Shown here: piece by piece, positions 1 to 64,000 of the stretch | Layout: each line of letters begins with the position of its first letter | Position numbering within the stretch: position 1 is the first letter of the stretch | Source of the DNA: Terriglobia bacterium | GTDB taxonomy: Bacteria; Acidobacteriota; Terriglobia; Acidiferrales; UBA7541 | Direction of reading: 5' to 3' | Length of the DNA: 64,000 bases | Assembly (NCBI GenBank): GCA_020072785.1 | Contig: JAIQGG010000002.1 | Location: 1,178,001-1,242,000 of the forward strand | Notes under the pieces: model-generated | The model's input: only the letters and a program-made list of their open reading frames with translations | The model's database searches: none | Told to the model about the DNA's origin: nothing | Program-made: the position numbers and the translations under genes

Positions 1-78
1 CGTCTTCTGCTCCGTGCCCGCCAGCGTTACCAAGCCGCAAACCAGCAATCCCGCGAACAGCCACGTTGCTCTCTTCAT
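1..78 (-). CDS. N-terminus of an exported protein (partial)
   Basis: The first 26 codons of a gene that runs off the left edge on the minus strand. The peptide starts MKRATWLFAGLLVCGLVTLA, a basic N-region followed by a hydrophobic core, so it is a signal peptide or lipoprotein leader (a Cys at residue 14 lies inside the core, so a lipobox is not clear). Nothing can be said about the mature protein. It is divergent from the nitrilase gene, with about 250 bases between them. Confidence 0.55.
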   Translation of the reverse strand, partial: MKRATWLFAGLLVCGLVTLAGTEQKT

Positions 79-332
79 TGCCCGCCTCCCGTTGCGCTCT
101 CCCGCGTGGCCGCGATTATAGCCGGGTCCCGAAAACCGGCGTAATGAATTTCTGGGGCAGACCGGGCAATCGTGCACGCACTGTACCGGCGGATCCAGGG
201 AGCATGGAGAAGTTTGGCCAGACTCCTTGACAGGTCCCGGCTTCCAGTATTGAATCTCCTGCATTCGGCAGAATCGCGGGAGTGCCGCTGGGCCTGTTTC
301 TGCCGGCAAGTGTCCGGAGCAGGGAGGCTGCC

Positions 333-1466
333 ATGAAGCCGAGGCAGAAAGTGTTGGGAGGGCGGGCCAGCGTGAAGGTGGCTGTTGTGCAGACGCCGCC
401 GGTGTTCCTGGACCTGGACAAGAGCATCGACCGCGCCTGCCAGAAGATCGCCGAGGCCGCCGGCAACGGCGCGGAACTCGTGGCCTTTACGGAAACCTGG
501 CTGGCCGGGTATCCGTATTGGGGTGAGGGCTGGGAATCGAAGCTGCAGAACTGGATTCCCGTGCGGGTCCGCTTTTACGACAACGCCTTGCTCATTCCGG
601 GCGAGGATACCGAGCGCCTTTGCCAGGCGGCCGCCCGGGCCAATACCCACGTGGTGATCGGCTGCAACGAGATGGACTCCCGGCCCGGCGTCCACACCAT
701 TTACAATACCCAGCTGTTTATCGGCCGCTCCGGAAGAATCCTGGGCCGGCACCGCAAAACTATGCCCACGTTCGTCGAGCGCGCGGTGTGGGGCAATGGC
801 GATGGCAGCGATCTGGTCAGTTACGAAACCGATATCGGCCGGATCGGCGGGCTCATCTGTGGGGAGCATCTGATGCCCCTGATCCGCGCGCGCATGATCG
901 AGCAGGGAGAGGATTTCCACATTGCTGCGTTCCCGGGCGCGTTTGCCCTGCATAGCGGGCCAAAGCTGGAAGAGGCCGACTCCGAGGGCCGATACTTCTG
1001 GGGGCACACCTTGACGCGCGCACATGCGCTGGAGGCCGGAGCGTTTGTGCTGTCAGCGGCGGGCTACATGACGCGGCGGGACCTCCCGGCGGATTTTCCG
1101 CTGGTGGAAACAGTGAACGTGGACTACGCGCACGGCGGCAGCCAGATTGTGGGGCCCCTCGGCGTTCCGCTGGTTCCACCGACCTCCGGCGACACGATCC
1201 TTTACGCCGAATGCCAAGCGGACATGATCAAGGTCTGGAAGGCCATCATTGACACCGTGGGGCATTATTCCCGGCCGGACATCGTCCGCTTGCAGTACCT
1301 GGGAGGGGAGCAGATGGGCTTGGCGGACCTGGCGGTCCGGGCGGTCGAGAAGACTGCGCCCGGGGAACTGGAGCGAATCGCGGAGAAGCATGAAGTGGCC
1401 CGTGCGCAGATGGATGCGGCCGTGGAGCAACTTGCCAGGAAAACCGGGAGCGGCAGCCCATCGTAA
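333..1466 (+). CDS. Nitrilase-family carbon-nitrogen hydrolase
   Basis: 377 aa, usual length for an aliphatic nitrilase or cyanide dihydratase, which hydrolyse organic nitriles (or HCN) in the cytoplasm. The catalytic triad is visible: Glu54 in FTETWLAGYP, Lys142 in GRHRKTMPT and Cys176 in IGGLICGEHLMPL. In typical nitrilases the residue after the catalytic Cys is Trp (CWEN/CWEH); here it is Gly, which could change substrate choice. The ATG at 333 was chosen because AGGGAGG lies six bases before it and MKPRQKVLGGR fits the family N-terminus; an upstream in-frame ATG at 282 has no ribosome site. The gene stands alone. Family assignment is firm, substrate unknown. Confidence 0.88.
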   Translation: MKPRQKVLGGRASVKVAVVQTPPVFLDLDKSIDRACQKIAEAAGNGAELVAFTETWLAGYPYWGEGWESKLQNWIPVRVRFYDNALLIPGEDTERLCQAAARANTHVVIGCNEMDSRPGVHTIYNTQLFIGRSGRILGRHRKTMPTFVERAVWGNGDGSDLVSYETDIGRIGGLICGEHLMPLIRARMIEQGEDFHIAAFPGAFALHSGPKLEEADSEGRYFWGHTLTRAHALEAGAFVLSAAGYMTRRDLPADFPLVETVNVDYAHGGSQIVGPLGVPLVPPTSGDTILYAECQADMIKVWKAIIDTVGHYSRPDIVRLQYLGGEQMGLADLAVRAVEKTAPGELERIAEKHEVARAQMDAAVEQLARKTGSGSPS

Positions 1467-1709
1467 GAATCATCCACGAATAGCCCGCAGTATCGTTTTC
1501 CGGCGGATCGGCGGAATAATAGATTCGCGGCGTTGCCCGCGGATCGTCATTCGTATGCGGAACGCCTTCCTGGCTGAGGGGGTTCCGCTGGAGATCCCCC
1601 GGGGCGCGGGAGATGCTTCCCCGTCTGGAGCGGCTGATCCGCTTCGCGCGCGGCTGCGGGATGCCTATCGCCCGCCGTTCGGCGGCCAGAATATGGCTCC
1701 GCTCCGTAT

Positions 1710-3404
1710 TCAGCTTCCGCAGTTTGTCAGCGGCGCAGCGGGCAACAAATCTGGGCCCACTACAAAAGGAATAACAGTGATATTCCGTCCAAAGTCTTCT
1801 GGTTTTAGACAGCGTAACTCCGGGAAATGCCTCGGCAGTTCCTTGCCGACAGTGTCTCCCCAACCAGCTTGAAAGACCCAAACTCGATCCCCGGGTTTTA
1901 AGCCGTAGGTATGTGCCATTTGTTCGAACTGCGGCGAGAAATTCCCGCTTATCAGCTTCCATATATGGAGGGAGACGATGGAATACCCGTTACAACTAAA
2001 CTCAGCGAGGTCTCCGTGGAACACGCCAGCGGGGATATTTCTCGGGCCGCAGAGATAATACGCGATCGGGAGGCTGCTCTGGTAGTCCACCAGGATTATG
2101 TCTCCCCGCGGAATTGACTGCTGGATATGATTCACAGCGGCGATCATCAACGTCCGGCTCTGATTCTCTTCTGTGATGCCTTCCTCGAATGTCTTCCCGG
2201 TGGCATTCGACGCTCCCGCTAAGACGGTCGCGATCAGTAGGCCCGCCCAGAGTTTCTGACCGCAAACGGCTGCCAGCAGAAAGCTCGCAGCCGCTATCGC
2301 AAAAGGCGCAAGAAACACCGTGTGGCGGCTGCCGACATAGGGATAGATCCCCGCCATGGCTGCGCCCCAGACCGCGATAAAAGGGAGCAAAAGGAGAATT
2401 CCAGAATGGCCAGAAGGCGGGTGGCCCCGACGGGATAGCAATTCCCGGACAACGAGAAACCCAACGCCGGCGACGAAGAGCAGAAGCATGGCTTGCGAGA
2501 CGTAATGTTCTCCGAACAGGAATAGGAAGATATTCGAAGTCTGTTCTCGCGTAAAAGTGACAAGATCCCCGCTGCCCAGATGAAAATAGTACTGACCGAA
2601 CGGCATTCCCCAAAGTGCTATGTAATTCTTAAGCTTCGACACGTGCGTCACGTACAGGAACCCATAAATCGCCAGCGCTCCCGCTTGGCCGCTGGCCCAG
2701 GCGACAACAACTTTTCGCGAAAGCCGTGCATCGCTGATTCGTGCCAGCGAATAAAGACCGATGGCCAGTGCAAAGAAAAGCGCCGAGTAATGGGAAAGAA
2801 TTGCCAGGTAGAGAAAGACGGAGAAATGCCACATTCCGCGAACGGACTTTTCCTGAAAGGCCCGCTCCAGAATGTACAGGGCGGTCGCCATACAGAACAG
2901 CAACAGAGCGTACTCCCGCACCTCAGCCGAGAGGGTGATCAGGGCCGGGGAAAACGCGACGAGGATGAGGCCGATCAAGCTCGCCGTTTTGCCGAAAACC
3001 ATCCCGATCCATTTGAAAGCAACCCAACAAAGGGCTGTTCCAGCAAACACCGAAGGCAGGCGCAGCATCAGTTCCGAGCGGCCCAGGAAATGCCAATAGT
3101 AGAGCAGGAGATAAAGCAGCGGAGGATGCGCGTTGGTCAGGCTGGCCTTGTACGCAAGAAAAGCCGAAGGCTGATTGATCAACAGGTAGTGAAGCGCCTC
3201 GTCCGGGTTCAAATAGCTTCGGCTGGCAACGAACACCCGGAGCCCAAAACCGGCGGCAACCACCGTGAGTGCGACAGCAGTCAGATGCTCGTCAAGCCAG
3301 TTCTCGACGACGGCGTCCCGGCTGATTACATCGCGTTCGCCTATTCCGGGCGCAATGTCCGGCCGCGAATCCGGTTCCGTGTGGACCACCACTCTGGGGT
3401 TCAC
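1710..3404 (-). CDS. GT39-like polytopic membrane glycosyltransferase
   Basis: 564 aa with many hydrophobic helices. Near the first periplasmic loop it has YLNPDEALHY (Asp68-Glu69), the acidic motif of the PMT_2/ArnT (GT39/GT83) superfamily, followed by NAHPPLLYLLLYYW, the usual second loop signature. Members transfer sugars from a polyprenyl-phosphate carrier to lipid or protein on the periplasmic side. The start is a GTG; no ATG is available in frame upstream and the ribosome site is weak, so the exact start is uncertain. About 240 bases separate it from the convergent nitrilase, with no recognisable gene. Acceptor and donor cannot be deduced. Confidence 0.8.
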   Translation of the reverse strand: MNPRVVVHTEPDSRPDIAPGIGERDVISRDAVVENWLDEHLTAVALTVVAAGFGLRVFVASRSYLNPDEALHYLLINQPSAFLAYKASLTNAHPPLLYLLLYYWHFLGRSELMLRLPSVFAGTALCWVAFKWIGMVFGKTASLIGLILVAFSPALITLSAEVREYALLLFCMATALYILERAFQEKSVRGMWHFSVFLYLAILSHYSALFFALAIGLYSLARISDARLSRKVVVAWASGQAGALAIYGFLYVTHVSKLKNYIALWGMPFGQYYFHLGSGDLVTFTREQTSNIFLFLFGEHYVSQAMLLLFVAGVGFLVVRELLSRRGHPPSGHSGILLLLPFIAVWGAAMAGIYPYVGSRHTVFLAPFAIAAASFLLAAVCGQKLWAGLLIATVLAGASNATGKTFEEGITEENQSRTLMIAAVNHIQQSIPRGDIILVDYQSSLPIAYYLCGPRNIPAGVFHGDLAEFSCNGYSIVSLHIWKLISGNFSPQFEQMAHTYGLKPGDRVWVFQAGWGDTVGKELPRHFPELRCLKPEDFGRNITVIPFVVGPDLLPAAPLTNCGS

Positions 3405-3889
3405 GTGTTTGTCAGCATCCTCTCCGTCAAGATTTCAGCGTCGGAAGCAAGAGGGACCCGGTTGTAGCGGGTTCCCCGCCATGGTTTGCCGTGAGATAGC
3501 CCCGCAAGTGAACTGGAGCGTTTCCTGCGCGTGATACGCAGGCCGTAGCACGATGATTCTGGGCCTGTTCCATTCTCCTCCGTGCAATGCCATCTCCCGG
3601 CGCGAATATCCATTAGACTCGCTGCTGTCCTGGCGTGTCCATCGGCAGGTAATTTGCGTTGTCCGAACTGCTATCGGCCGTTACGTAGTGCTCCCGGCAG
3701 GGGTGCAAGCTTTTGCGGCGAGCAAGCAAGAAGCCACCCGCTGCTGCGAACACAAAGTGGCATTCTAAGTCTTCAGTGTCGGAAGGATAATAAGGTTACG
3801 AGGTCCGTGAGGCAGGGAGGTGCAGAAACCTGGTGTTTTTTTCTGCTCCCGCGGAGAGACGCCATATTCCCCGTACGTGTTTGAGAATA
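3405..3889. other. Intergenic region without a recognisable gene
   Basis: About 480 bases between the GT39-like gene and tRNA-Asp. Short open frames here have no start signals and no family resemblance. The only structure I see is a 9-bp inverted repeat (GCCATATTC at 3861-3869 and GAATATGGC at 3885-3893) whose right arm overlaps the 3' end of the tRNA-Asp gene. Confidence 0.5.
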
Positions 3890-3966
3890 TGGCGGGGACG
3901 ACGGGACTCGAACCCGCGACCTCTGCCGTGACAGGGCAGCGTTCTAACCAACTGAACTACGTCCCC
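3890..3966 (-). tRNA. tRNA-Asp (GTC)
   Basis: Cloverleaf on the minus strand: acceptor GGGGACG pairs with CGTCCCC, D-loop AGTTCAGTTGGTTAGA, anticodon stem CTGCC/GGCAG around loop CTGTCAC (anticodon GTC), T-arm GGGTTCGAGTCCC. Discriminator G followed by an encoded CCA (complement of 3890-3892). It lies 21 bases downstream of tRNA-Val on the same strand, so the two are probably one transcript. Confidence 0.95.
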
Positions 3967-3987
3967 GCGGAAATTGCGATGCGCGAA

Positions 3988-4063
3988 TGGTGGGCAGTGT
4001 CCGATTCGAACGGACGACCTTTCGGGTGTAAACCGAATGCTCTAACCGCTGAGCTAACCGCCC
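3988..4063 (-). tRNA. tRNA-Val (TAC)
   Basis: Minus-strand cloverleaf: acceptor GGGCGGT with ACTGCCC, D-arm GCTCAGCGGTTAGAGC, anticodon stem TTCGG/CCGAA with loop TTTACAC (anticodon TAC), T-arm ending CCGTTCGAATCGG. Discriminator A and an encoded CCA at the 3' end. Upstream partner of tRNA-Asp. Confidence 0.95.
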
Positions 4064-4206
4064 CTGCATCAACATCGTACAGCAACCGGCGCAGACCGTC
4101 AACGCGCCGCAAATTCGCGCCGGAACCGCCCCGCCGCCTTCCTTGCACTTTCCCTCATGAGCCAGTAAACTTTCTTCTTTGCTTCGGTGCACAGGAAGCG
4201 GGTGGC

Positions 4207-4488
4207 ATGCTCCTCTCTCGAGACTTCGTCGCGTATATGGCCACGGAAGTGGTCAAGCGCCTGGTGGAAAGCGAGCAGATTGAAACCAAGGCCGTGGAGG
4301 CCGTAGCCCTGCGCGTCCGCCAGAAGATGCAGGAAGAACTGAGCATCGAGGACCGCCTCAACGACGAAGTCCGCGAAATCCTGATCCAGCACCAGGACGA
4401 GATGCGCCGCACGGGCGTCTCCTATCAGGAGATGTTCAAGAAGGCCAAGGCCCAGTTGGCCCGCGACCGCAAGCTGGTCCTGCGCTGA
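4207..4488 (+). CDS. DUF507 family protein, first of a tandem pair
   Basis: 93 aa beginning MLLSRDFVAYMATEVVKRLV. It shares layout with the next gene: an N-terminal LSR(D/E) segment, a central acidic amphipathic helix (EDRLNDEVREILIQHQDEMRR) and a basic C-terminal tail, which matches DUF507, a small helical family of unknown function. The ATG at 4207 is preceded by AGGAAG. The paralogue follows after 75 bases, so this looks like a two-gene unit, possibly forming a heteromer. No function can be assigned. Confidence 0.7.
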   Translation: MLLSRDFVAYMATEVVKRLVESEQIETKAVEAVALRVRQKMQEELSIEDRLNDEVREILIQHQDEMRRTGVSYQEMFKKAKAQLARDRKLVLR

Positions 4489-4563
4489 GCGCCGGAACGG
4501 TACGCACGGTTTGGCGGGTAAACGGGCCATAACGTAAGAGTGATCTCCAGTTGAGGGATGGGC

Positions 4564-4866
4564 ATGCGACTCAGCCGCGAAAAAATCATCCGCCTTTCGC
4601 ACCAGATCAACGACGTACTGGTGGCCAGCAACGATGTGGAATTCATCGAAGACCGCGATACCATCCGCAATCAGGTGGTGCTCATCCTGCAGGCCCTGCT
4701 CCACGAAGAGGAAAAGGTGGATGCCGAGGTGCGTAAGAAGATCACCTCGCAGAAAAAAGAGATCCTCGAAGGCAGCGAAGAGTGGGACGTTCTCTACCGC
4801 AAGTATTACGCCGACGAGATGCGCCGCATAGGTGTTCCGCACCAGGCCGAAGAGCGCCGCACGTAG
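4564..4866 (+). CDS. DUF507 family protein, second of a tandem pair
   Basis: 100 aa, beginning MRLSREKIIRLSHQINDVLV, then a charged helical region (LHEEEKVDAEVRKKITSQKK) and the ending YRKYYADEMRRIGV, characteristic of DUF507. The ATG at 4564 was preferred over 4558 because GAGGG is six bases upstream and MRLS is the family N-terminus. It directly follows the paralogue at 4207-4488. Function unknown; fusions of two such units occur in other genomes, so the pair may work together. Confidence 0.78.
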   Translation: MRLSREKIIRLSHQINDVLVASNDVEFIEDRDTIRNQVVLILQALLHEEEKVDAEVRKKITSQKKEILEGSEEWDVLYRKYYADEMRRIGVPHQAEERRT

Positions 4867-4947
4867 TTCGCAACCCAGCCACGCGGGAGCTTGAATTCCC
4901 GCCGTTTTTTCCGGGACATGCCGTGCGCTTTCGTTTCCATTTCGTTA

Positions 4948-4953
4948 TATACT
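4948..4953 (+). promoter_or_regulatory. Probable -10 element TATACT
   Basis: TATACT lies 25 bases before the ATG of the small membrane protein gene at 4979. No good -35 is visible at 17 bases. Same hexamer as before the genes at 20632 and 33026. Confidence 0.4.
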
Positions 4954-4978
4954 GGCACTGTCTCCTCGGGAAGAATCC

Positions 4979-5446
4979 ATGCCCACCAAAAGTTTGCCTC
5001 CCTGGTTGGCCTTCGCACAAATCAAGCCTGCCCTGACTGCCGGTGTGATCCTTTGTTCTGTGAGCTATATCCTGAATCTGGCCTTATCGCGGCTCGGTAT
5101 TACCGGGGCGGCGACCCTCCTCGATGATCTGGCGATGGGCCTCCTCGGAGCTCTGCTCCTCTTGGTCTATCTGTCGGCGCTCTATGAAAGCCAGTGCCAC
5201 GCGCGGGCCAAGGAAAGAGCCATTCTCGTGGTCGAGCTCAATCACCATATTCGCAGCGCGCTGACGGCGCTGGGGTATTGCGTGATGCTGGAAGACCGCG
5301 AGGAGCGCCTCCGCCGGTACGACGATGCGGTGGCCACCATTGACCGGGTATTGACAGACCTGGTGCCCACTACAGGAAGCACGGAAGAGCCGCGCCTCTT
5401 CCTATCCGAGAATAACGTCACTTACGGCCAGCGCCCCCTGCGCTGA
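4979..5446 (+). CDS. Small membrane protein with a histidine-kinase-like H-box
   Basis: 155 aa. Two predicted membrane segments (about residues 17-37 and 50-68) are followed by a cytoplasmic helical region containing VELNHHIRSALTAL (His89-His90), which resembles the H-box of the HisKA dimerisation domain (SHELRTPL in classical kinases), then a second helix (residues about 107-128). The protein ends there: no ATP-binding N, G1, F or G2 boxes follow, and the gene ends before a terminator. It could be a phosphotransfer or dimerisation partner for a separate kinase, or a degenerate sensor. Spacing to the DUF507 gene is 112 bases and a -10-like site precedes it, so it is probably its own unit. Confidence 0.6.
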   Translation: MPTKSLPPWLAFAQIKPALTAGVILCSVSYILNLALSRLGITGAATLLDDLAMGLLGALLLLVYLSALYESQCHARAKERAILVVELNHHIRSALTALGYCVMLEDREERLRRYDDAVATIDRVLTDLVPTTGSTEEPRLFLSENNVTYGQRPLR

Positions 5447-5513
5447 AACGTTTCCCGCAAAATCCCTTCCCGGCAGAAGCCGGAGCGGGAGAAACATTCT
5501 GTGCCCCCGCGGC

Positions 5514-5552
5514 GAAAAAAAAGGGCGGCCTTGGCGGCCGCCCTTTTCTTTT
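5514..5552. terminator. Bidirectional rho-independent terminator
   Basis: A perfect 10-bp stem (AAGGGCGGCC at 5521-5530, GGCCGCCCTT at 5536-5545) with a 5-base loop, an A-run on its left and a T-rich run on its right. It sits between the convergent small membrane protein gene and the M48 protease gene and can serve both. Confidence 0.9.
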
Positions 5553-5578
5553 GCTAATAAGCTGTCCTGCCGGGAGGG

Positions 5579-6703
5579 TTAGGGCGTATCCGGACGGCGC
5601 TTGAGTGTTGGCCGCCCGTCATCGGCCGGATCCGTGCCGGTGGTCTGCGGGGCTTTGTTTTTTTCCTGCTCGGTGCGGGTGCGCAGGGTGGGCTTGCCCG
5701 GCCCGTTATCCTTGGTTTTGCGGCTGAACATGATATTGCGCAGGCGCGCCTTCACCTGGTCGAATTCGGAGGTGGTGACGATGTATTCGTCGCGCGCCGG
5801 CAGAATGCGCGCGATTTCTTTTTGCGCTCTGGCGATGCGCTCCGGCGTCGGCGGGTGCGAGGAAAAAACCTTGGGGATGGTGCCCGGACGGCGCCGCTCA
5901 TCGGCCTGGATGCGCTCGAAGAAGGTCACGTAGGCGTTGGGGTCGTAGCCCGCCTTGTACATGTACTGCAGCCCGAGAAAGTCGGCTTCGCGCTCCGCAT
6001 CCCGCGAAAATTTCAAGTAGGTCAGCGGGATGGCCAGATTCAGCCCCTGGTAGATTCCGTAGCCCGCCCAGCCCCCGGGACCCAGCAGGATCAGCGGGAT
6101 CGAGGCCAGCTGCAGGATTTCGCCCTTGGTGGCCTGCTTGGTGCCGTGACGCGCGGTCACGTGCGAAATTTCGTGGGCCATCACGCCCGCCAGTTCGGAC
6201 TCTTCCTGCGCGCGCAGGATCAGGCCGCTGTTGACGTAGAAAAAGCCGCCAGGCAATGCGAAGGCGTTGACTTCGTCGGAATCGATGACCTTGATGGTGA
6301 AAGGCACGCGTGCGTCCGAATTGCGCACCAGGTTCTGCCCCACGCGGTTCACGTACTCCGTGACCACCGGGTCGTCGATCATCTTGGAACTGCGCTCGAC
6401 CTCCTGGGCCAGCTGCTTGCCCAGGGCGATCTCTTTCTCCAGGGAATAGAAATTTACGCCCTTGCCTACGTTGCGGTTCCCGATCGCCTCCACGTCCTCT
6501 TTCGAGTTCTTCGGGGAGACCTGTGCTTGCTGGGGCACGGGCTGTTCTTGGGGCGCTTTCGGCGGCGCTGCCGGCTGTTGTGGCTGCGCCGGCGCTTGGC
6601 CCTGGTCCTGGGGCGGCTGGCTCTGGGGAACCGCGAGCGCCGGTCCGGCGAATAGCGCGGTGGCCAGCAGCAAGCCCGAGATATGCCGCAGTAGTTGTTT
6701 CAT
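5579..6703 (-). CDS. M48 family zinc metalloprotease, exported
   Basis: 374 aa. A signal peptide (residues 1-24, cleaved near ALAV) is followed by a Pro/Gln-rich linker (25-65) and an M48 domain of the BepA/YfgC/LoiP type. The zinc site is HEISH (His177, Glu178, His181), with the third ligand Glu237 in AEREAD; SSHPPTPER near residue 285 is the usual C-terminal M48 motif. Periplasmic members degrade misfolded outer-membrane proteins or act as chaperones. The C-terminal 60 residues are charged and low complexity. It is monocistronic, convergent with the upstream gene across a terminator. Confidence 0.9.
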   Translation of the reverse strand: MKQLLRHISGLLLATALFAGPALAVPQSQPPQDQGQAPAQPQQPAAPPKAPQEQPVPQQAQVSPKNSKEDVEAIGNRNVGKGVNFYSLEKEIALGKQLAQEVERSSKMIDDPVVTEYVNRVGQNLVRNSDARVPFTIKVIDSDEVNAFALPGGFFYVNSGLILRAQEESELAGVMAHEISHVTARHGTKQATKGEILQLASIPLILLGPGGWAGYGIYQGLNLAIPLTYLKFSRDAEREADFLGLQYMYKAGYDPNAYVTFFERIQADERRRPGTIPKVFSSHPPTPERIARAQKEIARILPARDEYIVTTSEFDQVKARLRNIMFSRKTKDNGPGKPTLRTRTEQEKNKAPQTTGTDPADDGRPTLKRRPDTP

Positions 6704-6881
6704 GGCGCCCTCTGACGGAAGTATACACCCCCCTATGGGGTGGACCCGGGCCGGTTTGGCCCTCCGCTGCGTAAGATGTAAGCGCGGCCCGGAAGGTTTC
6801 CCGCCTCCCCCCGGTGTCCAAGAAGGATTCGGTTTAGGTTGACGCGCCTAAGGCCCTGCATCTAGAGTAGCTATCCACGCT

Positions 6882-7103
6882 ATGAGCGTTCGCAAGATTC
6901 AAATTGGCCAGTTGTGGAAGCAGGATGGAACGGGCGAAATCTACCTCGTCACCCGCGTCTATTCCGAGGCCCTCAGCACCGTCGCCGTGCTGCGCAAGAG
7001 TGGCGCCGAGCAGGAGGCGCTCATCCGCATGAAGGTCGAGCGCAAGGGCGACGGCCAGACGCTGCACGGTTTTACCCCCGCCCAGGAAGACGAAGACTCC
7101 TAA
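6882..7103 (+). CDS. Small hypothetical protein
   Basis: 73 aa (MSVRKIQIGQLWKQDGTGEIYLVTRVYSEALSTV in outline), predicted as a compact beta-rich fold with no membrane segment or cysteine. It has no strong ribosome site. It faces bshB1 with only 11 bases between the stops. I do not recognise the family; the regular codon use and clean frame support a real gene. Confidence 0.5.
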   Translation: MSVRKIQIGQLWKQDGTGEIYLVTRVYSEALSTVAVLRKSGAEQEALIRMKVERKGDGQTLHGFTPAQEDEDS

Positions 7104-7114
7104 CCCCCCGCGGC

Positions 7115-7831
7115 TCAGATCGAACGCACTGCCATCCTCACCACGTCCTCCACCTGCAGCAACTCCTTGGTCAGAAAGGCCTCGCCGTATTTCACCCCAA
7201 TGATCTGCCCATAGTGCCGCGCCAGCTGATTCATCTGCTCTTCCAGGCGGTCGATCGCCAGGTGCACGCTGCTCTTCGCCGCGCGCTTCCCGGGACGAAA
7301 CTGCGAGGCGAACGCCAGGATCGCCCGCCGCCGCTGTTGGTACTCCGCGGTGATGTCCACGACAAACGTGGGCCGCACGCCGGCGTAGGCCGTGGCATAG
7401 AGAATCTTGAACGGGCGGAAGGGTTCGCCCTCCAGCGGCAGTTGCTTCAGCCCCGCCAGAAAACAGGCCTCGTAACCCAGCGTGGAGGCATGGTAGTGGT
7501 CGGGGTGCCGGGCCTCCCAGTAGGGAAGGATCACGGTATGCGGCCGCAGCGCGCGGATCTGCTGCGCCAGGCGCAGCTTGTTCTCCCGGCTGGGCTGCAC
7601 GTCGGAATCCGCCACGCCCAGCGTGCCCCGCCACTTCGCGCCGAGCAACTTGCCCGCTTTGGCCGCCTCCCGGGCGCGGGTCTCCGGCGTGCCCCGCGTG
7701 CCCATCTCCCCTGCGGTCAGGTCCAGGATTCCGGTCTTGTAGCCGCGCCGCGCCATCTTCAGCAGCGTCCCGCCGCAGGTCAGCTCCACGTCGTCGGGAT
7801 GCGCGGCAATCGCCAGCAGGTCGAGTTTCAT
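7115..7831 (-). CDS. bshB1: PIG-L family deacetylase, probable bacillithiol enzyme BshB1
   Basis: 238 aa. The zinc site of the LmbE/PIG-L fold is seen as AHPDD (His11, Asp13, Asp14) and HPDHYHAS near residue 109. Length, the sequence AGEMGTRGTPETRAREAAKA and the C-terminal YGEAFLTKE match BshB1, which removes acetate from GlcNAc-malate during bacillithiol synthesis. The partner genes bshA and bshC are not in the window. Two palindromic repeat copies lie 30-86 bases upstream, oriented towards this gene. A YpdA-like flavoprotein at 45747 is a possible functional relative, though distant. Confidence 0.85.
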   Translation of the reverse strand: MKLDLLAIAAHPDDVELTCGGTLLKMARRGYKTGILDLTAGEMGTRGTPETRAREAAKAGKLLGAKWRGTLGVADSDVQPSRENKLRLAQQIRALRPHTVILPYWEARHPDHYHASTLGYEACFLAGLKQLPLEGEPFRPFKILYATAYAGVRPTFVVDITAEYQQRRRAILAFASQFRPGKRAAKSSVHLAIDRLEEQMNQLARHYGQIIGVKYGEAFLTKELLQVEDVVRMAVRSI

Positions 7832-7860
7832 TGTTTCTCCCTCGCAGGCCCGATTCTAAC

Positions 7861-7890
7861 AACTGTACGCGTGACCGCGAAGCGGTCAAC
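7861..7890 (-). repeat. Palindromic repeat element, copy 1
   Basis: Read on the minus strand: TTGACCGC TTC GCGGTCACGC GTACAGTT. A perfect GACCGC/GCGGTC palindrome sits between a TTGACC hexamer and TACAGT, 16 bases apart. In tandem with copy 2 (period 27) and oriented towards bshB1. Confidence 0.75.
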
Positions 7891-7917
7891 TGTATGCATG
7901 ACCGCTAAGCGGTCAAT
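7888..7917 (-). repeat. Palindromic repeat element, copy 2
   Basis: Minus strand: TTGACCGC TTA GCGGTCATGC ATACAGTT. Same arrangement as copy 1, overlapping it by three bases. Confidence 0.75.
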
Positions 7918-7994
7918 AAGCCGCCCGTGGGGGGCACGACATGTCGTGCCCGTCTTTCTGGCCTGTGTGGTAACGTTCTTTGCTGTAAAACCAT

Positions 7995-8744
7995 ATGCCG
8001 GCCGATCTCCCCAAGACGGAAGAATCGCTCGCGGGCCGCGTGGCTCTGGTCACCGGAGCGGGCCGCCGCCTGGGCCGCGCCATCGCCCTGCGCCTGGCTC
8101 GCGAAGGCGCCGACGTCGTCCTGCACTACCGCGGCGCGGACGCCGCCGCGCGCGAAGCCGCCGCGGATATCGAGGCCCTGGGCCGCCGCGCGCTGCCTCT
8201 CTCCGCGGACCTGCGCCACCCTACGGAAATCCGCGGGCTCTTCGAGCTAGCCGCGCGGCACTTCGGCGGCCTGGACATCCTGGTCAACAATGCCGCCGTC
8301 TTCTTTCCCGCCAGCATCGAGACCGTCACCGAAGAGCATTGGGACACCGCGCTGGACACCAACCTGAAGGCGCAGTTCTTCTGCGCGCAGGCCGCCGCCC
8401 CGCTGCTGAAAGCGCGCCGCGGGGTGATCGTCAATTTTGCCTCCGTGGGCGGCCTGCTGCCCTGGCCGAATTACATCCCCTACAGCGTCTCGAAAGCCGG
8501 GGTGATCATGCTCACGCGCTGCCTGGCCCGCGCCCTGGCTCCGGAAGTCCGCGTCAACGCCATCGCCCCCGGCACCATCTCCATGCCCGGCGATCCCCCG
8601 GAGTGGGAAGCCGACTACATCCGCCAGGCCCCGCTGGGGCGCACCGGAACCCCCGAGGACATCGTCGCGGGCGTGCTCTTCCTGGTCCACGCCACCTTCA
8701 TGACCGGCCAGGTCCTGGCCGTGGACGGCGGCCGCTCCCTGTAG
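7995..8744 (+). CDS. SDR-family oxidoreductase (FabG/pteridine reductase-like)
   Basis: 249 aa classical short-chain dehydrogenase. Rossmann motif TGAGRRLG (residues 20-27), LVNNAA (96-101), catalytic Ser150, Tyr163 and Lys167 (YxxxK), and the C-terminal TGQVLAVDGGRSL. The Arg-Arg after TGAG and overall length resemble pteridine reductase/FolM-like SDRs, which reduce dihydrobiopterin or dihydrofolate with NADPH, but a general 3-ketoacyl reductase role is equally possible. Single gene; no clear ribosome site before the ATG at 7995. Confidence 0.8.
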   Translation: MPADLPKTEESLAGRVALVTGAGRRLGRAIALRLAREGADVVLHYRGADAAAREAAADIEALGRRALPLSADLRHPTEIRGLFELAARHFGGLDILVNNAAVFFPASIETVTEEHWDTALDTNLKAQFFCAQAAAPLLKARRGVIVNFASVGGLLPWPNYIPYSVSKAGVIMLTRCLARALAPEVRVNAIAPGTISMPGDPPEWEADYIRQAPLGRTGTPEDIVAGVLFLVHATFMTGQVLAVDGGRSL

Positions 8745-9094
8745 CGGCTGGTTTACCCTGCCATCGGAAGCGCCGGGCTCTTGCCCTGAGGGGAGTCAAA
8801 GAATGATCCCGGCACCTTCTGTACGTGTGACGGCGAAGCGTTTGTAGCACACCCCTCTAAGACTGGACAGGTAGTTTCGGTATGATTCGGGGCCTCCGAG
8901 AGCAAAGGAGGCGGCATGGCAAGCGAGAACGGGCTGGCGGAGCAGGGCAGCGGCGAATTAGCAGAATATTTGGGGGCAGAAGGGGGTGCACGAATGGCAT
9001 TTGGGGTGTATTGTATGTGTTCAGCGTATTGAACACTCGCTGGCTTTCGAAATTGGGCTTTGTGTAGCCCAAACTAAAGGGGTCAGACCAGGAC
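8745..9094. other. Intergenic region with repeat debris
   Basis: 350 bases between the SDR and aceE with no convincing gene. It contains a decayed copy of the palindromic repeat (8819-8841, minus orientation), and just before aceE the sequence AAAGGGGTCAGACC (9076-9089), a motif often seen at REP-type and RAYT-mobilised sequences. A short frame at 8882-9067 has no family resemblance and was not called. Confidence 0.45.
8819..8841 (-). repeat. Degenerate palindromic repeat copy
   Basis: CTGTACGTGTGACGGCGAAGCG matches the reverse strand of the repeat family (CTGTACGCGTGACCGCGAAGCG) with two changes, after which the other half of the palindrome is lost. Confidence 0.45.
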
Positions 9095-11773
9095 ATGAAC
9101 GATAGCGCCACAAAGCACCCGCTTTCCCCGGACGACGTAGAGATCCGCGAGTGGCTCGAGTCGCTGGACTCGGTCCTGAAGGCCAGCGGGCCGGAGGTCG
9201 CGCGGCAGATATTGGAGCGCCTGCGCACCCATGCGCACCTGGCCGGGGTGGAGATCCCCTTCACCGCGCGCACCGCGTACGCCAATACCATCCCCCCGCG
9301 CAACCAGCCGCTCTTTCCCGGGGACCAGGCCATCGAGCGGCGCATCAAGAGCCTGATCCGCTGGAACGCGCTGGCCATGGTGGTGCGCGCCAACCGCGTG
9401 GAGCACAACATCGGCGGGCACATCTCCACCTTCGCCTCCGCGGCCACGCTGTTCGAAGTCGGCTTCAATCACTTTTTCCGGGCGCGCAGCGACGAATTCG
9501 AGGGCGACACCGTCTATCTGCAGGGCCACGCCGCGCCGGGCATTTACGCCCGGGCGTTTCTCGAAGGGCGCCTCTCCGTGCAGCAAATGGAAAATTTCCG
9601 GCGCGAGATGAAGCCGGGCGGCGGGCTTTCTTCCTACCCCCATCCCTGGCTGATGCCGGATTTCTGGGAGTTTCCCACCGTTTCCATGGGCCTCAGCCCG
9701 ATCATGGCCATCTACCAGGCGCGCTTTAACCGCTACCTGGAGAACCGCGGGCTGAAGCCGGCGACCGACGCCAAGGTCTGGGCCTTCCTGGGCGATGGGG
9801 AAACGGACGAGCCGGAAACGCTGGGGGCCATCACGCTGGCCTCGCGCGAGAAGCTGGACAACCTGATCTTCGTGGTGAACTGCAACCTGCAGCGCCTGGA
9901 CGGCCCGGTGCGCGGCAACGGTCAGATCATTCAGGAGCTGGAAGCGGCCTTCCGCGGCGCGGGGTGGAACGTCATCAAGGTGCTGTGGGGAAGCGACTGG
10001 GACCCCATCTTCGAGCTGGACACCGACGGCCTGCTCATCCAGCGCATGGGCGAGACGGTGGACGGGGAATATCAGAAGCTGGTGGTGGCCACCGGCGCGT
10101 ATGTGCGTCAGAGTTTCTTCGGCTCCGACCCGCGCCTGCTCAAGCTGGTGGAGCCGCTCTCGGATGACACGCTGCGCCGTCTGCGTCTGGGCGGGCATGA
10201 TCCGCGCAAGGTGTACGCCGCGTACAAGGCGGCGGTGGAGCGCAAGGGCATGCCCACGGTGATCCTGGCGCGCACCATCAAGGGCTACGGGCTGGGGGAG
10301 AGCGGCGAGGGCAAGAACATCTCGCACCAGCAGAAGAAACTCAACGAAGAGGAACTGCGCGAATTCCGTTCGCGCTTCGGGATTCCCCTGAGCGATGACG
10401 ACGTCGCCGAGGCGCCGTTCTACCGCCCGCCGGAGGACAGCGCCGAAATCCAGTACCTGCGCGCGCGGCGCGCGGCCCTGGGCGGCTACGTGCCCAAGCG
10501 CAGCGTGCGGGCCAAGCCCATCGCGGCGCAGCAGGACGAGCTGTGGAAGGAATTCTACGAGGGCAGCGAGGGCCGGGAAGTTTCCACGACCATGGCCTTC
10601 GTGCGCATGCTCAACAAGATGCTGCGCGACCCGGAGATCGGCAAGCTGGTGGTGCCCATCGTGCCGGACGAGGCGCGCACTTTCGGCATGGAGTCGCTGT
10701 TCCGCCAGGTGGGCATCTACTCGAGCGTGGGGCAGCTCTACGAGCCGGTGGACGTGCACACGCTGCTTTATTACAAGGAAGCCAAAGACGGGCAGATTCT
10801 CGAAGAGGGCATCACCGAAGCGGGCTCGATGGCGTCGTTCATGGCCGCGGGCAGCGCCTACGCCACGCACGGCATCAACGCCATTCCGTTCTTCATTTTC
10901 TATTCCATGTTCGGCTTGCAGCGCATCAGCGACCTGATCTGGGCGGCGGCGGACATGCGCTGCCGCGGCTTCCTGCTCGGCGGCACCTCCGGGCGCACCA
11001 CCCTGGCGGGCGAGGGGTTGCAGCACCAGGACGGCAACAGCCACGTCCTCGCGCTGCCCATTCCCACGCTGCGCGCCTACGATCCGGCGTTTGCCTACGA
11101 GATCGCGGTCATTTTGCAGGATGGCATTCGCCGCATGTACAAGGACGGCGAGAGCTGCTTCTACTACATCACGGTGATGAACGAGCCCTATGCCATGCCC
11201 GCGATGCCCGGCGACGTGCGCGAGGGCATCCTCAAGGGCATGTACCGCTTCCGCGCGTCGGAGAAGAAGAACGCCAAGCTGCGCGCGCAGCTCTTCGGCA
11301 GCGGCGCGATCCTGCGCGAGGTCCTGCAGGCGCAGGAGCTGCTCGAAGAAAAATTCGGCGTGGCCGCCGACGTCTGGAGCGTAACCAGCTACAAGGCGCT
11401 GTACATGGACGGCCTGGAGGCCGAGCGCTGGAACATGCTGCATCCGGCTGAGAAGCCGCGGGTGCCGTATGTCACGGCAAATCTGGCCAGTGCGCCGGGC
11501 GTGCTGGTGGCGGCTACCGACTACCTGAAGGCTCTGCCCAATCTGGTAAGCAAATGGATGCCGCGGCGCCTGGCCTCGCTGGGCACCGACGGCTTCGGCC
11601 GCAGCGAAGGCCGCGCGTCGCTGCGCGACTTCTTCGAAGTGGACGCCAAGCACGTGGCCTACGCCACGCTGGTCGAGCTGTTCCGCGAAGGGCAGATCGA
11701 GCGCGGGCTGCTCGAAAAAGCGGCGCGGGACCTGGGCATCAACCCCGGCAAGCGCGACCCGATGACCACGTAG
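9095..11773 (+). CDS. aceE: Pyruvate dehydrogenase E1 component, homodimeric type
   Basis: 892 aa, full length for the single-chain E1 of Gram-negative bacteria. It carries the HNIGGHISTFASAATL region, the ThDP/Mg motif GDGETDEPE (from residue 233) through NCNLQ (264), and C-terminal E1 sequences such as LGGTSGRTTLAGEGLQHQDG. E1 decarboxylates pyruvate and loads acetyl onto the lipoyl groups of E2, feeding acetyl-CoA. No aceF or lpd is adjacent, so E2 and E3 must be elsewhere. The ATG at 9095 is preceded by CCAGGA. Confidence 0.96.
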   Translation: MNDSATKHPLSPDDVEIREWLESLDSVLKASGPEVARQILERLRTHAHLAGVEIPFTARTAYANTIPPRNQPLFPGDQAIERRIKSLIRWNALAMVVRANRVEHNIGGHISTFASAATLFEVGFNHFFRARSDEFEGDTVYLQGHAAPGIYARAFLEGRLSVQQMENFRREMKPGGGLSSYPHPWLMPDFWEFPTVSMGLSPIMAIYQARFNRYLENRGLKPATDAKVWAFLGDGETDEPETLGAITLASREKLDNLIFVVNCNLQRLDGPVRGNGQIIQELEAAFRGAGWNVIKVLWGSDWDPIFELDTDGLLIQRMGETVDGEYQKLVVATGAYVRQSFFGSDPRLLKLVEPLSDDTLRRLRLGGHDPRKVYAAYKAAVERKGMPTVILARTIKGYGLGESGEGKNISHQQKKLNEEELREFRSRFGIPLSDDDVAEAPFYRPPEDSAEIQYLRARRAALGGYVPKRSVRAKPIAAQQDELWKEFYEGSEGREVSTTMAFVRMLNKMLRDPEIGKLVVPIVPDEARTFGMESLFRQVGIYSSVGQLYEPVDVHTLLYYKEAKDGQILEEGITEAGSMASFMAAGSAYATHGINAIPFFIFYSMFGLQRISDLIWAAADMRCRGFLLGGTSGRTTLAGEGLQHQDGNSHVLALPIPTLRAYDPAFAYEIAVILQDGIRRMYKDGESCFYYITVMNEPYAMPAMPGDVREGILKGMYRFRASEKKNAKLRAQLFGSGAILREVLQAQELLEEKFGVAADVWSVTSYKALYMDGLEAERWNMLHPAEKPRVPYVTANLASAPGVLVAATDYLKALPNLVSKWMPRRLASLGTDGFGRSEGRASLRDFFEVDAKHVAYATLVELFREGQIERGLLEKAARDLGINPGKRDPMTT

Positions 11774-11815
11774 CGGGCTCTTCGGAATGACCGGGGCAGG
11801 TAGTGAGGAAGGAAT

Positions 11816-12241
11816 TCATGCTTCCTGGGCGAGGATTTCGGCCGGCTTGATGCGCCCGGTGGCAAGATTGGCGATGAGCGCTCGGTTCGCCGCCAGGAAA
11901 TCGTAGCTGCCCAGTTCCTTCGGCAGGGCCCAGGCAATCTGCTCGAATACCCGGGGAGCGATCTCCCGCTCTTCAATCGCCACCGCAAAAAACCGTATCT
12001 CCAGCGGTTCCGACTGCGCCGCGTAGGTGTGTTGCACGCGGGCGATCTCCCGGCTCTTGCGCAGGGTGACGCCCAGCTCCTCGCGCAGCTCGCGCGCCAG
12101 CGCCGCCTCCGGCTCTTCCCCCGGGCGCACCTTGCCGCCGGGGAATTCCCACTTGAGCGGAGAGCTGTCCGTCTTGCGCCGCTGCCCGATGAGCAGTCGC
12201 CGGTCCTCGCGCTCGATCACCGCCGCAACGACGAGGATCAT
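11816..12241 (-). CDS. mutT: MutT-like Nudix hydrolase (8-oxo-dGTP diphosphatase)
   Basis: 141 aa. The Nudix box G-x5-E-x7-RELxEELG is complete (GGKVRPGEEPEAALARELRE, about residues 37-56, continuing ELGV). Short length, the start MILVVAAVIEREDRRLLIGQR and the ending SYDFLAANRALI match MutT/CTP pyrophosphohydrolase proteins that cleanse oxidised nucleotides. Its ATG overlaps the stop of the upstream binding-protein gene (ATGA), so the two are translationally coupled. Confidence 0.88.
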   Translation of the reverse strand: MILVVAAVIEREDRRLLIGQRRKTDSSPLKWEFPGGKVRPGEEPEAALARELREELGVTLRKSREIARVQHTYAAQSEPLEIRFFAVAIEEREIAPRVFEQIAWALPKELGSYDFLAANRALIANLATGRIKPAEILAQEA

Positions 12242-13026
12242 GCGCGCGCCTGCCGCGCCGGAAGCTGCTGCAGGATGCGGGAGAGTTCGCGCGCGCCAGC
12301 GAGCAGCGGCGGCCCCGGCGTGTTCAGCAGCTCGTCGGAAATGACATAGACGCGTTTGTCGCGGATCGCGGGGAGGTCTTTCCAGGCCGCCACGGCATAA
12401 GCCTTTTCCGGCTTGGCCTTTGCGCCGGTAGCGGCCCAGGCCAAAACTATTACCTCGGGTTGCGCTTCGGCTACCTGCGCGTCGGTGACGCGCTGTCCCG
12501 CGGGGACGGCCATCGCGCCGCCGGCGATTTTCACCATCTCGGCCACCCAGGGCGGGGAACTGATGCGCGGATTGGGCCAGGACTCGCAATAGACCCGCGG
12601 GCGGTGCTTGACGCGCTGGGATTTCTTCGCCAGGGTGGCGAATTCGCGGCGCATTTGCGCGGCAAGTTTATCAGCAGCGGCCGCGCGGTCCACGATGCGC
12701 CCGAGCAGGCGGATGTCGCTCTCTATGCCGGCGAGCGAGCGCGGATTCATGGCTAGAAAGGTGAGGGGGTGCTCCAGCAGCCTGGCCACGGTCTCCTGTT
12801 TGTAGGGCACCGAGCCGATCACCAGCGTCGGGTGGAGCGCGAGAAGCTCTGCGGGATCGCCCGACCAGCAGTCGCCGACCTGCGGCAAGTGGCCGACGGC
12901 CGCGACCTCCTTGCACCACGGGGTAACGCCGACGAGGAGTATCTTCGCGCCGATGGCGCACAGAATGGAAGTGGCGCTGGGCGCCAGGGAGATGATCCGC
13001 ATCTTCTTGCGCTGAGGAATTTTCAT
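12238..13026 (-). CDS. BtuF-like cobalamin/haem-type binding protein
   Basis: 262 aa Periplasmic-binding-protein fold of the FecB/BtuF family: SLAPSATSILCAIG at the start, then VGVTPWC, LHPTLVIGS, and VYCESWPNPRISSPPWVAEMVKIAGG in the second lobe. Such proteins bind vitamin B12, haem or iron chelates for ABC import. No signal peptide is visible (the N-terminus is MKIPQRKKMRIISLAP), and no permease or ATPase gene is adjacent, so it may be a cytoplasmic binding protein or an orphan of a B12 salvage set. It overlaps mutT by four bases. Confidence 0.75.
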   Translation of the reverse strand: MKIPQRKKMRIISLAPSATSILCAIGAKILLVGVTPWCKEVAAVGHLPQVGDCWSGDPAELLALHPTLVIGSVPYKQETVARLLEHPLTFLAMNPRSLAGIESDIRLLGRIVDRAAAADKLAAQMRREFATLAKKSQRVKHRPRVYCESWPNPRISSPPWVAEMVKIAGGAMAVPAGQRVTDAQVAEAQPEVIVLAWAATGAKAKPEKAYAVAAWKDLPAIRDKRVYVISDELLNTPGPPLLAGARELSRILQQLPARQARA

Positions 13027-13102
13027 TGTTCCCGAAGTTCATAGTAGACTGCCCCCGGCCAGGGAGCAATCATGGTCCCGGCATCTTGTGGAGGTCTTTC
13101 CC

Positions 13103-14143
13103 ATGCGTAGAATCCTGTCGTTCGCGCTGCTTGCCGCAGTGCTCACGTGTGGAGCATTCACCGCAGCCGCCCAGCAGGCGCCGCCTGCACCGCAAACCGT
13201 TTACTATGAGGGCAGGCTCGAGAACGTGAAATACGTGTACGGCGTGGCGCCGCCGGTGGCGCACGTGCGCCCCGGCGACACGATCGACGCCACGACGCTG
13301 GATGCGTTTGGCAACGCCATCCAGAAGCCGGGCGACACTCTGGCGCTGGTGAAGGGCGACAACCCGCTCACTGGCCCCTTCTACATCGAAGGGGCGGAGC
13401 CGGGGGACACGCTGGTGGTGCACATCCTCGACGTGCTGCTCACGAGCCGGCAGGGAATCGGCGCGACGGTTCCCCTTTTTGGCGCGCTGAACGCCACCAG
13501 TTATACGGCCATGCTGCATCCCCCGCTGCCGGAACGCGTCTGGTTCTATCCGCTGGACCCGGCCACCAACACGGCGACGTTTCAGGCGTTGGATTCCAAA
13601 TTCACGGCGAAGATTGCGCTGCATCCGTTTCTGGGCTGTATCGGAGTGGCGCCGGCCGGCGGAGAGGCGCGCAGTTCGATCGTTCCGGCGGAGTTCGGCG
13701 GGAACATGGACGCTCCCGAAGCTTCCGCGGGCAATACGTTGTATCTGCCGGTGAACGTTTCCGGCGCGCTGCTCTATTTCGGGGACGGGCACGCGGCCAT
13801 GGGCGATGGGGAGATTGCCGGGACGGCCATCGAAGTGCCTCTCCGCGTGCGCTTGCAGGTGGAGCTGCGCAAAGGGAAGAGCATCAACTGGCCGCGCTTC
13901 GAGAACGAGCGGGAGATCATGACCACGGGGATCTACCGTCCGTTGGACGATGCGGTGCGCATTGCATTTACCGAACTGGTCGGCTGGATGCACGCGGACT
14001 ACGGGCTCTCCGAGCAAGACGCCTACGAGCTGCTTTCGAAAACGGCGAAGGTCCGGCTGGCGGAGATGGTGGATCCCAACTACGTGATCGTGGCGTCCAT
14101 CGAGAAGAAATACCTGCCGGCGAAGAAAACCACAGCCCCCTAA
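13103..14143 (+). CDS. Acetamidase/formamidase (FmdA) family protein, exported
   Basis: 346 aa with a signal peptide (MRRILSFALLAAVLTCGAFT). The FmdA_AmdA beta-fold is visible: HVRPGDTIDATTLDAF, GPFYIEGAEPGDTLVVHILDV, LHPFLGCIGVAPAGG, FGGNMD, and LLYFGDGHAAMGDGEIAGTAIE with conserved Gly, Asp and His. Family members hydrolyse short amides to ammonia and acid. The ATG at 13103 follows GGAGG by eight bases. Export to the periplasm is unusual for a formamidase but common in this subgroup. Monocistronic and divergent from the BtuF-like gene. Confidence 0.85.
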   Translation: MRRILSFALLAAVLTCGAFTAAAQQAPPAPQTVYYEGRLENVKYVYGVAPPVAHVRPGDTIDATTLDAFGNAIQKPGDTLALVKGDNPLTGPFYIEGAEPGDTLVVHILDVLLTSRQGIGATVPLFGALNATSYTAMLHPPLPERVWFYPLDPATNTATFQALDSKFTAKIALHPFLGCIGVAPAGGEARSSIVPAEFGGNMDAPEASAGNTLYLPVNVSGALLYFGDGHAAMGDGEIAGTAIEVPLRVRLQVELRKGKSINWPRFENEREIMTTGIYRPLDDAVRIAFTELVGWMHADYGLSEQDAYELLSKTAKVRLAEMVDPNYVIVASIEKKYLPAKKTTAP

Positions 14144-14193
14144 AAGCCATGAGCCGGCCACCGCGGCGCATTGCGGTTTTCCGCGGGCGTTGC

Positions 14194-14199
14194 CATACT
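14194..14199 (+). promoter_or_regulatory. Probable -10 element for a leaderless mRNA
   Basis: CATACT ends seven bases before the ATG at 14207, leaving no room for a ribosome-binding site. Same spacing as TATACT before the gene at 20632. Confidence 0.35.
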
Positions 14200-14206
14200 T
14201 TGCGCG

Positions 14207-14563
14207 ATGTACAGCCACGCCGTTCTCGACCATTTCAAGAACCCGCGCAACGCGGGGGAATTGCCCGGCGCGACGGCCACCGCCGAAATGAGCAATCCCG
14301 TGTGCGGGGATGTCCTGCGGCTGGCGGTGCGCGTCGAACAGGGGCGGTTCGCGGAGGTGCGTTTTTTGTGCCGCGGTTGCACCACGGCCATCGCCTGCGG
14401 TTCCTTCCTGACGGAGCGGCTGGCGGGGAGAGAGCTTGCCGAGTGCCGCGGGATCACCGCGGAAGAGATTTCCGAGGCGTTGGGCGGTTTGCCGAGCGCG
14501 ACGTTTCACGCCGCGCAGCTTGCTGCGGAGGCGCTGGCGGCGCTGTTTGCGCAGATGCGCTGA
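14207..14563 (+). CDS. NifU/IscU N-terminal-like protein lacking the third Cys
   Basis: 118 aa starting MYSHAVLDHFKNPRNAGELP, the hallmark start of IscU/SufU/NifU-N scaffolds that assemble Fe-S clusters. The first cysteine (NPVCGD) and the second (CRGCTTAIACGS, with extra Cys) are kept, but where scaffolds have HCS before an LAxxAL helix this protein reads HAAQLAAEAL, so the third ligand Cys is missing. It may be a carrier, a regulator or a scaffold using another ligand. No iscS, iscA or ferredoxin gene is nearby. The start is ATG at 14207 behind a -10-like site. Confidence 0.8.
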   Translation: MYSHAVLDHFKNPRNAGELPGATATAEMSNPVCGDVLRLAVRVEQGRFAEVRFLCRGCTTAIACGSFLTERLAGRELAECRGITAEEISEALGGLPSATFHAAQLAAEALAALFAQMR

Positions 14564-14612
14564 GCCCGGCCGCGCGCAAATCCTTGCCGCCAAAATTCTT
14601 CGAAACTATGTT

Positions 14613-15200
14613 CTAGAGATCGCCGCTCAGCTTTTTCAGCGCTTCGGGATCGTTGAGGTTGAGGAGGATGCCCTCTTCGTTGGTGGGGACTTCGGCGATC
14701 TCCGTTTTATGGGCCCAGACCACGGAGCGGGCGCCCTGGTCGAGGGGCGCGGCGAGCAGTTCGGGGTACAGCGCGGCGGAAAAAATCACGGGGTGTCCGC
14801 GGCGGCCCAGGTAGGTGGGCAGAACGATGGCGGCGCGCGTGGTGTAGAAGCTCTTGATCAGGTCGGCGATGAGATCCGCGGTGATCAGCGGGTGATCCAC
14901 CAGGCACAGGAGCATGCCCTCGGTGGCTCCCGCGGGGAGGCTGCGCAGGGCCTCCTGGATGGAAGACAACTGACCCTTGCGCCAGTTCTCATTGATGACG
15001 ACTTCGGCGGGATCGAGGGCCACGCTCCGCGTGATGGCCGCCGAATGCGCTCCGAGGACGACGCGGCGGATTCCGATCTTGGGATGGCGGGTGATGTCGA
15101 GGAGGTGCTGCAGGAACGGGCGCCCTTGATAGGGAAGCAGGGCCTTGGGGGAGCCCATGCGGCGGGATTCTCCGCCGGAGAGGATGACGGCGGCGAGCAT
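14613..15200 (-). CDS. MobA-like NTP transferase (MocA/CoxI-associated type)
   Basis: 195 aa nucleotidyltransferase. The signature LSGGESRRMGSPKALL (residues 7-22) binds NTP, and VDHPLI (residues 100-105) carries the metal-binding Asp. Proteins of this type (MocA, YgfJ) add CMP to molybdopterin to make the cytosine dinucleotide cofactor of xanthine-dehydrogenase-family enzymes. It is nine bases downstream of xdhC, so the pair is an operon for Mo-hydroxylase maturation. No Mo-hydroxylase gene lies in the window. Confidence 0.82.
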   Translation of the reverse strand: MLAAVILSGGESRRMGSPKALLPYQGRPFLQHLLDITRHPKIGIRRVVLGAHSAAITRSVALDPAEVVINENWRKGQLSSIQEALRSLPAGATEGMLLCLVDHPLITADLIADLIKSFYTTRAAIVLPTYLGRRGHPVIFSAALYPELLAAPLDQGARSVVWAHKTEIAEVPTNEEGILLNLNDPEALKKLSGDL

Positions 15201-15209
15201 AATTGCCTT

Positions 15210-16034
15210 TCAGCCGGCGAGTGCGGTCTTGCCCGTATCCAGAGAAACTTTTTTGTGCTTCAGGCCGGCGGCGTTGCGCCGGACGGCGATCAGCTCCGCA
15301 GTGATGCTGATGGCGATCTCCTCCGGGGAGAGCGCGCCGATCTCCAGGCCCATGGGGGCGAAAACGCGCTCGAACTCCTGCGGGCGGAAGCCCTCTTTTT
15401 CGAGCGCCTGGTAGACGGAAAGCACCTTGCGCTTGCTGCCGATCATGCCGATGTAGCGGGCTTCGGTGCGCACGGCCCAGGCCAGGCAGCGCATGTCTTC
15501 TTTGTGGCCGCGGGTGACGATGACCAGGTAGCTGGAGGCGTTGGGCTGGAGCTTGGCAAAAGCATCGTCGTAGCTGGTGTAGATCTCGCCGGCCATGGGG
15601 AAGCGCTGGGCGTTGGCGAACTGCTCGCGGTCGTCGATGACGCCCACGGCAAAACCCGCGGCCTGCACCGCCTGGGCCAGGGCCATGGAGACGTGGCCGC
15701 CGCCGAAAAGATAGACGGCAGGTTGCGGCAGAATGGGCTCCACAAAAACCTCCAGGGTGCCGCCGCAGATCAGGCCGTTGTCGTAGTTGGCGTCGTGGTT
15801 GAGGTTAAAGACCATCTTGCGCGGCGTTTCTTTCTGCATGACCTCGCGCGCCGCGGCCCACACGTCGGCCTCCACGCAGCCGCCGCCGATGGTGCCGGCG
15901 ATGGAACCGTCCTCGCGCACCAGCATGCGCGAGCTCTCGTAGCTGGGGATAGAGCCGTTGGTGTGCACGATGGTGGCCAGCGCCCCGCGCTTGCCCTCGC
16001 GCCGCAGCTTTATGACTTCTTCGAACAGGTCCAT
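15210..16034 (-). CDS. XdhC/CoxI family Mo-enzyme maturation protein
   Basis: 274 aa. The N-terminal XdhC_CoxI domain shows GSIPSYESSRMLV and IAGTIGGGCVEADV; the C-terminal Rossmann domain shows VYLFGGGHVSMALAQA and ARYIGMIGSKRKV. XdhC binds the molybdenum cofactor, protects its sulfurated form and inserts it into xanthine dehydrogenase or related hydroxylases. The ATG at 16034 (MDLFEEV) fits the family; longer readings add an unconserved leader. Operon with the MocA-like gene. Confidence 0.88.
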   Translation of the reverse strand: MDLFEEVIKLRREGKRGALATIVHTNGSIPSYESSRMLVREDGSIAGTIGGGCVEADVWAAAREVMQKETPRKMVFNLNHDANYDNGLICGGTLEVFVEPILPQPAVYLFGGGHVSMALAQAVQAAGFAVGVIDDREQFANAQRFPMAGEIYTSYDDAFAKLQPNASSYLVIVTRGHKEDMRCLAWAVRTEARYIGMIGSKRKVLSVYQALEKEGFRPQEFERVFAPMGLEIGALSPEEIAISITAELIAVRRNAAGLKHKKVSLDTGKTALAG

Positions 16035-16147
16035 GGGTATTCCAATCTTCAGCCTACGGCGCACGCTGGCGGGTGTCAACGCGCGGGTTTCTGGACACGC
16101 CTGCTTCGCGGTGCTACCGTAAATTCCATTTTACGCCAGGAGTGCCC

Positions 16148-17176
16148 ATGAAAGCGGTCGTTTTTCAGCAGCATGGCGGTCCGGAAGTCCTGCAGTACGG
16201 CGATGCGCCGGAGCCGGCGCCGCGCGCGGGGGAAGTGCTGGTGCGCGTGCGGGCCTGCGCGCTCAACCATTTGGATCTCTGGGTGCGGGGCGGCTTGCCC
16301 GGCGTGCCCATTCCGCTGCCGCACATTCCCGGGAGCGACATTGCCGGAGAGATCGCGCAGGTGGGCGCGGGAGTGACGCGGGTGAAGGCGGGACAGAAGG
16401 TCGTCCTCGCTCCGGGAGTGACCTGCGGAAAGTGTTTGGCTTGCCTTTCCGGAAACGACAATAAATGCCGGGAATTCACGAATCTCGGCTACTTGATCGA
16501 CGGAGGCTGCGCGGAGTATGTGCGCTGCCCGGAAGTGAATTGCCTGGCGTATCCGGAAAATCTGACGTTCGAGCAGGCGGCCGCGGTCCCGCTGGTGTTT
16601 CAGACGGCGTGGCACATGCTGGTGGCCCGCGCGGAGCTCCAGCCGGGCGAAGAGGTGCTGGTGCTGGGCGGGGGGAGCGGAGTGGGCAGCGCGGCCATCC
16701 AGATCGCCAAATTTTTCGGGGCGCGGGTGATCGCCACGGCAGGGAGCGAGGAGAAGCTGGCCAAGGCGCGGGCGCTGGGCGCGGATGAGGTGATCAACCA
16801 CAAGAAGCAGAAGATCCGCGACGAAGTGAAGCGGCTGACGAACCGGCGCGGCGTGGACGTGGTCTTCGAGCACGTGGGCACGGCGACCTGGGACGACAGC
16901 GTGGCCAGTCTCGCTACCGGGGGGCGGCTGGTGACCTGCGGGAATACCACCGGCTACGACGCCAAGATTGACCTGCGCTTTCTCTTCAGCCGGCAGCTTT
17001 CGCTCCTGGGTTCGTACATGGGGCGCAAGAGCGAGCTGCACACGGTGATCAAGCTGGTGGCCGAGGGCCGCCTGAAGCCGGTGGTGGACCGGGTGTTTCC
17101 GCTGGCGGCCTGTGCCGAAGCGCATGCGTATCTGGAAGCGGGGAAGCAGTTCGGCAAGGTGGTCCTGGCGGTTTAG
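16148..17176 (+). CDS. Zinc-containing MDR alcohol dehydrogenase/quinone reductase
   Basis: 342 aa medium-chain dehydrogenase. Structural-zinc loop Cys93, Cys96, Cys99 and Cys107 (CGKCLACLSGNDNKC) is intact; the cofactor-binding motif is GGGSGVGSAAIQIAK; PGSDIAGEI and NHLDLW are family landmarks. The catalytic-zinc region reads CALNHLD, more like NADPH:quinone reductases. It probably reduces an enone or aldehyde with NAD(P)H. The ATG at 16148 follows AGGAGTG. Single gene, divergent from xdhC. Confidence 0.85.
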   Translation: MKAVVFQQHGGPEVLQYGDAPEPAPRAGEVLVRVRACALNHLDLWVRGGLPGVPIPLPHIPGSDIAGEIAQVGAGVTRVKAGQKVVLAPGVTCGKCLACLSGNDNKCREFTNLGYLIDGGCAEYVRCPEVNCLAYPENLTFEQAAAVPLVFQTAWHMLVARAELQPGEEVLVLGGGSGVGSAAIQIAKFFGARVIATAGSEEKLAKARALGADEVINHKKQKIRDEVKRLTNRRGVDVVFEHVGTATWDDSVASLATGGRLVTCGNTTGYDAKIDLRFLFSRQLSLLGSYMGRKSELHTVIKLVAEGRLKPVVDRVFPLAACAEAHAYLEAGKQFGKVVLAV

Positions 17177-17294
17177 TGGCGGCGGTTTTGTGAGGTGATG
17201 CGGAGATGGCAGCGCGGGACCGGGAGTCACAAAAGATATTTCAGAATTTGTCTCCGGCACAGGCGTATGCGAGAATTGCAAGGACGAGGAGACC

Positions 17295-17834
17295 ATGAGC
17301 GTATCCCTGGGCAAGCACGTCACCCTGACCAAGCCGGACGATTTCGGCAAGCTGCTGCAGGAGGAAGGCATCCTCTTCACGCAGCTCGACAAGGTGGTGA
17401 ACTGGGCGCGCAAGAGTTCGGTGTGGCCGCTGGGATTTGGTTTGGCGTGCTGCGCCATCGAGATGATGTCCATGGCCGCGGCGCGCTACGACGTGGCCCG
17501 CTTCGGAGCCGAGGTTTTCCGTCCTTCACCGCGCCAGGCCGATCTGATGATCGTGGCCGGACGGCTGTCGCAGAAGATGGCCCCGGTGGTGAAGCAGCTC
17601 TACGATCAGATGCCCGAGCCCAAGTGGGTGATTTCCATGGGGGCCTGCGCGACCTCCGGCGGGGTATTCAATAACTACGCCATCGTGCAGGGCTGCAACC
17701 AGGTGATTCCCATCGATGTGTACGTGCCGGGCTGCCCGCCGCGCCCGGAAGCGCTGCTGTACGCCATTCTCCAGCTGCAGAAGAAGATCGATAGCGAGCG
17801 CGGGTCCTTCCGGCGCGCGCTGAACATCGCCTAG
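17295..17834 (+). CDS. nuoB: NADH-quinone oxidoreductase subunit B, orphan copy
   Basis: 179 aa. The N2 [4Fe-4S] ligands are all visible: Cys52-Cys53 (LACCAIEMM), Cys118 ([10 protein letters not shown]) and Cys147 (VPGCPPRPE). The subunit carries the last cluster of complex I, next to the quinone site. It is normally followed by nuoC and nuoD; here it stands alone, with a terminator-like hairpin just after it. It may complete a scattered nuo set or be an extra copy. A ribosome site GACGAGGAG precedes the ATG. Confidence 0.93.
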
Positions 17835-17842
17835 ACTGTGCA

Positions 17843-17870
17843 GGGCCGGACTTTGGCCCGGCATCTTTTT
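17843..17870 (+). terminator. Possible rho-independent terminator after nuoB
   Basis: GGGCC (17843-17847) and GGCCC (17855-17859) form a short hairpin followed by a T-run (17865-17870). The stem is short, so confidence is moderate. Confidence 0.45.
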
Positions 17871-17922
17871 CTGCCATTATTAACCCCGCAGGTTCCCGAA
17901 ATTCCACAAGGAGTGATCCCCC

Positions 17923-18411
17923 ATGAGCACTTCGCCCGATGCCGCACGTCAAATGTTACGCCATACGGTGGCGACCGTGGCTTACCGCGGCGGCAAGGTG
18001 TTGCGCGGCGCGCCGGAATCGTTCGCGGGCTTTACCGCCGGAGCTACGGCGCGGACGCCGGCACAGATTTTGGGGCATCTTGGGGATCTTTTTGCGTGGG
18101 CGCTTTCGATGGCGCGAGGCCAGCAGGAGTGGAAGGAAGCGCCGGCGGGGGCGTGGAACGCGGATGTCGCGAGGTTTCACGCGACGTTGCAGGCCTTCGA
18201 CGACTACCTCGCTTCGGATGCGCCCTTGCAGGCCCCCGCGGAAAAGCTCTTCCAGGGGCCGGTGGCCGATGCCCTCACGCACGTCGGGCAGATCGCCATA
18301 CTGCGGCGGCTGGCCGGCTGCGCCATTCGCGGGGAGAATTACTTCCAGGCCGAGATTGTCTCCGGGCGCGTGGGCGCGCAGCAGGCGGCGGCCCGCCGCG
18401 AATTCGACTGA
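17923..18411 (+). CDS. DinB-like four-helix protein
   Basis: 162 aa helical protein. ILGHLGDLFAWAL near residue 52 and DALTHVGQIAILRRLAG near residue 117 supply the His residues that DinB/YfiT-superfamily proteins place on helices to bind a metal; many of these are thiol-dependent S-transferases (bacillithiol, mycothiol). AAGGAG precedes the ATG. Given bshB1 in the window, a bacillithiol-S-transferase role is possible but unproven. Confidence 0.7.
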   Translation: MSTSPDAARQMLRHTVATVAYRGGKVLRGAPESFAGFTAGATARTPAQILGHLGDLFAWALSMARGQQEWKEAPAGAWNADVARFHATLQAFDDYLASDAPLQAPAEKLFQGPVADALTHVGQIAILRRLAGCAIRGENYFQAEIVSGRVGAQQAAARREFD

Positions 18412-18526
18412 ACACACCCCGGCCCGGCTCTGGATGCTCCCGAAGGAGCAGGCAGAGGAGGCGCCGCGTGCGGGAAGGGAAGTTCCGTCGAGTCCAACTG
18501 CTACGAGGAAAGAAAGGCCAGCGCGC

Positions 18527-18754
18527 TCAGGCTTGCGGTTCGAGGGGCTCGTTCTCGCCGGCGGGTTCTTCCCCTTCGGCCAGTTCGATGCCTTCGGCGG
18601 ATACGTCCACCCTGGCGGGTTGCAGCGTGCCTTCGCGTTCCGCGCGATTGCTGAGTTTCTTCTGCGCGCGGCGCTCCGCCTTCATACGCTGCTTTTCCTG
18701 GCGCTTCATTTCCTTCTGGCGCTTCTGAAACGAGGATTTCGATTTCGTTGCCAT
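18527..18754 (-). CDS. Small basic coiled protein of unknown function
   Basis: 75 aa. The first 40 residues are very rich in Lys, Arg and Gln (KRQKEMKRQEKQRMKAERR) and predicted helical; the tail is acidic (AEGIELAEGEEPAGENEPLE). AAGGAG precedes the ATG, which supports expression. The two-charge layout suggests nucleic-acid or ribosome association, but I do not recognise a named family. It lies downstream of the RRM gene on the same strand. Confidence 0.6.
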   Translation of the reverse strand: MATKSKSSFQKRQKEMKRQEKQRMKAERRAQKKLSNRAEREGTLQPARVDVSAEGIELAEGEEPAGENEPLEPQA

Positions 18755-18819
18755 TCCATCTCCTTGAATGCGCTAGTGTCTGCGGAACGCGCCGCAGCAG
18801 GGCAAACCAGAGACGGGCG

Positions 18820-19200
18820 TTACCAGCGCGGTTCGCGCGGCTGCCGTGCCGATTCGCGATAGTCTTCGTTGGAGAAGCGGTTGTTGCCGCGGCCGCCGCC
18901 CTTGCCCCCGCCGAAGCCGCCCCGCGGGCCGCCCGGGCCGCGTCCTCCGCCTTCGCCCTTGGGCCGCGCTTCGTTGACCTTCAGGTTGCGCCCGCCGACT
19001 TCTTTTCCGTCGAGAGCGGCAATGGCCTTGGCCGCTTCCTCGTCGTTGTTCATTTCCACGAAGGCAAAGCCGCGGGCGCGCCCGGTCTCGCGGTCCATGG
19101 CGATGTGCACGCGAGTGATCTGGCCGAAGGGCTCAAACAGCGCGCGCAATTCGCTTTCCGTGGTCTGAAAACTCATATTGCCTACAAACAGATTCTTCAT
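18820..19200 (-). CDS. RRM-domain RNA-binding protein with Gly-rich tail
   Basis: 126 aa. One RNA recognition motif with RNP2 LFVGNM (residues 4-9) and RNP1 RGFAFVEM (about 42-49), then a Gly/Arg-rich tail (GGGRGPGGPRGGFGGGKGGG) of the kind seen in cyanobacterial and acidobacterial cold-shock RNA-binding proteins. The ATG at 19200 has AAGGAG upstream. Likely an RNA chaperone; often cold-induced. Confidence 0.88.
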   Translation of the reverse strand: MKNLFVGNMSFQTTESELRALFEPFGQITRVHIAMDRETGRARGFAFVEMNNDEEAAKAIAALDGKEVGGRNLKVNEARPKGEGGGRGPGGPRGGFGGGKGGGRGNNRFSNEDYRESARQPREPRW

Positions 19201-19419
19201 TCCGATCTCCTTGTTTCTCAGCAGCGCCGGTGGCGGGTGCCGTAACACTGACCCGGGTCTTGATGGCTTCGCGTCCCCAGTGAAGTAGCGGATAAAGTCA
19301 GGTGAGGCAGGCCTTAACAGCAGCCTGGGTAATGAGGTCATCCGACTTCTTGCGACTGCCCAAGAAGAATAACACAGTTCCGGGAAAAAGCCCCGGCGTG
19401 GTTTTTGCGGCAGCAGGGT

Positions 19420-20532
19420 TCAGGGCCGCGGCAGGGTGGCCAGGGGCAGGGCGATCACCTGGGCTGGCTGCCCGGCGCAGTCCAGTTGGTTTCCCGGCGT
19501 GGCTTGTTCGCGGCGCAGATAGCCCATGCCGATAACGGCGCCCGCGGCGGGGGAAAAGGCGGCGCGGGTGACAAAGCCCGCTTCCTGGCCGCCGGCGAGC
19601 AAGGGGGTGCCGGGGGCGGGCGGCGCTGTTGCGGCAAAGCGCAATCCGGCGCGCACGCGGTGGACCTGGCCGCGCGAGCGCACGCGTTCGACGATCTCCT
19701 GGCCGGTGTAGCAGCCCTTGACGTAGCTGATGTGGCTCTCCTGCAAGCCGGCTTCGTGGGGAATCTGTTTTTCGCCGAAGTCGTAACCGAACCAGGGGAC
19801 GCCTTGCTCGAGGCGCAGGGCGTTCAGCGCGGTAAAGCCGGCGGGGCCGCCGCCCGCCGCCCGGGCGGCCTGCTGCAGAACGCGCCACCACTCGGGGAGC
19901 TGCGCGCGCGGCACCAGAAATTCCGCGCCGGGTACCCCGCCCGGGGAGCGGCGCAGCAGGCGGCCGGGCAAGCCGGGCTTGCCGGATGGGATTTCCAGGT
20001 GTCCCAATTCGGGGAGCGTGGTGATGTCCACGGCCGTCAATTCCTTTACCACGGCTGCGGCCAGGGGTCCTTCCAGAGCCAGCGTGCCGTAGGCCTGGGT
20101 GTCATCGGTGAGGGTGACGTCGTCCATGATGATGAATTTTTCGAAAGTGGCCAGGAGGCGTTCGCGGATCATGGCGTAGGAGAGAGCCAGGAGGCGCTCG
20201 GGCAGGGCGTAGATTTCGATCTCCGCGAGGATGTGGCCCTGGGGATTGAGGAGCAGGGAGACGTTGCCCTGGCCGGTCTGCAAGTCGCGGATGTTGTTGG
20301 TGAGCACGGCGTTCAGGAAGCGCACGCGGTCGGCGCCGGTGAAGGAGAGATACGCGCGGTAGTTCTTGTCGAGCAGCGCGACGCTGCCGCGGGCGAAGCG
20401 GTATTCCGCCTGCCAGTCGCCGAAGTGGTCGGGCAAAGCGCAGCCGAACCAGACGCCCAGGGCCGCGCCGGCAGCGCGGTGCAAAGCGGTGAGCGGGGTC
20501 TCGATCAACGGGTTGGTGGCGGGCGAATCCAT
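19420..20532 (-). CDS. ygfZ: Folate-binding protein YgfZ/GcvT-like
   Basis: 370 aa GcvT-fold protein with the diagnostic YgfZ motif KGCYTGQEIVERVRSRG, plus FLNAVLTNNIRDLQTGQG and LLNPQGHILAEIEIYALP. YgfZ uses tetrahydrofolate to support repair or assembly of Fe-S enzymes, including the tRNA thiolation enzyme MiaB. It is divergent from the metallo-beta-lactamase-fold gene, with about 100 bases between starts. Confidence 0.88.
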   Translation of the reverse strand: MDSPATNPLIETPLTALHRAAGAALGVWFGCALPDHFGDWQAEYRFARGSVALLDKNYRAYLSFTGADRVRFLNAVLTNNIRDLQTGQGNVSLLLNPQGHILAEIEIYALPERLLALSYAMIRERLLATFEKFIIMDDVTLTDDTQAYGTLALEGPLAAAVVKELTAVDITTLPELGHLEIPSGKPGLPGRLLRRSPGGVPGAEFLVPRAQLPEWWRVLQQAARAAGGGPAGFTALNALRLEQGVPWFGYDFGEKQIPHEAGLQESHISYVKGCYTGQEIVERVRSRGQVHRVRAGLRFAATAPPAPGTPLLAGGQEAGFVTRAAFSPAAGAVIGMGYLRREQATPGNQLDCAGQPAQVIALPLATLPRP

Positions 20533-20618
20533 GGTGCAACGCGCAGGGGCATCTTAGCAGAGGGGCACGGCTTCTGCGCGCCGGGGCCCGGCGGGCGTGG
20601 CCGCGGCGGGGCCGATGT

Positions 20619-20624
20619 TATACT
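20619..20624 (+). promoter_or_regulatory. -10 element TATACT of a probable leaderless mRNA
   Basis: A consensus-like TATACT ends seven bases before the ATG at 20632, so transcription would begin at or next to the start codon and no ribosome-binding site is present between them. Confidence 0.5.
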
Positions 20625-20631
20625 TTTTGCG

Positions 20632-21342
20632 ATGAGCGAAACTCCTTCGACGGTACACGCAGCGGGCGGGGCGCTGATCCACGAGGTTCTGCCCGTGGGC
20701 TGGCTGCAGTGCAACTGCTCGATCATCGGGGATCCGGTGACGCGCGAGGCCCTGGTGCTGGACCCCGGGGACGAGGTCGAGAAGGTGCTGGAGATCCTCC
20801 AGTGCCACAAGCTGCGGGTGAAAGCCATCGTCAGCACCCACGCGCACATCGACCATGTCGGCGGGCTGAAGAAGCTGCACGAGGTAACCGGGGCGCCGGT
20901 GATGATGCACCGCGATGACCTGGAGCTGTACCACGCGATGGACATGCAGGCCGCGTGGATCGGGGTGCGCCCGCCGGAGCTGAGCGAAGTGCACCAGTTG
21001 CTGAAGGAAGGCGACGCGCTGCGCTGGGGGCCGTTCGAAGCGCAGGTGCTGCATACGCCGGGGCACACGCAGGGCAGCGTGTGCCTGTATGTGCCGCGCG
21101 GAGCGGGGAAGGCCCCGCTGCGCGTGCCGCATCTTTTCGCCGGGGACACGCTGTTTGCCGGGAGCATCGGGCGCACGGACCTGTGGGGCGGCTCGTTCGA
21201 AGCGATCATGCGCTCGCTGCGCGGCAAGCTGCTGGCTCTGCCCGAAGAGACGCTGGTGTATCCCGGCCACGGCATGGCGACGAGCATCGGTGCGGAGCGC
21301 GAATCGAATCCCTTCCTGCAGGAGCGAGCGCCGCGGGACTGA
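20632..21342 (+). CDS. Metallo-beta-lactamase-fold hydrolase (glyoxalase II-like)
   Basis: 236 aa. Zinc motif THAHIDHVGG (residues about 80-89), His in PGHTQGSVCLY, Asp in FAGDTLFAGSIGRTDLWGG, and His in YPGHG are all present, as in glyoxalase II and persulfide dioxygenase-like enzymes that hydrolyse thioesters. The start MSETPSTVHAAGG is read from 20632. Substrate unclear: hydroxyacyl-glutathione or a bacillithiol thioester are options. Confidence 0.88.
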   Translation: MSETPSTVHAAGGALIHEVLPVGWLQCNCSIIGDPVTREALVLDPGDEVEKVLEILQCHKLRVKAIVSTHAHIDHVGGLKKLHEVTGAPVMMHRDDLELYHAMDMQAAWIGVRPPELSEVHQLLKEGDALRWGPFEAQVLHTPGHTQGSVCLYVPRGAGKAPLRVPHLFAGDTLFAGSIGRTDLWGGSFEAIMRSLRGKLLALPEETLVYPGHGMATSIGAERESNPFLQERAPRD

Positions 21343-21603
21343 AACGCGCTGCACTCCCGGGCCCGCAGGGGGCCGAAGCGCCTCTCGCGACGCGCCCTAG
21401 GGAAGTACCCCTCTGAGCACACCGCAACCGCAGGCAACTTTACCGCCCCGCGCGCGCGGAACATAATTCGCAGTGTCACATACATCGCGGAGCCCACGTG
21501 TGACACCCCGGGGGCGGGCAGAATGTTCACCGGTCAGCATGGAAATTCAAACGCAGGCATTCGCCAGCTCGGCCGCACAGCTGGCTGCGGGAGCAGCCAA
21601 ATC

Positions 21604-22170
21604 ATGAGACGTTCCGACTTGGTCCAACACACGGAAAAAGAGCGGGGGCCGATTCCGCGCACCTCGCAGATCGTATTCGGCGAGCGCCAGCATCTGTTGC
21701 GCGTTCTCGATTCCATCGAAGCCAGCGACGTGCCCATCGCGCGGCAGCAGGCCGAGCGCCGCAATCTGGAAGAATTGATTCATGCGCGGACGCGCGAGCT
21801 GAACGCCATCAACACCGCCTGGGATGAAAAGATCGCGCTGGTGCTCAGCGCGGAGGCCAAGCCGGAGATGCTCGAGAAGCTGGTCAAGCAGGCGCCGAAG
21901 ACCGATTACTACCTGCTGCGCCTGATCAGCGAGCACCCGCGGGCCAATGCCAAGACGCTGGGCAAGCTGGCGCGGCATCCCTACGGAGCCATCCGCGAAA
22001 ACGTGGCGCGGCACCCCAACGCCGACGGCCAGACGCTGACCCGGCTGAGCAAGGATCCCAGCCAGCCGCTGTGGTACCTGGTGGCCTTCAATCCCAATAC
22101 GCCGCTGCAATTGCAGCGGCGGTTGCGCGACCGTCTGAAGCGCCTCGGCGAATCGCACCCTTCCAGATAA
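21604..22170 (+). CDS. Leucine-rich-repeat-variant (LRV)-like protein
   Basis: 188 aa from the ATG at 21604. The N-terminal half is charged and helical (QQAERRNLEELIHARTRELNAIN). The C-terminal half has about three repeats with the LRV pattern: LISEHPRANAKTLGKLARHP, IRENVARHPNADGQTLTRLSKDP, WYLVAFNPNTPLQLQRRL. Such solenoids bind proteins. An in-frame ATG at 21523 would add 27 residues without conservation. No ribosome site is obvious. Function unknown. Confidence 0.62.
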   Translation: MRRSDLVQHTEKERGPIPRTSQIVFGERQHLLRVLDSIEASDVPIARQQAERRNLEELIHARTRELNAINTAWDEKIALVLSAEAKPEMLEKLVKQAPKTDYYLLRLISEHPRANAKTLGKLARHPYGAIRENVARHPNADGQTLTRLSKDPSQPLWYLVAFNPNTPLQLQRRLRDRLKRLGESHPSR

Positions 22171-22269
22171 CGCTCCGCAAGTTCTCGGGACACGCGAAGA
22201 GTTTGCCCGCTTCGCGCCGGCAAAAGTCGAAGTTTTGCTCCGCGCGCGACTTTCGGGGAGAAGAGTACA

Positions 22270-23937
22270 ATGCCCCCTGGTGAGGCCCCCCGCGAGGGGC
22301 TCGTCAGAGGCGCGCAGTTCATGGACTTTCCCGAGCGGTTTAATGTGGCCGAGCATTTTCTGGATGTGCCGGCGGCGCGGCATGCGCATCGCGTCGCGAT
22401 TGTGGGCGAGCCGCGCCAGGTGACCTACGGCGAGCTGGCGGCGCTGGCCAACCGCGTGGGCAATGCGCTGCTGGAGCTGGGGGTGCAGCGCGGGGACCGC
22501 GTCCTGCTGGTTCTTCCCGATTCCGCGGAATTCATCGCCGCCTTTTTCGGCGCGGCCAAGATCGGGGCGGTGCCGGTGCCGGTGAATTCTTTCGCGCGGC
22601 CGGCCGATTATGCACATTACGTCTGTGATGCCGAGCCGCGCGTGGCCCTGGTGCACGGATGCGCGGTGGCGGAGTTCCTGCCGGCTTCCGCCGAGCGCCC
22701 GCAGATGCCCATCGTACTTGTGGGGGCCGAGCGCGCAGAGACGGGCGGGGTACGCTGCCTGCAGTGGCGGGAGTGGCTGCACGGAGCGAGCGAGCGCCTG
22801 GCGCCGGCGGAGACCACGCCATTCGATACCGCGTTTTTCCTGTACACCTCGGGGAGCGGCGGTACCCCCAAGGCTGCCGTCCATCAACATAAGGACATGC
22901 TGGCCACCAGCCGCAACTACGGTCAGGGCGTGCTCGGGCTGCGCGAGGAGGACATCCTGTTCTCGGTCTCCAAGCTGTTTTTCGCTTACGGCCTGGGCAA
23001 TGGCATGTATTTCCCCCTATCCGCGGGGGCGCAAACGCTGCTGAATCCGGAACGCACGCAGGTGGGGACGGTGCTGGAACTGGTGCGGCGGCGCCGCCCC
23101 ACGGTGTTTTTTGCCGTGCCCACGTTGTACGCGGCCATCCTGCGGGAGGCCGAGGGTGGGCGCAGCAAGATTGATTTTTCTTCCGTGCGCCTGGCGGTTT
23201 CCGCGGGGGAGACCCTCCCGGCGGAAATCTTCGAGCGTTTTCGGCGGCGCTTCCAGCTGGAAATCCTCGACGGCATCGGCTCGACGGAGATGCTGCACGT
23301 GTTCCTCTCCAGCCGGCCGGGGCAGGCCAGGGCCGGGAGCTGCGGGGTTCCGGTGCCGGGCTGCGAAGCGCGCATCGTGGACGATGCGGGCGAGGCGGTG
23401 CCCGACGGGGAGCTTGGGAACCTGTGGGTCCGCGGAGACAGCGCGTTCGCGGAGTACTGGCGGATTCCCGAGCTGACGGCGCGGACCAAGCGCGACGCGG
23501 CGTTTGTTCCCGCGGGGCATGCGCGGCTCCAGAGCGGAGCGGCGCAAGAGAAGTGGGTGGTTACGGGAGACAAGTTCCTGCGCGACAGCGATGGGTACTA
23601 CCACTACTGCGGGCGCGCCGACGACATGCTGAAGGTCGCGGGGATGTGGGTTTCGCCGATGGAGGTGGAGAACGCGCTGCTGGGGCACCCGCAGGTCGCC
23701 GAGGCCGCGGTGGTGGCCGCGGCGAGCGCGCAGGGGCTGACCTATGCGCTGGCTTACGTGGTGTTGCGCGGGGGAGCGCCGGAGCGGGGCGATCTGGCCG
23801 CGGAGATCCGCGAGCACGTGAAGGCCCGCCTGGTGCCGTACAAGGTGCCGCGCGAGGTGCGCTTCGTCCGCGAGCTTCCGAAAACGCCCACGGGCAAGAT
23901 CCAGCGCTTCAAACTGCGAAATAACGGCGGGCGCTGA
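22270..23937 (+). CDS. Benzoate-CoA ligase family protein
   Basis: 555 aa ANL-superfamily AMP-forming ligase. The phosphate loop is YTSGSGGTPKAAVHQHKD, followed by LFFAYGLGNGMYFPL (a BCL-family landmark), GIGSTEMLHVFLS, and the C-terminal Lys in PTGKIQRFKLR. Benzoate-CoA ligases (EC 6.2.1.25) activate benzoate, 4-hydroxybenzoate or related acids. No ring-opening genes are close, so the substrate is uncertain. GGGGAG lies nine bases before the ATG at 22270; an internal ATG at 22321 (MDFPERFNV) is a second possible start. Confidence 0.87.
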   Translation: MPPGEAPREGLVRGAQFMDFPERFNVAEHFLDVPAARHAHRVAIVGEPRQVTYGELAALANRVGNALLELGVQRGDRVLLVLPDSAEFIAAFFGAAKIGAVPVPVNSFARPADYAHYVCDAEPRVALVHGCAVAEFLPASAERPQMPIVLVGAERAETGGVRCLQWREWLHGASERLAPAETTPFDTAFFLYTSGSGGTPKAAVHQHKDMLATSRNYGQGVLGLREEDILFSVSKLFFAYGLGNGMYFPLSAGAQTLLNPERTQVGTVLELVRRRRPTVFFAVPTLYAAILREAEGGRSKIDFSSVRLAVSAGETLPAEIFERFRRRFQLEILDGIGSTEMLHVFLSSRPGQARAGSCGVPVPGCEARIVDDAGEAVPDGELGNLWVRGDSAFAEYWRIPELTARTKRDAAFVPAGHARLQSGAAQEKWVVTGDKFLRDSDGYYHYCGRADDMLKVAGMWVSPMEVENALLGHPQVAEAAVVAAASAQGLTYALAYVVLRGGAPERGDLAAEIREHVKARLVPYKVPREVRFVRELPKTPTGKIQRFKLRNNGGR

Positions 23938-24012
23938 GGGCTGCCGGGGCAGAGACAAATTGGCTCTTGCCGCCCGCCAATATCGTGTAGAATTGGCAGC
24001 AAGGGAGAGACA

Positions 24013-25557
24013 ATGCTGCCGCTACAACTGCAACCCGAAAGTCACGTCCCCCTCTATGTGCAACTGCGCGACCAGCTGCGCGCGCTGGTGCATGCCGGGG
24101 ACCTGCGCCCCGGCGATCGCATCCCGGCCAGCCGCGAACTGGCTATCCAACTCGGCGTGCACCGCACCACGGTCGCCAACGCCTATGCCGAACTGGAGGC
24201 CGAAGGGCTGATCCAGGGGCACGTCGGCCGCGGCACGTTCATCCGCGGCAAGGGAACGGGGCTGAAGATCACTCCCCCGGCGCCTCCGGTGCTCAATGGC
24301 GCGGGGGGCATTCGCTGGGAACTGCTCTTCGCGGACGAGCGCGGGGAAGAGGCCCTGGCGCGGCTGACGGCGGCCGCTCCGGAAAATTCAATTTCGTTTG
24401 TGATGGCGCGTCCTGCGGAGGAGTATTTCCCGGTCGAGGAGCTGCAGACCTGCGTCAACACGGTGCTGCGCCGCGAGGCCACCGACATTTTGAACCTGGG
24501 CCCGTCGGACGGCTACCCGCCGCTCAAAGAGCAGCTGTTGGAGCTGCTGCGGGAAGAAGGACTGGCGGCCAAGGATGAAAACCTGCTGATCACCGACGGC
24601 TGCCAGCAGTCGCTGGATCTGATCTGCAAAGCCTTCGTGCGCCCGGGCGATACGGTGATTCTCGAAAATCCGACGTATCCTGGGGCGCTGGCAATTTTCA
24701 ATGGGGCGCGGACGCGCTGCCTGAGCGTGCCGGTGCGCACGCAGGCGGAGCCGGGCAGCGCGCTGGGCCTGGACGTGGAAGCGCTGGAGGCCACGCTGGC
24801 GGCCAACCGCGTGAAGCTCATGGTGCTGACGCCGGACTTCCAGAACCCCACGGGGACGTCCATGCCGCTGGCTTCGCGGCGCAAGGTGCTGGAGCTGGCG
24901 GCGCGGCATCAGGTGCCCATCGTCGAAGATCACGTCTATGCCCGGCTGCATGCCCACGAAGAGCGCATTCCCTCGCTGAAGCAGCTGGACCGCGGCAACC
25001 TGGTGCTGCACATTGACAGCTTTGCCAAGGTGGCTTTTCCGGGGTTGCGGGTGGGGTGGATGGTGGCGCCGGCGGCGGCCATCGAGCGGCTGCGGCTGGT
25101 GAAGCAGACTACCGACCTGCACACCGACCAGCTGGCGCAGGCCACCCTGGCGGAGTTTCTGCGGCGCGGGCTGTTTGCCAAACACCTTTCGCGCATGCGC
25201 AAAGTGTACGCCTCGCGGCTGGCGGCGCTGGATGAGGCGCTGCGCAAGCAGATGCCGGAGGGGGTGCGCTGGGCGCGTCCGGAAGGCGGGATGTGCTTCT
25301 GGCTGGAGCTGCCGCCGGGGTTCGACGCCAGCGAACTGCTCATCCACGTGAAGGAGCGCGGAGTGCTCTTCGCGCCGGGGCGCTATTTCTATGTGCAGGC
25401 GCCGCAGCCGAATACGCTGCGCCTGGGCTTTGCCGGGCTGGACGAAAAGCGCATCGTGCGCGGCGTGCAGACGCTGGCGGAGATGCTGCGCATCGAAATG
25501 CGCAAGCGGCAGCGCGGGGTGCGCCGGGCGGAGCGCAGCCGCGTAGCGCTGGTGTGA
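24013..25557 (+). CDS. MocR-family regulator (PdxR-like), GntR HTH plus aminotransferase domain
   Basis: 514 aa. The first 80 residues are a GntR winged helix (PLYVQLRDQLRALVHAGDLRPGDRIPASRELA then TVANAYAELEAEGLI), joined to a class I aminotransferase fold with DPEFQNPTG-like TPDFQNPTG, and SFAKVAFPGLRVGW carrying the PLP Lys. MocR regulators sense PLP or aminated ligands; PdxR members control pdxST, and pdxS begins only 560 bases downstream on the same strand, so that is the likely target. GGGAGAG precedes the ATG, and a TAGAAT -10-like site lies about 25 bases upstream. Confidence 0.88.
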   Translation: MLPLQLQPESHVPLYVQLRDQLRALVHAGDLRPGDRIPASRELAIQLGVHRTTVANAYAELEAEGLIQGHVGRGTFIRGKGTGLKITPPAPPVLNGAGGIRWELLFADERGEEALARLTAAAPENSISFVMARPAEEYFPVEELQTCVNTVLRREATDILNLGPSDGYPPLKEQLLELLREEGLAAKDENLLITDGCQQSLDLICKAFVRPGDTVILENPTYPGALAIFNGARTRCLSVPVRTQAEPGSALGLDVEALEATLAANRVKLMVLTPDFQNPTGTSMPLASRRKVLELAARHQVPIVEDHVYARLHAHEERIPSLKQLDRGNLVLHIDSFAKVAFPGLRVGWMVAPAAAIERLRLVKQTTDLHTDQLAQATLAEFLRRGLFAKHLSRMRKVYASRLAALDEALRKQMPEGVRWARPEGGMCFWLELPPGFDASELLIHVKERGVLFAPGRYFYVQAPQPNTLRLGFAGLDEKRIVRGVQTLAEMLRIEMRKRQRGVRRAERSRVALV

Positions 25558-25612
25558 GGCGTTGAGGCGCGCGCGGGCGCCGGCAAGAGAAGCAACGGGA
25601 AGCGAGGAACAC

Positions 25613-26119
25613 GTGGGCGATTTGGTGCGGCTGGAACCGAAAGCGACGAATCACTGCTTTGGCTGCGGCGGGGGAAACGAAGCCGGCATGCAGCTGACGT
25701 TCGAAGAGGATGGCGAGCGGCGCAGAATTCAGGGGCGGTTCACGCTGGGCCCGCGCTACCAGGGCGGGGGAGGGATGGCCCACGGCGGAATTATCGCGCT
25801 GCTGCTGGACGAGGTCATGGGCAAGGTCTGCAAGTTCAGCAACGCGCGGGCGGTGACGGCGGAGCTGCAGATCGAGTTTCTGAAGCCGGTGCCGGTGAAC
25901 GAGGAGATTGTGGTGGAAGGCTGGCAGGACGAAACCAAGGGAAGAAACCTGCATCACCGCGGGGAGATCCGCAACGCCGCCGGCGGGGTGCTGGCGCGGG
26001 GGCGGGGGCGCTTCGTGGCCATCGCGCCGCGGGATGCCGCGCTGGCGGAGCTGGGATGCAGCAGCGAAGTGAAGATGGGCGAATTTGGATTTGACAAGAA
26101 GAGAGGAGCGCAGTCATGA
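25613..26119 (+). CDS. PaaI-family hotdog thioesterase
   Basis: 168 aa read from a GTG at 25613 with GAGGAA just upstream. The hotdog core shows [17 protein letters not shown] (HGG plus catalytic-site Asp/Glu) and [13 protein letters not shown]. The N-terminus has a [14 protein letters not shown] segment found in THEM4-like acyl-CoA thioesterases. Its stop overlaps the pdxS start (ATGA), so it is translationally coupled to vitamin B6 synthesis although no direct biochemical link is known. A TTG further upstream could extend it by 17 residues. Confidence 0.8.
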
Positions 26120-27018
26120 CGGCACAGGGTGCAAGCGGAAATGGAAACGACTGGCGGGTGAAGGTGGGCCTGGCCGAGATGCTCAAGGGCGGGGTGATCA
26201 TGGACGTCACCAACGCCAAACAGGCGGAGATCGCGGAAAAGGCCGGGGCCTGCGCGGTGATGGCGCTGGAACGCGTGCCTTCGGATATCCGCAAGGAAGG
26301 CGGCGTGGCGCGCATGGCCTCGGTGAAGGTGATCCGTGAGATCATGGCCACGGTGACGATTCCGGTGATGGCCAAGGTGCGCATCGGGCATCTGGCCGAA
26401 GCGGAAGTGCTGCAGGCGCTGGAAGTGGATTTCATCGACGAGAGCGAAGTGCTGACGCCCGCGGACGAAGAGAACCACATCTGGAAGCACGATTTCCGGA
26501 TTCCGTTCGTGTGCGGGGCGCGCAACCTGGGCGAGGCGCTGCGGCGCATCGCGGAAGGCGCGGCCATGATCCGCACCAAGGGCGAAGCGGGCTCGGGCAA
26601 CGTGGTCGAGGCGGTGCGGCACATGCGCACCATCGTCAGCCAGATGCGCAAGCTCACGACGCTGCGCGACGACGAACTGATGAAGGAAGCGAAGGAACTC
26701 GGCGCGCCGCTCGATCTGATCCGCCAGGTGGCCAAAACCGGCAAGCTGCCGGTGCCCAATTTCTCGGCCGGCGGCATTGCCACGCCCGCGGATGCGGCGC
26801 TGGTGCGGCGGCTCGGCGCGGAGGCCGTCTTCGTCGGCTCGGGCATTTTCAAGTCCAGCGATCCGGAAGTGCGCGCCAAGGCTGTAGTCAAGGCCACGAC
26901 GCACTTCGAGGATGCGAAGGCCATCCTGGAAGCGCACGAGGAGCTGGGCGAGGCCATGCCGGGGCTGGACATCCGGCAGATCGACGAGAAAGACCTGCTG
27001 CAGACGCGGGGTTGGTAG
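26116..27018 (+). CDS. pdxS: Pyridoxal 5'-phosphate synthase, lyase subunit PdxS
   Basis: 300 aa, strongly conserved. It starts with the barrel [20 protein letters not shown], then [18 protein letters not shown], the active Lys in [10 protein letters not shown], and [17 protein letters not shown]. PdxS builds PLP from ribose 5-phosphate, glyceraldehyde 3-phosphate and ammonia passed from PdxT. Coupled to the thioesterase gene upstream; pdxT follows after 133 bases containing a long inverted repeat. Confidence 0.97.
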
Positions 27019-27023
27019 TAAAG

Positions 27024-27109
27024 AAGTTAAAAAGTGCAAGAGTGCAAGTGTGGGCAGGGTCGTCCAGAGTTGCTGGCCTTTTTCTGACTTTTGCACTCTT
27101 GGACTTTTA
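27024..27109. repeat. Long inverted repeat between pdxS and pdxT
   Basis: The left arm (27028-27048, AAAAAGTGCAAGAGTGCAAG) is mirrored by the right arm (27087-27108, ACTTTTGCACTCTTGGACTT) with one mismatch and a two-base bulge, around a 38-base spacer. It could be a small mobile inverted-repeat sequence, or form an RNA stem that tunes pdxT relative to pdxS. No U-run follows, so it is not a standard terminator. Confidence 0.7.
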
Positions 27110-27151
27110 CACCTTCCGTACGAAAGAGAGAACCGGGAGAGTTTTCCGACC

Positions 27152-27751
27152 ATGAAGATTGGGATTCTGGCGGTGCAGGGAGACTTCGAGGCGCACGCAG
27201 CGGTGCTCCGGCGCCTGGGCGTGGCCACCGTGCTGGTGCGCACGCCGACGGATCTCTCTGGCTGCGACGGCCTGATCCTGCCGGGCGGGGAGAGCACCAC
27301 GCAGCTGCAGTTCCTGGAAGAAGAGGGGCTCGCGGAACGCATTCGGCGCTTTGCGGCGGAGGGCGGCGCGCTGTTCGGCACTTGCGCGGGGACCATCCTG
27401 CTGGCGCGCGAGGTGAAGAATCCTGCGCAGGGTTCGCTGGGCCTGCTGGACGCCACGGTGTTGCGCAATGCTTACGGGCGGCAGATCGCCAGCGCCGTAG
27501 TCCGCGGCACGTGCAAGGGCAAGAGCGGGCCGCTGGAAATGGTCTTCATCCGCGGCCCGGTCATCGAGCGCGCCGGCCCGCGGGTCGAGGTACTCGCCGA
27601 ATATGCGGGGAAACCCGTGCTCGTGCGGCAGGGGCGCATCCTGGCCGCTACCTTCCATCCCGAACTCACCGCCGACACCGCCGTGCACGAACTTTTCCTG
27701 CAGCTGGCCGCGTCGCGCGAACCGGCCGAAACCACCGCCGCAAACCAGTAA
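27152..27751 (+). CDS. pdxT: PLP synthase glutaminase subunit PdxT
   Basis: 199 aa class I glutamine amidotransferase. MKIGILAVQGDFEAH and LPGGESTTQ are PdxT signatures; the nucleophile is Cys78 in FGTCAGTILLA, and the His-Glu of the triad lies in ATFHPELT. It hydrolyses glutamine and channels ammonia to PdxS. The ATG at 27152 was chosen because MKIGILAVQG is the invariant family start. Confidence 0.95.
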   Translation: MKIGILAVQGDFEAHAAVLRRLGVATVLVRTPTDLSGCDGLILPGGESTTQLQFLEEEGLAERIRRFAAEGGALFGTCAGTILLAREVKNPAQGSLGLLDATVLRNAYGRQIASAVVRGTCKGKSGPLEMVFIRGPVIERAGPRVEVLAEYAGKPVLVRQGRILAATFHPELTADTAVHELFLQLAASREPAETTAANQ

Positions 27752-27835
27752 GCAAGGGCCCGCTTGCCGTACCCGCGGCATGCGCAGCGCTCAACAGTCC
27801 TCTTGCCGCGCATACCCAAGAAACGTCAAATTCGC

Positions 27836-27841
27836 TATAGT
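27836..27841 (+). promoter_or_regulatory. Possible -10 element TATAGT
   Basis: TATAGT lies 20 bases upstream of the phosphatase ATG at 27862. No convincing -35. Confidence 0.3.
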
Positions 27842-27861
27842 CGGATGCGCAGGGACTTTCC

Positions 27862-28299
27862 ATGGCCGCTGGCGCAAACTCCCGGGTGAAAGTGCTGTTC
27901 ATCTGCATCGGCAACTCCTGCCGCAGTCCGATGGCTGAGGCCATCGCCCGGCAGGACGCCGCCGACATTATCGAGGCCACGAGCGCGGGGCTCTCGCCGT
28001 TCGGGGCCGTGGGCTGGATGACCAAGAGCACGCTGGAGGCGAATGGCTACTCCACGCAGGGGCTGGACTCCAAGGTGATCGCTCCGGCGCTGTGGGACGC
28101 CGCCGACCTGGTGATCAACATGAGCGGGCGAGCGCGGGAGAAGGCGTTTCTTTCCTGGGAAAAGGTTGAGGACTGGCGGGTGGAAGATCCCTATGGCGCG
28201 GATGCTGCCCAGTATCAGAGAATCTTCGGCGAGATCGAGCGCCGAATTGCGGAGCTCGCGGAAAAATTGAGACGCGAGCGGGAAACGCCGCAGGGCTGA
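27862..28299 (+). CDS. Low-molecular-weight phosphatase / ArsC-like protein
   Basis: 145 aa. The P-loop C-x5-R is seen as FICIGNSCRSPMAEA (Cys15, Arg21), and the general acid Asp lies in VEDPYGAD near residue 111. This fold covers protein tyrosine phosphatases and thioredoxin-linked arsenate reductases; the second Cys (Cys20) and NSCRSPMAEA favour the arsenate-reductase-like subgroup. No ars genes are adjacent. A DtxR-type regulator follows after 24 bases. Confidence 0.82.
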   Translation: MAAGANSRVKVLFICIGNSCRSPMAEAIARQDAADIIEATSAGLSPFGAVGWMTKSTLEANGYSTQGLDSKVIAPALWDAADLVINMSGRAREKAFLSWEKVEDWRVEDPYGADAAQYQRIFGEIERRIAELAEKLRRERETPQG

Positions 28300-28323
28300 C
28301 ACCCTGCACGGCAGAGGCACGGA

Positions 28324-28992
28324 TTGCGCCGCGAAAAAACCAGCGTATCGCAGGAAGATTATCTGAAGGCGATCTGGGAGATGCTCGAGGAAGACCAGAC
28401 GCCGATCAGCGCGCGGCTGGCGGAAGAGCTGCGCGTGACGCCGCCGGCGGTGACCGCGGCGCTCAAGCGCATGACCCGCGACGGTTACCTGCGCGTCGAG
28501 CGCAGCGGGCGCATCGATCTGACGCGCAAGGGGCGGCAAGTGGCCGGGCGGCTGGCGCTGCGTCACCAGCTTGCGGAGATGCTGCTGACCGACGTGATCG
28601 GACTTTCCTGGGCGCGCGCGCATGACGAAGCCGAGCGCCTCGAGCACGCCATCTCGCCGGAAGTGGAAGCGCTGCTGCTGAAGCGCTACGGCAAGCGCAG
28701 CGCCTGCCCGCACGGGGTCCCGCTGCGGGGCGGCGTGGCCAAACTGCGGAAACAGGGCGCCGTGCTGCTGGCCGATCTGCAGGCCGGGGAGCAGGCGGAG
28801 ATTCTCTGCGTGTATGAGAAGGACGCCAGGTTTCTGGAGTTTCTCGAAGGGCTGCAGTTGCGGCCCGCGACGCGCGTCGTGGTGCGCAAGCGCGAATATG
28901 ACGAAACCATGACCCTGCGCGCCGCCGGCCACACCATCCACCTGGGCAAACCCGCCACCACGCGCATCTGGGTGCGGCGCTCCGCGGCGTGA
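28324..28992 (+). CDS. DtxR/MntR-family metal-dependent regulator
   Basis: 222 aa, full three-domain layout. Winged helix (SQEDYLKAIWEMLEE, then VTPPAVTAALKRMTRDGYL), a metal-binding dimerisation domain (AHDEAERLEHAISPEVEALL, with the CPHGVP segment), and a C-terminal FeoA/SH3-like domain from about residue 150. Such proteins repress iron or manganese uptake genes when metal is bound. The start is a TTG at 28324; no in-frame ATG fits. No transporter gene is next to it. Confidence 0.85.
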   Translation: MRREKTSVSQEDYLKAIWEMLEEDQTPISARLAEELRVTPPAVTAALKRMTRDGYLRVERSGRIDLTRKGRQVAGRLALRHQLAEMLLTDVIGLSWARAHDEAERLEHAISPEVEALLLKRYGKRSACPHGVPLRGGVAKLRKQGAVLLADLQAGEQAEILCVYEKDARFLEFLEGLQLRPATRVVVRKREYDETMTLRAAGHTIHLGKPATTRIWVRRSAA

Positions 28993-29116
28993 GAAGGCCT
29001 GCGCCGCCCGGCGCCTTGCAAATCGGTGCGAATGCCACTAGGGTAGCGGCACCGGAAGTCGCGTTTTGCCGCGCGGCAGCCACAAGCGGCGGTTGCAAAT
29101 CGCCGGGAGAAGACCC

Positions 29117-29629
29117 ATGCAGGCAAACACGACTTTGACCGCACGTCCGCCGCGCTATCACTGGATTCTGATCATTCTCGGCGCCGTTCTCGCGGGCTCG
29201 CTGACGATTGCTCTGGCGCAGGCACAGCAGAAGGCCACGAACCAAGCCACCTTCCGCAAGCTGGTGGACGATCTGTGCGCGGCGTGGAGCACGGGCGACG
29301 CCGACAAGCCGGGCGTCTTCTACGCCAAGGATCCGAAACTGGTCTTTTACGACGTCACCCCGTTCCAGTATCGCGGCTGGCAGGAATATCACGACGGCGT
29401 GAAGAAGGAATTCTTCGACAAGCTCGCGAGCGGCACCCTGACGGCCGGGAGGGACTTGCGGGTGACGCGGCGCGGCGGCGTGGCCTGGACCACCGTCTCG
29501 ATGCACTACACCGAAATCGCGAAAGACGGCAAGAAAACGGAATCGGATTTCCGCGACACGCTGATCTGGGAACTGCACGGCGGGAAATGGCTGATTGTAC
29601 ATGAGCACATCTCGGCGGCGGCCTCCTGA
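29117..29629 (+). CDS. Membrane-anchored NTF2/SnoaL-like (DUF4440-type) protein
   Basis: 170 aa. One N-terminal membrane segment (residues about 14-33, WILIILGAVLAGSLTIALA) then an NTF2-like cone fold: ATFRKLVDDLCAAWSTGDADK, FYDVTPFQYRGWQEYHDG, and the closing WELHGGKWLIVHEHIS. The fold usually binds a small ligand; an enzyme role is not evident. GGGAGA precedes the ATG at 29117. Periplasmic location is predicted. Confidence 0.68.
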   Translation: MQANTTLTARPPRYHWILIILGAVLAGSLTIALAQAQQKATNQATFRKLVDDLCAAWSTGDADKPGVFYAKDPKLVFYDVTPFQYRGWQEYHDGVKKEFFDKLASGTLTAGRDLRVTRRGGVAWTTVSMHYTEIAKDGKKTESDFRDTLIWELHGGKWLIVHEHISAAAS

Positions 29630-29653
29630 AGCGGCGGTGGAGCTGAGCGGAGC

Positions 29654-29884
29654 ATGCTGAAAGGGCTGCGATTCTACTGGACGGCGGCGCGCGGCTACCG
29701 GCTGCGGCCGTGGCGGAGCCCGTACCTGCGCTGGCGGCTGGAAACGTTTCTGGGGCCGGAAGCAGCGGACCTGGATGCGCGGAAATTCTTCCGCATCCTG
29801 TGGCGCTACCGGGTGCAGCTGGGGAGTTTCCTGGACTGGGCGGCGGAGCGGCAGCGCGCGCAGCGGCGCCAGCGCCCGGCATAA
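29654..29884 (+). CDS. Small basic hypothetical protein
   Basis: 76 aa rich in Arg, Trp and Tyr (LRFYWTAARGYRLRPWRSPYLRWRLETFLG), no membrane helix. It begins 24 bases after the NTF2-like gene, with GGAG upstream, so it may be cotranscribed. I do not recognise a family. The composition suggests contact with membrane surface or nucleic acid. Confidence 0.5.
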   Translation: MLKGLRFYWTAARGYRLRPWRSPYLRWRLETFLGPEAADLDARKFFRILWRYRVQLGSFLDWAAERQRAQRRQRPA

Positions 29885-29886
29885 TA

Positions 29887-29913
29887 GTTGACCGCTTCGC
29901 GGTCGCGCATACA
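29887..29913 (+). repeat. Palindromic repeat element, copy 3
   Basis: GTTGACCGC TTC GCGGTCGCGC ATACA. Plus-strand copy of the family, ending 74 bases before the lactate permease ATG and pointing towards it. Confidence 0.75.
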
Positions 29914-29987
29914 AAGGCCGCGCGATCGAACAGCGCGCCGGCGTGGCAGTTGGGCCGGAAGACCGGAGTGGGGAGGTCGCGTCGCCT

Positions 29988-31616
29988 ATGTGGGAGCAGA
30001 ACTACACCCCCGTTGCGCACAGTCTTTGGCTTTCCGCGCTGGTTGCGGCCATTCCCATCTTCGTTGTGCTCTATCTCCTCGGGCTGCGGCGCAAGCCGGC
30101 GTGGATCGCCGCGCTGGCGGGCCTGGCGAGCGCCGCGGCGCTTGCGGTGGGCGTCTATCACATGCCGCCGGGCGCGATGCTCAGCGCCACGGCGTATGGC
30201 GCGGCCTTCGGCCTTTTCCCGATTGGCTGGGTGGTGTTCACCGCGATTCTGCTTTTCCGCCTGACGGATGCCGCGGGACAGTTCGAATTCCTGAAAGATT
30301 CCGTGGGCGGGCTGGCGCGCGACCGCCGCTTGCAGGCGCTGCTGATCGCCTTTGCCTTCGGGGCCTTTATCGAGGGCGCGGCGGGGTTCGGGACCCCGGT
30401 GGCGGTGGCGGGGGCCATGCTGGTGGGCCTGGGTTTCTCGCCGTTTTACGCGGCGGCGCTGTGCCTGTTGGCCAATACCGCGCCGGTGGCTTTCGGCTCG
30501 ATCGGCACGCCGGTGCTGACGCTGGCGGCCACCACGGGTTTGCCGCTGGACCGCCTGAGCGCGGCCGTGGGCCGCATATGCGCGCCGGTTTCGCTGATTC
30601 TCCCGGCCTACCTGATTCTGGTGATGGGCGGGCGGAAGGCGCTGCGCGGGGTGTGGCCGGCGGCGGCGGTCTGCGGGGTGACCTTTGCCGCGACGCAGTT
30701 TGCGGTTTCCAATTACGTGGGCGCGCAACTGACCGACATTCTCAGCTCGCTGGCGGCGATGGCGGCGCTGGTGGTGCTGCTGCGCGTCTGGCATCCGGCG
30801 GACACGTTCCGCCTGGAGGGCGATGCGGCGGCGGAGGCCGCTCCGCCGCGCCGCGCGGCGCGGGAGGTCGCGCGGGCCTGGGCGCCCTATGCGCTGCTGG
30901 TCGTCTTCGTCCTGCTGTGGGGGCTGGATGCGGTGAAAACGAAGCTCAACGCCTGGAGCATCGTCTTCGCCTGGCCGGGGCTGCACAATCGCGTGCTGCG
31001 CATGCCCCCGGTCGCGGCCCATCCTTCGCCGTACGCGGCCATCTATGCCTGGCAGTGGCTCGCGGCGCCGGGGACCGCGTGTCTTCTGGCGGCGGTGCTG
31101 GCCGCGCTGCTCTTTCTGCGGCTGCGGCCCGGGCAGATTGCGGAAGTCTTCACCGGGACGGCCAGGAGCCTGTTCTTCGCGGAGCTGACCATCGCGGCGG
31201 TGCTGGCGCTGGCCTTCGTGATGAATTATGCGGGCGCCACGGCTACGCTGGGGCTGGCGTTCGTGGCCACCGGGCGGCTCTTTCCGTTTTTCAGCGCGCT
31301 GCTCGGCTGGCTGGGCGTGTTTCTCACCGGTTCGGACACTTCCGCAAACGCGCTCTTCGGGAACCTGCAGGTGGTGACCGCGCATCAACTGGGGCTCGGG
31401 CCGGTGCTGATGGCCGCCTCGAATTCCAGCGGCGGGGTGATGGGCAAGATGATCAGCCTGCAGAGCATCGCGGTGGCCGCGGCCGCGACGCGCTTGCGGC
31501 ATGAGGACGAAGCGCGCCTCTTCCGCTTCGTCCTGCGCCACAGCATCTTCCTGGCCGCGGTGATCGGCGCGATCGTGGCCGCCTACGCCCATTGGGGCGG
31601 CGCCTGGACGCGCTAG
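29988..31616 (+). CDS. lctP: L-lactate permease
   Basis: 542 aa with about a dozen hydrophobic helices. MWEQNYTPVAHSLWLSALVAAIPI is the typical LctP start; FGAFIEGAAGFGTPVAVAGAMLVGLGF, NTAPVAFGSIGTPV and the late SNSSGGVMGKMISLQSIAVA are conserved transport motifs. It imports lactate (or glycolate) with protons. GGAGG lies 11 bases before the ATG. No lactate dehydrogenase gene is adjacent, but lactate would be a fitting electron donor for the respiratory cluster to the right. Confidence 0.93.
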   Translation: MWEQNYTPVAHSLWLSALVAAIPIFVVLYLLGLRRKPAWIAALAGLASAAALAVGVYHMPPGAMLSATAYGAAFGLFPIGWVVFTAILLFRLTDAAGQFEFLKDSVGGLARDRRLQALLIAFAFGAFIEGAAGFGTPVAVAGAMLVGLGFSPFYAAALCLLANTAPVAFGSIGTPVLTLAATTGLPLDRLSAAVGRICAPVSLILPAYLILVMGGRKALRGVWPAAAVCGVTFAATQFAVSNYVGAQLTDILSSLAAMAALVVLLRVWHPADTFRLEGDAAAEAAPPRRAAREVARAWAPYALLVVFVLLWGLDAVKTKLNAWSIVFAWPGLHNRVLRMPPVAAHPSPYAAIYAWQWLAAPGTACLLAAVLAALLFLRLRPGQIAEVFTGTARSLFFAELTIAAVLALAFVMNYAGATATLGLAFVATGRLFPFFSALLGWLGVFLTGSDTSANALFGNLQVVTAHQLGLGPVLMAASNSSGGVMGKMISLQSIAVAAAATRLRHEDEARLFRFVLRHSIFLAAVIGAIVAAYAHWGGAWTR

Positions 31617-31776
31617 GCAGTAAGCAGGGGACAGTAAACAGCAGGCAGTAGGCGGTAAACAAGTGTGTGGCCGATGGCATACGCCTAGTGCGCCGGGACA
31701 GACTTGGGGCGCTAATGGTTTTAGTACGGAAGAGGAATTTTGATCCCCTCCTACCCCTACACCCCCCGTTGTGATG

Positions 31777-31860
31777 AAAAGAGTGCGGAAAGTATTGAAA
31801 AGAAAAGGTATAGGTGTGCGCCGTTGTTGCAAAGAGTGCGGAATAGCATGAAAAGAAAGG
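31777..31860 (+). repeat. Imperfect direct repeat, 32 bases, period 52
   Basis: Unit one (31777-31808) and unit two (31829-31860) share AAAGAGTGCGGAA followed by TGAAAAGAAA, with a few changes between. Both are A/G-rich and unlike the surrounding GC-rich sequence. Confidence 0.6.
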
Positions 31861-32148
31861 AGATAGATCTGCTTCGAGTTAGAAGCTTGAAGGGAAAGGG
31901 GGCGGAGAGGCTGTGGCGAGGATAGCAGAGCGAGATGTCGCGCGACGCCTGTAGGGGCAGGGCGGGAGCAGGGGGTGAGACTCACGACGCATGTTAACAG
32001 ATGCATAACTTGGATGTCAATTGCATAATGAGTTAGAATTCGAATGGCCTGTGGAAAATGAGCGACCGAGGCGCGGGGGCGTACTTCGTCGAAGGAGGGA
32101 CCTCCCGGAAAAAGATAGGGGAGGGATTCCCAAGCGCCGCCAAAATGA

Positions 32149-32159
32149 ATACAATGTAT
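32149..32159. promoter_or_regulatory. Palindromic operator over a -10 element
   Basis: ATACAATGTAT (ATACA-A-TGTAT) lies 24 bases before the antitoxin ATG and contains TACAAT (32150-32155), a good -10 hexamer. A symmetric site at the -10 is what a ribbon-helix-helix antitoxin would need for self-repression. Confidence 0.5.
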
Positions 32160-32182
32160 GCAGATGTAGTCAGGAGGGTTCG

Positions 32183-32431
32183 ATGGCGGGAGAGAAAATC
32201 CTTACGCTGCGGCTGGACGGGGGGTTGCGGGGCAAGCTGGACAAGCTCGCGGTGGCGATGCGGCGATCGCGGTCGTTTCTGGCGGCGGAAGCGATCCGCG
32301 ACTATGTGGCCCTCAACAGCTGGCAGATTGAGGAGATTCACAAGGGGTTGGCGGAAGCGGAGCGCGGGGAGTTTGCAAGCGAGAGCGAAGTAAAGCGCGT
32401 AGCGAAGAAGTGGGCTCGGCGTGCGCGTTAG
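32183..32431 (+). CDS. CopG/ParD-type ribbon-helix-helix antitoxin
   Basis: 82 aa. The N-terminal strand and helices (KILTLRLDGGLRGKLDKLAVAMRRSRSFLAAEAIRDYV) match the RHH DNA-binding fold; the C-terminal half (IEEIHKGLAEAERGEFASESEVKRV) is the toxin-binding tail typical of ParD/RelB-like antitoxins. CAGGAGGG precedes the ATG at 32183. It overlaps the toxin gene by 11 bases. Confidence 0.88.
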   Translation: MAGEKILTLRLDGGLRGKLDKLAVAMRRSRSFLAAEAIRDYVALNSWQIEEIHKGLAEAERGEFASESEVKRVAKKWARRAR

Positions 32432-32699
32432 ATGGCTGCGGACAGCACTGGCCAATCTGGAAGCGGAATACATTGCGGAAGATAATCCTGCCGCAGCGGG
32501 GCGTGTGGTGCAGAGGATTTTGCGCGCCGTGGATCTTCTCAAGGAGAATCCAGCGATGGGCCGGGCGGGGCGAGTTGCGGGGACGCGAGAGTTGGTGGTC
32601 GCCGATACGCCGTACATTATTCCGTACCGGGTTCGCGGGGACGCGGTGGAAATCCTGCGGGTCTTTCACGCGGCCCGGAAGTGGCCTGGGAAAGTTTGA
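32421..32699 (+). CDS. ParE/RelE-superfamily toxin
   Basis: 92 aa starting at a GTG inside the antitoxin gene. The ParE pattern is clear: VRWLRTALANLEAEYIAEDNPAAA, LLKENPAMGRAGRVAGTRELVV, and the closing YIIPYRVRGDAVEILRVFHAARKWP. ParE toxins poison gyrase, RelE members cleave mRNA on the ribosome; the sequence is closer to ParE. Forms an operon with the antitoxin before it. Confidence 0.88.
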   Translation: MRVRWLRTALANLEAEYIAEDNPAAAGRVVQRILRAVDLLKENPAMGRAGRVAGTRELVVADTPYIIPYRVRGDAVEILRVFHAARKWPGKV

Positions 32700-33025
32700 A
32701 GAGGGAAGAGTCATGGCGTAATAGGTCGGGTGCCCCCTCGATTTTGCATGTGGGGATTTTGACTTTGACTTTCTCTCGATTGAATCGCAGTAGGAATTTG
32801 AATCAATTGCCAGGAACCTGAAACGCGAAAACGCCGGACTCCCGACAAGGTCGGGATAAATTCCGCCCGGCCCTTACATGGAGCTGCCGGATGCTCCTCT
32901 TGGACCATCCCAAGTACTTTTCCACCCCGAGCATCCCGTCATGACCAACGCAACCGCCAGTCATTCCGCAACGCCCCCATACCCCCGTCCTCCAGCGGAT
33001 GTATACTTCAAAAAGAGGAGGGTCT
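32700..33025. other. Intergenic region, no gene seen
   Basis: About 325 bases between the toxin gene and amrS. No open frame with family resemblance. The last part holds a TATACT -10 element (33002-33007) and an AGGAGGG ribosome site for amrS. Confidence 0.5.
33002..33007 (+). promoter_or_regulatory. -10 element TATACT of the radical SAM gene
   Basis: TATACT lies 18 bases before the ATG at 33026, with AGGAGGG between, a compact promoter and ribosome site. No clear -35. Confidence 0.5.
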
Positions 33026-34147
33026 ATGGAAGAACTCAAGGTCCTCCAGAAGTCCCCCGCACTCCACGAAGCGCGCTGGTGGGAACCCGAGCCCGAAGGG
33101 CGCGTCCACTGCTACCTCTGCCCGCGGCACTGCCACATTCATCCCGGGCAGGCGGGCTTCTGCTTCATCCGCGTCAACGAAGGCGGCAAGCTCTACAGCC
33201 TGGGCTACGGCGCGCCCGCGGCGCTGCAAATCGATCCCATCGAAAAGAAGCCGTTGAATCATTTTCTGCCCGGGACGCGGATCTTCTCGATGGGCACGGC
33301 GGGCTGCAACATGGGCTGCTTCTTCTGCCAGAACTGGAGCATCTCGAAGTCGCGCAGCGACCAGTCGCGCGCGCAACTGCTGCCGCCGGAGGACGTGGTA
33401 CTGCTGGCGCTGCGCCATGGCTGCCCCTCGATCGCCTTCACCTACAACGAGCCGACCATCTGGGGCGAGTACGTGGTGGACATCTGCGCTGCGGCGAAGG
33501 AGCACGGGGTGAACACGGTGATGGTTACCAACGGGTATGTAACCTACGAAGCCTTCCACGATATTTTCGATCACGTGGACGCCGCCAACGTGGACCTGAA
33601 AGCTTTCACCGAGAAGTTCTACGGCAAGGTCACGCTCACGCACCTCAAGCCGGTGCTGGAGACGCTGCAGTTTCTGAAGAACGAGACCAACCTCTGGTTC
33701 GAGATCACCAACCTGATCATTCCCACGCTCAACGACGATCCGGCGGAGACGCGCCAGCTGGCGGAGTGGGTGGTGGAGCATCTGGGGCCGGACGTGCCGC
33801 TGCATTTCACCGCCTTCCACCCTGCTTTCAAGCTGCAGGATAAGCCGCCGACGCCGCCGGAGACGCTGCACCGCGCGCGGAAGATCGCGCGCGAGGCGGG
33901 GGTGCACTACGTTTACGAAGGAAACATCTACAGCGAGGGCGCGCACACCTACTGCCCGAAATGCGCGGCGCTGCTGATCCGGCGCTCCTGGCACGACGTC
34001 CTGGAAAACAATCTGCGCGACGGCGCGTGCGGGAAGTGCGGGTTGGCCATCGCCGGCCGCTGGGAAAATCCGCACGGGAAGACGGAAAGAAAAGGCCGGC
34101 CCAGAGACGCAGAGATCGCGGAGAAGTACGGCCACTTGAACCTGTAA
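33026..34147 (+). CDS. amrS: AmrS-type radical SAM enzyme (AmmeMemoRadiSam system)
   Basis: 373 aa. The radical SAM cluster motif is CNMGCFFC (C-x3-C-x2-C), preceded by CYLCPRHCHIHPGQAGFC and followed by FTYNEPTIWGEYV, both typical of AmrS/PflA-like activases. A C-terminal zinc-ribbon-like CPKC and CGKC pair is present. AmrS works with MEMO and AMMECR1 proteins in a conserved but poorly understood set; neither partner is in the window. The ATG at 33026 has a strong ribosome site. Confidence 0.9.
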   Translation: MEELKVLQKSPALHEARWWEPEPEGRVHCYLCPRHCHIHPGQAGFCFIRVNEGGKLYSLGYGAPAALQIDPIEKKPLNHFLPGTRIFSMGTAGCNMGCFFCQNWSISKSRSDQSRAQLLPPEDVVLLALRHGCPSIAFTYNEPTIWGEYVVDICAAAKEHGVNTVMVTNGYVTYEAFHDIFDHVDAANVDLKAFTEKFYGKVTLTHLKPVLETLQFLKNETNLWFEITNLIIPTLNDDPAETRQLAEWVVEHLGPDVPLHFTAFHPAFKLQDKPPTPPETLHRARKIAREAGVHYVYEGNIYSEGAHTYCPKCAALLIRRSWHDVLENNLRDGACGKCGLAIAGRWENPHGKTERKGRPRDAEIAEKYGHLNL

Positions 34148-34206
34148 GGGCGGAATCCGTAGTTCGCCGGCAGGTATGCTTCCAGTGCACGGCAGGGGGG
34201 CGCGGG

Positions 34207-35556
34207 ATGGCCGACCGGCATCGCGTGGTGATTCTGGGAGGCGGGTTCGGCGGGCTCCATGCGGCGCAGGCGCTGAAGCGCGCGCCGGTGGACGTGACCC
34301 TGCTGGACCGCCGCAATTTTCATCTTTTCCAGCCGCTGCTCTATCAGGTGGCCACCGGCTCGCTCTCGCCGGGGGAGATCGCCGCGCCGTTGCGCAGCGT
34401 CTTGAGCCGGCAGAAGAACGCGCGCGTGCTGCTGGGCGAGGCGCAGGATGTGGATCCGCAGGCGCGCCGCGTCCTGCTGCGCGACGGAGCGGCCCTCGAA
34501 TACGACACGCTGATTGTCGCGACCGGCTCGGAAGCCTCTTTCTATGGCAACGAGGCCTGGAGCGAATGGGCGCCCAGCCTCAAGACGGTCGAAGACGCCA
34601 CGGCGATCCGGCACAAGATCCTGTACGCCTTCGAGCGGGCCGAACGCGCCGCGAGCGAGGAAGAGGTTCGCGCGTGTCTTACGTTCGTGATTGTCGGAGC
34701 CGGGGCGACGGGTCTGGAGCTGGCCGGGGCGCTGGCGGAAATTGCCCGGCAGACGCTTAAGAATGATTTCCGGCGCATCCGCCCGCAGGAAGCGCAGATT
34801 ATTCTGCTGGAAGGCGGGCCGCGCGTGCTGGCCGCTTTCCCTGAAGATCTTGCCGCGAAGGCGGAGAGTCTGCTCACGCGGTTGGGCGTGCGGGTACTGA
34901 AGAACGTGCAGGTCACGGCGATCGAGCGTGATGGCGTGGTTTACCGGAGCGGGCAGGAAACGGGGCGCATCCAGGCGAGGACCGTCCTGTGGGCCGGGGG
35001 AATTCAGGCGACGGAGTTCGGCAAGAGGCTCGCCGCGCGCACCGGCGCGGAAACCGACCGCAGCGGCCGCATGAAAGTGCTTCCCGACTTGTCGCTGCGC
35101 AATTTTCCCCAGATCTTCGTCATCGGTGATCTAGCTCTGGTGCACCGCGAGGACGGCCAGGCGCTGCCCGGCGTGGCGCCGGTGGCCATGCAGGAGGGCA
35201 GTTACGTCGCGCGCGCCATTCAGAGGCGGCTGGCCGCCGCCCCGCCTCTGCCCGCCTTCCGCTATGCCGACAAGGGACATCTGGCGGTCATCGGGCGGGC
35301 CGCGGCGGTGGCGAATATTTTGGGGATTCATCTCTCCGGATGGCCGGCCTGGCTGGTCTGGCTCTTTATCCATCTGATGTACATCGTCGAATTCCAGAAT
35401 CGCGTGCTGGTCTTTATTCAGTGGGGCTTCGAATATTTGACGTTCAACCGCGGGGCGCGCCTGATCACCGGCGGCACTGCCGCCGATAGCGTGGAGCAGG
35501 AGACCGCCGCGGCGGGCAGCGGCGACTGCGTTGAAAGGAAGCAAACAGACGGTTAA
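34207..35556 (+). CDS. ndh: Type II NADH dehydrogenase (NDH-2)
   Basis: 449 aa. FAD-binding motif VVILGGGFGGLHAA (residues 7-20), NADH-binding motif FVIVGAGATGLELA, the quinone-side sequence PGVAPVAMQEGSYVA, and a C-terminal hydrophobic/amphipathic anchor (WPAWLVWLFIHLMYIVEFQ) place it as a single-subunit, non-pumping NADH:quinone oxidoreductase on the inner membrane face. It follows amrS by about 60 bases and is the first of the redox genes that continue to 47261. Confidence 0.93.
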   Translation: MADRHRVVILGGGFGGLHAAQALKRAPVDVTLLDRRNFHLFQPLLYQVATGSLSPGEIAAPLRSVLSRQKNARVLLGEAQDVDPQARRVLLRDGAALEYDTLIVATGSEASFYGNEAWSEWAPSLKTVEDATAIRHKILYAFERAERAASEEEVRACLTFVIVGAGATGLELAGALAEIARQTLKNDFRRIRPQEAQIILLEGGPRVLAAFPEDLAAKAESLLTRLGVRVLKNVQVTAIERDGVVYRSGQETGRIQARTVLWAGGIQATEFGKRLAARTGAETDRSGRMKVLPDLSLRNFPQIFVIGDLALVHREDGQALPGVAPVAMQEGSYVARAIQRRLAAAPPLPAFRYADKGHLAVIGRAAAVANILGIHLSGWPAWLVWLFIHLMYIVEFQNRVLVFIQWGFEYLTFNRGARLITGGTAADSVEQETAAAGSGDCVERKQTDG

Positions 35557-35652
35557 GCCGGACTCGGAAGGTAGTGAAGGAAGGACATGCGGAATCCCCG
35601 GCGGGCGGAGGATGAAGGTGGCCGTGTGTTAAAATCCGCGCCGAGGGCTGCC

Positions 35653-37608
35653 ATGACCACGGACAAAGACCGCATGCTGGGGATGGACCGCAATATCACG
35701 CGGCGTGATCTTCTGAATGGATTTGCGCTGGCCGCGGGCGCGGCGCTTGTGCCGGGGGCCATTTTCGGGGCGTTCGATCCCGTGGGCGCGGCGGAGGGCG
35801 GTGCATCGTATTACCCGCCGGCGCTGACCGGAATGCGCGGCAGCCATCCCGGTTCGTTCGAGGTCGCGCACAGCATGCGCGACGGCACGTTTTGGGAGAA
35901 GGCCGGAAAGCCCGAGGATACGGGCGAGCACTACGACCTGGTGATCGTTGGCGGGGGCCTGAGCGGGCTGGCCGCGGCGCATTACTATCGCAAAGCCGCC
36001 GGCGCCGATGCCAAGATCCTGATCATCGAGAATCACGACGATTTTGGCGGGCATGCCAAGCGCAACGAATTCCAGGCGGGAAAAGCATTCCGCCTCGGTT
36101 TTGGCGGCACCTTTTCGATTGAAAGCCCGGCGCCGTACAGCGCGGTGGCCAAGGGGTTGATCGCCGAGTTGGGCATCGATGTTCCGGGCTTTTCAAAAGT
36201 TTATGATCCGAAGATCTATTCCACCCGGGGGATGAGCCAGGGGATGTTCTTCGACAAGGAAACCTTTGGCGCGGACCGTCTGGCGTCTCTGCCCACGGCC
36301 GGAGGGATGGATTCCCAGGCGAAGTTCGGGGCGATGGCGTCGGAAGAGTTTCTGGCGCAGGCGCCGCTTTCCGCTGCGGCGAAAAAGGACCTGGCGCGGC
36401 TGATCAGCGAAAATAAGGACTATCTGCCCGGGCTTAGTTCCGCGGAGAAGAAGGCCAAGCTGGCGCGGATCAGCTACGCGGATTTCCTGACGAAGATCGC
36501 GGGCGTGGACCCGAGCGTGGTGAAAGTGTTTCAGACCATGCTGCACGGGCTGTACGGCTACGGCATGGACGCGGTGCCGGCGCAAGACGCCTGGGGCTTC
36601 AGCTTCCCCGGGTTTGCGGGGATGAATCTGGACCCGGCGCCGGGCAAAGGCATGAACCGCGATTCCATTCCCAATGAAGAGGCGGAGAAGTATTTCTTTC
36701 ACTTTCCGGACGGCAACGCGACGATCGCGCGGCTGCTGGTGCGCGGCCTGATCCCCGCGGCGATTCCGGGAAAGACGGTGGACGACGTAATTCTGGCGCG
36801 CGCGAATTACGCGCGGCTGGACGAAGCTTCCTCGGCGGCGCGCATCCGGCTGAACAGCACGGCGGTGCGGGTGAAGCATGTGGGAGAGGCGAAATCGGCG
36901 AAGGAAGTGGAGGTGGTTTACGCGCGCGAAGGCAAGGCGCACACCGTGCGCGGGGCCAACTGCGTACTGGCCTGCTGGCACGTGGTGATCCCGTACATCT
37001 GCGAGGAGCTGCCGGCGGCGCAAAAAGCAGCGCTGGCCGATTCGGCCAAGGTGCCCATCGTCTACACCAACGTGCTGCTGCGGGACTGGAAAGCGTTCGA
37101 GAAACTCGGCCTCTCCGCGGTGAACGCGCCGGGGAGTTACTTCAGCAGCTTCCAGCTGGACATGCCGGTGAGCATGGGAGGTTACGAGTGCGCGAAGTCA
37201 CCGGAGGAGCCCATCGTGGTGCACATGATGCGCACGCCGTGCCGGCCGGGGCGCTCGGGGCGGGAACAGCACCTGGCGGGGCGCGCGGAGCTGTTCCGCA
37301 CGACGTTTGAAACGTTTGAGCGCAACATCCGCGAACAGCTTGGGCGCACGCTGAGCGGCGGGGGCTTCGACCCGGCGCGGGACATCGCGGCCATTACCGT
37401 CAATCGCTGGCCGCACGGCTACGCCTACCAGTACAACTCGATCTACGACCGCTTCTGGCTGGAGGGCGGGGAGCTGCCCTGCGAAGCGGCCCGGAAACCC
37501 TACGGGCGCATCACCATCGCCAATGCCGACGCCGATGCCTACGCCTACACCGACTGCGCGATAGACCAGGCGTACCGCGCAGTAGAGGAGCTGCGCGCCC
37601 GCGCGTAA
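35653..37608 (+). CDS. Tat-exported FAD amine-oxidase-like protein (spermidine dehydrogenase type)
   Basis: 651 aa. A twin-arginine signal (ITRRDLLNGFALAAGAALV) directs the folded flavoprotein to the periplasm. The FAD motif DLVIVGGGLSGLAAAHYY lies near residue 95, with FGGHAKRNEF following, as in bacterial spermidine dehydrogenase and related flavin oxidoreductases. The substrate is not certain; oxidation of an amine with transfer of electrons to a cytochrome would fit, because the next gene encodes a 23-haem cytochrome. ATG at 35653 follows GAGGG; a TAAAAT site lies about 20 bases upstream. Confidence 0.82.
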   Translation: MTTDKDRMLGMDRNITRRDLLNGFALAAGAALVPGAIFGAFDPVGAAEGGASYYPPALTGMRGSHPGSFEVAHSMRDGTFWEKAGKPEDTGEHYDLVIVGGGLSGLAAAHYYRKAAGADAKILIIENHDDFGGHAKRNEFQAGKAFRLGFGGTFSIESPAPYSAVAKGLIAELGIDVPGFSKVYDPKIYSTRGMSQGMFFDKETFGADRLASLPTAGGMDSQAKFGAMASEEFLAQAPLSAAAKKDLARLISENKDYLPGLSSAEKKAKLARISYADFLTKIAGVDPSVVKVFQTMLHGLYGYGMDAVPAQDAWGFSFPGFAGMNLDPAPGKGMNRDSIPNEEAEKYFFHFPDGNATIARLLVRGLIPAAIPGKTVDDVILARANYARLDEASSAARIRLNSTAVRVKHVGEAKSAKEVEVVYAREGKAHTVRGANCVLACWHVVIPYICEELPAAQKAALADSAKVPIVYTNVLLRDWKAFEKLGLSAVNAPGSYFSSFQLDMPVSMGGYECAKSPEEPIVVHMMRTPCRPGRSGREQHLAGRAELFRTTFETFERNIREQLGRTLSGGGFDPARDIAAITVNRWPHGYAYQYNSIYDRFWLEGGELPCEAARKPYGRITIANADADAYAYTDCAIDQAYRAVEELRARA

Positions 37609-37748
37609 TTTTTCCGGGCGTGCATTCTTGGCAACAATTCCGCGGGGATTGTCATCCAACCGGCGGACTCCCATGCTAGCCTCAGCGTACCCACCCTCTT
37701 GTACGACAAATGCCAGGTGAGCTTTTGCGCCGATCAAAACTTCCGCGA

Positions 37749-39671
37749 ATGCGTTTCCTGCTCGCGTGCCTGCCGGTGATTGCGGCGGGGCAGCTGCTGG
37801 GCGCTCCGGCGGCGCCGGCGCAGATCTCTCCCGGGCCGCTTTCGAAAGCGCACCAGTCACTGAGCGGGGCGACGCAGTGCACCAGTTGCCATGTGCTGCG
37901 CATGGGCTCGGCGGAGCTAAAGTGCCTGGACTGCCATACGGAGATTGCGCGGCGGCTGCGCGAGCATCGCGGGCTGCACGCCGCGGTGGTCCAGGATGCG
38001 GCGCCGGGCAAGGAGTGCGCGCGTTGCCATTCCGAGCATAACGGAGAGGATTTCCAGCTCATTCACTGGGAGACCCCGCTGGCGTCGTTTGACCATCGCA
38101 AGACCGGGTACGCGCTGGAAGGGAAGCACGCCGCGCTGGATTGCAAGCGCTGCCACACCGCGGAACACATCACGGCGGAAGAGCGCAGCCAGATCCGCAT
38201 GAAGGACCTGGGGCGCAGCTGGCTGGGGCTGACGCGCGATTGCGTAAGCTGCCACAAGGACCCGCACAGCGGGCATCTGGGCAACAACTGCACGCAGTGC
38301 CACAACTTCACGGACTGGAAAGCGGGAGCGCAATTCGATCATTCCAAGACGCGTTTTCCGCTGACCGGGCTGCACGTGCGGGTGGCCTGCGCCAAATGCC
38401 ACGTTTCCGGGGGGCCGGAGGGAAAGGCGCAGTACAGCGGGCTGGCGTTTGCGGCTTGCGCGGACTGCCACAAAGATCCGCATCGCGGGGCCTTTCGGCA
38501 GGCCTGCGAGGCATGCCACAGCACGGAGGGCTGGCGGCAGGTGCGCCTGGGACAGACCTTCGATCACGCCAAGACGGCGTATCCGCTGCTCGGCAAGCAT
38601 CAGGAAGTGGGCTGCGTAAAGTGCCACGGGGGAGCGGATTTTCACAAGCCGCTCGCGCATACCCTGTGCGCCGATTGCCACAAGCCCGATCCACACCAGG
38701 GGCAGTTCCGGGAGCGCGCGGGAGGCGGCGACTGCGCGGGGTGCCACACGGTCAATGGCTTCAAGCCTTCCACGTTCGGCGTGAAGGAACACGGCACCTC
38801 GCAGTATCCGCTGGCGGGCAAGCACGCCGAGGTGGCCTGCGCGAAATGCCATCTGCCGGCGGGCGCGGCGACGCTCTACAAGATCAAGTTCGAGCGCTGC
38901 CTGGATTGCCACAGTGATGTGCATCGCGGGCAGTTCGCGGCGGCGCCGTATCTGGGGAAGTGCGAAAGCTGCCATACCGTCGAGGGATTCCACCCGGCGA
39001 AGTTCACCCTGGCGCAGCATGCGAAGACGCGCTTTCCGCTGGAAGGCGCGCACCCGGCGGTGGTCTGCAAGGATTGCCATCGCGAAGAGTCGATCAACGG
39101 GGAACGCACGGCGCGCTATCGCTTCGAGGACCGCACCTGCACGGCCTGCCACAAAGATCCGCACGAAGGGAAATTCCGCTCCTGGATGGAGCGCGTGCGC
39201 AGCGACGGCACGCGCGCGGGATGCCGGGCCTGCCATTCGCTGCAGTCCTGGAGGGACGCCGCGGGATTTGACCACTCGACGACGAAGTTTGCGCTGACCG
39301 GAGCGCACCGCGGAGTGGCCTGCTCCGGGTGCCACAAGCCCAGCGGGGCGGAAGCCGCGGCGCGCGAACTGGCCTTCCGCACGGCGCCGACGGTGTGCAG
39401 CGAGTGTCACGCGGATCCGCACGGCGGGCAATTTGCGCGCGGTGGCAAGGCTACGGATTGCACCGGCTGCCACAGCACGGCGAAATGGGTTCCCTCGCGT
39501 TTCGATCACGAGCGGAATACGGTATTCCCGCTGAAGGGGGCGCACGAGCGCGTTTCCTGCGGTTCCTGTCACAAACTTGTGGAAGAGAGAGACGGGAAAA
39601 ACGTGCTCCTGTACAAGCCGACCCCGAAGGCTTGCGTGGAATGCCACGGGGACCGAGAGTTCCCCAATTAG
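37749..39671 (+). CDS. 23-haem c-type cytochrome, exported
   Basis: 640 aa from the ATG at 37749 (an in-frame ATG at 37710 would lengthen the leader). The signal peptide MRFLLACLPVIAAGQLLG is followed by 23 CXXCH haem sites from end to end. Repeated landmarks are CHKDPHxG(H/A/K)F and FDHxKTxFPLxGxH, which provide extra His as distal ligands. It resembles the next gene in the FDH-KT-FPL-G-H motif, so both derive from one module. A periplasmic or surface electron conductor is likely. Confidence 0.92.
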   Translation: MRFLLACLPVIAAGQLLGAPAAPAQISPGPLSKAHQSLSGATQCTSCHVLRMGSAELKCLDCHTEIARRLREHRGLHAAVVQDAAPGKECARCHSEHNGEDFQLIHWETPLASFDHRKTGYALEGKHAALDCKRCHTAEHITAEERSQIRMKDLGRSWLGLTRDCVSCHKDPHSGHLGNNCTQCHNFTDWKAGAQFDHSKTRFPLTGLHVRVACAKCHVSGGPEGKAQYSGLAFAACADCHKDPHRGAFRQACEACHSTEGWRQVRLGQTFDHAKTAYPLLGKHQEVGCVKCHGGADFHKPLAHTLCADCHKPDPHQGQFRERAGGGDCAGCHTVNGFKPSTFGVKEHGTSQYPLAGKHAEVACAKCHLPAGAATLYKIKFERCLDCHSDVHRGQFAAAPYLGKCESCHTVEGFHPAKFTLAQHAKTRFPLEGAHPAVVCKDCHREESINGERTARYRFEDRTCTACHKDPHEGKFRSWMERVRSDGTRAGCRACHSLQSWRDAAGFDHSTTKFALTGAHRGVACSGCHKPSGAEAAARELAFRTAPTVCSECHADPHGGQFARGGKATDCTGCHSTAKWVPSRFDHERNTVFPLKGAHERVSCGSCHKLVEERDGKNVLLYKPTPKACVECHGDREFPN

Positions 39672-40025
39672 ACGAGGGCGAGTACCCGCGGATCCCTAAA
39701 GAGCCTTCGCGAAAAATCTACACAGAGTGTGGAAAACCTTCCCGCAACTTGTTTCCGTACAACAGGTTTGCAGGGAAAAGCGCCTCGCTTGTCCGGAATT
39801 TCCGAGCTTGCTGAGAGCCTGTCTGGGGGCAATTTTGCCTGTTACAGCAAATTCATAAACCGAGAACAACCAATGGCCGATGGAATGCAACAGAAGTCTC
39901 TAGATAACAGGTCGGTAAGGGCTCGGACAGGCCGGCTCCGGAATAGCTTGAGGACGTTGGACGGATACTGTCCCTGCGGTCAGTTACGCGGCGCGCCCAA
40001 GCCTCGTAACATAATTTGAAGTTCG
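39672..40025. other. Intergenic region between the two cytochrome genes
   Basis: About 350 bases, less GC-rich than the genes either side. I looked for a cyclic-di-GMP (GEMM) riboswitch, which precedes cytochrome genes in Geobacter, and did not find its conserved core. No gene is evident; the length leaves room for a promoter, so the second cytochrome may be separately controlled. Confidence 0.45.
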
Positions 40026-42218
40026 GTGGAAGCCACTTCCGGTCTGTGTGCGAGGTGCGTCTCTTTGGCGACAGGTCTGCCACTCCTGCTGCAGCTGTTG
40101 TTGTTTCTGCTGGGTCAGCCCGGTATGGCACAGGCGCGCCCGGAAGTGCCGCAAGTCTCCGCGCGCAATCCGCACGGGCCGCTGACGATTCCTTGCGAGA
40201 ACTGCCACACGTTCACGAGCTGGAAGCCCATCCGCAGCGTTCCAGAGTTCGATCATAGCCACACGCGCTTTCCGCTGCGCGGCATGCACGAAGGGGTGCG
40301 CTGCCGGCAGTGCCACGTCCTCGAAGTATTCAGCAATATCGGGTCGCGCTGCTCGGATTGCCATGCGGACCTGCATCGCGGGCAGTTCGGGGCGCGCTGC
40401 GAGCAGTGCCACACGGTGAAGGGCTGGAGCGTGGCGGTCAAAGCGGTGCAGAACCATCAGAACCGCTTCCCGCTGGTCGGGGCCCATGCGGTGGTCGATT
40501 GCGAAAGCTGCCACCGCGGAGGAGCGACCGGGCAGTTTAGCGGACTGCCCACCGACTGCGTGTCCTGCCACAGCAAGGACTACCAGGGCGCCAAGGGGCC
40601 GGACCATCAGGTGCTGGGTTTTCCCACCACCTGTCAGGTTTGCCATTCCATGAGCAGCTGGTTCGGGGCGTCGTTTGACCATTTGGGCTTCACGGGATAC
40701 GCGCTCACGGGGGCCCATGCCAGGCTGGATTGCCTGGCCTGCCACGTCGGGGGCCAGTTCAAGGGCACGCCGGCGAATTGTTACGCGTGCCACGCCAAGG
40801 ACTATAACGCGACGCAAGACCCCAATCACGCGCAGGCCGGGTTTCCGACGGATTGCGGCACCTGCCACACCACGGCGAGCTGGGCCGGGGCCAAATTTGA
40901 CCACAACACGTTCACGAAATTTCCGCTGACGGGTGCGCACGTCAACGTGCCATGCTCGCAATGCCACGTCAACGGGAAATACGCGGGGACGCCAACGGAC
41001 TGCGCGGCGTGCCACCTGCCGGATTACCAGAAAACGACGAACCCGAATCACGTGCAGGGCGGATTTCCGCAGACGTGCGACGTCTGCCATAACACGACGG
41101 CGTGGCAGCCGGCGAGTTACGATCACAACAAGACCGCGTTTCCGCTGACGGGGGCGCACGTCAACGTGCCGTGCGCGCAGTGCCATATCAACGGCAAGTA
41201 TGCGGGAACACCGACGGACTGCGCGGCGTGCCACTTGCCTGATTACCAGAAGACGACGAACCCCAATCACGCGGCGGCGGGATTCCCGCAGACGTGCGCC
41301 GTCTGCCACAACACCGCGGCGTGGCAGCCGGCGATCTTCGACCACAGCAAGACGGTGTTTCCGCTGACGGGGGCGCACGTCAATGTGGCCTGCACGCAGT
41401 GCCATATCAATGGGAAGTACGCGGGCACGCCGACGAACTGCGCCGCATGCCATCTGACCGACTACCAGAAGACGACCAACCCGAATCACGCGGCGGCCGG
41501 GTTCCCGACAGATTGTTCGCTGTGCCATTCCACGGCGTCGTGGGCGGGGGCGACGTTCAATCACAACCAGACGCAGTTTCCGCTGACGGGGGCGCACGTC
41601 AACGCGGCCTGTTCGCAGTGCCACAGCAGCGGAGTGTACAAGGGGCTGAGCACGGACTGCGTCTCGTGCCACCTGCAGAACTACAACAGCACCACGAATC
41701 CCAACCACGTGGCGGCAGGTTACCCGCAGCAGTGCAACATTTGCCACAACACCACGGCGTGGCAACCGGCGACGTTCGATCACAGCAAGACGGCGTTTCC
41801 GCTGACCGGGGCGCACGTGAGCGTGCCGTGCGCGAGCTGTCACATCGCCGGGGTCTATGCCGGGACGCCGACGGACTGCTATTCCTGCCACAAGAAGGAA
41901 TATCAGAGCACCACCGACCCCAACCACGTGGCCGCGGCGTTTCCGACGACCTGCCAGACCTGCCACACGACGTCGAGCTGGCTGGGGGCGACGTTCAATC
42001 ACACCTGGTTCCCGATCTATTCGGGGACGCACCAGGGGAAGTGGACGACGTGCGCCGACTGCCACGTCAATTCCGCGAACTACGCGGCGTTTTCCTGCAT
42101 CACCTGCCACACCCATGCCCAGTCGAATGTGGATCCGCAGCATTCCGGCGTGAGCGGGTACGCGTACAGCGCGACAAGCTGTTACTCCTGCCACCCGCAG
42201 GGAGTCGCGGGGAATTGA
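40026..42218 (+). CDS. 28-haem c-type cytochrome with 73-residue tri-haem repeats
   Basis: 730 aa from a GTG at 40026 (start uncertain; a TTG at 40065 would also leave the signal helix LATGLPLLLQLLLFLLGQ). It has 28 CXXCH sites. From residue about 177 the protein is six near-identical modules of 73-74 aa, each with three CXXCH and three extra His (in PNH, FDH or FNH, and GAH), enough for bis-His ligation of three haems. The final CXXCH is 12 residues from the end. No membrane anchor besides the leader. It probably forms an extended haem wire in the periplasm or through the outer-membrane barrel encoded next. Confidence 0.92.
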   Translation: MEATSGLCARCVSLATGLPLLLQLLLFLLGQPGMAQARPEVPQVSARNPHGPLTIPCENCHTFTSWKPIRSVPEFDHSHTRFPLRGMHEGVRCRQCHVLEVFSNIGSRCSDCHADLHRGQFGARCEQCHTVKGWSVAVKAVQNHQNRFPLVGAHAVVDCESCHRGGATGQFSGLPTDCVSCHSKDYQGAKGPDHQVLGFPTTCQVCHSMSSWFGASFDHLGFTGYALTGAHARLDCLACHVGGQFKGTPANCYACHAKDYNATQDPNHAQAGFPTDCGTCHTTASWAGAKFDHNTFTKFPLTGAHVNVPCSQCHVNGKYAGTPTDCAACHLPDYQKTTNPNHVQGGFPQTCDVCHNTTAWQPASYDHNKTAFPLTGAHVNVPCAQCHINGKYAGTPTDCAACHLPDYQKTTNPNHAAAGFPQTCAVCHNTAAWQPAIFDHSKTVFPLTGAHVNVACTQCHINGKYAGTPTNCAACHLTDYQKTTNPNHAAAGFPTDCSLCHSTASWAGATFNHNQTQFPLTGAHVNAACSQCHSSGVYKGLSTDCVSCHLQNYNSTTNPNHVAAGYPQQCNICHNTTAWQPATFDHSKTAFPLTGAHVSVPCASCHIAGVYAGTPTDCYSCHKKEYQSTTDPNHVAAAFPTTCQTCHTTSSWLGATFNHTWFPIYSGTHQGKWTTCADCHVNSANYAAFSCITCHTHAQSNVDPQHSGVSGYAYSATSCYSCHPQGVAGN
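40554..41873 (+). repeat. Six tandem 219-222-base units within the cytochrome gene
   Basis: Units begin at 40554, 40776, 40998, 41217, 41436 and 41655. The middle ones (40998 to 41435) are closest, sharing long stretches of identical bases, which points to recent duplication or gene conversion; a partial seventh follows. Confidence 0.85.
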
Positions 42219-42228
42219 TGAGCAGCGC

Positions 42229-43932
42229 ATGAGATCCGGCGCGGTTATGGTGGCGCTGCTTTTCCTGGCGGGGGCGGGCGCCGCGCAGCAAAAGAGCGAG
42301 ACCTCTCCGGTGTTCCATGTGAAATACGTGGCCGAGGGCATCGTTTATCTCGACGCCGGGCGCAACGCGGGGCTGGCCGAGCATCAGGTGCTAAAGATTG
42401 TGCCGCCGGCGGCGGGCGCAGGGGCCAGCCGCGGCGAGCAACTGCAAGCCGAGGAAATCGCGACGATCGAGGTCAGCGCGCTGGCGGATGCCTCGGCGGT
42501 TTGCGAGATTGTGACGTCCACGCGCCCGCTGCGCGCCGGCGACGTGGCCATCCTTCCCCCGGGGACGGAGGCCGCGGCGGCACCGGCTTCGGCGGGAGTA
42601 GCGCGACCGTACCTGCAGGTGCTTTCCTTCACAACCGGGGATCCTCTGGACGAAGAGGTGCGCGAAGCGTTGCCGCGGCAACGGCCGCTGCCGGAGATCA
42701 ACCGCGCGCGCGGACGAATTGGGGTGGAATACAGCTCGGTGTACGGGCGCGGAAGCACCGCTTCGAGCAACTCCGAACTGGGGCTGGTGCTGCGCGCGGA
42801 CATGACGCGGCTCGGGGGCAGTTACTGGAATTTCAGCGGCTACTGGCGCGGGCGGCTGAATCACCATTCCGGCTCGCAGCCGCAGACGATCAACGATCTC
42901 ATCAATCGCACGTACCAGCTCAACTTTGTTTACAACAACCCGTATTCCTCGCTGGTGGCGGGAGCGGGCCGCCTGTACTTGCCGTGGGCCAGCAGCCTGG
43001 ACGCGATAGACGGGGGCTACGCCGGACTGCGCACCTTCAATGGGATGATCGCGGGAGTGTTCGCGGGCTCCACGCCCGACCCCGCCTCCTGGGACTACCA
43101 GCCGGACCGGCGGATCGGGGGACTTTTCGTGAACCTCGAGCGCGGGCGGTTTGAGGGCCTGCACCTGATCAGCACGGGGGGCGTGGCCATTTCGACGATC
43201 GGCTGGCGCGCGGAAAGGCAGTTCGGGTTTGCGGAAAACACGCTGAGCTATAAACGCTGGGTAACGCTGTACCACTCGATGCAGGTGGATCTGCCGCATA
43301 CCTACACGGCCGCCAATCCCGCCAACCCGGCGACCCCGATCGCCACCACGTATGGGGGAATCAACCGCAGCTACCTGACGCTGCGCTTTCAGCCGCACCC
43401 GCGCCTGGCCTTCGATTTGAATCACAGCTATTTCCGGGGCATGCCGACGTTCGACCCGGTGCTGATCGGCACCGGGCTGCTGGACAAATATCTGTTCCAG
43501 GGTTTGAGCGGGGGGGTGCGCGCGGAAGTGGTGCGGCACGTCACGCTGTACACCAGCATCGGGCGCAGCAACCGGACGGGGGATACCAAGCCTTCCTGGA
43601 ATCAGATGTACGGGATCACCCTCGGCAGGGTCCTGAACACGGCGTGGCGCGCCGATCTGCGCTATTCGCGCTTCGACAGCGTGATCGGGCAGGGAAGTTA
43701 CGAGTCGCTCTCGCTCTCCCGGCAATTGCGGGAAGATCTGCGCTGGGAAGCGCAGGCCGGCTTTCAGCGGCTGAATTCGCTGAATGCCACGAGCGCCACT
43801 TCGCATTTCGCCACTACGCAGATGGACTGGTCGCCCGGGCGGCATCTCTTCCTGCAGGGAGGATTCACCTGGCAGCGCGGCGGGCTGGTGAACTACGACC
43901 AGCTCTTATTCGTGGTGGGAGAGAGGTTTTAG
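42229..43932 (+). CDS. Outer-membrane beta-barrel protein of the cytochrome cluster
   Basis: 567 aa. Signal peptide (MRSGAVMVALLFLAGAGAAQ), then a small N-terminal beta domain (VYLDAGRNAGLAEHQVLKIV, about residues 38-60), then alternating amphipathic strands from residue about 160 to the end, finishing in Phe (VVGERF) as outer-membrane barrels do. It starts 10 bases after the 28-haem gene. Position and fold suggest a pore that houses or docks the cytochrome, a role like MtrB or Geobacter OmbB, although no sequence similarity to those is visible to me. Confidence 0.78.
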   Translation: MRSGAVMVALLFLAGAGAAQQKSETSPVFHVKYVAEGIVYLDAGRNAGLAEHQVLKIVPPAAGAGASRGEQLQAEEIATIEVSALADASAVCEIVTSTRPLRAGDVAILPPGTEAAAAPASAGVARPYLQVLSFTTGDPLDEEVREALPRQRPLPEINRARGRIGVEYSSVYGRGSTASSNSELGLVLRADMTRLGGSYWNFSGYWRGRLNHHSGSQPQTINDLINRTYQLNFVYNNPYSSLVAGAGRLYLPWASSLDAIDGGYAGLRTFNGMIAGVFAGSTPDPASWDYQPDRRIGGLFVNLERGRFEGLHLISTGGVAISTIGWRAERQFGFAENTLSYKRWVTLYHSMQVDLPHTYTAANPANPATPIATTYGGINRSYLTLRFQPHPRLAFDLNHSYFRGMPTFDPVLIGTGLLDKYLFQGLSGGVRAEVVRHVTLYTSIGRSNRTGDTKPSWNQMYGITLGRVLNTAWRADLRYSRFDSVIGQGSYESLSLSRQLREDLRWEAQAGFQRLNSLNATSATSHFATTQMDWSPGRHLFLQGGFTWQRGGLVNYDQLLFVVGERF

Positions 43933-44763
43933 ATGGGCGGAGCGTGGAAGCGCGAAGCGCGGGGATGGCAGGCGCTGGCTGTCGCGGCTCTTTTGGCCGG
44001 GCTCTGGTCGCTTCCGCTGCGTCTGAGCGCGCAGGAGCCGCCGGCAAGCGCGGCCGACGGCGCTCTTCTGCGGCGCGCCGGGTCCGCCGCGGAAGAGCTC
44101 ATCACGAACCTGAGTATGGTCCGGTACATCGAGCACGTATCGCAGTACAAGCTGCGCAGCAACGGGAAGCCGGAGTATCAGCAGGAGGCTTTCTTCGATT
44201 CGCTGATGCTGGTACACGTGAAAGACGGGCGCATGAGCGCCGAGGAATCGCTGCAGGCAGAGAAGCCAGCGGTGCGTTTTGAGCAGCGCCCGCTGCTTAC
44301 CACCAGCGGCTTTTCAACACTGGCTCTGATCCTGCATCCCTACTACGAGCCGAGCTTCCGCTTTACTCCGCTGGCGGAGGAAGTGGTGGAAGGGCAGCGC
44401 TTCCTGCGCCTGCATTTCGAGCACGTGAAGGGCGCGGACTCCCCCACGGTTCTGCGCCTGCGCAATCGCGATTATCCCATCGGGCTTTCCGGGACGGTGT
44501 GGCTCGACGCCCAGAGCGGGGCGGTGGCGCGCATCACCGGGGAGCTGGCGGAGCCGCTGGACGATATCGGGCTGCACAGCCTGAGCTGCGACGTGCGGTA
44601 TGCCTCCGTCGAGCTGCAGAAAACGCCGGAGAAACTGTGGCTGCCGGTTTCGGCCACGGTGGACCTGGAAACACCGCGCCAACACTGGCGCAATGTGCAC
44701 GTTTTTTCCGGCTACCGGCGATATTCCGTGGACGTGCACGTGGGACCAGGAGGAACGCCATGA
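43933..44763 (+). CDS. Exported LolA-like protein of the cytochrome cluster
   Basis: 276 aa with an N-terminal signal helix (ALAVAALLAGLWSLPLRLSAQ). The mature part is mostly beta-strands (YIEHVSQYKLRSNG, FRFTPLAEEVVEGQRFLRLHFEHV, GTVWLDAQSGAVARITGEL), the pattern of LolA/LolB or outer-membrane lipoprotein-sorting folds. It starts directly after the barrel stop codon and its own stop overlaps the next start (ATGA), so it is tightly bound to the cluster. It may help place the barrel or a lipidated part. Function not proven. Confidence 0.68.
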   Translation: MGGAWKREARGWQALAVAALLAGLWSLPLRLSAQEPPASAADGALLRRAGSAAEELITNLSMVRYIEHVSQYKLRSNGKPEYQQEAFFDSLMLVHVKDGRMSAEESLQAEKPAVRFEQRPLLTTSGFSTLALILHPYYEPSFRFTPLAEEVVEGQRFLRLHFEHVKGADSPTVLRLRNRDYPIGLSGTVWLDAQSGAVARITGELAEPLDDIGLHSLSCDVRYASVELQKTPEKLWLPVSATVDLETPRQHWRNVHVFSGYRRYSVDVHVGPGGTP

Positions 44764-45707
44764 GCTCGATTGCCACAAGCCCAGCCGCCAGCGCCGCCCA
44801 GATGCGGCGCCCAGGTGTGGCGCTGCACAATTTTCTACTGTACGTGTTGGTGATCGCCGGCGCCGCGCTGACGCTGGGGCTGATGATCTACGGAGCGAAC
44901 TACTACACGCTGGACCAGGCGCATCGCGCGTTGTCTCCCAAGCATGCGTATCTGAAGCCGAGCGGAATGATCGGTATCCGTCTGGGGCTTCTGGGGGTGG
45001 GTCTCTTCTTGTGTCTTTTCCTCTACGCCATCCGCAAAAGCTGGAAATGGCTTTCGAAGGTGGGGAATTCGCGGCACTGGCTGAACTTCCACGTGGTTCT
45101 GGGCGTTCTGGCGCCGGTGGTCATCACGTTTCATTCCTCGTTCAAGTTCCGGGGACTGGCGGGGATCGCCTACTGGATCATGATCGCGGTAGCGATCAGC
45201 GGATTTATCGGACGCTACATTTATGCGCAGATCCCGCGCAGCCTGGGTGCGGCCGAGGTGTCCATGAAGGAGCTGCGCGAGGAGAGTGCGCGCCTGGCGG
45301 AGAGGCTCAAGGCGCAGGAAGTGCTGGCACCCGAGGATTTCGCTGCGCTGCTGCGGCTGCCGTCGCCGGCCGAGGTGCAGTCCATGTCCTCGCAGGAGGT
45401 GCTGTGGCTGATGCTGCGCTTCGACGTGGCGCGGCGCTGGGGCATCGCCGAACTGCGCCGAAAAGCGCTGCGTTCGTTCGGCGGGAACGCGGTCCTGTGG
45501 GGCATGATCCGTTCGCACCATCCCCAGGTGGAGAGCGTAATCGACTGCCTGAACGAAGAGGCCTATTTGAACAAGAAAGCGCTGTTCCTGTCCAAGGCCC
45601 AGGAGCTGTTCCAGCTGTGGCACGTCGTGCACCGGCCGTTTAGTTATTCCTTCGTCGTCCTCGCGTCTATTCACATTGCCGTGGTCCTGCTCCTGGGTTA
45701 TTTTTGA
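44760..45707 (+). CDS. Four-helix membrane protein, predicted di-haem b cytochrome
   Basis: 315 aa, four membrane segments (about 26-46, 74-92, 108-126 plus 135-153, and 293-313) with a long soluble loop (160-285). Two helices carry His pairs 14 residues apart: His111/His125 (HVVLGVLAPVVITFH) and His291/His305 (HRPFSYSFVVLASIH). This H-x13-H spacing is how ferric reductases, NADPH oxidases and bc1-type cytochrome b hold two stacked haems across the bilayer. It would carry electrons from cytoplasm or quinol to the periplasmic cytochromes. Translationally coupled to the LolA-like gene. Confidence 0.75.
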   Translation: MSSIATSPAASAAQMRRPGVALHNFLLYVLVIAGAALTLGLMIYGANYYTLDQAHRALSPKHAYLKPSGMIGIRLGLLGVGLFLCLFLYAIRKSWKWLSKVGNSRHWLNFHVVLGVLAPVVITFHSSFKFRGLAGIAYWIMIAVAISGFIGRYIYAQIPRSLGAAEVSMKELREESARLAERLKAQEVLAPEDFAALLRLPSPAEVQSMSSQEVLWLMLRFDVARRWGIAELRRKALRSFGGNAVLWGMIRSHHPQVESVIDCLNEEAYLNKKALFLSKAQELFQLWHVVHRPFSYSFVVLASIHIAVVLLLGYF

Positions 45708-45719
45708 GCGGGCGTTAGT

Positions 45720-45746
45720 GTTGACCGCTCTGCGGTCACGCATACA
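45720..45746 (+). repeat. Palindromic repeat element, copy 4
   Basis: GTTGACCGC TCT GCGGTCACGC ATACA ends on the base before the ATG at 45747. TTGACC and TACAAT (45743-45748) are 16 bases apart, a promoter-like pair with the palindrome between. There is no ribosome site outside the repeat. Confidence 0.75.
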
Positions 45747-47261
45747 ATGGATACGTTCCTCACGGTGCTGGTCGCCTCGCTGGTGACGCTGTTTTTCGTC
45801 CGCGGCTATCTGAAGAAGCTGACGGCGAAGAAACCGGCGCGTCCGGCGGGCACGGCCCATGCGGCGGCGGGCGCGCCAGGCGCGGTTGCCGCGAAAACGA
45901 TTGCCTGCCCGCGCTGCGGCAAGGCCATCGGGGAATCTTCCGCGTTTTGCTCGCACTGCGGGGCGGCGCTGGCCATGTGGAGCGTGCACCGCGCCGCGGT
46001 GAACGCCCCCAGCGGAGGAGCCAAGGGCAAGCCGAAGCCGGTGATCAACGCTTCGCTGTGCATCGGCTGCGGTTCGTGTATTGAAGCCTGCCCGGAGACG
46101 GGGGCCCTGGAACTCGTCGGTGGCAAAGCCATCCTTGCTCACCCGGACCGCTGCACCGGCCACGCCAAGTGCGCGGAAGTCTGCCCCACGCAGGGCATCC
46201 TCTACTCCTACGACGGCGCGCTGCAGACCGTGCGCGTGCCGCTGGTGAAGGAAAACTTCGAGACCAACGTGCCGGGAGTCTTCATCGTGGGCGAGCTGGG
46301 AGGCATGGGGCTCATCAAGACGGCGGTGAACGAAGGCAAGCTGGTGATGGATCACGTGCATAAGCGCGTGGGAAAAACCGCCAAGCCGGCTGCGCATGGG
46401 CACGAAGAGGCGCCCGCCGAAGCCGCGAGGCCGGACGAAGTCCGCGACGTTTTGATCGTCGGCGCGGGCCCCGCGGGTCTGAGCGCGGCCCTGACCGCGC
46501 ACCAGTACGGATTGAATTACCTGGCCATCGAGCAGGGGGAGATCGCTTCCACGATTCGCCACTATCCCCGGCAGAAATTCCTGATGGCGGAGCCGCTGGA
46601 GATTCCGCTCTACGGGCCGCTGTATGTAAGCGACGGCACGAAGGAGGCGCTGCTCTCGGTATGGGAGACGATTGTGGCGAATACCGGGGTGCGCGTGCAG
46701 ACCAACGAGCGCGTGGAGCGCGTGGCGCGCAACACGGGCGGCTTCGTCGTGGAGACCTCTAAGGGCCAGTATCATGCGAAGAACGTGATCCTGGCCCTGG
46801 GCCGCCGCGGGACGCCGCGCAGCCTGGGTGTGCCGGGGGAGGATCTGGCCAAGGTGGCCTATGCGCTGATCGAGGCCGAGAGCTACGAGAACAAGGACAT
46901 CCTGATCGTGGGGGGCGGCGATTCGGCGGTGGAGTCGGCGGTGGGTCTCAGCAAGCACAAGCGGAATCGCGTGACGCTCTCCTATCGCGGCGAAAACTTT
47001 CAGCGCGCCCGCGAGCGCAATCAGAAATTCATCGCCGAAGCCGAGGCGCAGGGGCAGCTGAACGTGCAGCGCAGTTCCCAGTTGCGCGAAATCCGCGAAA
47101 AGTCCGTGGTGCTCGAAGTGGCCGGGAAGACCGTGGAGATTGCCAACGACTACGTCTTCATCCTGATCGGCGGAGTTTCCCCCGAGGAGTTTCTCAAGAA
47201 AACGGGGATTGAAATCGTGGAAAAGTCGCTGGCCGTGGCCGCCGACCGGTCGTTCAGCTGA
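45747..47261 (+). CDS. Membrane-anchored Fe-S flavoprotein with permuted TrxR/YpdA-like domain
   Basis: 504 aa. N-terminal membrane anchor (residues 2-19), zinc ribbon (Cys54, 57, 68, 71), two ferredoxin sites (Cys105, 108, 111, 115 and Cys136, His139, Cys142, Cys146), then a thioredoxin-reductase-like domain: FAD motif VLIVGAGPAGLSAA at 235-248 and NAD(P)H motif ILIVGGGDSAVESA. The redox CxxC of thioredoxin reductases is absent, as in YpdA. The segment FETNVPGVFIVGELGGMG (171-188), which normally closes the FAD domain at the C-terminus, precedes it here, so the fold seems circularly permuted. It probably passes electrons from NAD(P)H via FAD and Fe-S to the haem b protein encoded just upstream. 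Confidence 0.8.
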   Translation: MDTFLTVLVASLVTLFFVRGYLKKLTAKKPARPAGTAHAAAGAPGAVAAKTIACPRCGKAIGESSAFCSHCGAALAMWSVHRAAVNAPSGGAKGKPKPVINASLCIGCGSCIEACPETGALELVGGKAILAHPDRCTGHAKCAEVCPTQGILYSYDGALQTVRVPLVKENFETNVPGVFIVGELGGMGLIKTAVNEGKLVMDHVHKRVGKTAKPAAHGHEEAPAEAARPDEVRDVLIVGAGPAGLSAALTAHQYGLNYLAIEQGEIASTIRHYPRQKFLMAEPLEIPLYGPLYVSDGTKEALLSVWETIVANTGVRVQTNERVERVARNTGGFVVETSKGQYHAKNVILALGRRGTPRSLGVPGEDLAKVAYALIEAESYENKDILIVGGGDSAVESAVGLSKHKRNRVTLSYRGENFQRARERNQKFIAEAEAQGQLNVQRSSQLREIREKSVVLEVAGKTVEIANDYVFILIGGVSPEEFLKKTGIEIVEKSLAVAADRSFS

Positions 47262-47382
47262 CGGGAAGAACGGCGCCCGAGCGCTTTTCCGCCGCGCGGT
47301 ATCTCTCTCCTTGCCTTGCGCTCTGATATACACTCTTTGATCGAAGCATCTGTTTCTTTTGGCTCCGACCACCGGAGGCCCC

Positions 47383-48030
47383 ATGCACGACGACCTCTAC
47401 CCCGCGCTGCGGCAGTGCATCATCGACGGAGATCCCGAGCAGGCAAAAGAGATCTGCCAGCGTGCGCTGGCCGCGGGCATGGCCCCGCTGGACGCCATCA
47501 ACGAAGGGCTGGTGCCGGGACTGAACCACGTGGGCGAGCAGTTCGCGCAGGGGGAGATGTTTCTGCCGGACCTGGTGATGGCCGGGGAAGCGATGAAGGC
47601 GGCGACGGCGATTCTGGAACCGGCCATGCAGAAGGCGGGCGCGCGCCGCGAAACGCTGGGGAAAGTCGTGCTGGGCACGGTCCAGGGCGACATCCATGAA
47701 ATCGGGAAGACGCTGGTAGGCACGATGCTCTCCGCCAGCGGTTTCGAGGTGCACGACCTCGGCGTGGACGTGCCCTTCGATACGTTCGCCGTGAAGGCAA
47801 GGGAACTGAACGCCGACATCGTGGGAGTTTCCGCACTGCTCACCACCACGATGACCGGGCAGAAGAACGTGGCGGAGGCGCTGGAGCGGAACGGGCTGCG
47901 CCCGCGGGTGAAGATCATCGTGGGCGGCGCGCCGGTCACGCGGGGCTGGGCGGAGGAGATCGGCGCGGACGGCTACGGGGAAGATGCGCTGGCGGCGGTG
48001 GCGCTGGCGAAGGCGCTGGCCGGGAAGTGA
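47383..48030 (+). CDS. Corrinoid (B12-binding) methyltransferase protein
   Basis: 215 aa. N-terminal helical cap (LYPALRQCIIDGDPEQAKEICQRAL) and a B12 Rossmann domain with the lower-ligand motif GDIHEIGKTLVG (D-x-H-x2-G), then VSALLTTTM and IVGGAPVT. This is the MtbC/MttC/MtgC type of methyl-carrying corrinoid protein. It is directly followed by an MttB-family methyltransferase, its likely partner. GGAGG precedes the ATG at 47383; a TGATATACA extended -10 lies about 55 bases upstream. Confidence 0.92.
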   Translation: MHDDLYPALRQCIIDGDPEQAKEICQRALAAGMAPLDAINEGLVPGLNHVGEQFAQGEMFLPDLVMAGEAMKAATAILEPAMQKAGARRETLGKVVLGTVQGDIHEIGKTLVGTMLSASGFEVHDLGVDVPFDTFAVKARELNADIVGVSALLTTTMTGQKNVAEALERNGLRPRVKIIVGGAPVTRGWAEEIGADGYGEDALAAVALAKALAGK

Positions 48031-48069
48031 TCCGGCGGGCGTGTGTGAAGGTGTAACGGTGGACGAGCG

Positions 48070-49524
48070 ATGCAGCCAAAACTGGAAATTCTGGAACGCG
48101 AGCTGATCGAACGAATACTGGGCGAAGCTTTAGCGCTCATTGCCGAGCCCGGCGTCAAAGTGCAGGCGCAGGCCGCGGTGGAGTTACTGGCCGGGGCGGG
48201 GGCGCGCGTCGAGGAGGGCATTGCACACATTCCGGAAGCGCTGGCGCGGCAGGCGCTGGCTTCAGCGCCGCGCGAGTTCTTCCTGCACAACCGCGGCGGG
48301 GAGCCGGTGGTGCGCTACGGGGGCGACGCGGTGCAGTTCGATCCGGGGTCGTCGTGCGTGCACATCCTGGATCCCGCGACGCTCCAGCACCGCATGACGC
48401 AGGCGGCCGACTTGGTGCGGCTGGTGCAAGTGGCGGAGATGCTGCCGCAGTATGCGGCGCAGTCCACCGCGGTCGTATGCAATGACGTGCCCAAGGAGAT
48501 CGGCGATCTGTACCGGCTTTTCCTGGTGCTGCTGCATTCGAACAAGCCGATCGTCACCGGGGCATTTGCGGCGCACACGGTGCCGCTGATGATCGACCTG
48601 CTGGCGGCGGACAGCGGGGGGCGCGAAGCGCTGCGGGGCAGGCCACGCGCGGTGTTCGACGTATGCCCCTCGCCGCCGCTGAACTGGTCGGATTTCGCGG
48701 GGCAGAATCTAGCGGACCTGGCGCGCGCGGGTGTGCCGGCGGAGGTGGTGTCCGTGCCGCTGGCGGGCGCGGCGGCTCCGGTGACGCTGGCGGGCACGGT
48801 GGTGCAGCACGCGGCGGAGTGCATTAGCGGAATCGTGATCCACCAACTGGCGCAGCCCGGAGCGCCGGTGGTGTGGGGCGGGGCGCCGGCTATTTTTGAC
48901 ATGCGCAGCGGGATTACGGCGATGGGGGCGGTGGAAACGGCGATGCTGAATGTGGCCTGCGCACAGGTGGGCAAACATCTGGGGCTGCCGACGCACGGGT
49001 ATCTCACCGGCAGTGACGCCAAGGTGATGGATGCGCAGGCGGGCCTGGAAAGCGGAGTGGCGGCGCTGATGGGCGCGCTGGGCGGGATCAACATGATATC
49101 GGGGGCGGGGATGCTGGACTCGCTGGCGTGCCACAGCCCGGAAAAACTGGTGCTGGACGCGGAAACCATCGCCATGGCGCAGCGTGTGCGCGCCGGGATC
49201 CAGCCGCGCGGGGAGTCGCTGGCGCTGGCCATGTTCGCGCAGGCCGGCTTGCGCGGGGAATTTCTGAAGCTTCCGGAGACGCGCAGGCTTTTTCGCAGCG
49301 AGCAGCATTTGCCTTCCAGCGTGATCGACCGCGGGTCGCTGCACGCGTGGGAGCAGAACGGAGCGAAAGATATGTTCGCGCGGGCGCGGGAACGGGTGAC
49401 GGAACTGCTGGCGGCGTACCGGCGGCCGGCGCTTGCGGCGGAGGTCGAGAGGGAATTGAAAGCCATTGTTGGGGAGCAGGGCAGGCGGGCGGGGATGGAG
49501 CAACTGCCCGGGCTGGGAGTGTGA
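48070..49524 (+). CDS. MttB-family (non-pyrrolysine) methyltransferase
   Basis: 484 aa, the full family length without an internal amber codon, so it is of the MtgB-like group that demethylates quaternary amines (glycine betaine, proline betaine, carnitine and similar) rather than trimethylamine. Landmarks: EPGVKVQAQAAVELLAGAGA, FDPGSSCVHILDP, PTHGYLTGSDAKVMDAQAG and GINMISGAGMLDS. It would move a methyl group to the corrinoid protein encoded 40 bases upstream. The specific substrate cannot be told from sequence alone. Confidence 0.9.
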   Translation: MQPKLEILERELIERILGEALALIAEPGVKVQAQAAVELLAGAGARVEEGIAHIPEALARQALASAPREFFLHNRGGEPVVRYGGDAVQFDPGSSCVHILDPATLQHRMTQAADLVRLVQVAEMLPQYAAQSTAVVCNDVPKEIGDLYRLFLVLLHSNKPIVTGAFAAHTVPLMIDLLAADSGGREALRGRPRAVFDVCPSPPLNWSDFAGQNLADLARAGVPAEVVSVPLAGAAAPVTLAGTVVQHAAECISGIVIHQLAQPGAPVVWGGAPAIFDMRSGITAMGAVETAMLNVACAQVGKHLGLPTHGYLTGSDAKVMDAQAGLESGVAALMGALGGINMISGAGMLDSLACHSPEKLVLDAETIAMAQRVRAGIQPRGESLALAMFAQAGLRGEFLKLPETRRLFRSEQHLPSSVIDRGSLHAWEQNGAKDMFARARERVTELLAAYRRPALAAEVERELKAIVGEQGRRAGMEQLPGLGV

Positions 49525-49529
49525 GCGGA

Positions 49530-50297
49530 ATGCAGCGGGAAAAGATCGCGGCGGGTTCGGTGCAGCTCTTGCAGGACTGGCGGCTGCAAATCGACGTGGA
49601 CATGGTGTTGCGCGGGCAGGGCGCCGACGCCGGAAAGTTGCGCGCGCGAAATGCGCGGGCGGTGGCCGTTGCGGAAAAGGCTTTGCGCGAAGGGATGGCT
49701 TATCTCGATCCGCGCGTGGCTTATCGCCGGCTGGCGGTGCATGCGCTGCGGCATGAGCGCGTGCTTCTGGAAGGCGGCGGGGCGCTGAGCGGACCGTTGG
49801 TGGCGCAGCACCTGGCCGGTGCGCAGCAGGTGCTGGTCGCAGTGGCCACCATCGGAGAAAGGCTAGAGGCGCGGATCTCCGAAGCGATGAGGGACGATCG
49901 ACCGCTGGGCGTGGCGCTGGGCCTGGCGCTGGATGGCTTCGGGACGGCGGCGGTGGAAGCGCTGGCGGCCGCCGTCTGCGGGCATATCGATGAGGTAGCC
50001 TTGCACGAGGAACTGCGCAGTACGACTCCTCTCAGTCCGGGCATGAGCGGCTGGAAGATCGAGGCGGGGCAAAAAGAGATCTTCGGCCTGCTCGGTGCCG
50101 GCGCCGCCGGCGTGCAGCTCAGCCCGTACTGCTTGATGACGCCGCGAAAATCGCTGTCCATGGTTGTGGGGCTCGGCAAAGAGGTCCGCCTGGGCGGGCA
50201 GGTCTGCGACTTCTGCAATCTGCGCGAGACCTGCCGTCACAGGAAGCAGTTCGAAGCGCTGGCCCAGGCCGCGCCGGAAAATAGTTCGTCAAGTTGA
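49530..50297 (+). CDS. MetH activation-domain protein with Cys-rich tail
   Basis: 255 aa. The core LRSTTPLSPGMSGWKIEAG...IFGLLG...GVQLSPYCLMTPRKSLS resembles the AdoMet-binding reactivation domain of cobalamin-dependent methionine synthase. The tail CDFCNLRETCRHRK (Cys226, 229, 235) could bind an Fe-S cluster or zinc. In methyltransferase clusters such proteins are thought to restore Co(II) corrinoid to Co(I). The ATG at 49530 is five bases past the previous stop; a GTG at 49521 overlapping that stop is an alternative start. Confidence 0.78.
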   Translation: MQREKIAAGSVQLLQDWRLQIDVDMVLRGQGADAGKLRARNARAVAVAEKALREGMAYLDPRVAYRRLAVHALRHERVLLEGGGALSGPLVAQHLAGAQQVLVAVATIGERLEARISEAMRDDRPLGVALGLALDGFGTAAVEALAAAVCGHIDEVALHEELRSTTPLSPGMSGWKIEAGQKEIFGLLGAGAAGVQLSPYCLMTPRKSLSMVVGLGKEVRLGGQVCDFCNLRETCRHRKQFEALAQAAPENSSSS

Positions 50298-50298
50298 A

Positions 50299-50318
50299 GC
50301 GCGGATGCCTTCCCGCGC
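50299..50318. terminator. Hairpin between convergent genes
   Basis: GCGCGG (50299-50304) and CCGCGC (50313-50318) form a 6-bp stem in the 43-base gap between the convergent activation-domain and homocysteine methyltransferase genes. No U-run on either side, so it is only a possible terminator. Confidence 0.35.
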
Positions 50319-50340
50319 ATGACCGATTCGCCTTGCTGTT

Positions 50341-51255
50341 CTAGGATTCGCCGCGCGGGGCAAGGGGATGGCCCCAGGAGCGCGCCGCAGCCATGGCGCG
50401 GATGAAGTCGGGGCTGGTGCCGCAGCAGCCGCCGACGAAGGCCGCTCCGGCCGAGACGAGCTCTCGCGCCGCCGCGGCGAACTCCGCAGGCGTCGTGCGA
50501 TAGGCCAGTTTGCCGTTCACGACTTCGGGAAGGCCCGCATTCGGTTTCATCCACACGGGCAGCGGGGAAGCCGCCACGAGGCGGCGGCAGATGGGGATGT
50601 ATTCGCGGATGCCGTTTCCACAGTTCGCGCCGATGGCCTGAACGCCGGCCGCGGCCAGCGCGGTAGCCGCCTGCTCCGGCGTAACGCCCATGATGGTGCG
50701 GTCGCGATTCTTGCCGGAATCGAAGACGAAGGAGACGATCACCGGGAAACCCGTCTCCAGAGCGGCTTCTGCCGCGATGCGCGCCTCGGTGAGGTCGCTT
50801 AGGGTCTCGAGCAGCAGGGCATCCGGACCTTCCGCGGCCAGGGCGCGGGCCTGCGCCGTGAAGGCGTCCTTCATCTGCGGCGCGGTGATCTCCTTGGTGA
50901 CCAGCATTTTTCCAGTGGGGCCGAGCGAGGCGAAGACCAGCGCCGCGTCCTGCGCGGCCTCCCGGGAGATGCGTACCCCGGCGCGATTGATGGCTTCCAC
51001 CTGTGCTTCCAGACCATGCAGAGCGAGGCTGACGGGATTGGCGCGGAAGGTGTTGGTGAGGATCACGCGGCTGCCGGCCTGCACGTAGGCTTCGGCGACT
51101 TCGCGCACCAGCGCCGGCTGCGTGAGGTTCCACTCGTCGGGATCGGCGCCCGGAGGCAGGCCGCGCTTCTGCAGTTCGGTGCCCCAGGCACCGTCGGCCA
51201 GGATGGGAGCGCCGCAAATCCATTGGGCAAAGGGCATGGAGGTAGTGGCCTGCAT
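50341..51255 (-). CDS. Homocysteine S-methyltransferase family protein
   Basis: 304 aa. The zinc-binding cysteines are in IGANCGNG and VGGCCGTSP; ILADGAWGTELQKRG and VILTNTFRANP are N-terminal BHMT/MetH-1 barrel motifs. The barrel moves a methyl group to homocysteine, forming methionine. Convergent with the corrinoid module, it is the natural acceptor partner: amine methyl to corrinoid to homocysteine. A role with S-methylmethionine or betaine directly is also possible. Confidence 0.88.
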   Translation of the reverse strand: MQATTSMPFAQWICGAPILADGAWGTELQKRGLPPGADPDEWNLTQPALVREVAEAYVQAGSRVILTNTFRANPVSLALHGLEAQVEAINRAGVRISREAAQDAALVFASLGPTGKMLVTKEITAPQMKDAFTAQARALAAEGPDALLLETLSDLTEARIAAEAALETGFPVIVSFVFDSGKNRDRTIMGVTPEQAATALAAAGVQAIGANCGNGIREYIPICRRLVAASPLPVWMKPNAGLPEVVNGKLAYRTTPAEFAAAARELVSAGAAFVGGCCGTSPDFIRAMAAARSWGHPLAPRGES

Positions 51256-51269
51256 CTGCGGGAATGCCG

Positions 51270-51926
51270 CTACTCAAACTGCTTTCGAAAGTCGGCGAAC
51301 TGCTGTTGCAGGCCGGCGACGTCGCGCTGCAGACCTGTGACACTCTCTTCCAACTGGGCAATCCGATCGGCATCGGTCGAGGCTCCGGCGACGGCCGCTC
51401 CCGATTCCGCGGGTGGCTCCCAGGCCGCGACATCGCCCGCGAGAAGATGAGCGTAGCGCGCCTCCTTGGTGCCGGGCTGCTTGGGCAGAACCTTGACCAA
51501 GGGAGGCTCGCGCTGCATCAGGCGCTGCAGGGTGGTGTGCACGACGCTCAGGTCGTCGAAGTGCTGCATGCGCTCGGCGCGGCTGCGCAATTCGCCGGGC
51601 GTCTGCGGGCCGCGCAAGAGGAGTTCGCAGAAAATGGCGGTCTCCTGGCGGTTGAAGTTGAAGACTTCCTGAAGGCGGTGCTCGTATTTGGCCACGCGGC
51701 TGTCGGCGGTGGTGCCGAGTCCGGCCAGGCCTTTCTCCTTCAGGCTGCTCAATGCCTGGCGCACGGCCGGTTCATCCAGATTCAGGAGGGGATCGCGGTT
51801 GGATTTCTGGTTGCAGGCATGGAGGAGGGCGTTCAGGGAGAGGGGGTAGTACTCCGGGGTGGTGATCTCTTTTTCGACGAGCGAGCCGAGCACCCTGGTT
51901 TCCACGTCAGTCAGGAGAATGTTCAC
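51270..51926 (-). CDS. YceH/DUF480 family protein
   Basis: 218 aa from a GTG at 51926 (VNILLTDVETRVLGSLVEKE); longer readings run into the peptidase gene upstream. The two winged-helix repeats are visible: TPEYYPLSLNALLHACNQKSNRDPLLNL and ETAIFCELLLRGPQTPGELRSR, and the C-terminus is a short coiled coil (IAQLEESVTGLQRDVAGLQQQF). YceH proteins are of unknown function. It ends 14 bases before the start of the homocysteine methyltransferase gene, so the two may be cotranscribed. Confidence 0.85.
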   Translation of the reverse strand: MNILLTDVETRVLGSLVEKEITTPEYYPLSLNALLHACNQKSNRDPLLNLDEPAVRQALSSLKEKGLAGLGTTADSRVAKYEHRLQEVFNFNRQETAIFCELLLRGPQTPGELRSRAERMQHFDDLSVVHTTLQRLMQREPPLVKVLPKQPGTKEARYAHLLAGDVAAWEPPAESGAAVAGASTDADRIAQLEESVTGLQRDVAGLQQQFADFRKQFE

Positions 51927-52057
51927 GGGAGCAAAGAATACCGAAAGATGGAGCGGTTTGCCAGGCGCGGGCAGAGGCCAGGCGGCTCCGGAGTCCGCGA
52001 ATATCCCGTTTCCCGGAATCGGCCGGGGGGACCGCGTTCCGGGGAAAACGGAGGGCG

Positions 52058-54121
52058 CTAGTGCGCCGGCGTGGTGGAGCGCAGGCCCGGGTTGTACATT
52101 GCGGCGTAATGCAAGTATTGGCGGACGGGGTCGCGCGGGTAGCGGATCTCCACCTTTTCGATCCGCGCATTCTTGCCCCACCGGGCGGTCAGCTCGGCGT
52201 TAAGGCCGGCCCAATAGGTAGGGAGGTTGAGCTTGCGGTAGCGGGCTACGATCTGGTCGCGCAAGGCGGTGTCGAAATGAACGGCGTAGCGGTCCACGAG
52301 GGCCTTGATGGCGGGGTAGTCACCCTCGGCCTTGATGCGCATCAGTTCGGCCAGCAGCAGGCCCACGCCCTCGCGCATCTTCTGGTAATCCTGCACGCGG
52401 ATGTAGGTTTTGCCGCCGCGTTCGAACTGTTCGATGGCGCCGGGCTCCTTGTCCATGATGAAAAAGACGATCAGCTGGCGATTGCGCTGATGGTCTTCCT
52501 CGATCGTGTCGCCCCTGGGAATGCGGCGCAATTGCGTGAGGGCCACACGGGCCGAAGCGTCGTACATGGTTTTTGCGACATCGTCCTGATCCGTCAGGAG
52601 TCCGAGCTCCTTCAGCTTGGGGTCCCAGACATTCCACAGGGCCATCAGGTCCGCCCGGGCTTCTTCCAGCGTGGAAAAATACTCTTTCAGGTAGGACGCG
52701 GAGCCGCCGGAGAGCCGCTCGCTGAGCTTGCCGGAGCCGTGACCGATGACTTCGTGCAGGGCGGTCAGGAGGTTCTCCGCTTCGACGCCGTACTTTTTGC
52801 CGCGGGCGAGCTCTTCCGGCGAAGCAGCGAATTCCTCGAGCGCCGAGGTGCCCACGGCCTGATCGAACGCGCGGCTGCTGCCGGTGAAGAGGAAGTTCTT
52901 GGTGCCGTATTTCTCGTGGATCTCGTTTTCATTGGGCAGGTTGTCGCCGATCGTGCTGACCGAGAAGTCGCCGGCCTCAATCAGGGTCTCCACGGCCTTG
53001 ACCACCGGCGGGGTGAATGACTGCTTCTTGTATTGGGGTTCCCAGGGGGCCTTCTGCTCGAAATACTCGGCGTTGTCCGCCAGCTTGGCCATCAAATCGG
53101 AAACGGGCTTGTCGGTGATGGAGACGAAGCTCTGCGAACTGCCCTTGGCGCCGCGGGCGTCGCGGTAGACCTCGATGAATCCGTTGGCGAAGTCCACGGT
53201 GGCGTTGTCCTGCACCCAAGCGGCGCCGAACTTCAGCCAATCCGCAAAATCGCCGGTCTGGTAGTAGCGGATCAGATCGCCGATTACCTGCGCCTGCTGC
53301 GGGCCGGCGAAGCCGCGCGCTTTTTCCAGGCAGGTGATGGCCTTGTGCAGGAAAGCGGCGTAGAGGCCCGGGGGAATTGTGCCGTCGGGGGTGCCGGCGC
53401 GGTAGACCTCTTCCCGCAGCTTGCCGTCGCGGCCTTTGACGAGGCGGGAGTTCAGCGGGTGCTGCTCGTGAAAATCCTTGAGGTCGGCCAAGGAAACGCC
53501 TTCATAGAAGGTGTTGGAGCTGGCCTGCAGGATATCTTTGCCGCCTTTGGGGCTCTTGGCGGTGATCATAGGCTCGAAGTCCGGGTCGAAGAGTGAGGCC
53601 CTCAGGCCCTGCAATTCCTTTTTGAGCTGCGCCGGGGTGGTGAGCGGGGGCAGGCCGGCGCACGGCGTCTTCATAGCGCCGTGGCGCTGGGCGGTGAGAG
53701 CCGCCTGCTGCAGTTCCTCGAAGCGGAACGCCGGCAGGAACTTTTGCGCGGTCATCTCGTTGTGGTTGCCACGGTTGGCCCAGAACAGTTCGGTGAAATC
53801 GACGATGCGCACCATGAGCTGGGGATCGATTCCCGCGGGATGCGCAACGATTTCCTCGAGAAGGCGCTTCTGGCGCAGGCCGTAGCGCGATAGCTGGTCG
53901 TAGATGATGGGATCGATGGCGATGGAGGCCTGCGTGAGCCAGTAAGCCAATGTCTGCTGGCGGGGGGAGAGCGCGTGGAAGCTGTCGGCATCGAGCTGCA
54001 CGAAGCCAGTGTCGCCAACACGGGCGACCAGGGTGCTGGAGGGAGCGGGTTGCGCACTCTGGCAAAAGGACGCAACCGGAAGCAGGGCGAGAGAGAGGAG
54101 AATCGCGAATTTGAGTTTCAA
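52058..54121 (-). CDS. M49-like peptidase (dipeptidyl-peptidase III family), exported
   Basis: 687 aa with signal peptide (MKLKFAILLSLALLPVASF). The M49 zinc motif HExxGH is HEVIGH (residues 456-461), and the second motif EEARAD lies at 486-491, as in DPP III-type enzymes that release dipeptides from oligopeptide N-termini. Classical M49 enzymes are cytoplasmic; the secreted form is typical of Bacteroidetes and acidobacterial members. The gene follows the symporter on the same strand with 157 bases between. Confidence 0.87.
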   Translation of the reverse strand: MKLKFAILLSLALLPVASFCQSAQPAPSSTLVARVGDTGFVQLDADSFHALSPRQQTLAYWLTQASIAIDPIIYDQLSRYGLRQKRLLEEIVAHPAGIDPQLMVRIVDFTELFWANRGNHNEMTAQKFLPAFRFEELQQAALTAQRHGAMKTPCAGLPPLTTPAQLKKELQGLRASLFDPDFEPMITAKSPKGGKDILQASSNTFYEGVSLADLKDFHEQHPLNSRLVKGRDGKLREEVYRAGTPDGTIPPGLYAAFLHKAITCLEKARGFAGPQQAQVIGDLIRYYQTGDFADWLKFGAAWVQDNATVDFANGFIEVYRDARGAKGSSQSFVSITDKPVSDLMAKLADNAEYFEQKAPWEPQYKKQSFTPPVVKAVETLIEAGDFSVSTIGDNLPNENEIHEKYGTKNFLFTGSSRAFDQAVGTSALEEFAASPEELARGKKYGVEAENLLTALHEVIGHGSGKLSERLSGGSASYLKEYFSTLEEARADLMALWNVWDPKLKELGLLTDQDDVAKTMYDASARVALTQLRRIPRGDTIEEDHQRNRQLIVFFIMDKEPGAIEQFERGGKTYIRVQDYQKMREGVGLLLAELMRIKAEGDYPAIKALVDRYAVHFDTALRDQIVARYRKLNLPTYWAGLNAELTARWGKNARIEKVEIRYPRDPVRQYLHYAAMYNPGLRSTTPAH

Positions 54122-54278
54122 GGTGTCCTCCGCTTATACGTTACTGAAACTACGGGGATGACCGCAAGCAGGTGACAGGCCGGGTGGCGCTGGAACCCGG
54201 CATGCACGTTGCCGCGAAAGGTGCAATGCGGACCAAGCGGGAAACCCGGCCAAGCGCCCGCAGGCCGCGGGAAGCAGG

Positions 54279-56126
54279 TTACCGCGCGGGGCCCGCGCTG
54301 GGCTGTGGACCCAGTTCCCGCGCGGTGCGCTGAATGGCGGCGTGGACCAGGAAGGCGGCGGCTGCTGAAGCAGCAAGAAGCGCGATTCCGAGAGCCCAGC
54401 GTTTGAAGCACAACTCGCCGATTCCGAATAGCGCGGCATAGACCATCGTGCAGCCGAGCACCCAGGACAGGAGGTTGCGCCCGAGATCGCGCGTCGCGGG
54501 CACGTCCGGCGCCAGGGCCGCCACGCGCTGCCATCCCGCGGCGTGAGGACGCACTTTGCGATAGAAGGCCAGCAGAACGTCGTCCGGCTCGGGTCGCGTG
54601 AGCAGCGTTACGAGCACCCACACCAGCGTGGTAACCCCCGTGGTGGTAAGAGTCATCTTGGCGAAGACTACCGGATCCGAGCCGGTGAAGACCTGGGTCC
54701 GGCCGAGCAACGCCAGCCAGATGGTCTGCATGTGCAGGAGCAGGGTGGTGGCCAGCGCCGCGGACATGGCGGAGATCTCGCTCCAGGCGTTGATGCGCCA
54801 CCAGTACCAGCGGAGCAGATAGACGCCGCCGGTTCCGGCGCCCACTTCGAGAACGATCTTCCAGCCTTCGGTGATGGTGACCAGTTGCGCGGAAACCCAG
54901 GCCGTGGCGACGACCAGCAGCAGCGTCACGACGCGCGAGGTCATGACGTAGTGCGCTTCGCTCTTTTTGCGCCGCAGGAAACGGCGGTAGAAATCTTCCA
55001 CCAGATAGGAGCTGCCCCAGTTGAGCTGCGTCGCGATGGTGGACATGAAGGCGGCCATGAAGCCCGCGAGGAGGATTCCCAGCAGGGCGTGGGGCACATG
55101 GTTGGTGGCCACCAGCATGTAGCCGCGTTCGGGCTGCTTCAGTCCGGGATAGAGGACCACGGCGGCGAGCGCGGTGAGGATCCACGGCCAGGGACGCAGG
55201 GCGTAGTGAGCGACGTTGAACCACAGCACGGAGAGCAGGCCGTGGCGCTCGTCGCGGGCGCTGAAAATACGCTGCGCGATGTATCCGCCGCCGCCCGGCT
55301 CTGCGCCGGGATACCAGAAGGCCCACCACTGCACGCACAGGTGCACGAGGAAGGTGAGCACGGGCAGCGTCCAGAGCGCTTCCGAGGTCCAGCCGCGCGA
55401 GAAATCCGGGAGCAGGGAAGTGACGTCGCTGGCGCCCGGGCCGGCTGCGGTGCGCATGGCGGCGAGCTTGGCGAGCAGCGCCGACATGCCGCCCGCGGCG
55501 CGAACGCCGTACCAGGCCACGCCGATGACGATGCCCATCTTCAGGATGAACTGGAACAGGTCGGTCCACAGCACGCCCCACAGGCCGCCGAGCGAAACGT
55601 AAAATCCGGTGAAGGGCATCAGGAAGAAGATGCAGATGGCCAGGCTGGTGGAATCGGGGAGGCCGAGGACGGTGCTGACGATGCTGACCATGGCCTTGGT
55701 CACCCAGCCGAGGATCAGGCAGTTCATCAGCAGGCCGAGATAGACGGCGCGGAAGCCGCGCAGAAACGCCGCGGGCTTTCCCGCGTAGCGCATTTCGGCG
55801 AACTGCACGTCGGTGAGGAGTCCCGAGCGGCGCCACAGCCGCGCGAAGAGGAAGACAGTCATCATGCCGGAGGGCAGAAAGCTCCACCACAGCCAGTTGC
55901 CGGCGATGCCCTGCGTGTAGACCAGGCCGGAAACGGCCAGCGGGGTGTCCGCGGCAAAGGTCGTGGCTACCATGGAGGTTCCCGCCAGCCACCAGGAGAC
56001 GTCGCGGCCGGAGACGAAGTAGTCTGTCGTGCTGCGCCCGGAGCGCCGGCGGAAATAGAGGCCCAGCAGGAGCGTGATCAGCAGATAACCGGCGATGACC
56101 GCCCAGTCGATTAGTGCGAGCTTCAC
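54279..56126 (-). CDS. Sodium:solute symporter (SSF) family transporter
   Basis: 615 aa with about 13 membrane segments. LGLYFRRRSGRSTTDYFVSGR, TFAADTPLAVSGLVY, and GFMAAFMSTIATQLNWGSSYLVEDFYRRFLRR are SSF signatures, close to sugar or sialic-acid-type transporters in length. It couples solute uptake to sodium. Since the GH2 exo-enzyme gene ends 48 bases upstream on the same strand, the likely cargo is the sugar released by that enzyme. The C-terminus has two extra hydrophobic segments. Confidence 0.88.
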   Translation of the reverse strand: MKLALIDWAVIAGYLLITLLLGLYFRRRSGRSTTDYFVSGRDVSWWLAGTSMVATTFAADTPLAVSGLVYTQGIAGNWLWWSFLPSGMMTVFLFARLWRRSGLLTDVQFAEMRYAGKPAAFLRGFRAVYLGLLMNCLILGWVTKAMVSIVSTVLGLPDSTSLAICIFFLMPFTGFYVSLGGLWGVLWTDLFQFILKMGIVIGVAWYGVRAAGGMSALLAKLAAMRTAAGPGASDVTSLLPDFSRGWTSEALWTLPVLTFLVHLCVQWWAFWYPGAEPGGGGYIAQRIFSARDERHGLLSVLWFNVAHYALRPWPWILTALAAVVLYPGLKQPERGYMLVATNHVPHALLGILLAGFMAAFMSTIATQLNWGSSYLVEDFYRRFLRRKKSEAHYVMTSRVVTLLLVVATAWVSAQLVTITEGWKIVLEVGAGTGGVYLLRWYWWRINAWSEISAMSAALATTLLLHMQTIWLALLGRTQVFTGSDPVVFAKMTLTTTGVTTLVWVLVTLLTRPEPDDVLLAFYRKVRPHAAGWQRVAALAPDVPATRDLGRNLLSWVLGCTMVYAALFGIGELCFKRWALGIALLAASAAAAFLVHAAIQRTARELGPQPSAGPAR

Positions 56127-56174
56127 AATTTTCCCCTTTGAACCCCCCTCCGAGAAAGAAGTGCGGAGCGCGGG

Positions 56175-58865
56175 TCAGTGCGCAGCGATAACGTTCCAGC
56201 CGTCCATAGCCAGAACGGGCCGTACGCCACGCGCATCGCTGGCGCGGTAGCGCACCGCAATGATGCGCTTCTCGCCAGGCAACAGTGAAAAGTAGTTGTC
56301 CTCCCAGAATACGGGGAGCACTTCTTCTCCGGCAGGCCCCTGCAGCAGCCGCAAGCGCACCAGATAAGCCAGCGACTTGCCGGTGTTTTGCAGGGTGACC
56401 TCCGCCAGGCTCTCCGTTGCGGATGCGTGCATCGCGAGCGAAGCCTTCACGGGCACCTTGGGCAGGTTTTGCAGAGCCGTGAAATCCGCGTAGGCGGTCT
56501 GCGGCGTGTAATACCATTCACGCTTGGGCCAATCGAGAATGTCCGGTTTGGTCGAGAGCCAATAGAAGTTGCGGCTGAGGAGCTTGCCAGCCGGGGTGAG
56601 CAGCCGCAGAGAGAGGAAATACGTGGTGGAGATTCCCGCCGGCTCGGGGAGGGCAAAGGCGCGGATCACGCCATCCGCCGGAACGTCCACCACGGCTTGG
56701 GAGGCAAAGCGCTCCTTCATCTCCAGGTCGTAGAGCTTGGCTTCCACGCGCAGGCCGGTAAGCGGCGCCTGGCGATCGCTGACGATGGTTACTGAGCGGT
56801 CGTCGTAGGAGAACTGCACGTGCACGGGCTCCAGCGCCTTCTTCGCGCCAAAGTAGCCGCCGCCCGGACGCAGGTAATAGTCATAGAGATGCCAGATGAG
56901 GCCGGGCCAGGCGTTGTTGAGCATCCACTGAATGACGCCGGTGGAGCGGTACTTGTTGCGGGCAAAGGCCTCGAACATGGCGCGCTGGCCCTCGTAGGCC
57001 GCGGCCTGCGACTTCCAGGCGAAGTCGGAGGCGTCGCGGGTCTTGCCGTAGCGCTGTTCCAGCGCGTTCGTGTATTTCAGGATGTTCTTGAAGGCGCCGC
57101 CGCCGGCATGGAAGTTCCAGGTGTCGTTGATGGGCCACAGTTGGTCCGCGGGCATCATCTGCTGCAGCGATTCGAGCGGGGGCACGGCCGGCCCGGGACT
57201 GGTCTCCGTGTTGAAACCGTGCGCACCGCCGCTCTTGGTGTCCAGCAGCCAGTAGTTGGGCGGAACGTAGTCGTACGGCCCGGGCATGTTCATTCCGGAC
57301 GGGCCGGTGACGTCAGAAGGTTTGGCCGTAGCGGAGGAGACCACCGAGTAGGGCCAGTTCGTCTGCTGCAGCACGTCGAGATAGGCGCGCTCGCGGTCCG
57401 GCGGCGGCGGGTTGTCGCTGCCGTTCAGCCAGACGAAGACGCTGGAATGGCGGCGCAGGCGGAGCGCCTGGTCGCGCAGCGACTCGAGGGAGACGCGGCG
57501 GGTCTCCTCGTTCCACTGGCCCCATTTTTCCCAGGCGTCGCAGCAACACCATCCGGCCATGATCAGGATGCCTTCGCGGTCGGCGAGGGCGAAGAAATCT
57601 TCGTCCTCGAGCTTGCCTTCCAGGCGGATGGTGTTAAGGCGCATCTCCTTGACATAACGAAATTGCGCCTCGCGGCGCCTGGCGTTCACGCGCAGCATCA
57701 TGTCCGGGGCCCAGCCTGCGCCGCGGATCAGCACGGGCTTGCCATTCACGCGGAAAAGGCGGTGGCCCTCGGGAGTCAGCTGCGAATCGTGCTGCACGAT
57801 GCCGAACGCGATGCGCTGGGTGTCGGAGAGGGCGCCGTCCGCGGCGACAAAATCCAGCGCCAGGGTATGCAGATACGGCTGGCCCATGGTGTAGGGCCAC
57901 CACAGCATGGGGTGGGCCACGACGAGCGCCGCAAGCGTCTCCGGCGAAAGGGTGATCGTGCGGGTTTCCCCCGCTGCGAGGGACACGGCCTGGCTGAACT
58001 CGATGGGTTTCTTTTCGCCGAGGATTTTTCCGCGCAGCGTGCCGCGGACCGCGGCCGCGCTGTCGTTGCGCACTTCGGCGCGCACGGTGAGCCGCGCGGT
58101 GTCCGCGGCGGGCAGATCGAGCGTAGTCTCCACAAACGGATGGCGCACGGAAACCGGCCCGCTCGCCGAAAGCACCACCTCCTGCCACAGCCCCATGTCC
58201 TTGTCCGGAGGGGCGGGGTTCCAGTCCACCCAGGTGATGCCAAGCTCGGCGGCTTGTGGCGCGGAGACTTTCACGGCGAGCGCGTTCTTTTGGCCCGCGC
58301 GCACGTAAGGCGTCACGTTCAGGTCATAGCGGCGGAATGCGCCGACGATCTGGTCCGCGCCCGCCACCTTCTGCCCGTTGATCCAGATTTCCGCGCGGTA
58401 GTTGATTCCGCGGAAAGCGATCCGCACGATCTTGCCAGCGTAGCTCGCGGGCAGGTCGAATTCCGTCCGATACCACCACGGCCTGGCGTAAGGGCTGTCC
58501 TCAGGCATCTCCTGCTTGGAGAATTGCGACCCGGTCTCATACGTAACGCCGGGCAGGGAGCGCAGATTCCTGGCGAAGTAGGGATCGGGATAGACGCCAT
58601 TCTCGACCAGCGCGGCGAACACCGTCTTCGGCAGGGAAGTCTTGTACCAGCCGGAGGCATCGAATCCGGCGCGGGAGATCTGTTCGGCGCTGGCCTCGAC
58701 CTTGGCCGAAGATTGAATTGCCCAGGCGCCCCGCAAAACGATTTCATCGTTAGCCCGCGCGGACGGAGGCAGGAGCGTCAGGGAGATGAGGAGCGCAATG
58801 GGAAGCAGGATCCCCCGCCAGATGGTCTCTTTTCGGGGCACGCTTAGGGCCATGGGTATGTGCAA
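56175..58865 (-). CDS. GH2 glycoside hydrolase, exo-beta-glucosaminidase-like
   Basis: 896 aa, exported (signal segment residues 17-38). GH2 jelly roll (residues 120-240), immunoglobulin-like (240-345), TIM barrel (350-690) and C-terminal beta domains follow. The acid/base is probably Asp484 in WLNGSDNPPP and the nucleophile Glu554 in GFNTETSPGPAVPPLESL; an Asp acid/base and this GFN(T/S)ET-GP motif mark the exo-beta-D-glucosaminidase (CsxA) branch rather than beta-mannosidase or galactosidase. It would trim glucosamine or mannose from chitosan-like chains for import by the adjacent symporter. Confidence 0.87.
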   Translation of the reverse strand: MHIPMALSVPRKETIWRGILLPIALLISLTLLPPSARANDEIVLRGAWAIQSSAKVEASAEQISRAGFDASGWYKTSLPKTVFAALVENGVYPDPYFARNLRSLPGVTYETGSQFSKQEMPEDSPYARPWWYRTEFDLPASYAGKIVRIAFRGINYRAEIWINGQKVAGADQIVGAFRRYDLNVTPYVRAGQKNALAVKVSAPQAAELGITWVDWNPAPPDKDMGLWQEVVLSASGPVSVRHPFVETTLDLPAADTARLTVRAEVRNDSAAAVRGTLRGKILGEKKPIEFSQAVSLAAGETRTITLSPETLAALVVAHPMLWWPYTMGQPYLHTLALDFVAADGALSDTQRIAFGIVQHDSQLTPEGHRLFRVNGKPVLIRGAGWAPDMMLRVNARRREAQFRYVKEMRLNTIRLEGKLEDEDFFALADREGILIMAGWCCCDAWEKWGQWNEETRRVSLESLRDQALRLRRHSSVFVWLNGSDNPPPPDRERAYLDVLQQTNWPYSVVSSATAKPSDVTGPSGMNMPGPYDYVPPNYWLLDTKSGGAHGFNTETSPGPAVPPLESLQQMMPADQLWPINDTWNFHAGGGAFKNILKYTNALEQRYGKTRDASDFAWKSQAAAYEGQRAMFEAFARNKYRSTGVIQWMLNNAWPGLIWHLYDYYLRPGGGYFGAKKALEPVHVQFSYDDRSVTIVSDRQAPLTGLRVEAKLYDLEMKERFASQAVVDVPADGVIRAFALPEPAGISTTYFLSLRLLTPAGKLLSRNFYWLSTKPDILDWPKREWYYTPQTAYADFTALQNLPKVPVKASLAMHASATESLAEVTLQNTGKSLAYLVRLRLLQGPAGEEVLPVFWEDNYFSLLPGEKRIIAVRYRASDARGVRPVLAMDGWNVIAAH

Positions 58866-59064
58866 GAAAAGTTCCTAGGGAAAGATTGGCCTGGTCTGAG
58901 CGATGATTTCCGGCAAACGCATCGGGAGTCTACGATACAGCCAGGGGTTCCGCAATCGGATTTGGAGGGGTAAATACGCGCGTCTCTGCGGGAGGGAACC
59001 GCGTGGTAAACTCAGCCGTTTGTGAGCGGTCCAGCAGCAGCAGAAATCTTTGAGGTGGGGCATC

Positions 59065-60468
59065 TTGCACTTTCTATCCGCGAGGGAGATGGCAGAGAGG
59101 ATTCGGCGGCGGGAAATTTCCCCCGTCGAACTCGTGGACGCGCATCTGCAGCGCGCGACAGCGCTGCAGCCGAAGCTGAACGCTTTTGTGCATCTCGCGC
59201 AAGAGGAGGCGCGGGCGCAGGCGCGCCGGGCGGAAGCCGCAGTGCTTTGTGGAGAGCCGCTGGGGCCGCTGCACGGGGTTCCGATAACGGTGAAGAGCTG
59301 CATCGACGTGGGGGGCTGGCGGTGTCCCGCGGGGTCGGCGCTGCGGAAGGACTACGTTCCCGTTCAGGACGCCGTGGGCGTCGCGCGTCTCAAAGCGGGT
59401 GGAGCAATCCTCATCGGCAACACGAACACGCCGGAATTTCTCCTGGCCTATGAGACGAATAACTCCGTGCAGGGCAAAACCAGCAACCCGTGGGATCTCT
59501 CCCGCAGCGCTGGCGGCTCGAGCGGCGGGGAAGCGGCGGCCATCGCTTCCGGGTGTTCGGCAGGCGGCATAGGCAGCGACGGCGGCGGTTCGGTGCGCGT
59601 GCCGGCGCATTTTTGCGGCATCTGCGGGCTGAAGCCGACTCCGGGGCGGATCGCCGCGACAGGCCATTTTCCCGATGGAGCCGGAGCGTTTCCATGGCTG
59701 GGGGTGGTGGGGCCGATGGCGCGCACGGTCGGCGATCTGCGCCTGCTGCTGGAAGCGATCGCCGGACCGGATGCGGGGGATTCCTGCTCCGTGGCCGCGC
59801 CCCTGCAACGCGCCGAAGATGCCACGCGGCGCGGTGGGCGCGTCGGAATCCTGGAGAGTGACGCCCTCGGCGCGGTGAGTGCGGAGACCAGCGCCGCCGT
59901 GGAGCACGCGGCGCGGGCGCTGGAAGACCAGGGCATGGCCGTGGAACCGGTGCGGCTCGCCGGGCTCGACCGGGCGATTGCCCTGTGGTGGTATTTTTTT
60001 GGGTCGGTGATTGGGCATCTGGTGCGCGGGAGCGTTGCGGGGCAGGAAGCGGAGTTGAGTCCGATGTTGCGCGAATACCTGGAAGTCGCTGCCGGGGAGC
60101 CAGCCGTTACGATCGACGCCTTCCTCGCGGCATGCACCGAGCGCGACAACGTGCGCGCGGAGATCCTTCGGCAGATGGAGGACTTTCCGGTGCTGCTCGC
60201 GCCGGTCTCCTCGGGGCCGGCGTTTCGCCACGGCGAAGGCACCTGGCGCACCGGGGCGGGCGCCCCTTATCGCGAGACCATGCGCCATTCGCAATGGCTG
60301 AATCTGGCGGGGCTGCCGGGAGTGGCCGTGCCCGCCGGGGCATCTGCGGAAGGTTTGCCCATCGGCGTGCAGGTGATCGGCCGCCCGTTCGAAGAAGAGC
60401 GGATTCTGGGCGTCGCCGAGTGCATCGAACGTGCCGTGGGCGGCCCGCGCCGCCCGCCCGAATTCTGA
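59065..60468 (+). CDS. Amidase signature family hydrolase
   Basis: 467 aa from a TTG at 59065 with GAGGTGGGG just upstream (a TTG at 59050 or ATG at 59089 are alternatives). The Ser-cisSer-Lys triad is complete: Lys77 in PITVKSCID, Ser152 in SAGGSSGGEAA and Ser176 in SDGGGSVRVPA. Amidase signature enzymes hydrolyse amides or work as GatA; the length and lack of gatB/gatC nearby suggest a stand-alone amidase. It is divergent from the GH2 gene. Confidence 0.88.
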   Translation: MHFLSAREMAERIRRREISPVELVDAHLQRATALQPKLNAFVHLAQEEARAQARRAEAAVLCGEPLGPLHGVPITVKSCIDVGGWRCPAGSALRKDYVPVQDAVGVARLKAGGAILIGNTNTPEFLLAYETNNSVQGKTSNPWDLSRSAGGSSGGEAAAIASGCSAGGIGSDGGGSVRVPAHFCGICGLKPTPGRIAATGHFPDGAGAFPWLGVVGPMARTVGDLRLLLEAIAGPDAGDSCSVAAPLQRAEDATRRGGRVGILESDALGAVSAETSAAVEHAARALEDQGMAVEPVRLAGLDRAIALWWYFFGSVIGHLVRGSVAGQEAELSPMLREYLEVAAGEPAVTIDAFLAACTERDNVRAEILRQMEDFPVLLAPVSSGPAFRHGEGTWRTGAGAPYRETMRHSQWLNLAGLPGVAVPAGASAEGLPIGVQVIGRPFEEERILGVAECIERAVGGPRRPPEF

Positions 60469-60575
60469 CGGCGGCTGGCAGAGAAACTTTTCATGGCTGT
60501 CCGGCTTGCTGCGACCGGCCCTCCCCCGGAACAGGGGATGCTGGAATGACAGCCCTCATCTGCGGGAGGAAAGCG

Positions 60576-61691
60576 ATGCACCGGGAATTGCGTGGGGACC
60601 AGTGGGAGAGCCTGCTTCGCCGACCGCCCTTGGCGACCAGCGAGTTCGCGCGAGCGGAAGCGAATTCCGGCAGAACCATTCTGCTGACCGGGGCGGGGGG
60701 CTGGATCGGCTCGGCCCTGGCAAAAGCCCTGGTCACCTGCGCCCCGCGGCTCCTGATCCTTGTGGATCACTCCGAACAAAACCTGCACCAGCTGCAGATG
60801 GAATTGGCTGTCCGGGAGGTTGTGTCGCCGCAGATCGCCGTTCTTGGAAGCATCAGCGATGGCGCGCTGGTGAGGGAAATCTTCGAAAGGCATCGTCCGG
60901 AGATCGTGTACCATGCGGCGGCCTTCAAGCAGGTGCCGCTGCTGGAAGCGAGTCCACTGGCGGCGGTGCGCAACAACGCCCTGGGGACGTGCCGGCTGGC
61001 CGAGGCTTGCGTGGAACACCAGGCCGCCCGGCTGGTGTTGATTTCCACGGACAAAGCGGTGAATCCGCAAAGCGTGATGGGAGCATCCAAACGGGTTGCC
61101 GAGCTGGGATTGCTGCGGTGGAGCGGAGCGCGAACGCAGATGAAAATTGTGCGGCTGGGGAATGTTCTGGGCTCGCAGGGGAGCGTGGTGCCGCTATTCC
61201 GGCGACAGATCGCGCGGGGCGGACCGGTGACGGTAACGCACCCTGACGTGGAGCGCTATCTACTGACGCTGCGGGAGGCAGTGGAGTTGATTCTGGCAGC
61301 GGCGTCGCTGGAAGCGGAGGGGAGCATCTTTGTTCCGGAATTGGGGGCGCCCGTCAAGATTCTGGACCTGGCAAGGCACATGATCCGGACGGCGGGCTTC
61401 GAGCCGGAAACGGAGCTGCCCATCGTGTTTACGGGGCTGCGTCCGGGGGACAAGATGACGGAAGAGCTCGTTTCGGCCGGAGAGAGCTCCGAGCCGAGCA
61501 CGGATCGCCGACTCCGGCGGGTGAGCAGCGCGGGGATTTCGGCCGAGCGGTTCGACGGCGCGATTGCGGAACTTGGCGAGAGCGTGGAGCGGCGCGACAC
61601 GGTCCTGCTTCTGGAAGCGCTTTGCCGGATCGTGCCAGAATACCGGCCCAGTGAAACGCTGCTGGGAGCCGTGCATCGTTCGGCGGTGTGA
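60576..61691 (+). CDS. WbpM/CapD-type nucleotide-sugar 4,6-dehydratase
   Basis: 371 aa soluble short form. Rossmann motif LLTGAGGWIGSAL (residues 36-48), STDKAVNP with Ser157, and MGASKRVAEL with Met168 and Lys172: the Ser-Met-Lys triad replaces the usual Ser-Tyr-Lys, as in WbpM and some FlaA1/PseB relatives. It makes the 4-keto-6-deoxy intermediate from UDP-GlcNAc (or GDP-GlcNAc). The ATG at 60576 has GGAGG six bases upstream. First gene of the surface-sugar set to its right, with eight bases to the next gene. Confidence 0.87.
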   Translation: MHRELRGDQWESLLRRPPLATSEFARAEANSGRTILLTGAGGWIGSALAKALVTCAPRLLILVDHSEQNLHQLQMELAVREVVSPQIAVLGSISDGALVREIFERHRPEIVYHAAAFKQVPLLEASPLAAVRNNALGTCRLAEACVEHQAARLVLISTDKAVNPQSVMGASKRVAELGLLRWSGARTQMKIVRLGNVLGSQGSVVPLFRRQIARGGPVTVTHPDVERYLLTLREAVELILAAASLEAEGSIFVPELGAPVKILDLARHMIRTAGFEPETELPIVFTGLRPGDKMTEELVSAGESSEPSTDRRLRRVSSAGISAERFDGAIAELGESVERRDTVLLLEALCRIVPEYRPSETLLGAVHRSAV

Positions 61692-61698
61692 AAGAGCC

Positions 61699-62889
61699 AT
61701 GAATCGCAAAATTGCCGTGATCACGACTTCGCGCGCCGACTACGGACATCTCTATTGGCCGCTGCGCGATCTCTCGCAGCAAGCGCAAGTGGACCTGAGC
61801 ATTGTGGTGCTGGGGGCGCATCTATCCCCCGAGTTTGGAAGCACCGTGCAGGAGATAGAGAAGGATGGCTTCCGGATCGCCGCGCGGATCGAGTGTTTGC
61901 TGAGTTCCGACAGCGACGTGGGAATGGCCAAGACGATCGGGGTGGCCATGCTGAGCCTGGCGGACCTGTTTGGAGAGATGCGGCCGGACCTGCTGCTATT
62001 GATTGCGGACCGCTACGAGATGCTGGCGCCCGCCGCGGTGGCGCTGGCGTTGCGGATTCCGATCGCGCACATCGAAGGAGGGGAGATCAGCGAAGGGGCG
62101 ATTGACGATGCCGTGCGGAACGCCCTAACGAAGATGAGCCATATTCATTTTACGTCCACGCATGAAGCGCGGCGGCGGGTGATCGCCATGGGGGAAGAAG
62201 AGTGGCGGGTGCACCGGGCAGGGGCGCCCTCCTTGGACCATCTGCGGCGGCAAAAGCTGTACAGCCGGGAAGAAGTGGAGTCGCGGCTGGGAATCAGCCT
62301 GCAGCAGGGGACGATCCTGGTGGCGTACCATCCGGTGACGATTGCGCGGGACACGGTCGGGGAAGCCGATGCGCTGTTTGCGGCGCTGGAAAAACTTCCA
62401 GAGCAGATCTTATTCTGCTATCCGAATGCAGACGCGGGAAGCCGGGACCTGATGGGGCGCACGAAGGCGTTTCTGGCGGCGCGGAAAAGCGGGCAGGTGT
62501 TCGTTAATCTGGATGCGCTGATGTACTGGAGCCTGTTGCGGCAAGTGAGCCTGTTGCTGGGCAATTCGAGCAGCGGGATCATGGAAACCGCTTCGTTTGG
62601 ACTGCCGACGGTCAACGTGGGGATGCGGCAGCAAGGCCGGGAGCGCGCGCGGAACGTAATCGAGGCCGCCGCAGATGCGGGTTCGATCATCGAAGCCGTG
62701 GAAAAGGCGCAGAGTGCGGAGTTTCGCGCGTCGCTGCAGGGCATGAGCAATCCGTATGGGGAGGGAGATGCGGCGGAACGCATCGTGCAGGTCCTGACGA
62801 CGGTGCCGCTTTCGGAAGAGCTGTTGCGCAAGCGGCAATCGCCGGCTTCCCGGTTCGCCGAAGGCTATGCAGGTGCGCGGCGGGAATGA
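61699..62889 (+). CDS. NeuC/LegG-like hydrolysing UDP-sugar 2-epimerase
   Basis: 396 aa GT-B-like fold. MNRKIAVITTSRADYGHLYWPL is the NeuC start; LIADRYEMLAPA, HIEGGEISEGAIDDAVRNALTKMSHIHFT and LLGNSSSGIMETASFGLPTVNVGMRQQGRERA are family motifs. Such enzymes invert C-2 and remove UDP, giving ManNAc or 2,4-diacetamido-6-deoxymannose for sialic- or legionaminic-acid synthesis. Its stop overlaps the next start (ATGA). With the dehydratase and aminotransferase, a diamino (legionaminic-like) product is favoured over plain sialic acid. Confidence 0.9.
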   Translation: MNRKIAVITTSRADYGHLYWPLRDLSQQAQVDLSIVVLGAHLSPEFGSTVQEIEKDGFRIAARIECLLSSDSDVGMAKTIGVAMLSLADLFGEMRPDLLLLIADRYEMLAPAAVALALRIPIAHIEGGEISEGAIDDAVRNALTKMSHIHFTSTHEARRRVIAMGEEEWRVHRAGAPSLDHLRRQKLYSREEVESRLGISLQQGTILVAYHPVTIARDTVGEADALFAALEKLPEQILFCYPNADAGSRDLMGRTKAFLAARKSGQVFVNLDALMYWSLLRQVSLLLGNSSSGIMETASFGLPTVNVGMRQQGRERARNVIEAAADAGSIIEAVEKAQSAEFRASLQGMSNPYGEGDAAERIVQVLTTVPLSEELLRKRQSPASRFAEGYAGARRE

Positions 62890-64000
62890 GAATCCCTCTC
62901 GCGGCGCCCGACATTTGCGAAGCGGACATCCTGGCGGTAAGCGGGGTGCTGCGCACATCGCGGCTGAGCCTGGGACCGAAGCTGGAAGAGTTTGAAAGCG
63001 CGATGGCGCAGTACGCGGGGGCTACCCATGCCGTGGCGGTGAACTCCGGGACCAGCGGGCTGCATTTGTGCATGCGGGGGCTGGGGATCGGCGCGGGCGA
63101 TGAAGTGATCGTTCCGTCGTTTGCGTTCATCGCCGCGGCCAACGCGATCCGCTACGAGAAAGGCATTCCGGTTTTCGTGGACGTGGAACCGGAAACGCTG
63201 AATCTGGATCCCGGACGAATCGAGGCCGCCATCACGGACCGGACGCGGGGAATTGTTGCCGTGCACACCTTTGGATGTCCGGTGGAGCTTTCCGAGATTC
63301 TGGAAATCGCGCGGCGCCGCGGTCTGTTTGTGATCGAAGACGCCTGCGAGGCCATTGGGGCGGAGTACGACGGACGGAAGGTGGGGCCGCTGGGAGACGC
63401 GGGAGTTTTCGCGTTTTACCCGAACAAGCAGATCACCACCGGCGAGGGGGGAGTGATCGTCACGCAAAACCCGGAGATTGCGGAGCTGGCGCGAAAACTG
63501 CGCAATCAGGGGCGAAGCGATTCCGAGGATGGGTATATGCACACGGAGCTGGGATACAACTACCGGCTTTCGGAGATGCATTGCGCGCTGGGGGTGGAAC
63601 AGCTGAAACGGATCGAGAGCATCCTGGAGCGGCGAGAGGCGATTGCGCGAGCGTATGAGCAGAGTCTGGGCAGTCAGGGGGACCTGAAACTGCCGGGATT
63701 GCGCGTGCCGCGGCGGAGGATCAGCTGGTTTGTATATGTGGTGCGGCTGAGTGCGGAGTTCGGGCGGATGCAGCGGGATTGGATTGCGCGCGAGATGAAT
63801 GCGAGGGGAATCGGCTGCGGCAGGTATTTTGCCCCGATTCATCTGCAGCCCGCCTACCGGTCTGCGCCCTGCGCGAGGGCCGGCCTTCCGGTCACGGAGT
63901 GGCATGCAGAGCGCACCTTGGCGTTGCCGTTCTTCAACCGGATTGAGGAGGAGCAGATCGAGGAGGTCTGCGAGACGCTGAAAGACCTGGTGCGCCGCGC
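62886..64000 (+). CDS. DegT/DnrJ/EryC1 sugar aminotransferase (partial at right edge)
   Basis: 371 codons, open to the end of the window; about complete for a family of 370-390 aa. PLP Lys181 lies in FYPNKQITTGEGG; NSGTSGLHL and EDACEAIGAEYDG are conserved. It should add an amino group at C-4 of the keto-sugar made by the dehydratase at 60576, giving a UDP-4-amino sugar. Translationally coupled to the NeuC-like gene, confirming an operon that continues to the right, where neuB- and neuA-type genes are expected. Confidence 0.9.
   Translation, partial: MRIPLAAPDICEADILAVSGVLRTSRLSLGPKLEEFESAMAQYAGATHAVAVNSGTSGLHLCMRGLGIGAGDEVIVPSFAFIAAANAIRYEKGIPVFVDVEPETLNLDPGRIEAAITDRTRGIVAVHTFGCPVELSEILEIARRRGLFVIEDACEAIGAEYDGRKVGPLGDAGVFAFYPNKQITTGEGGVIVTQNPEIAELARKLRNQGRSDSEDGYMHTELGYNYRLSEMHCALGVEQLKRIESILERREAIARAYEQSLGSQGDLKLPGLRVPRRRISWFVYVVRLSAEFGRMQRDWIAREMNARGIGCGRYFAPIHLQPAYRSAPCARAGLPVTEWHAERTLALPFFNRIEEEQIEEVCETLKDLVRR

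Follow-up and report, generated by a model that had tools for sequence, protein, structure and literature searches.

A conserved six-gene module in Terriglobia with the features of a proposed NAD(P)H-driven electron conduit across the cell envelope

Which genes around two giant multihaem cytochromes in a Terriglobia genome belong together, and could their products carry electrons from the cytosol to the cell exterior? The window analyzed here, a stretch of 64,000 nucleotides (GCA_020072785.1, JAIQGG010000002.1:1178001-1242000), belongs to a genome of 3.73 Mb with a completeness of 98.9% that encodes numerous further multihaem cytochromes outside the locus. An earlier note on this DNA had combined eight genes into one candidate for a complete trans-envelope system. 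All eight were present at the position and on the strand given there, and a recount of the CxxCH motifs returned the same 23 and 28 haems for the two cytochromes. As a system, the six genes from 37749 to 47261 stood (Table 1), whereas the other two had to be taken out: the gene for NDH-2 is missing here even from L037, a relative with a haem-b protein that is 93% identical, and the Tat-exported flavoprotein is a homologue of spermidine dehydrogenase (E 2e-162) that adjoins the block only in the nearest relatives. The gaps between the six genes are, in order, 354, 10, 0, -4, and 39 bp, so that instead of several ATGA overlaps there is just one, at 44760-44763. The first four proteins of the block carry a Sec-type signal stretch as judged by eye and by hydropathy, and no lipoprotein signal was seen in them by the same means.

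Table 1. Features of the six-gene block and of the gene directly upstream; positions count from the first nucleotide of the window.
Feature	Position	Strand	Remarks
Tat-exported spermidine dehydrogenase homologue	35677-37608		Immediately precedes the 23-haem cytochrome gene in the nearest relatives
23-haem c-type cytochrome	37749..39671	+	640 aa, Sec signal; 23 CxxCH; proposed periplasmic wire
28-haem c-type cytochrome	40026..42218	+	730 aa, Sec signal; 28 CxxCH; proposed outer/extracellular wire, length variable
Tri-haem tandem repeats in the 28-haem cytochrome	40632..42035	+	CxxCH spacing 33-16-25 / 32-16-25, repeating
Outer-membrane beta-barrel with small N-terminal beta domain	42229..43932	+	AlphaFold2 model; full-length homologue in Emticicia
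Secreted periplasmic protein, earlier named LolA-like	43933..44763	+	Only in Terriglobia; positionally conserved
Di-haem b membrane protein, weakly ferric-reductase-like	44760..45707	+	Four invariant His; five hydrophobic segments; proposed inner-membrane crossing
Membrane-anchored 2[4Fe-4S] / FAD-NAD(P) oxidoreductase, YpdA/TrxR core circularly permuted	45747..47261	+	Pfam Fer4 and Pyr_redox_3; proposed cytosolic electron entry
Ferredoxin motifs CxxCxxCxxxCP and CxxHxxCxxxCP in the Fe-S/flavin protein	46059..46184	+	Alignment of 23 homologues

The question of which genes form a unit needs to consider their distribution in other genomes. When 299 genomes of the class were searched, about 54 had a full-length orthologue of the haem-b protein, with 43 to 100% identity, and these orthologues were clearly separate from weak, ferric-reductase-like matches. 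When 40 Terriglobia neighbourhoods of these orthologues were fetched and compared, the same six genes recurred, mostly in unchanged order: 20 of the 40 loci had exactly the gene order of the window, and in most of the others a contig end interrupted the block or the Fe-S/flavin gene was inverted nearby. Two independent searches, one with the haem-b protein and one with the Fe-S/flavin protein as query, found both genes in 52 of the 299 genomes, one of them only in 2 and 3, and neither in 242, which corresponds to a Fisher P of 6e-52, a value that ignores shared ancestry. Other Acidobacteriota families have adjoining module genes in a shuffled order, for instance haem b, Fe-S/flavin, 23-haem cytochrome, and second cytochrome. 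That the genes keep company despite the reshuffled order is good evidence for a functional unit. The search of other genomes for the block had been suggested in the earlier note, for which barrel and haem-b homologues scattered away from the cytochromes would have refuted the proposal. The opposite was seen: the genes lie side by side in the roughly 54 genomes, and these two adjoin the cytochromes in nearly every locus examined.

Outside the Acidobacteriota, the spread of the module is known from a plasmid collection, in which a tblastn search returned a sole full match, plasmid pEMTOL02 of Emticicia oligotrophica DSM 17448 (Bacteroidota). The order there is ccsA, the haem-b gene (annotated as "hypothetical"), the Fe-S/flavin gene, the 23-haem cytochrome, a 40-haem cytochrome, and the barrel (again "hypothetical"), with ccsA, a cytochrome c assembly gene, adjoining the module. 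The barrel homologue is full length and was found with 144 bits by a profile that included the other Acidobacteriota families; a profile built from Terriglobia only missed it. A search of viral contigs gave one weak partial match. With the same neighbours in many genera and in a second phylum, conservation of the block is far above chance, and the six genes from 37749 to 47261 are one real, conserved, and transferable module. Upstream on the same plasmid (3848-8470, opposite strand), genes for a Rieske protein, two beta-barrel proteins, and proteins with YceI-family and c-type cytochrome domains may be part of another redox cluster.

Two of the 40 Terriglobia loci, L059 and L070, are devoid of the barrel and the second cytochrome and have kept the genes for the 23-haem, haem-b, and Fe-S/flavin proteins, so that a subset of the genes can function where the barrel is absent. 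In a further locus (L048, G018:C61), each cytochrome gene is broken into two reading frames, encoding 19 plus 4 and 23 plus 5 haems; this is a decayed or mis-sequenced copy. No additional partner recurred throughout: beside the block, 6 to 9 loci had a sensor kinase and a sigma-54 response regulator, 8 had a small lipoprotein, and 4 had a TPR protein. The kinase and the sigma-54-type regulator, found near the block in L050, L051, L057, L076, and others, possibly regulate it.

The two cytochromes differ in how their haem number behaves. In an alignment of 41 homologues of the 23-haem cytochrome, the Emticicia protein included, 20 CxxCH motifs were invariant and the remaining three, which form one tri-haem repeat, were present in 93% of the sequences. 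Exactly 23 histidine residues outside these motifs were conserved in the same alignment, and the three of these present in 93% are part of that repeat, which the other sequences have lost. All haems can therefore be bis-His ligated, and the protein would be a pure wire in which no haem looks free for catalysis. The haem count was mostly 23 in the homologues, with 20 or 24 in some outside the Terriglobia, and such a constant number would suit a fixed distance, plausibly that of the periplasm. The DmsE/MtrA decahaem model TIGR03508 scored 65 bits at a cut-off of 192, and there are cytochrome stretches in common with NrfB-type electron carriers.

The 28-haem cytochrome has a tri-haem period of 73 to 74 residues, and its homologues range from 18 to 64 predicted haems, mostly differing by multiples of three. 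The number was 1 mod 3 in 26 of 31 apparently complete homologues, as it is for the 40 haems of the Emticicia protein, and the 33-16-25 motif spacing stayed regular even in the 64-haem homologue. Each homologue checked offered at least one extra histidine per haem. The MtrC-type model PF22113 exceeded its cut-off of 30 with 48 bits, with matches scattered across the repeats of a protein that has 28 haems and no visible lipoprotein signal. This second cytochrome may protrude outward with a reach set by the number of tri-haem repeats, but it could also be periplasmic. By sequence, there were essentially no relatives with a solved structure for either cytochrome.

For the barrel, an AlphaFold2 model built with 31 homologues contained 22 long strands and a small N-terminal beta domain, with a mean pLDDT of 77.5, which is moderate confidence. 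Structure searches with Foldseek and VIA-align matched the model to outer-membrane barrels, the best match being to the class of 22-strand siderophore receptors (Z 17.7, rmsd 5.3 over 347 residues), and the 22-strand model thus speaks for the outer-membrane barrel assumed previously. Searches against Pfam (E<=0.1) and NCBIfam gave no family, MtrB/PioB included, and no convincing solved relative was found by sequence. Known porin-cytochrome barrels were absent among the structural matches shown, which says little. The LolA-like protein had no match in Pfam, NCBIfam, or PDB sequences; its gene was in place in nearly all Terriglobia loci and was found neither in the other Acidobacteriota families nor in the module of pEMTOL02 from Emticicia.

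The haem-b protein was predicted to be a di-haem b membrane protein, and this prediction agrees with five predicted membrane segments and four invariant histidines. Residues H111, H125, H291, and H305 were conserved in 22 of 22 aligned sequences and form two pairs, H111/H125 and H291/H305, each 14 residues apart, on two membrane helices; the Emticicia copy has the same pairs, as judged by eye. The haem-b protein of the window contains no CxxCH motif and has, by sequence, essentially no relatives with a solved structure. The two His pairs with a spacing of 14 on two membrane helices resemble those of ferric reductases and NOX enzymes, in contrast to which the protein stays under the Pfam cut-off (PF01794, Ferric_reduct, E 3e-4, 21.2 bits, cut-off 28), has no fused flavin domain, and carries a long non-membrane insertion before the last helix.

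The Fe-S/flavin protein combines a membrane helix at its N-terminus with two ferredoxin-type cluster motifs and a YpdA-like FAD/NAD(P) core in permuted form, in agreement with the membrane-anchored Fe-S/FAD oxidoreductase that had been proposed. Since its single membrane helix is followed by lysines, the body of the protein should be cytosolic. Residues 234-493 correspond to residues 5-272 of YpdA (E 1.4e-36), and residues 168-186 to residues 277-295, the latter match not being significant alone. This swapped order means that the end of the FAD domain has been moved to the front, a circular permutation, which is kept in both subtypes of the protein. The permuted core also occurs in longer proteins elsewhere in the class and is thus not confined to this system. 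The YpdA model TIGR04018 gave 180 bits at a cut-off of 340, and the structural neighbours were YpdA, thioredoxin reductases, and TrxR-type ferredoxin-NADP+ reductases. With YpdA, a bacillithiol disulfide reductase, and the TrxR-type ferredoxin-NADP+ reductases, the protein shares an FAD/NAD(P) fold without a redox CxxC in the NAD(P) domain; it differs from them by the permutation and by the fusion to a membrane helix and a 2[4Fe-4S] domain. The protein is conserved over 23 homologues, in all of which, and also in Emticicia, the second cluster motif CxxHxxCxxxCP has a histidine at the position where cysteine is usual. The second cluster is possibly a His-ligated 4Fe-4S cluster.

To understand the biological meaning of the module, these features can now be read in the order of a possible electron flow. 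With a probability of about 0.6, the six genes encode a self-contained, NAD(P)H-driven outward conduit to an extracellular acceptor, for which we infer the direction, NAD(P)H as the donor, the site of each cytochrome, and the acceptor. The cytosolic, membrane-anchored flavoprotein would oxidize NAD(P)H, a use suggested by its homology, and its two Fe-S clusters would relay the electrons to the di-haem b protein. Two stacked haems b would carry them across the inner membrane to the 23-haem cytochrome, which would span the periplasm. The exit would be through or at the 22-strand barrel, from where the electrons would reach the second cytochrome; this cytochrome would protrude outside, and its reach would differ between species by added tri-haem repeats. 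Most likely, the electrons end on an extracellular acceptor, which may be Fe(III) minerals, humic quinones, or another cell.

Evaluation of this reading needs to consider that many carriers of the module are probably aerobes, which counts against export; the host itself can probably respire oxygen, since two haem-copper oxidase matches above the cut-off were found in its genome. Electrons might instead flow inward through the barrel to cellular acceptors, with Fe(II) outside the cell, reduced humics, or another cell as their source. In principle, multihaem conduits can run either way, homologues of MtrA function in the oxidation of Fe(II) in other species (PMC3669403), and many carriers may be aerobes, but the cytosolic partner is an NAD(P)H-type flavoprotein and electron transfer from high-potential donors to NAD(P)+ needs energy, for which the module provides no coupling element, so that this direction is quite unlikely. 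A system against redox stress, which would export electrons from NAD(P)H under micro-oxic conditions to remove oxygen, peroxide, or excess reductant, is improbable: although the combination of di-haem b and flavin resembles the layout of NADPH oxidases and ferric reductases and the carriers probably include aerobes, the 23-haem protein has no haem site of the peroxidase type, and no catalase or peroxidase gene was seen to recur beside the block.

The cytochromes may also serve mainly as a periplasmic store or buffer for electrons, next to a barrel with another use such as the uptake of iron chelates. Neither cytochrome looks like a lipoprotein and their extracellular site is a predicted one, the best matches of the barrel are of siderophore-receptor size, and the two loci without barrel and second cytochrome would fit. 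This explanation is nevertheless unlikely, given that the barrel model has no plug domain of the TonB-receptor type, that barrel and second cytochrome are neighbours in all but a few loci and in both phyla, and that length varies in only one of the two cytochromes. The earlier note had named a reductase for nitrogen or sulfur oxides as an alternative, for which the NrfB-type, carrier-like stretches of the 23-haem protein could be cited. Haems and conserved distal histidines are, however, matched one to one in that protein, leaving none of the 23 open for a substrate, and the block contains no molybdopterin or sirohaem subunit; a terminal reductase is strongly disfavoured and highly improbable.

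An outward conduit of this kind has to be compared with known systems, and the view that the architecture differs from MtrCAB, Pcc, and Cbc as one trans-envelope electron system held in every test run. The encoding of a periplasmic multihaem cytochrome, an outer-membrane barrel, and a further multihaem cytochrome together is shared with MtrCAB and PioAB. In contrast to these, the barrel is not of the MtrB_PioB family, the periplasmic cytochrome has 23 haems instead of 10, and the second cytochrome is a variable tri-haem-repeat protein. The block also has its own inner-membrane entry in place of a quinol oxidase such as CymA, and whereas the quinol-oxidizing entries CymA, ImcH, and CbcL have c-type haems, there are none on the haem-b protein. 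The host genome contains a single PF11854 (MtrB/PioB) match, at C1:286161 and away from the block. There, within C1:280000-299999 (L141), a true MtrB/PioB porin (272 bits) adjoins a 10-haem cytochrome of MtrA size and cytochromes with 9, 5, 19, and 13 haems, likely an MtrCAB-type conduit with giant outer cytochromes. Because the MtrB locus is a separate one elsewhere in the genome, the six-gene block is a second, different conduit beside it in the host organism. A full-length MtrB/PioB match was absent from 43 of the 54 genomes with the module, which is therefore not an accessory of MtrCAB.

With the Pcc (OmbB-OmaB-OmcB) and ExtABCD systems of Geobacter, the module shares a porin together with periplasmic and outer cytochromes. 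To our knowledge, an NAD(P)H module is absent from the Pcc and ExtABCD gene sets. The Pcc cytochromes have 8 and 12 haems (PMC4245776), against 23 and 18 to 64 in the module. The available text on a porin-multihaem cytochrome cluster of Verrucomicrobia from soil and bog (PMC5615132) likewise places multihaem cytochromes next to a novel porin, for which at least 20 transmembrane strands are predicted, but gives 8 haems for the periplasmic cytochrome and reports no haem-b or Fe-S/flavin partner. By the tests run on the sequences, the module would work like a porin-cytochrome system and is a member of neither MtrCAB nor Pcc. For Acidobacteria, mtrA- and mtrB-like genes without complete operons have been described (PMC5900883), and porin-cytochrome complexes have been reported for a Holophaga (PMC7399161). 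A large-scale scan for multihaem cytochromes counted many unnamed neighbourhoods (PMC11475568) and could include this block. Neither a published description of the six-gene block nor an isolate linked to it was found in the literature searched, with preprints and most subscription papers outside the search.

Taken as a whole, the proposal of a widespread, transferable extracellular electron machine that bypasses the quinone pool, leading from NAD(P)H via the permuted ferredoxin-flavoprotein and the di-haem b protein to a fixed 23-haem wire, a new barrel family, and a tunable wire of up to 64 haems, is a tentative one, slightly short of an even chance. Acidobacteria are among the commonest soil bacteria. 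If the proposal is true, it explains how soil acidobacteria without Mtr or Omc operons reach extracellular acceptors, and if the entry from NAD(P)H is real, such conduits can be powered differently, without use of the quinone pool. The pair of a cytochrome with a constant 23 haems and one of variable length would be a natural experiment on how a wire is fitted to the geometry of the envelope, and deletion could put the block, as a concrete candidate, to the test.

The surroundings of the block in the window contain further genes. The Tat-exported flavoprotein might feed periplasmic electrons into the wire; a terminator-like hairpin lies behind its gene at 37592-37607, and such matches barely exceed the expectation from shuffled sequences. 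Downstream (47359-51255), a corrinoid protein that was checked by profile, an MttB-like open frame of large size, and a frame resembling homocysteine methyltransferase on the other strand form a putative methyl-transfer cluster, the corrinoid protein and the MttB-like frame of which also follow the block in L004 and L037. Further upstream, at 32999-34147, a radical SAM enzyme of the AmmeMemoRadiSam system is encoded (NCBIfam, 466 bits at a cut-off of 220).

Follow-up and report, generated by a model that had tools for sequence, protein, structure and literature searches.

In a 64,000-nucleotide stretch of a Terriglobia bacterium genome (the window), we identified a gene whose product is almost certainly, as judged from its sequence and those of its relatives, a naturally circularly permuted flavoprotein of the thioredoxin reductase (TrxR)/YpdA-like type. 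The strand-helix segment that closes the FAD domain is present, but on the N-terminal instead of the C-terminal side of the FAD/NAD(P) core. We further consider it quite probable that this displaced segment, the 'tail', completes the FAD domain in cis and that the permuted flavoprotein passes electrons from NAD(P)H outward. The coordinates of the gene, its domains and its operon are collected in the table.

Features of the permuted flavoprotein gene and its operon (positions in the window; res, residues of the flavoprotein)
Feature	Position	Strand	Basis
23-CXXCH multiheme cytochrome c	37710..39671	+	PF14522, E 2.7e-27
28-CXXCH multiheme cytochrome c, repeated modules	40026..42218	+	PF14522, E 6.3e-33
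567-aa secreted protein, probable outer-membrane beta-barrel	42229..43932	+	conserved neighbour, same operon
Conserved protein of 276 aa that begins with a signal-like segment, same operon	43933..44763	+	
Partner 4-TM cytochrome b, predicted di-heme	44760..45707	+	two H-x13-H pairs
Permuted Fe-S flavoprotein CDS, 504 aa	45747..47261	+	ORF plus orthologues
N-terminal transmembrane anchor, res 2-22, then KKLTAKK	45750..45812	+	sequence; TM also in homologues
Zinc ribbon C54-C57...C68-C71	45906..45959	+	PF13240, E 2.4e-6
Ferredoxin-like domain, res 97-147	46035..46187	+	PF13237, E 1.1e-10
Permuted tail, res 158-208: last FAD-domain beta strand (VFIVGEL) and helix	46218..46370	+	profile searches, model
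Ala/Pro-rich low-confidence linker, res 209-231, from old C-terminus to old N-terminus	46371..46439	+	
FAD/NAD(P) core, res 232-497: motifs GAGPAG (FAD) and GGGDSA (NAD(P)), no Cys	46440..47237	+	

A sequence-only reading had proposed that the segment FETNVPGVFIVGELGGMG precedes the FAD motif VLIVGAGPAG and that the chain ends just after FILIGGVSPEEFLKKTGIEI, with an anchor, a zinc ribbon and Fe-S sites at the new N-terminus. All of these landmarks were found in that order: FETNVPGVFIVGELGGMG at residues 171-188 (46257-46310), VLIVGAGPAG at 235-244 (46449-46478) and FILIGGVSPEEFLKKTGIEI at 471-490, close to the chain end at residue 504, with the three N-terminal elements ahead of them. The core (234-497) matched PF13738 (E 1.3e-48) and also PF07992 (E 8e-29), and carries both Rossmann motifs, for FAD and for NAD(P), as in two-dinucleotide flavoproteins (Pyr_redox_2/3). 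However, it stops short of the canonical tail position, and its match to the YpdA model TIGR04018 covers only model positions 1-268 of 316. Since the positively charged KKLTAKK follows the anchor, the soluble domains are predicted to be cytoplasmic; the anchor region was helical at 2-27 in a full-length AlphaFold model that was poor overall. The zinc ribbon is kept in 16 of 35 aligned homologues. Close orthologues of the ORF (~60-94% identity) occur in Acidobacteriota MAGs, and a frame error or assembly artefact was rejected as the cause of the domain order, which is conserved in independent genomes.

Profile searches identified the tail as the end of a FAD domain. The tail alone (62 residues) gave weak matches (E 0.016-0.078), all of them to flavoprotein models and confined to their C-terminal ends, over positions 256-297 of 300 in TIGR01292, 271-304 of 316 in TIGR04018 and 258-291 of 291 in PF07992. 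When a profile of 29 tail sequences was compared with the PDB (best E 1.3e-4), all 60 matches listed were two-dinucleotide flavoproteins, including dihydrolipoyl dehydrogenase, glutathione reductase, GltD and thioredoxin reductase, and all were hit at the end of the FAD domain. Searching with the two halves swapped, a check suggested together with the original proposal, extended the matches to the ends of the models. The swapped core plus tail covered Pyr_redox_2 to its end (2-291 of 291) and reached the end of TRX_reduct (2-296 of 300, 94.6 bits), whereas the core alone scored 87.6 bits and the core with a shuffled tail 87.8, the shuffled tail giving no extension. A chance match of the NVPG motif was rejected by these profile and shuffle tests.

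A sister family with the canonical order provided a direct comparison. In the Sphingobium plasmid protein WP_231568103.1 (L042), the core (15-306) is followed by the tail (307-351; 43.8 bits, E 8e-13), then by two cyclic-nucleotide-binding domains and finally by Fe-S domains, and seven Acidobacteriota genomes encode proteins (L084-L090) with the same core-tail-cNMP-cNMP-Fer4 layout. A derived LIKxxxNQG motif is common to the sister and permuted tails and is absent from the tails of the window genome's own TrxR and YpdA. For a reciprocal test, a profile was made from the eight sister proteins, and in 41 permuted proteins the tail was moved behind the core. The appended tail raised the score against the sister profile by a mean of 38.5 bits (range 18.8-48.2), compared with 0.1 bits (maximum 6.8) for 820 shuffled-tail controls. 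At the level of sequence, this gain, together with a best match of the sister tail profile ahead of the core in 41 of 41 proteins, is the strongest evidence for permutation: 41 permuted and 8 sister proteins contain the same segments in changed order, the hallmark of a circular permutation. All eight sister genes adjoin a homologous cytochrome b gene. Because a canonical-order sister with the same derived tail exists beside a homologous cytochrome b, we take the permutation to be genuine and conserved.

Indeed, the tail precedes the core in every one of the 41 permuted homologues, as located by the best match of the sister tail profile. No second tail was found behind the core in any of them, so that the C-terminus offers no full FAD-domain end of the kind that would contradict the rotated fold. 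Residues P10, G27, E28, L29 and G42 of the tail (alignment A3) are invariant in 35 sequences, placing it among the best-conserved parts of the protein. A match at E < 1e-60 was present in 33 of 396 Acidobacteriota genomes, and the permuted order was also seen in Emticicia (Bacteroidota), on a Pseudoalteromonas plasmid and in seven IMG/VR contigs. Additionally, four proteins (L041, L057, L061 and L062) have a second permuted architecture, tail-core-TM, with NapH/NosR-like Fe-S sites. In the tree, the permuted Fer4-type proteins formed one supported clade (95/95), as did the canonical sisters (100/100). The four NapH-like proteins fell outside both, with the canonical sister between them and the other permuted proteins; a tree constrained to hold all permuted rows together was not rejected (AU p 0.223). 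One or two origins of the permutation are therefore both possible. We would give roughly even chances to a broader scenario, in which one ancient permutation through the FAD Rossmann domain founded a distinct and widespread group of NAD(P)H dehydrogenases that bear Fe-S domains at either new end; this group would feed electrons across the membrane and have spread to at least three bacterial phyla and to large viruses.

Some homologues showed individual features. A second permuted copy at L035:11882-14071 is fused behind cytochrome b561-like TM helices, and since GE in its tail has changed to RE it may be decaying. The seven virus-like IMG/VR contigs (L063-L069; for example L063:5662-6960), one of them 328 kb long, encode a TM-Fer4-tail-core flavoprotein with 41-42% identity that falls inside the bacterial permuted clade; its neighbours include a ribonucleotide reductase small subunit, a glutaredoxin-like protein, a ClpX-like protein and an exonuclease. 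Deposited phage records contained no equivalent, only weak core or ferredoxin fragments, and a YpdA query found no match in the viral contigs.

We next consider how the tail meets the core. An AlphaFold model of tail plus core, built on 14 sequences, reached a pLDDT of 77.5 and a pTM of 0.73, with block means of mostly ~82-90 for the tail strand and helix and of 55 for the GGMG turn. The tail would probably fold back in cis onto the core and complete the FAD domain. The best solved match was Bdr/YpdA 7a7b (Z 21.0, rmsd 8.2, 260 aligned). In this structural check, which had been suggested with the original proposal, the 7a7b alignment was made with a sequential aligner and covers the core only (chain residues 1-267 of 323, ending where the tail is missing). 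A full-length model, built on 8 close homologues, was poor (pLDDT 49) and uninformative, and its PDB matches (TM ~0.2) were set aside.

TrxR/YpdA enzymes are homodimers, which raises the question of whether the tail, although a true FAD-domain tail, completes the domain of the partner subunit. The ~20-residue linker, which varies in length between homologues, could be accommodated by such a swap; however, it is short in some homologues and the monomer model already has a pTM of 0.73 with a confident tail, and we regard a domain-swapped dimer as rather improbable. Far less credible still is that the tail-like segment is the fusion scar of an older upstream flavoprotein and that the core works tail-less, as in domain atrophy. 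Such a history would fit the usual route to permutation, in which a truncated and a complete copy are fused, and the loss of the GE motif from the second copy at L035, but it sits poorly with a tail that has five residues invariant in 35 proteins and with the finding of no other tail in any homologue. We retain a permuted flavoprotein whose tail probably acts in cis. Its chain is opened between the final helix of the core and the tail, a flexible linker connects the displaced tail to the core, and the membrane anchor and ferredoxin-like domain are attached to the new N-terminus.

The redox centres bear on what this protein might do. Two ferredoxin sites had been proposed, and the first is complete (C105/C108/C111/C115), but the second, CTGHAKCAEVCP, lacks its second Cys (C136/H139/C142/C146, with His139 in that position). 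Among 35 homologues this position is never Cys (H in 30, I in 3, Q and A in one each), suggesting a [3Fe-4S] or His-ligated cluster, and the domain is not a bacterial 2[4Fe-4S] ferredoxin with two complete CxxCxxCxxxCP motifs. In the Emticicia homologue (L040:7842-9164) both motifs lack the second Cys (CIGSGAC, CVGHGAC). The absence of the CxxC redox pair, also noted from the sequence, extends to every permuted core, and the core of the window protein has no Cys at all; the catalytic Cys of the YpdA motif GGGPCG reads Ala here (GAGPAG). Taken together, these substitutions make disulfide chemistry unlikely. The score against the thioredoxin reductase model TIGR01292 was 93 bits, against a cut-off of 343.45. 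Profile and structure both point to YpdA as the nearest family, and a membrane-tethered reductase of bacillithiol or another disulfide, with the Fe-S domain as a sensor, might be imagined. Yet the TIGR04018 score was 180.5 (183.0 when swapped) against a cut-off of 339.9, the cysteines are missing and the gene is linked to cytochromes, so that we give this reading almost no weight.

The operon places the flavoprotein beside a set of putative electron carriers. The partner cytochrome b has two His pairs 13-14 residues apart on two helices, as in di-heme cytochromes b. These residues (H109/H123 and H289/H303 in the aligned segment) are invariant in six homologues, down to 25% identity and in operons of both the permuted and the canonical order, and are the four predicted for two b hemes; the score against PF01794 was 21.2 bits, below the gathering score of 28. 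The probable barrel protein had no Pfam match. Across phyla, one of the two multiheme cytochromes keeps ~20-23 CXXCH motifs, while the heme count of the other ranges from 16 to 46, probably through module duplication. Among 25 permuted Fer4-type loci with flanks, the di-heme cytochrome b gene was present in 21 and a multiheme ORF likewise in 21. A multiheme ORF was also visible at seven of the eight canonical sister loci, the eighth being cut short. The occurrence of both cytochromes beside either domain order defines a conserved unit of Fe-S flavoprotein, di-heme cytochrome b and multiheme cytochrome c. The four NapH-like permuted proteins had no multiheme neighbours. Downstream (47359-51255) lie genes for a corrinoid protein (PF02607/PF02310) and an MttB-like methyltransferase, with a homocysteine methyltransferase-like gene on the opposite strand; these are probably unrelated, since they were not recognised beside the orthologues inspected. 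The sister operons (L092-L098) encode flavoprotein, cytochrome b and a 10-heme cytochrome (the last at six of the seven loci, the other being truncated). The N-terminus of the 10-heme cytochrome may be an FHA domain, and with the cyclic-nucleotide-binding domains of the sister flavoprotein this makes signalling control of electron export possible.

An electron-transfer role for the permuted flavoprotein is likely. In the mechanism that we propose, NAD(P)H would reduce the FAD and, since there is no disulfide centre, electrons would exit singly via the adjacent Fe-S domain, which, as a result of the permutation, would lie at the membrane directly next to the flavin domain. They would then pass to the di-heme cytochrome b, across the inner membrane, and from heme b to the outside by way of the multiheme cytochromes and a probable conduit in the outer membrane. 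Export is our default guess, and flow from an outside donor is conceivable. An importing operon, which would oxidise an extracellular donor while the flavoprotein reduces NAD(P)+ or feeds cytoplasmic reductases, accepts the permutation equally and differs only in the direction of flow. The direction is not set by sequence, and multiheme conduits can run both ways; against import, no extracellular-donor oxidase was identified in the neighbourhoods inspected, and we consider it unlikely, though the most serious of the alternatives.

Few redox enzymes are as common as the two-dinucleotide flavoproteins, and we know of no described natural permutation within their FAD domain. In the open-access literature searched, no title or abstract described permuted flavoproteins or this operon, and a paper on outer-membrane multiheme cytochromes does not mention Acidobacteriota or Bacteroidota. 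Standard annotation reveals neither the permutation nor the electron-transfer context: the Emticicia and Pseudoalteromonas homologues are labelled 'NAD(P)-binding domain-containing protein'. The persistence of both orders in one phylum beside homologous cytochromes b amounts to a natural experiment that bears on the origin of a permutation and on its possible effect on electron transfer, and the flavoprotein is likely to be the missing link by which NAD(P)H electrons enter multiheme conduits in Acidobacteriota and Bacteroidota.

Among known systems, Bdr/YpdA (TIGR04018; PDB 7a7b, 7a76) is close in the core (174-180 bits, ~30% identity, Z 21.0 over chain residues 1-267), but here the tail comes before the core, the YpdA Cys is absent, an Fe-S domain and anchor are added and the score lies below the family cut-off. 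The TrxR-type ferredoxin-NADP+ reductases (for example PDB 3ab1, 3lzw, 5ygq) have the same fold without a disulfide centre and pass NAD(P)H electrons to Fe-S carriers (PMC9137726). They are soluble, canonical in order and served by a separate ferredoxin, whereas the permuted protein is held at the membrane and has a ferredoxin-like domain fused to it. The canonical sister shares the core (172-246 bits), the LIKxxxNQG tail and neighbouring genes for a homologous cytochrome b and a multiheme cytochrome; it differs in that its tail follows the core and is separated from the Fe-S domain by cyclic-nucleotide-binding domains. The inferred route from NAD(P)H through FAD and two b hemes across the membrane resembles that of NOX/ferric reductases; however, the flavin domain is unrelated and sits on a separate chain with the Fe-S domain, and the cytochrome b falls below the PF01794 cut-off. 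Finally, multiheme cytochromes and a probable outer-membrane barrel in one operon recall porin-cytochrome or Mtr-type conduits, but the cytochromes here are of c7/c3 type with 23 and 28 hemes (16-46 elsewhere), and the place of a quinol oxidase as entry point at the inner membrane would be taken by a flavoprotein-cytochrome b pair.
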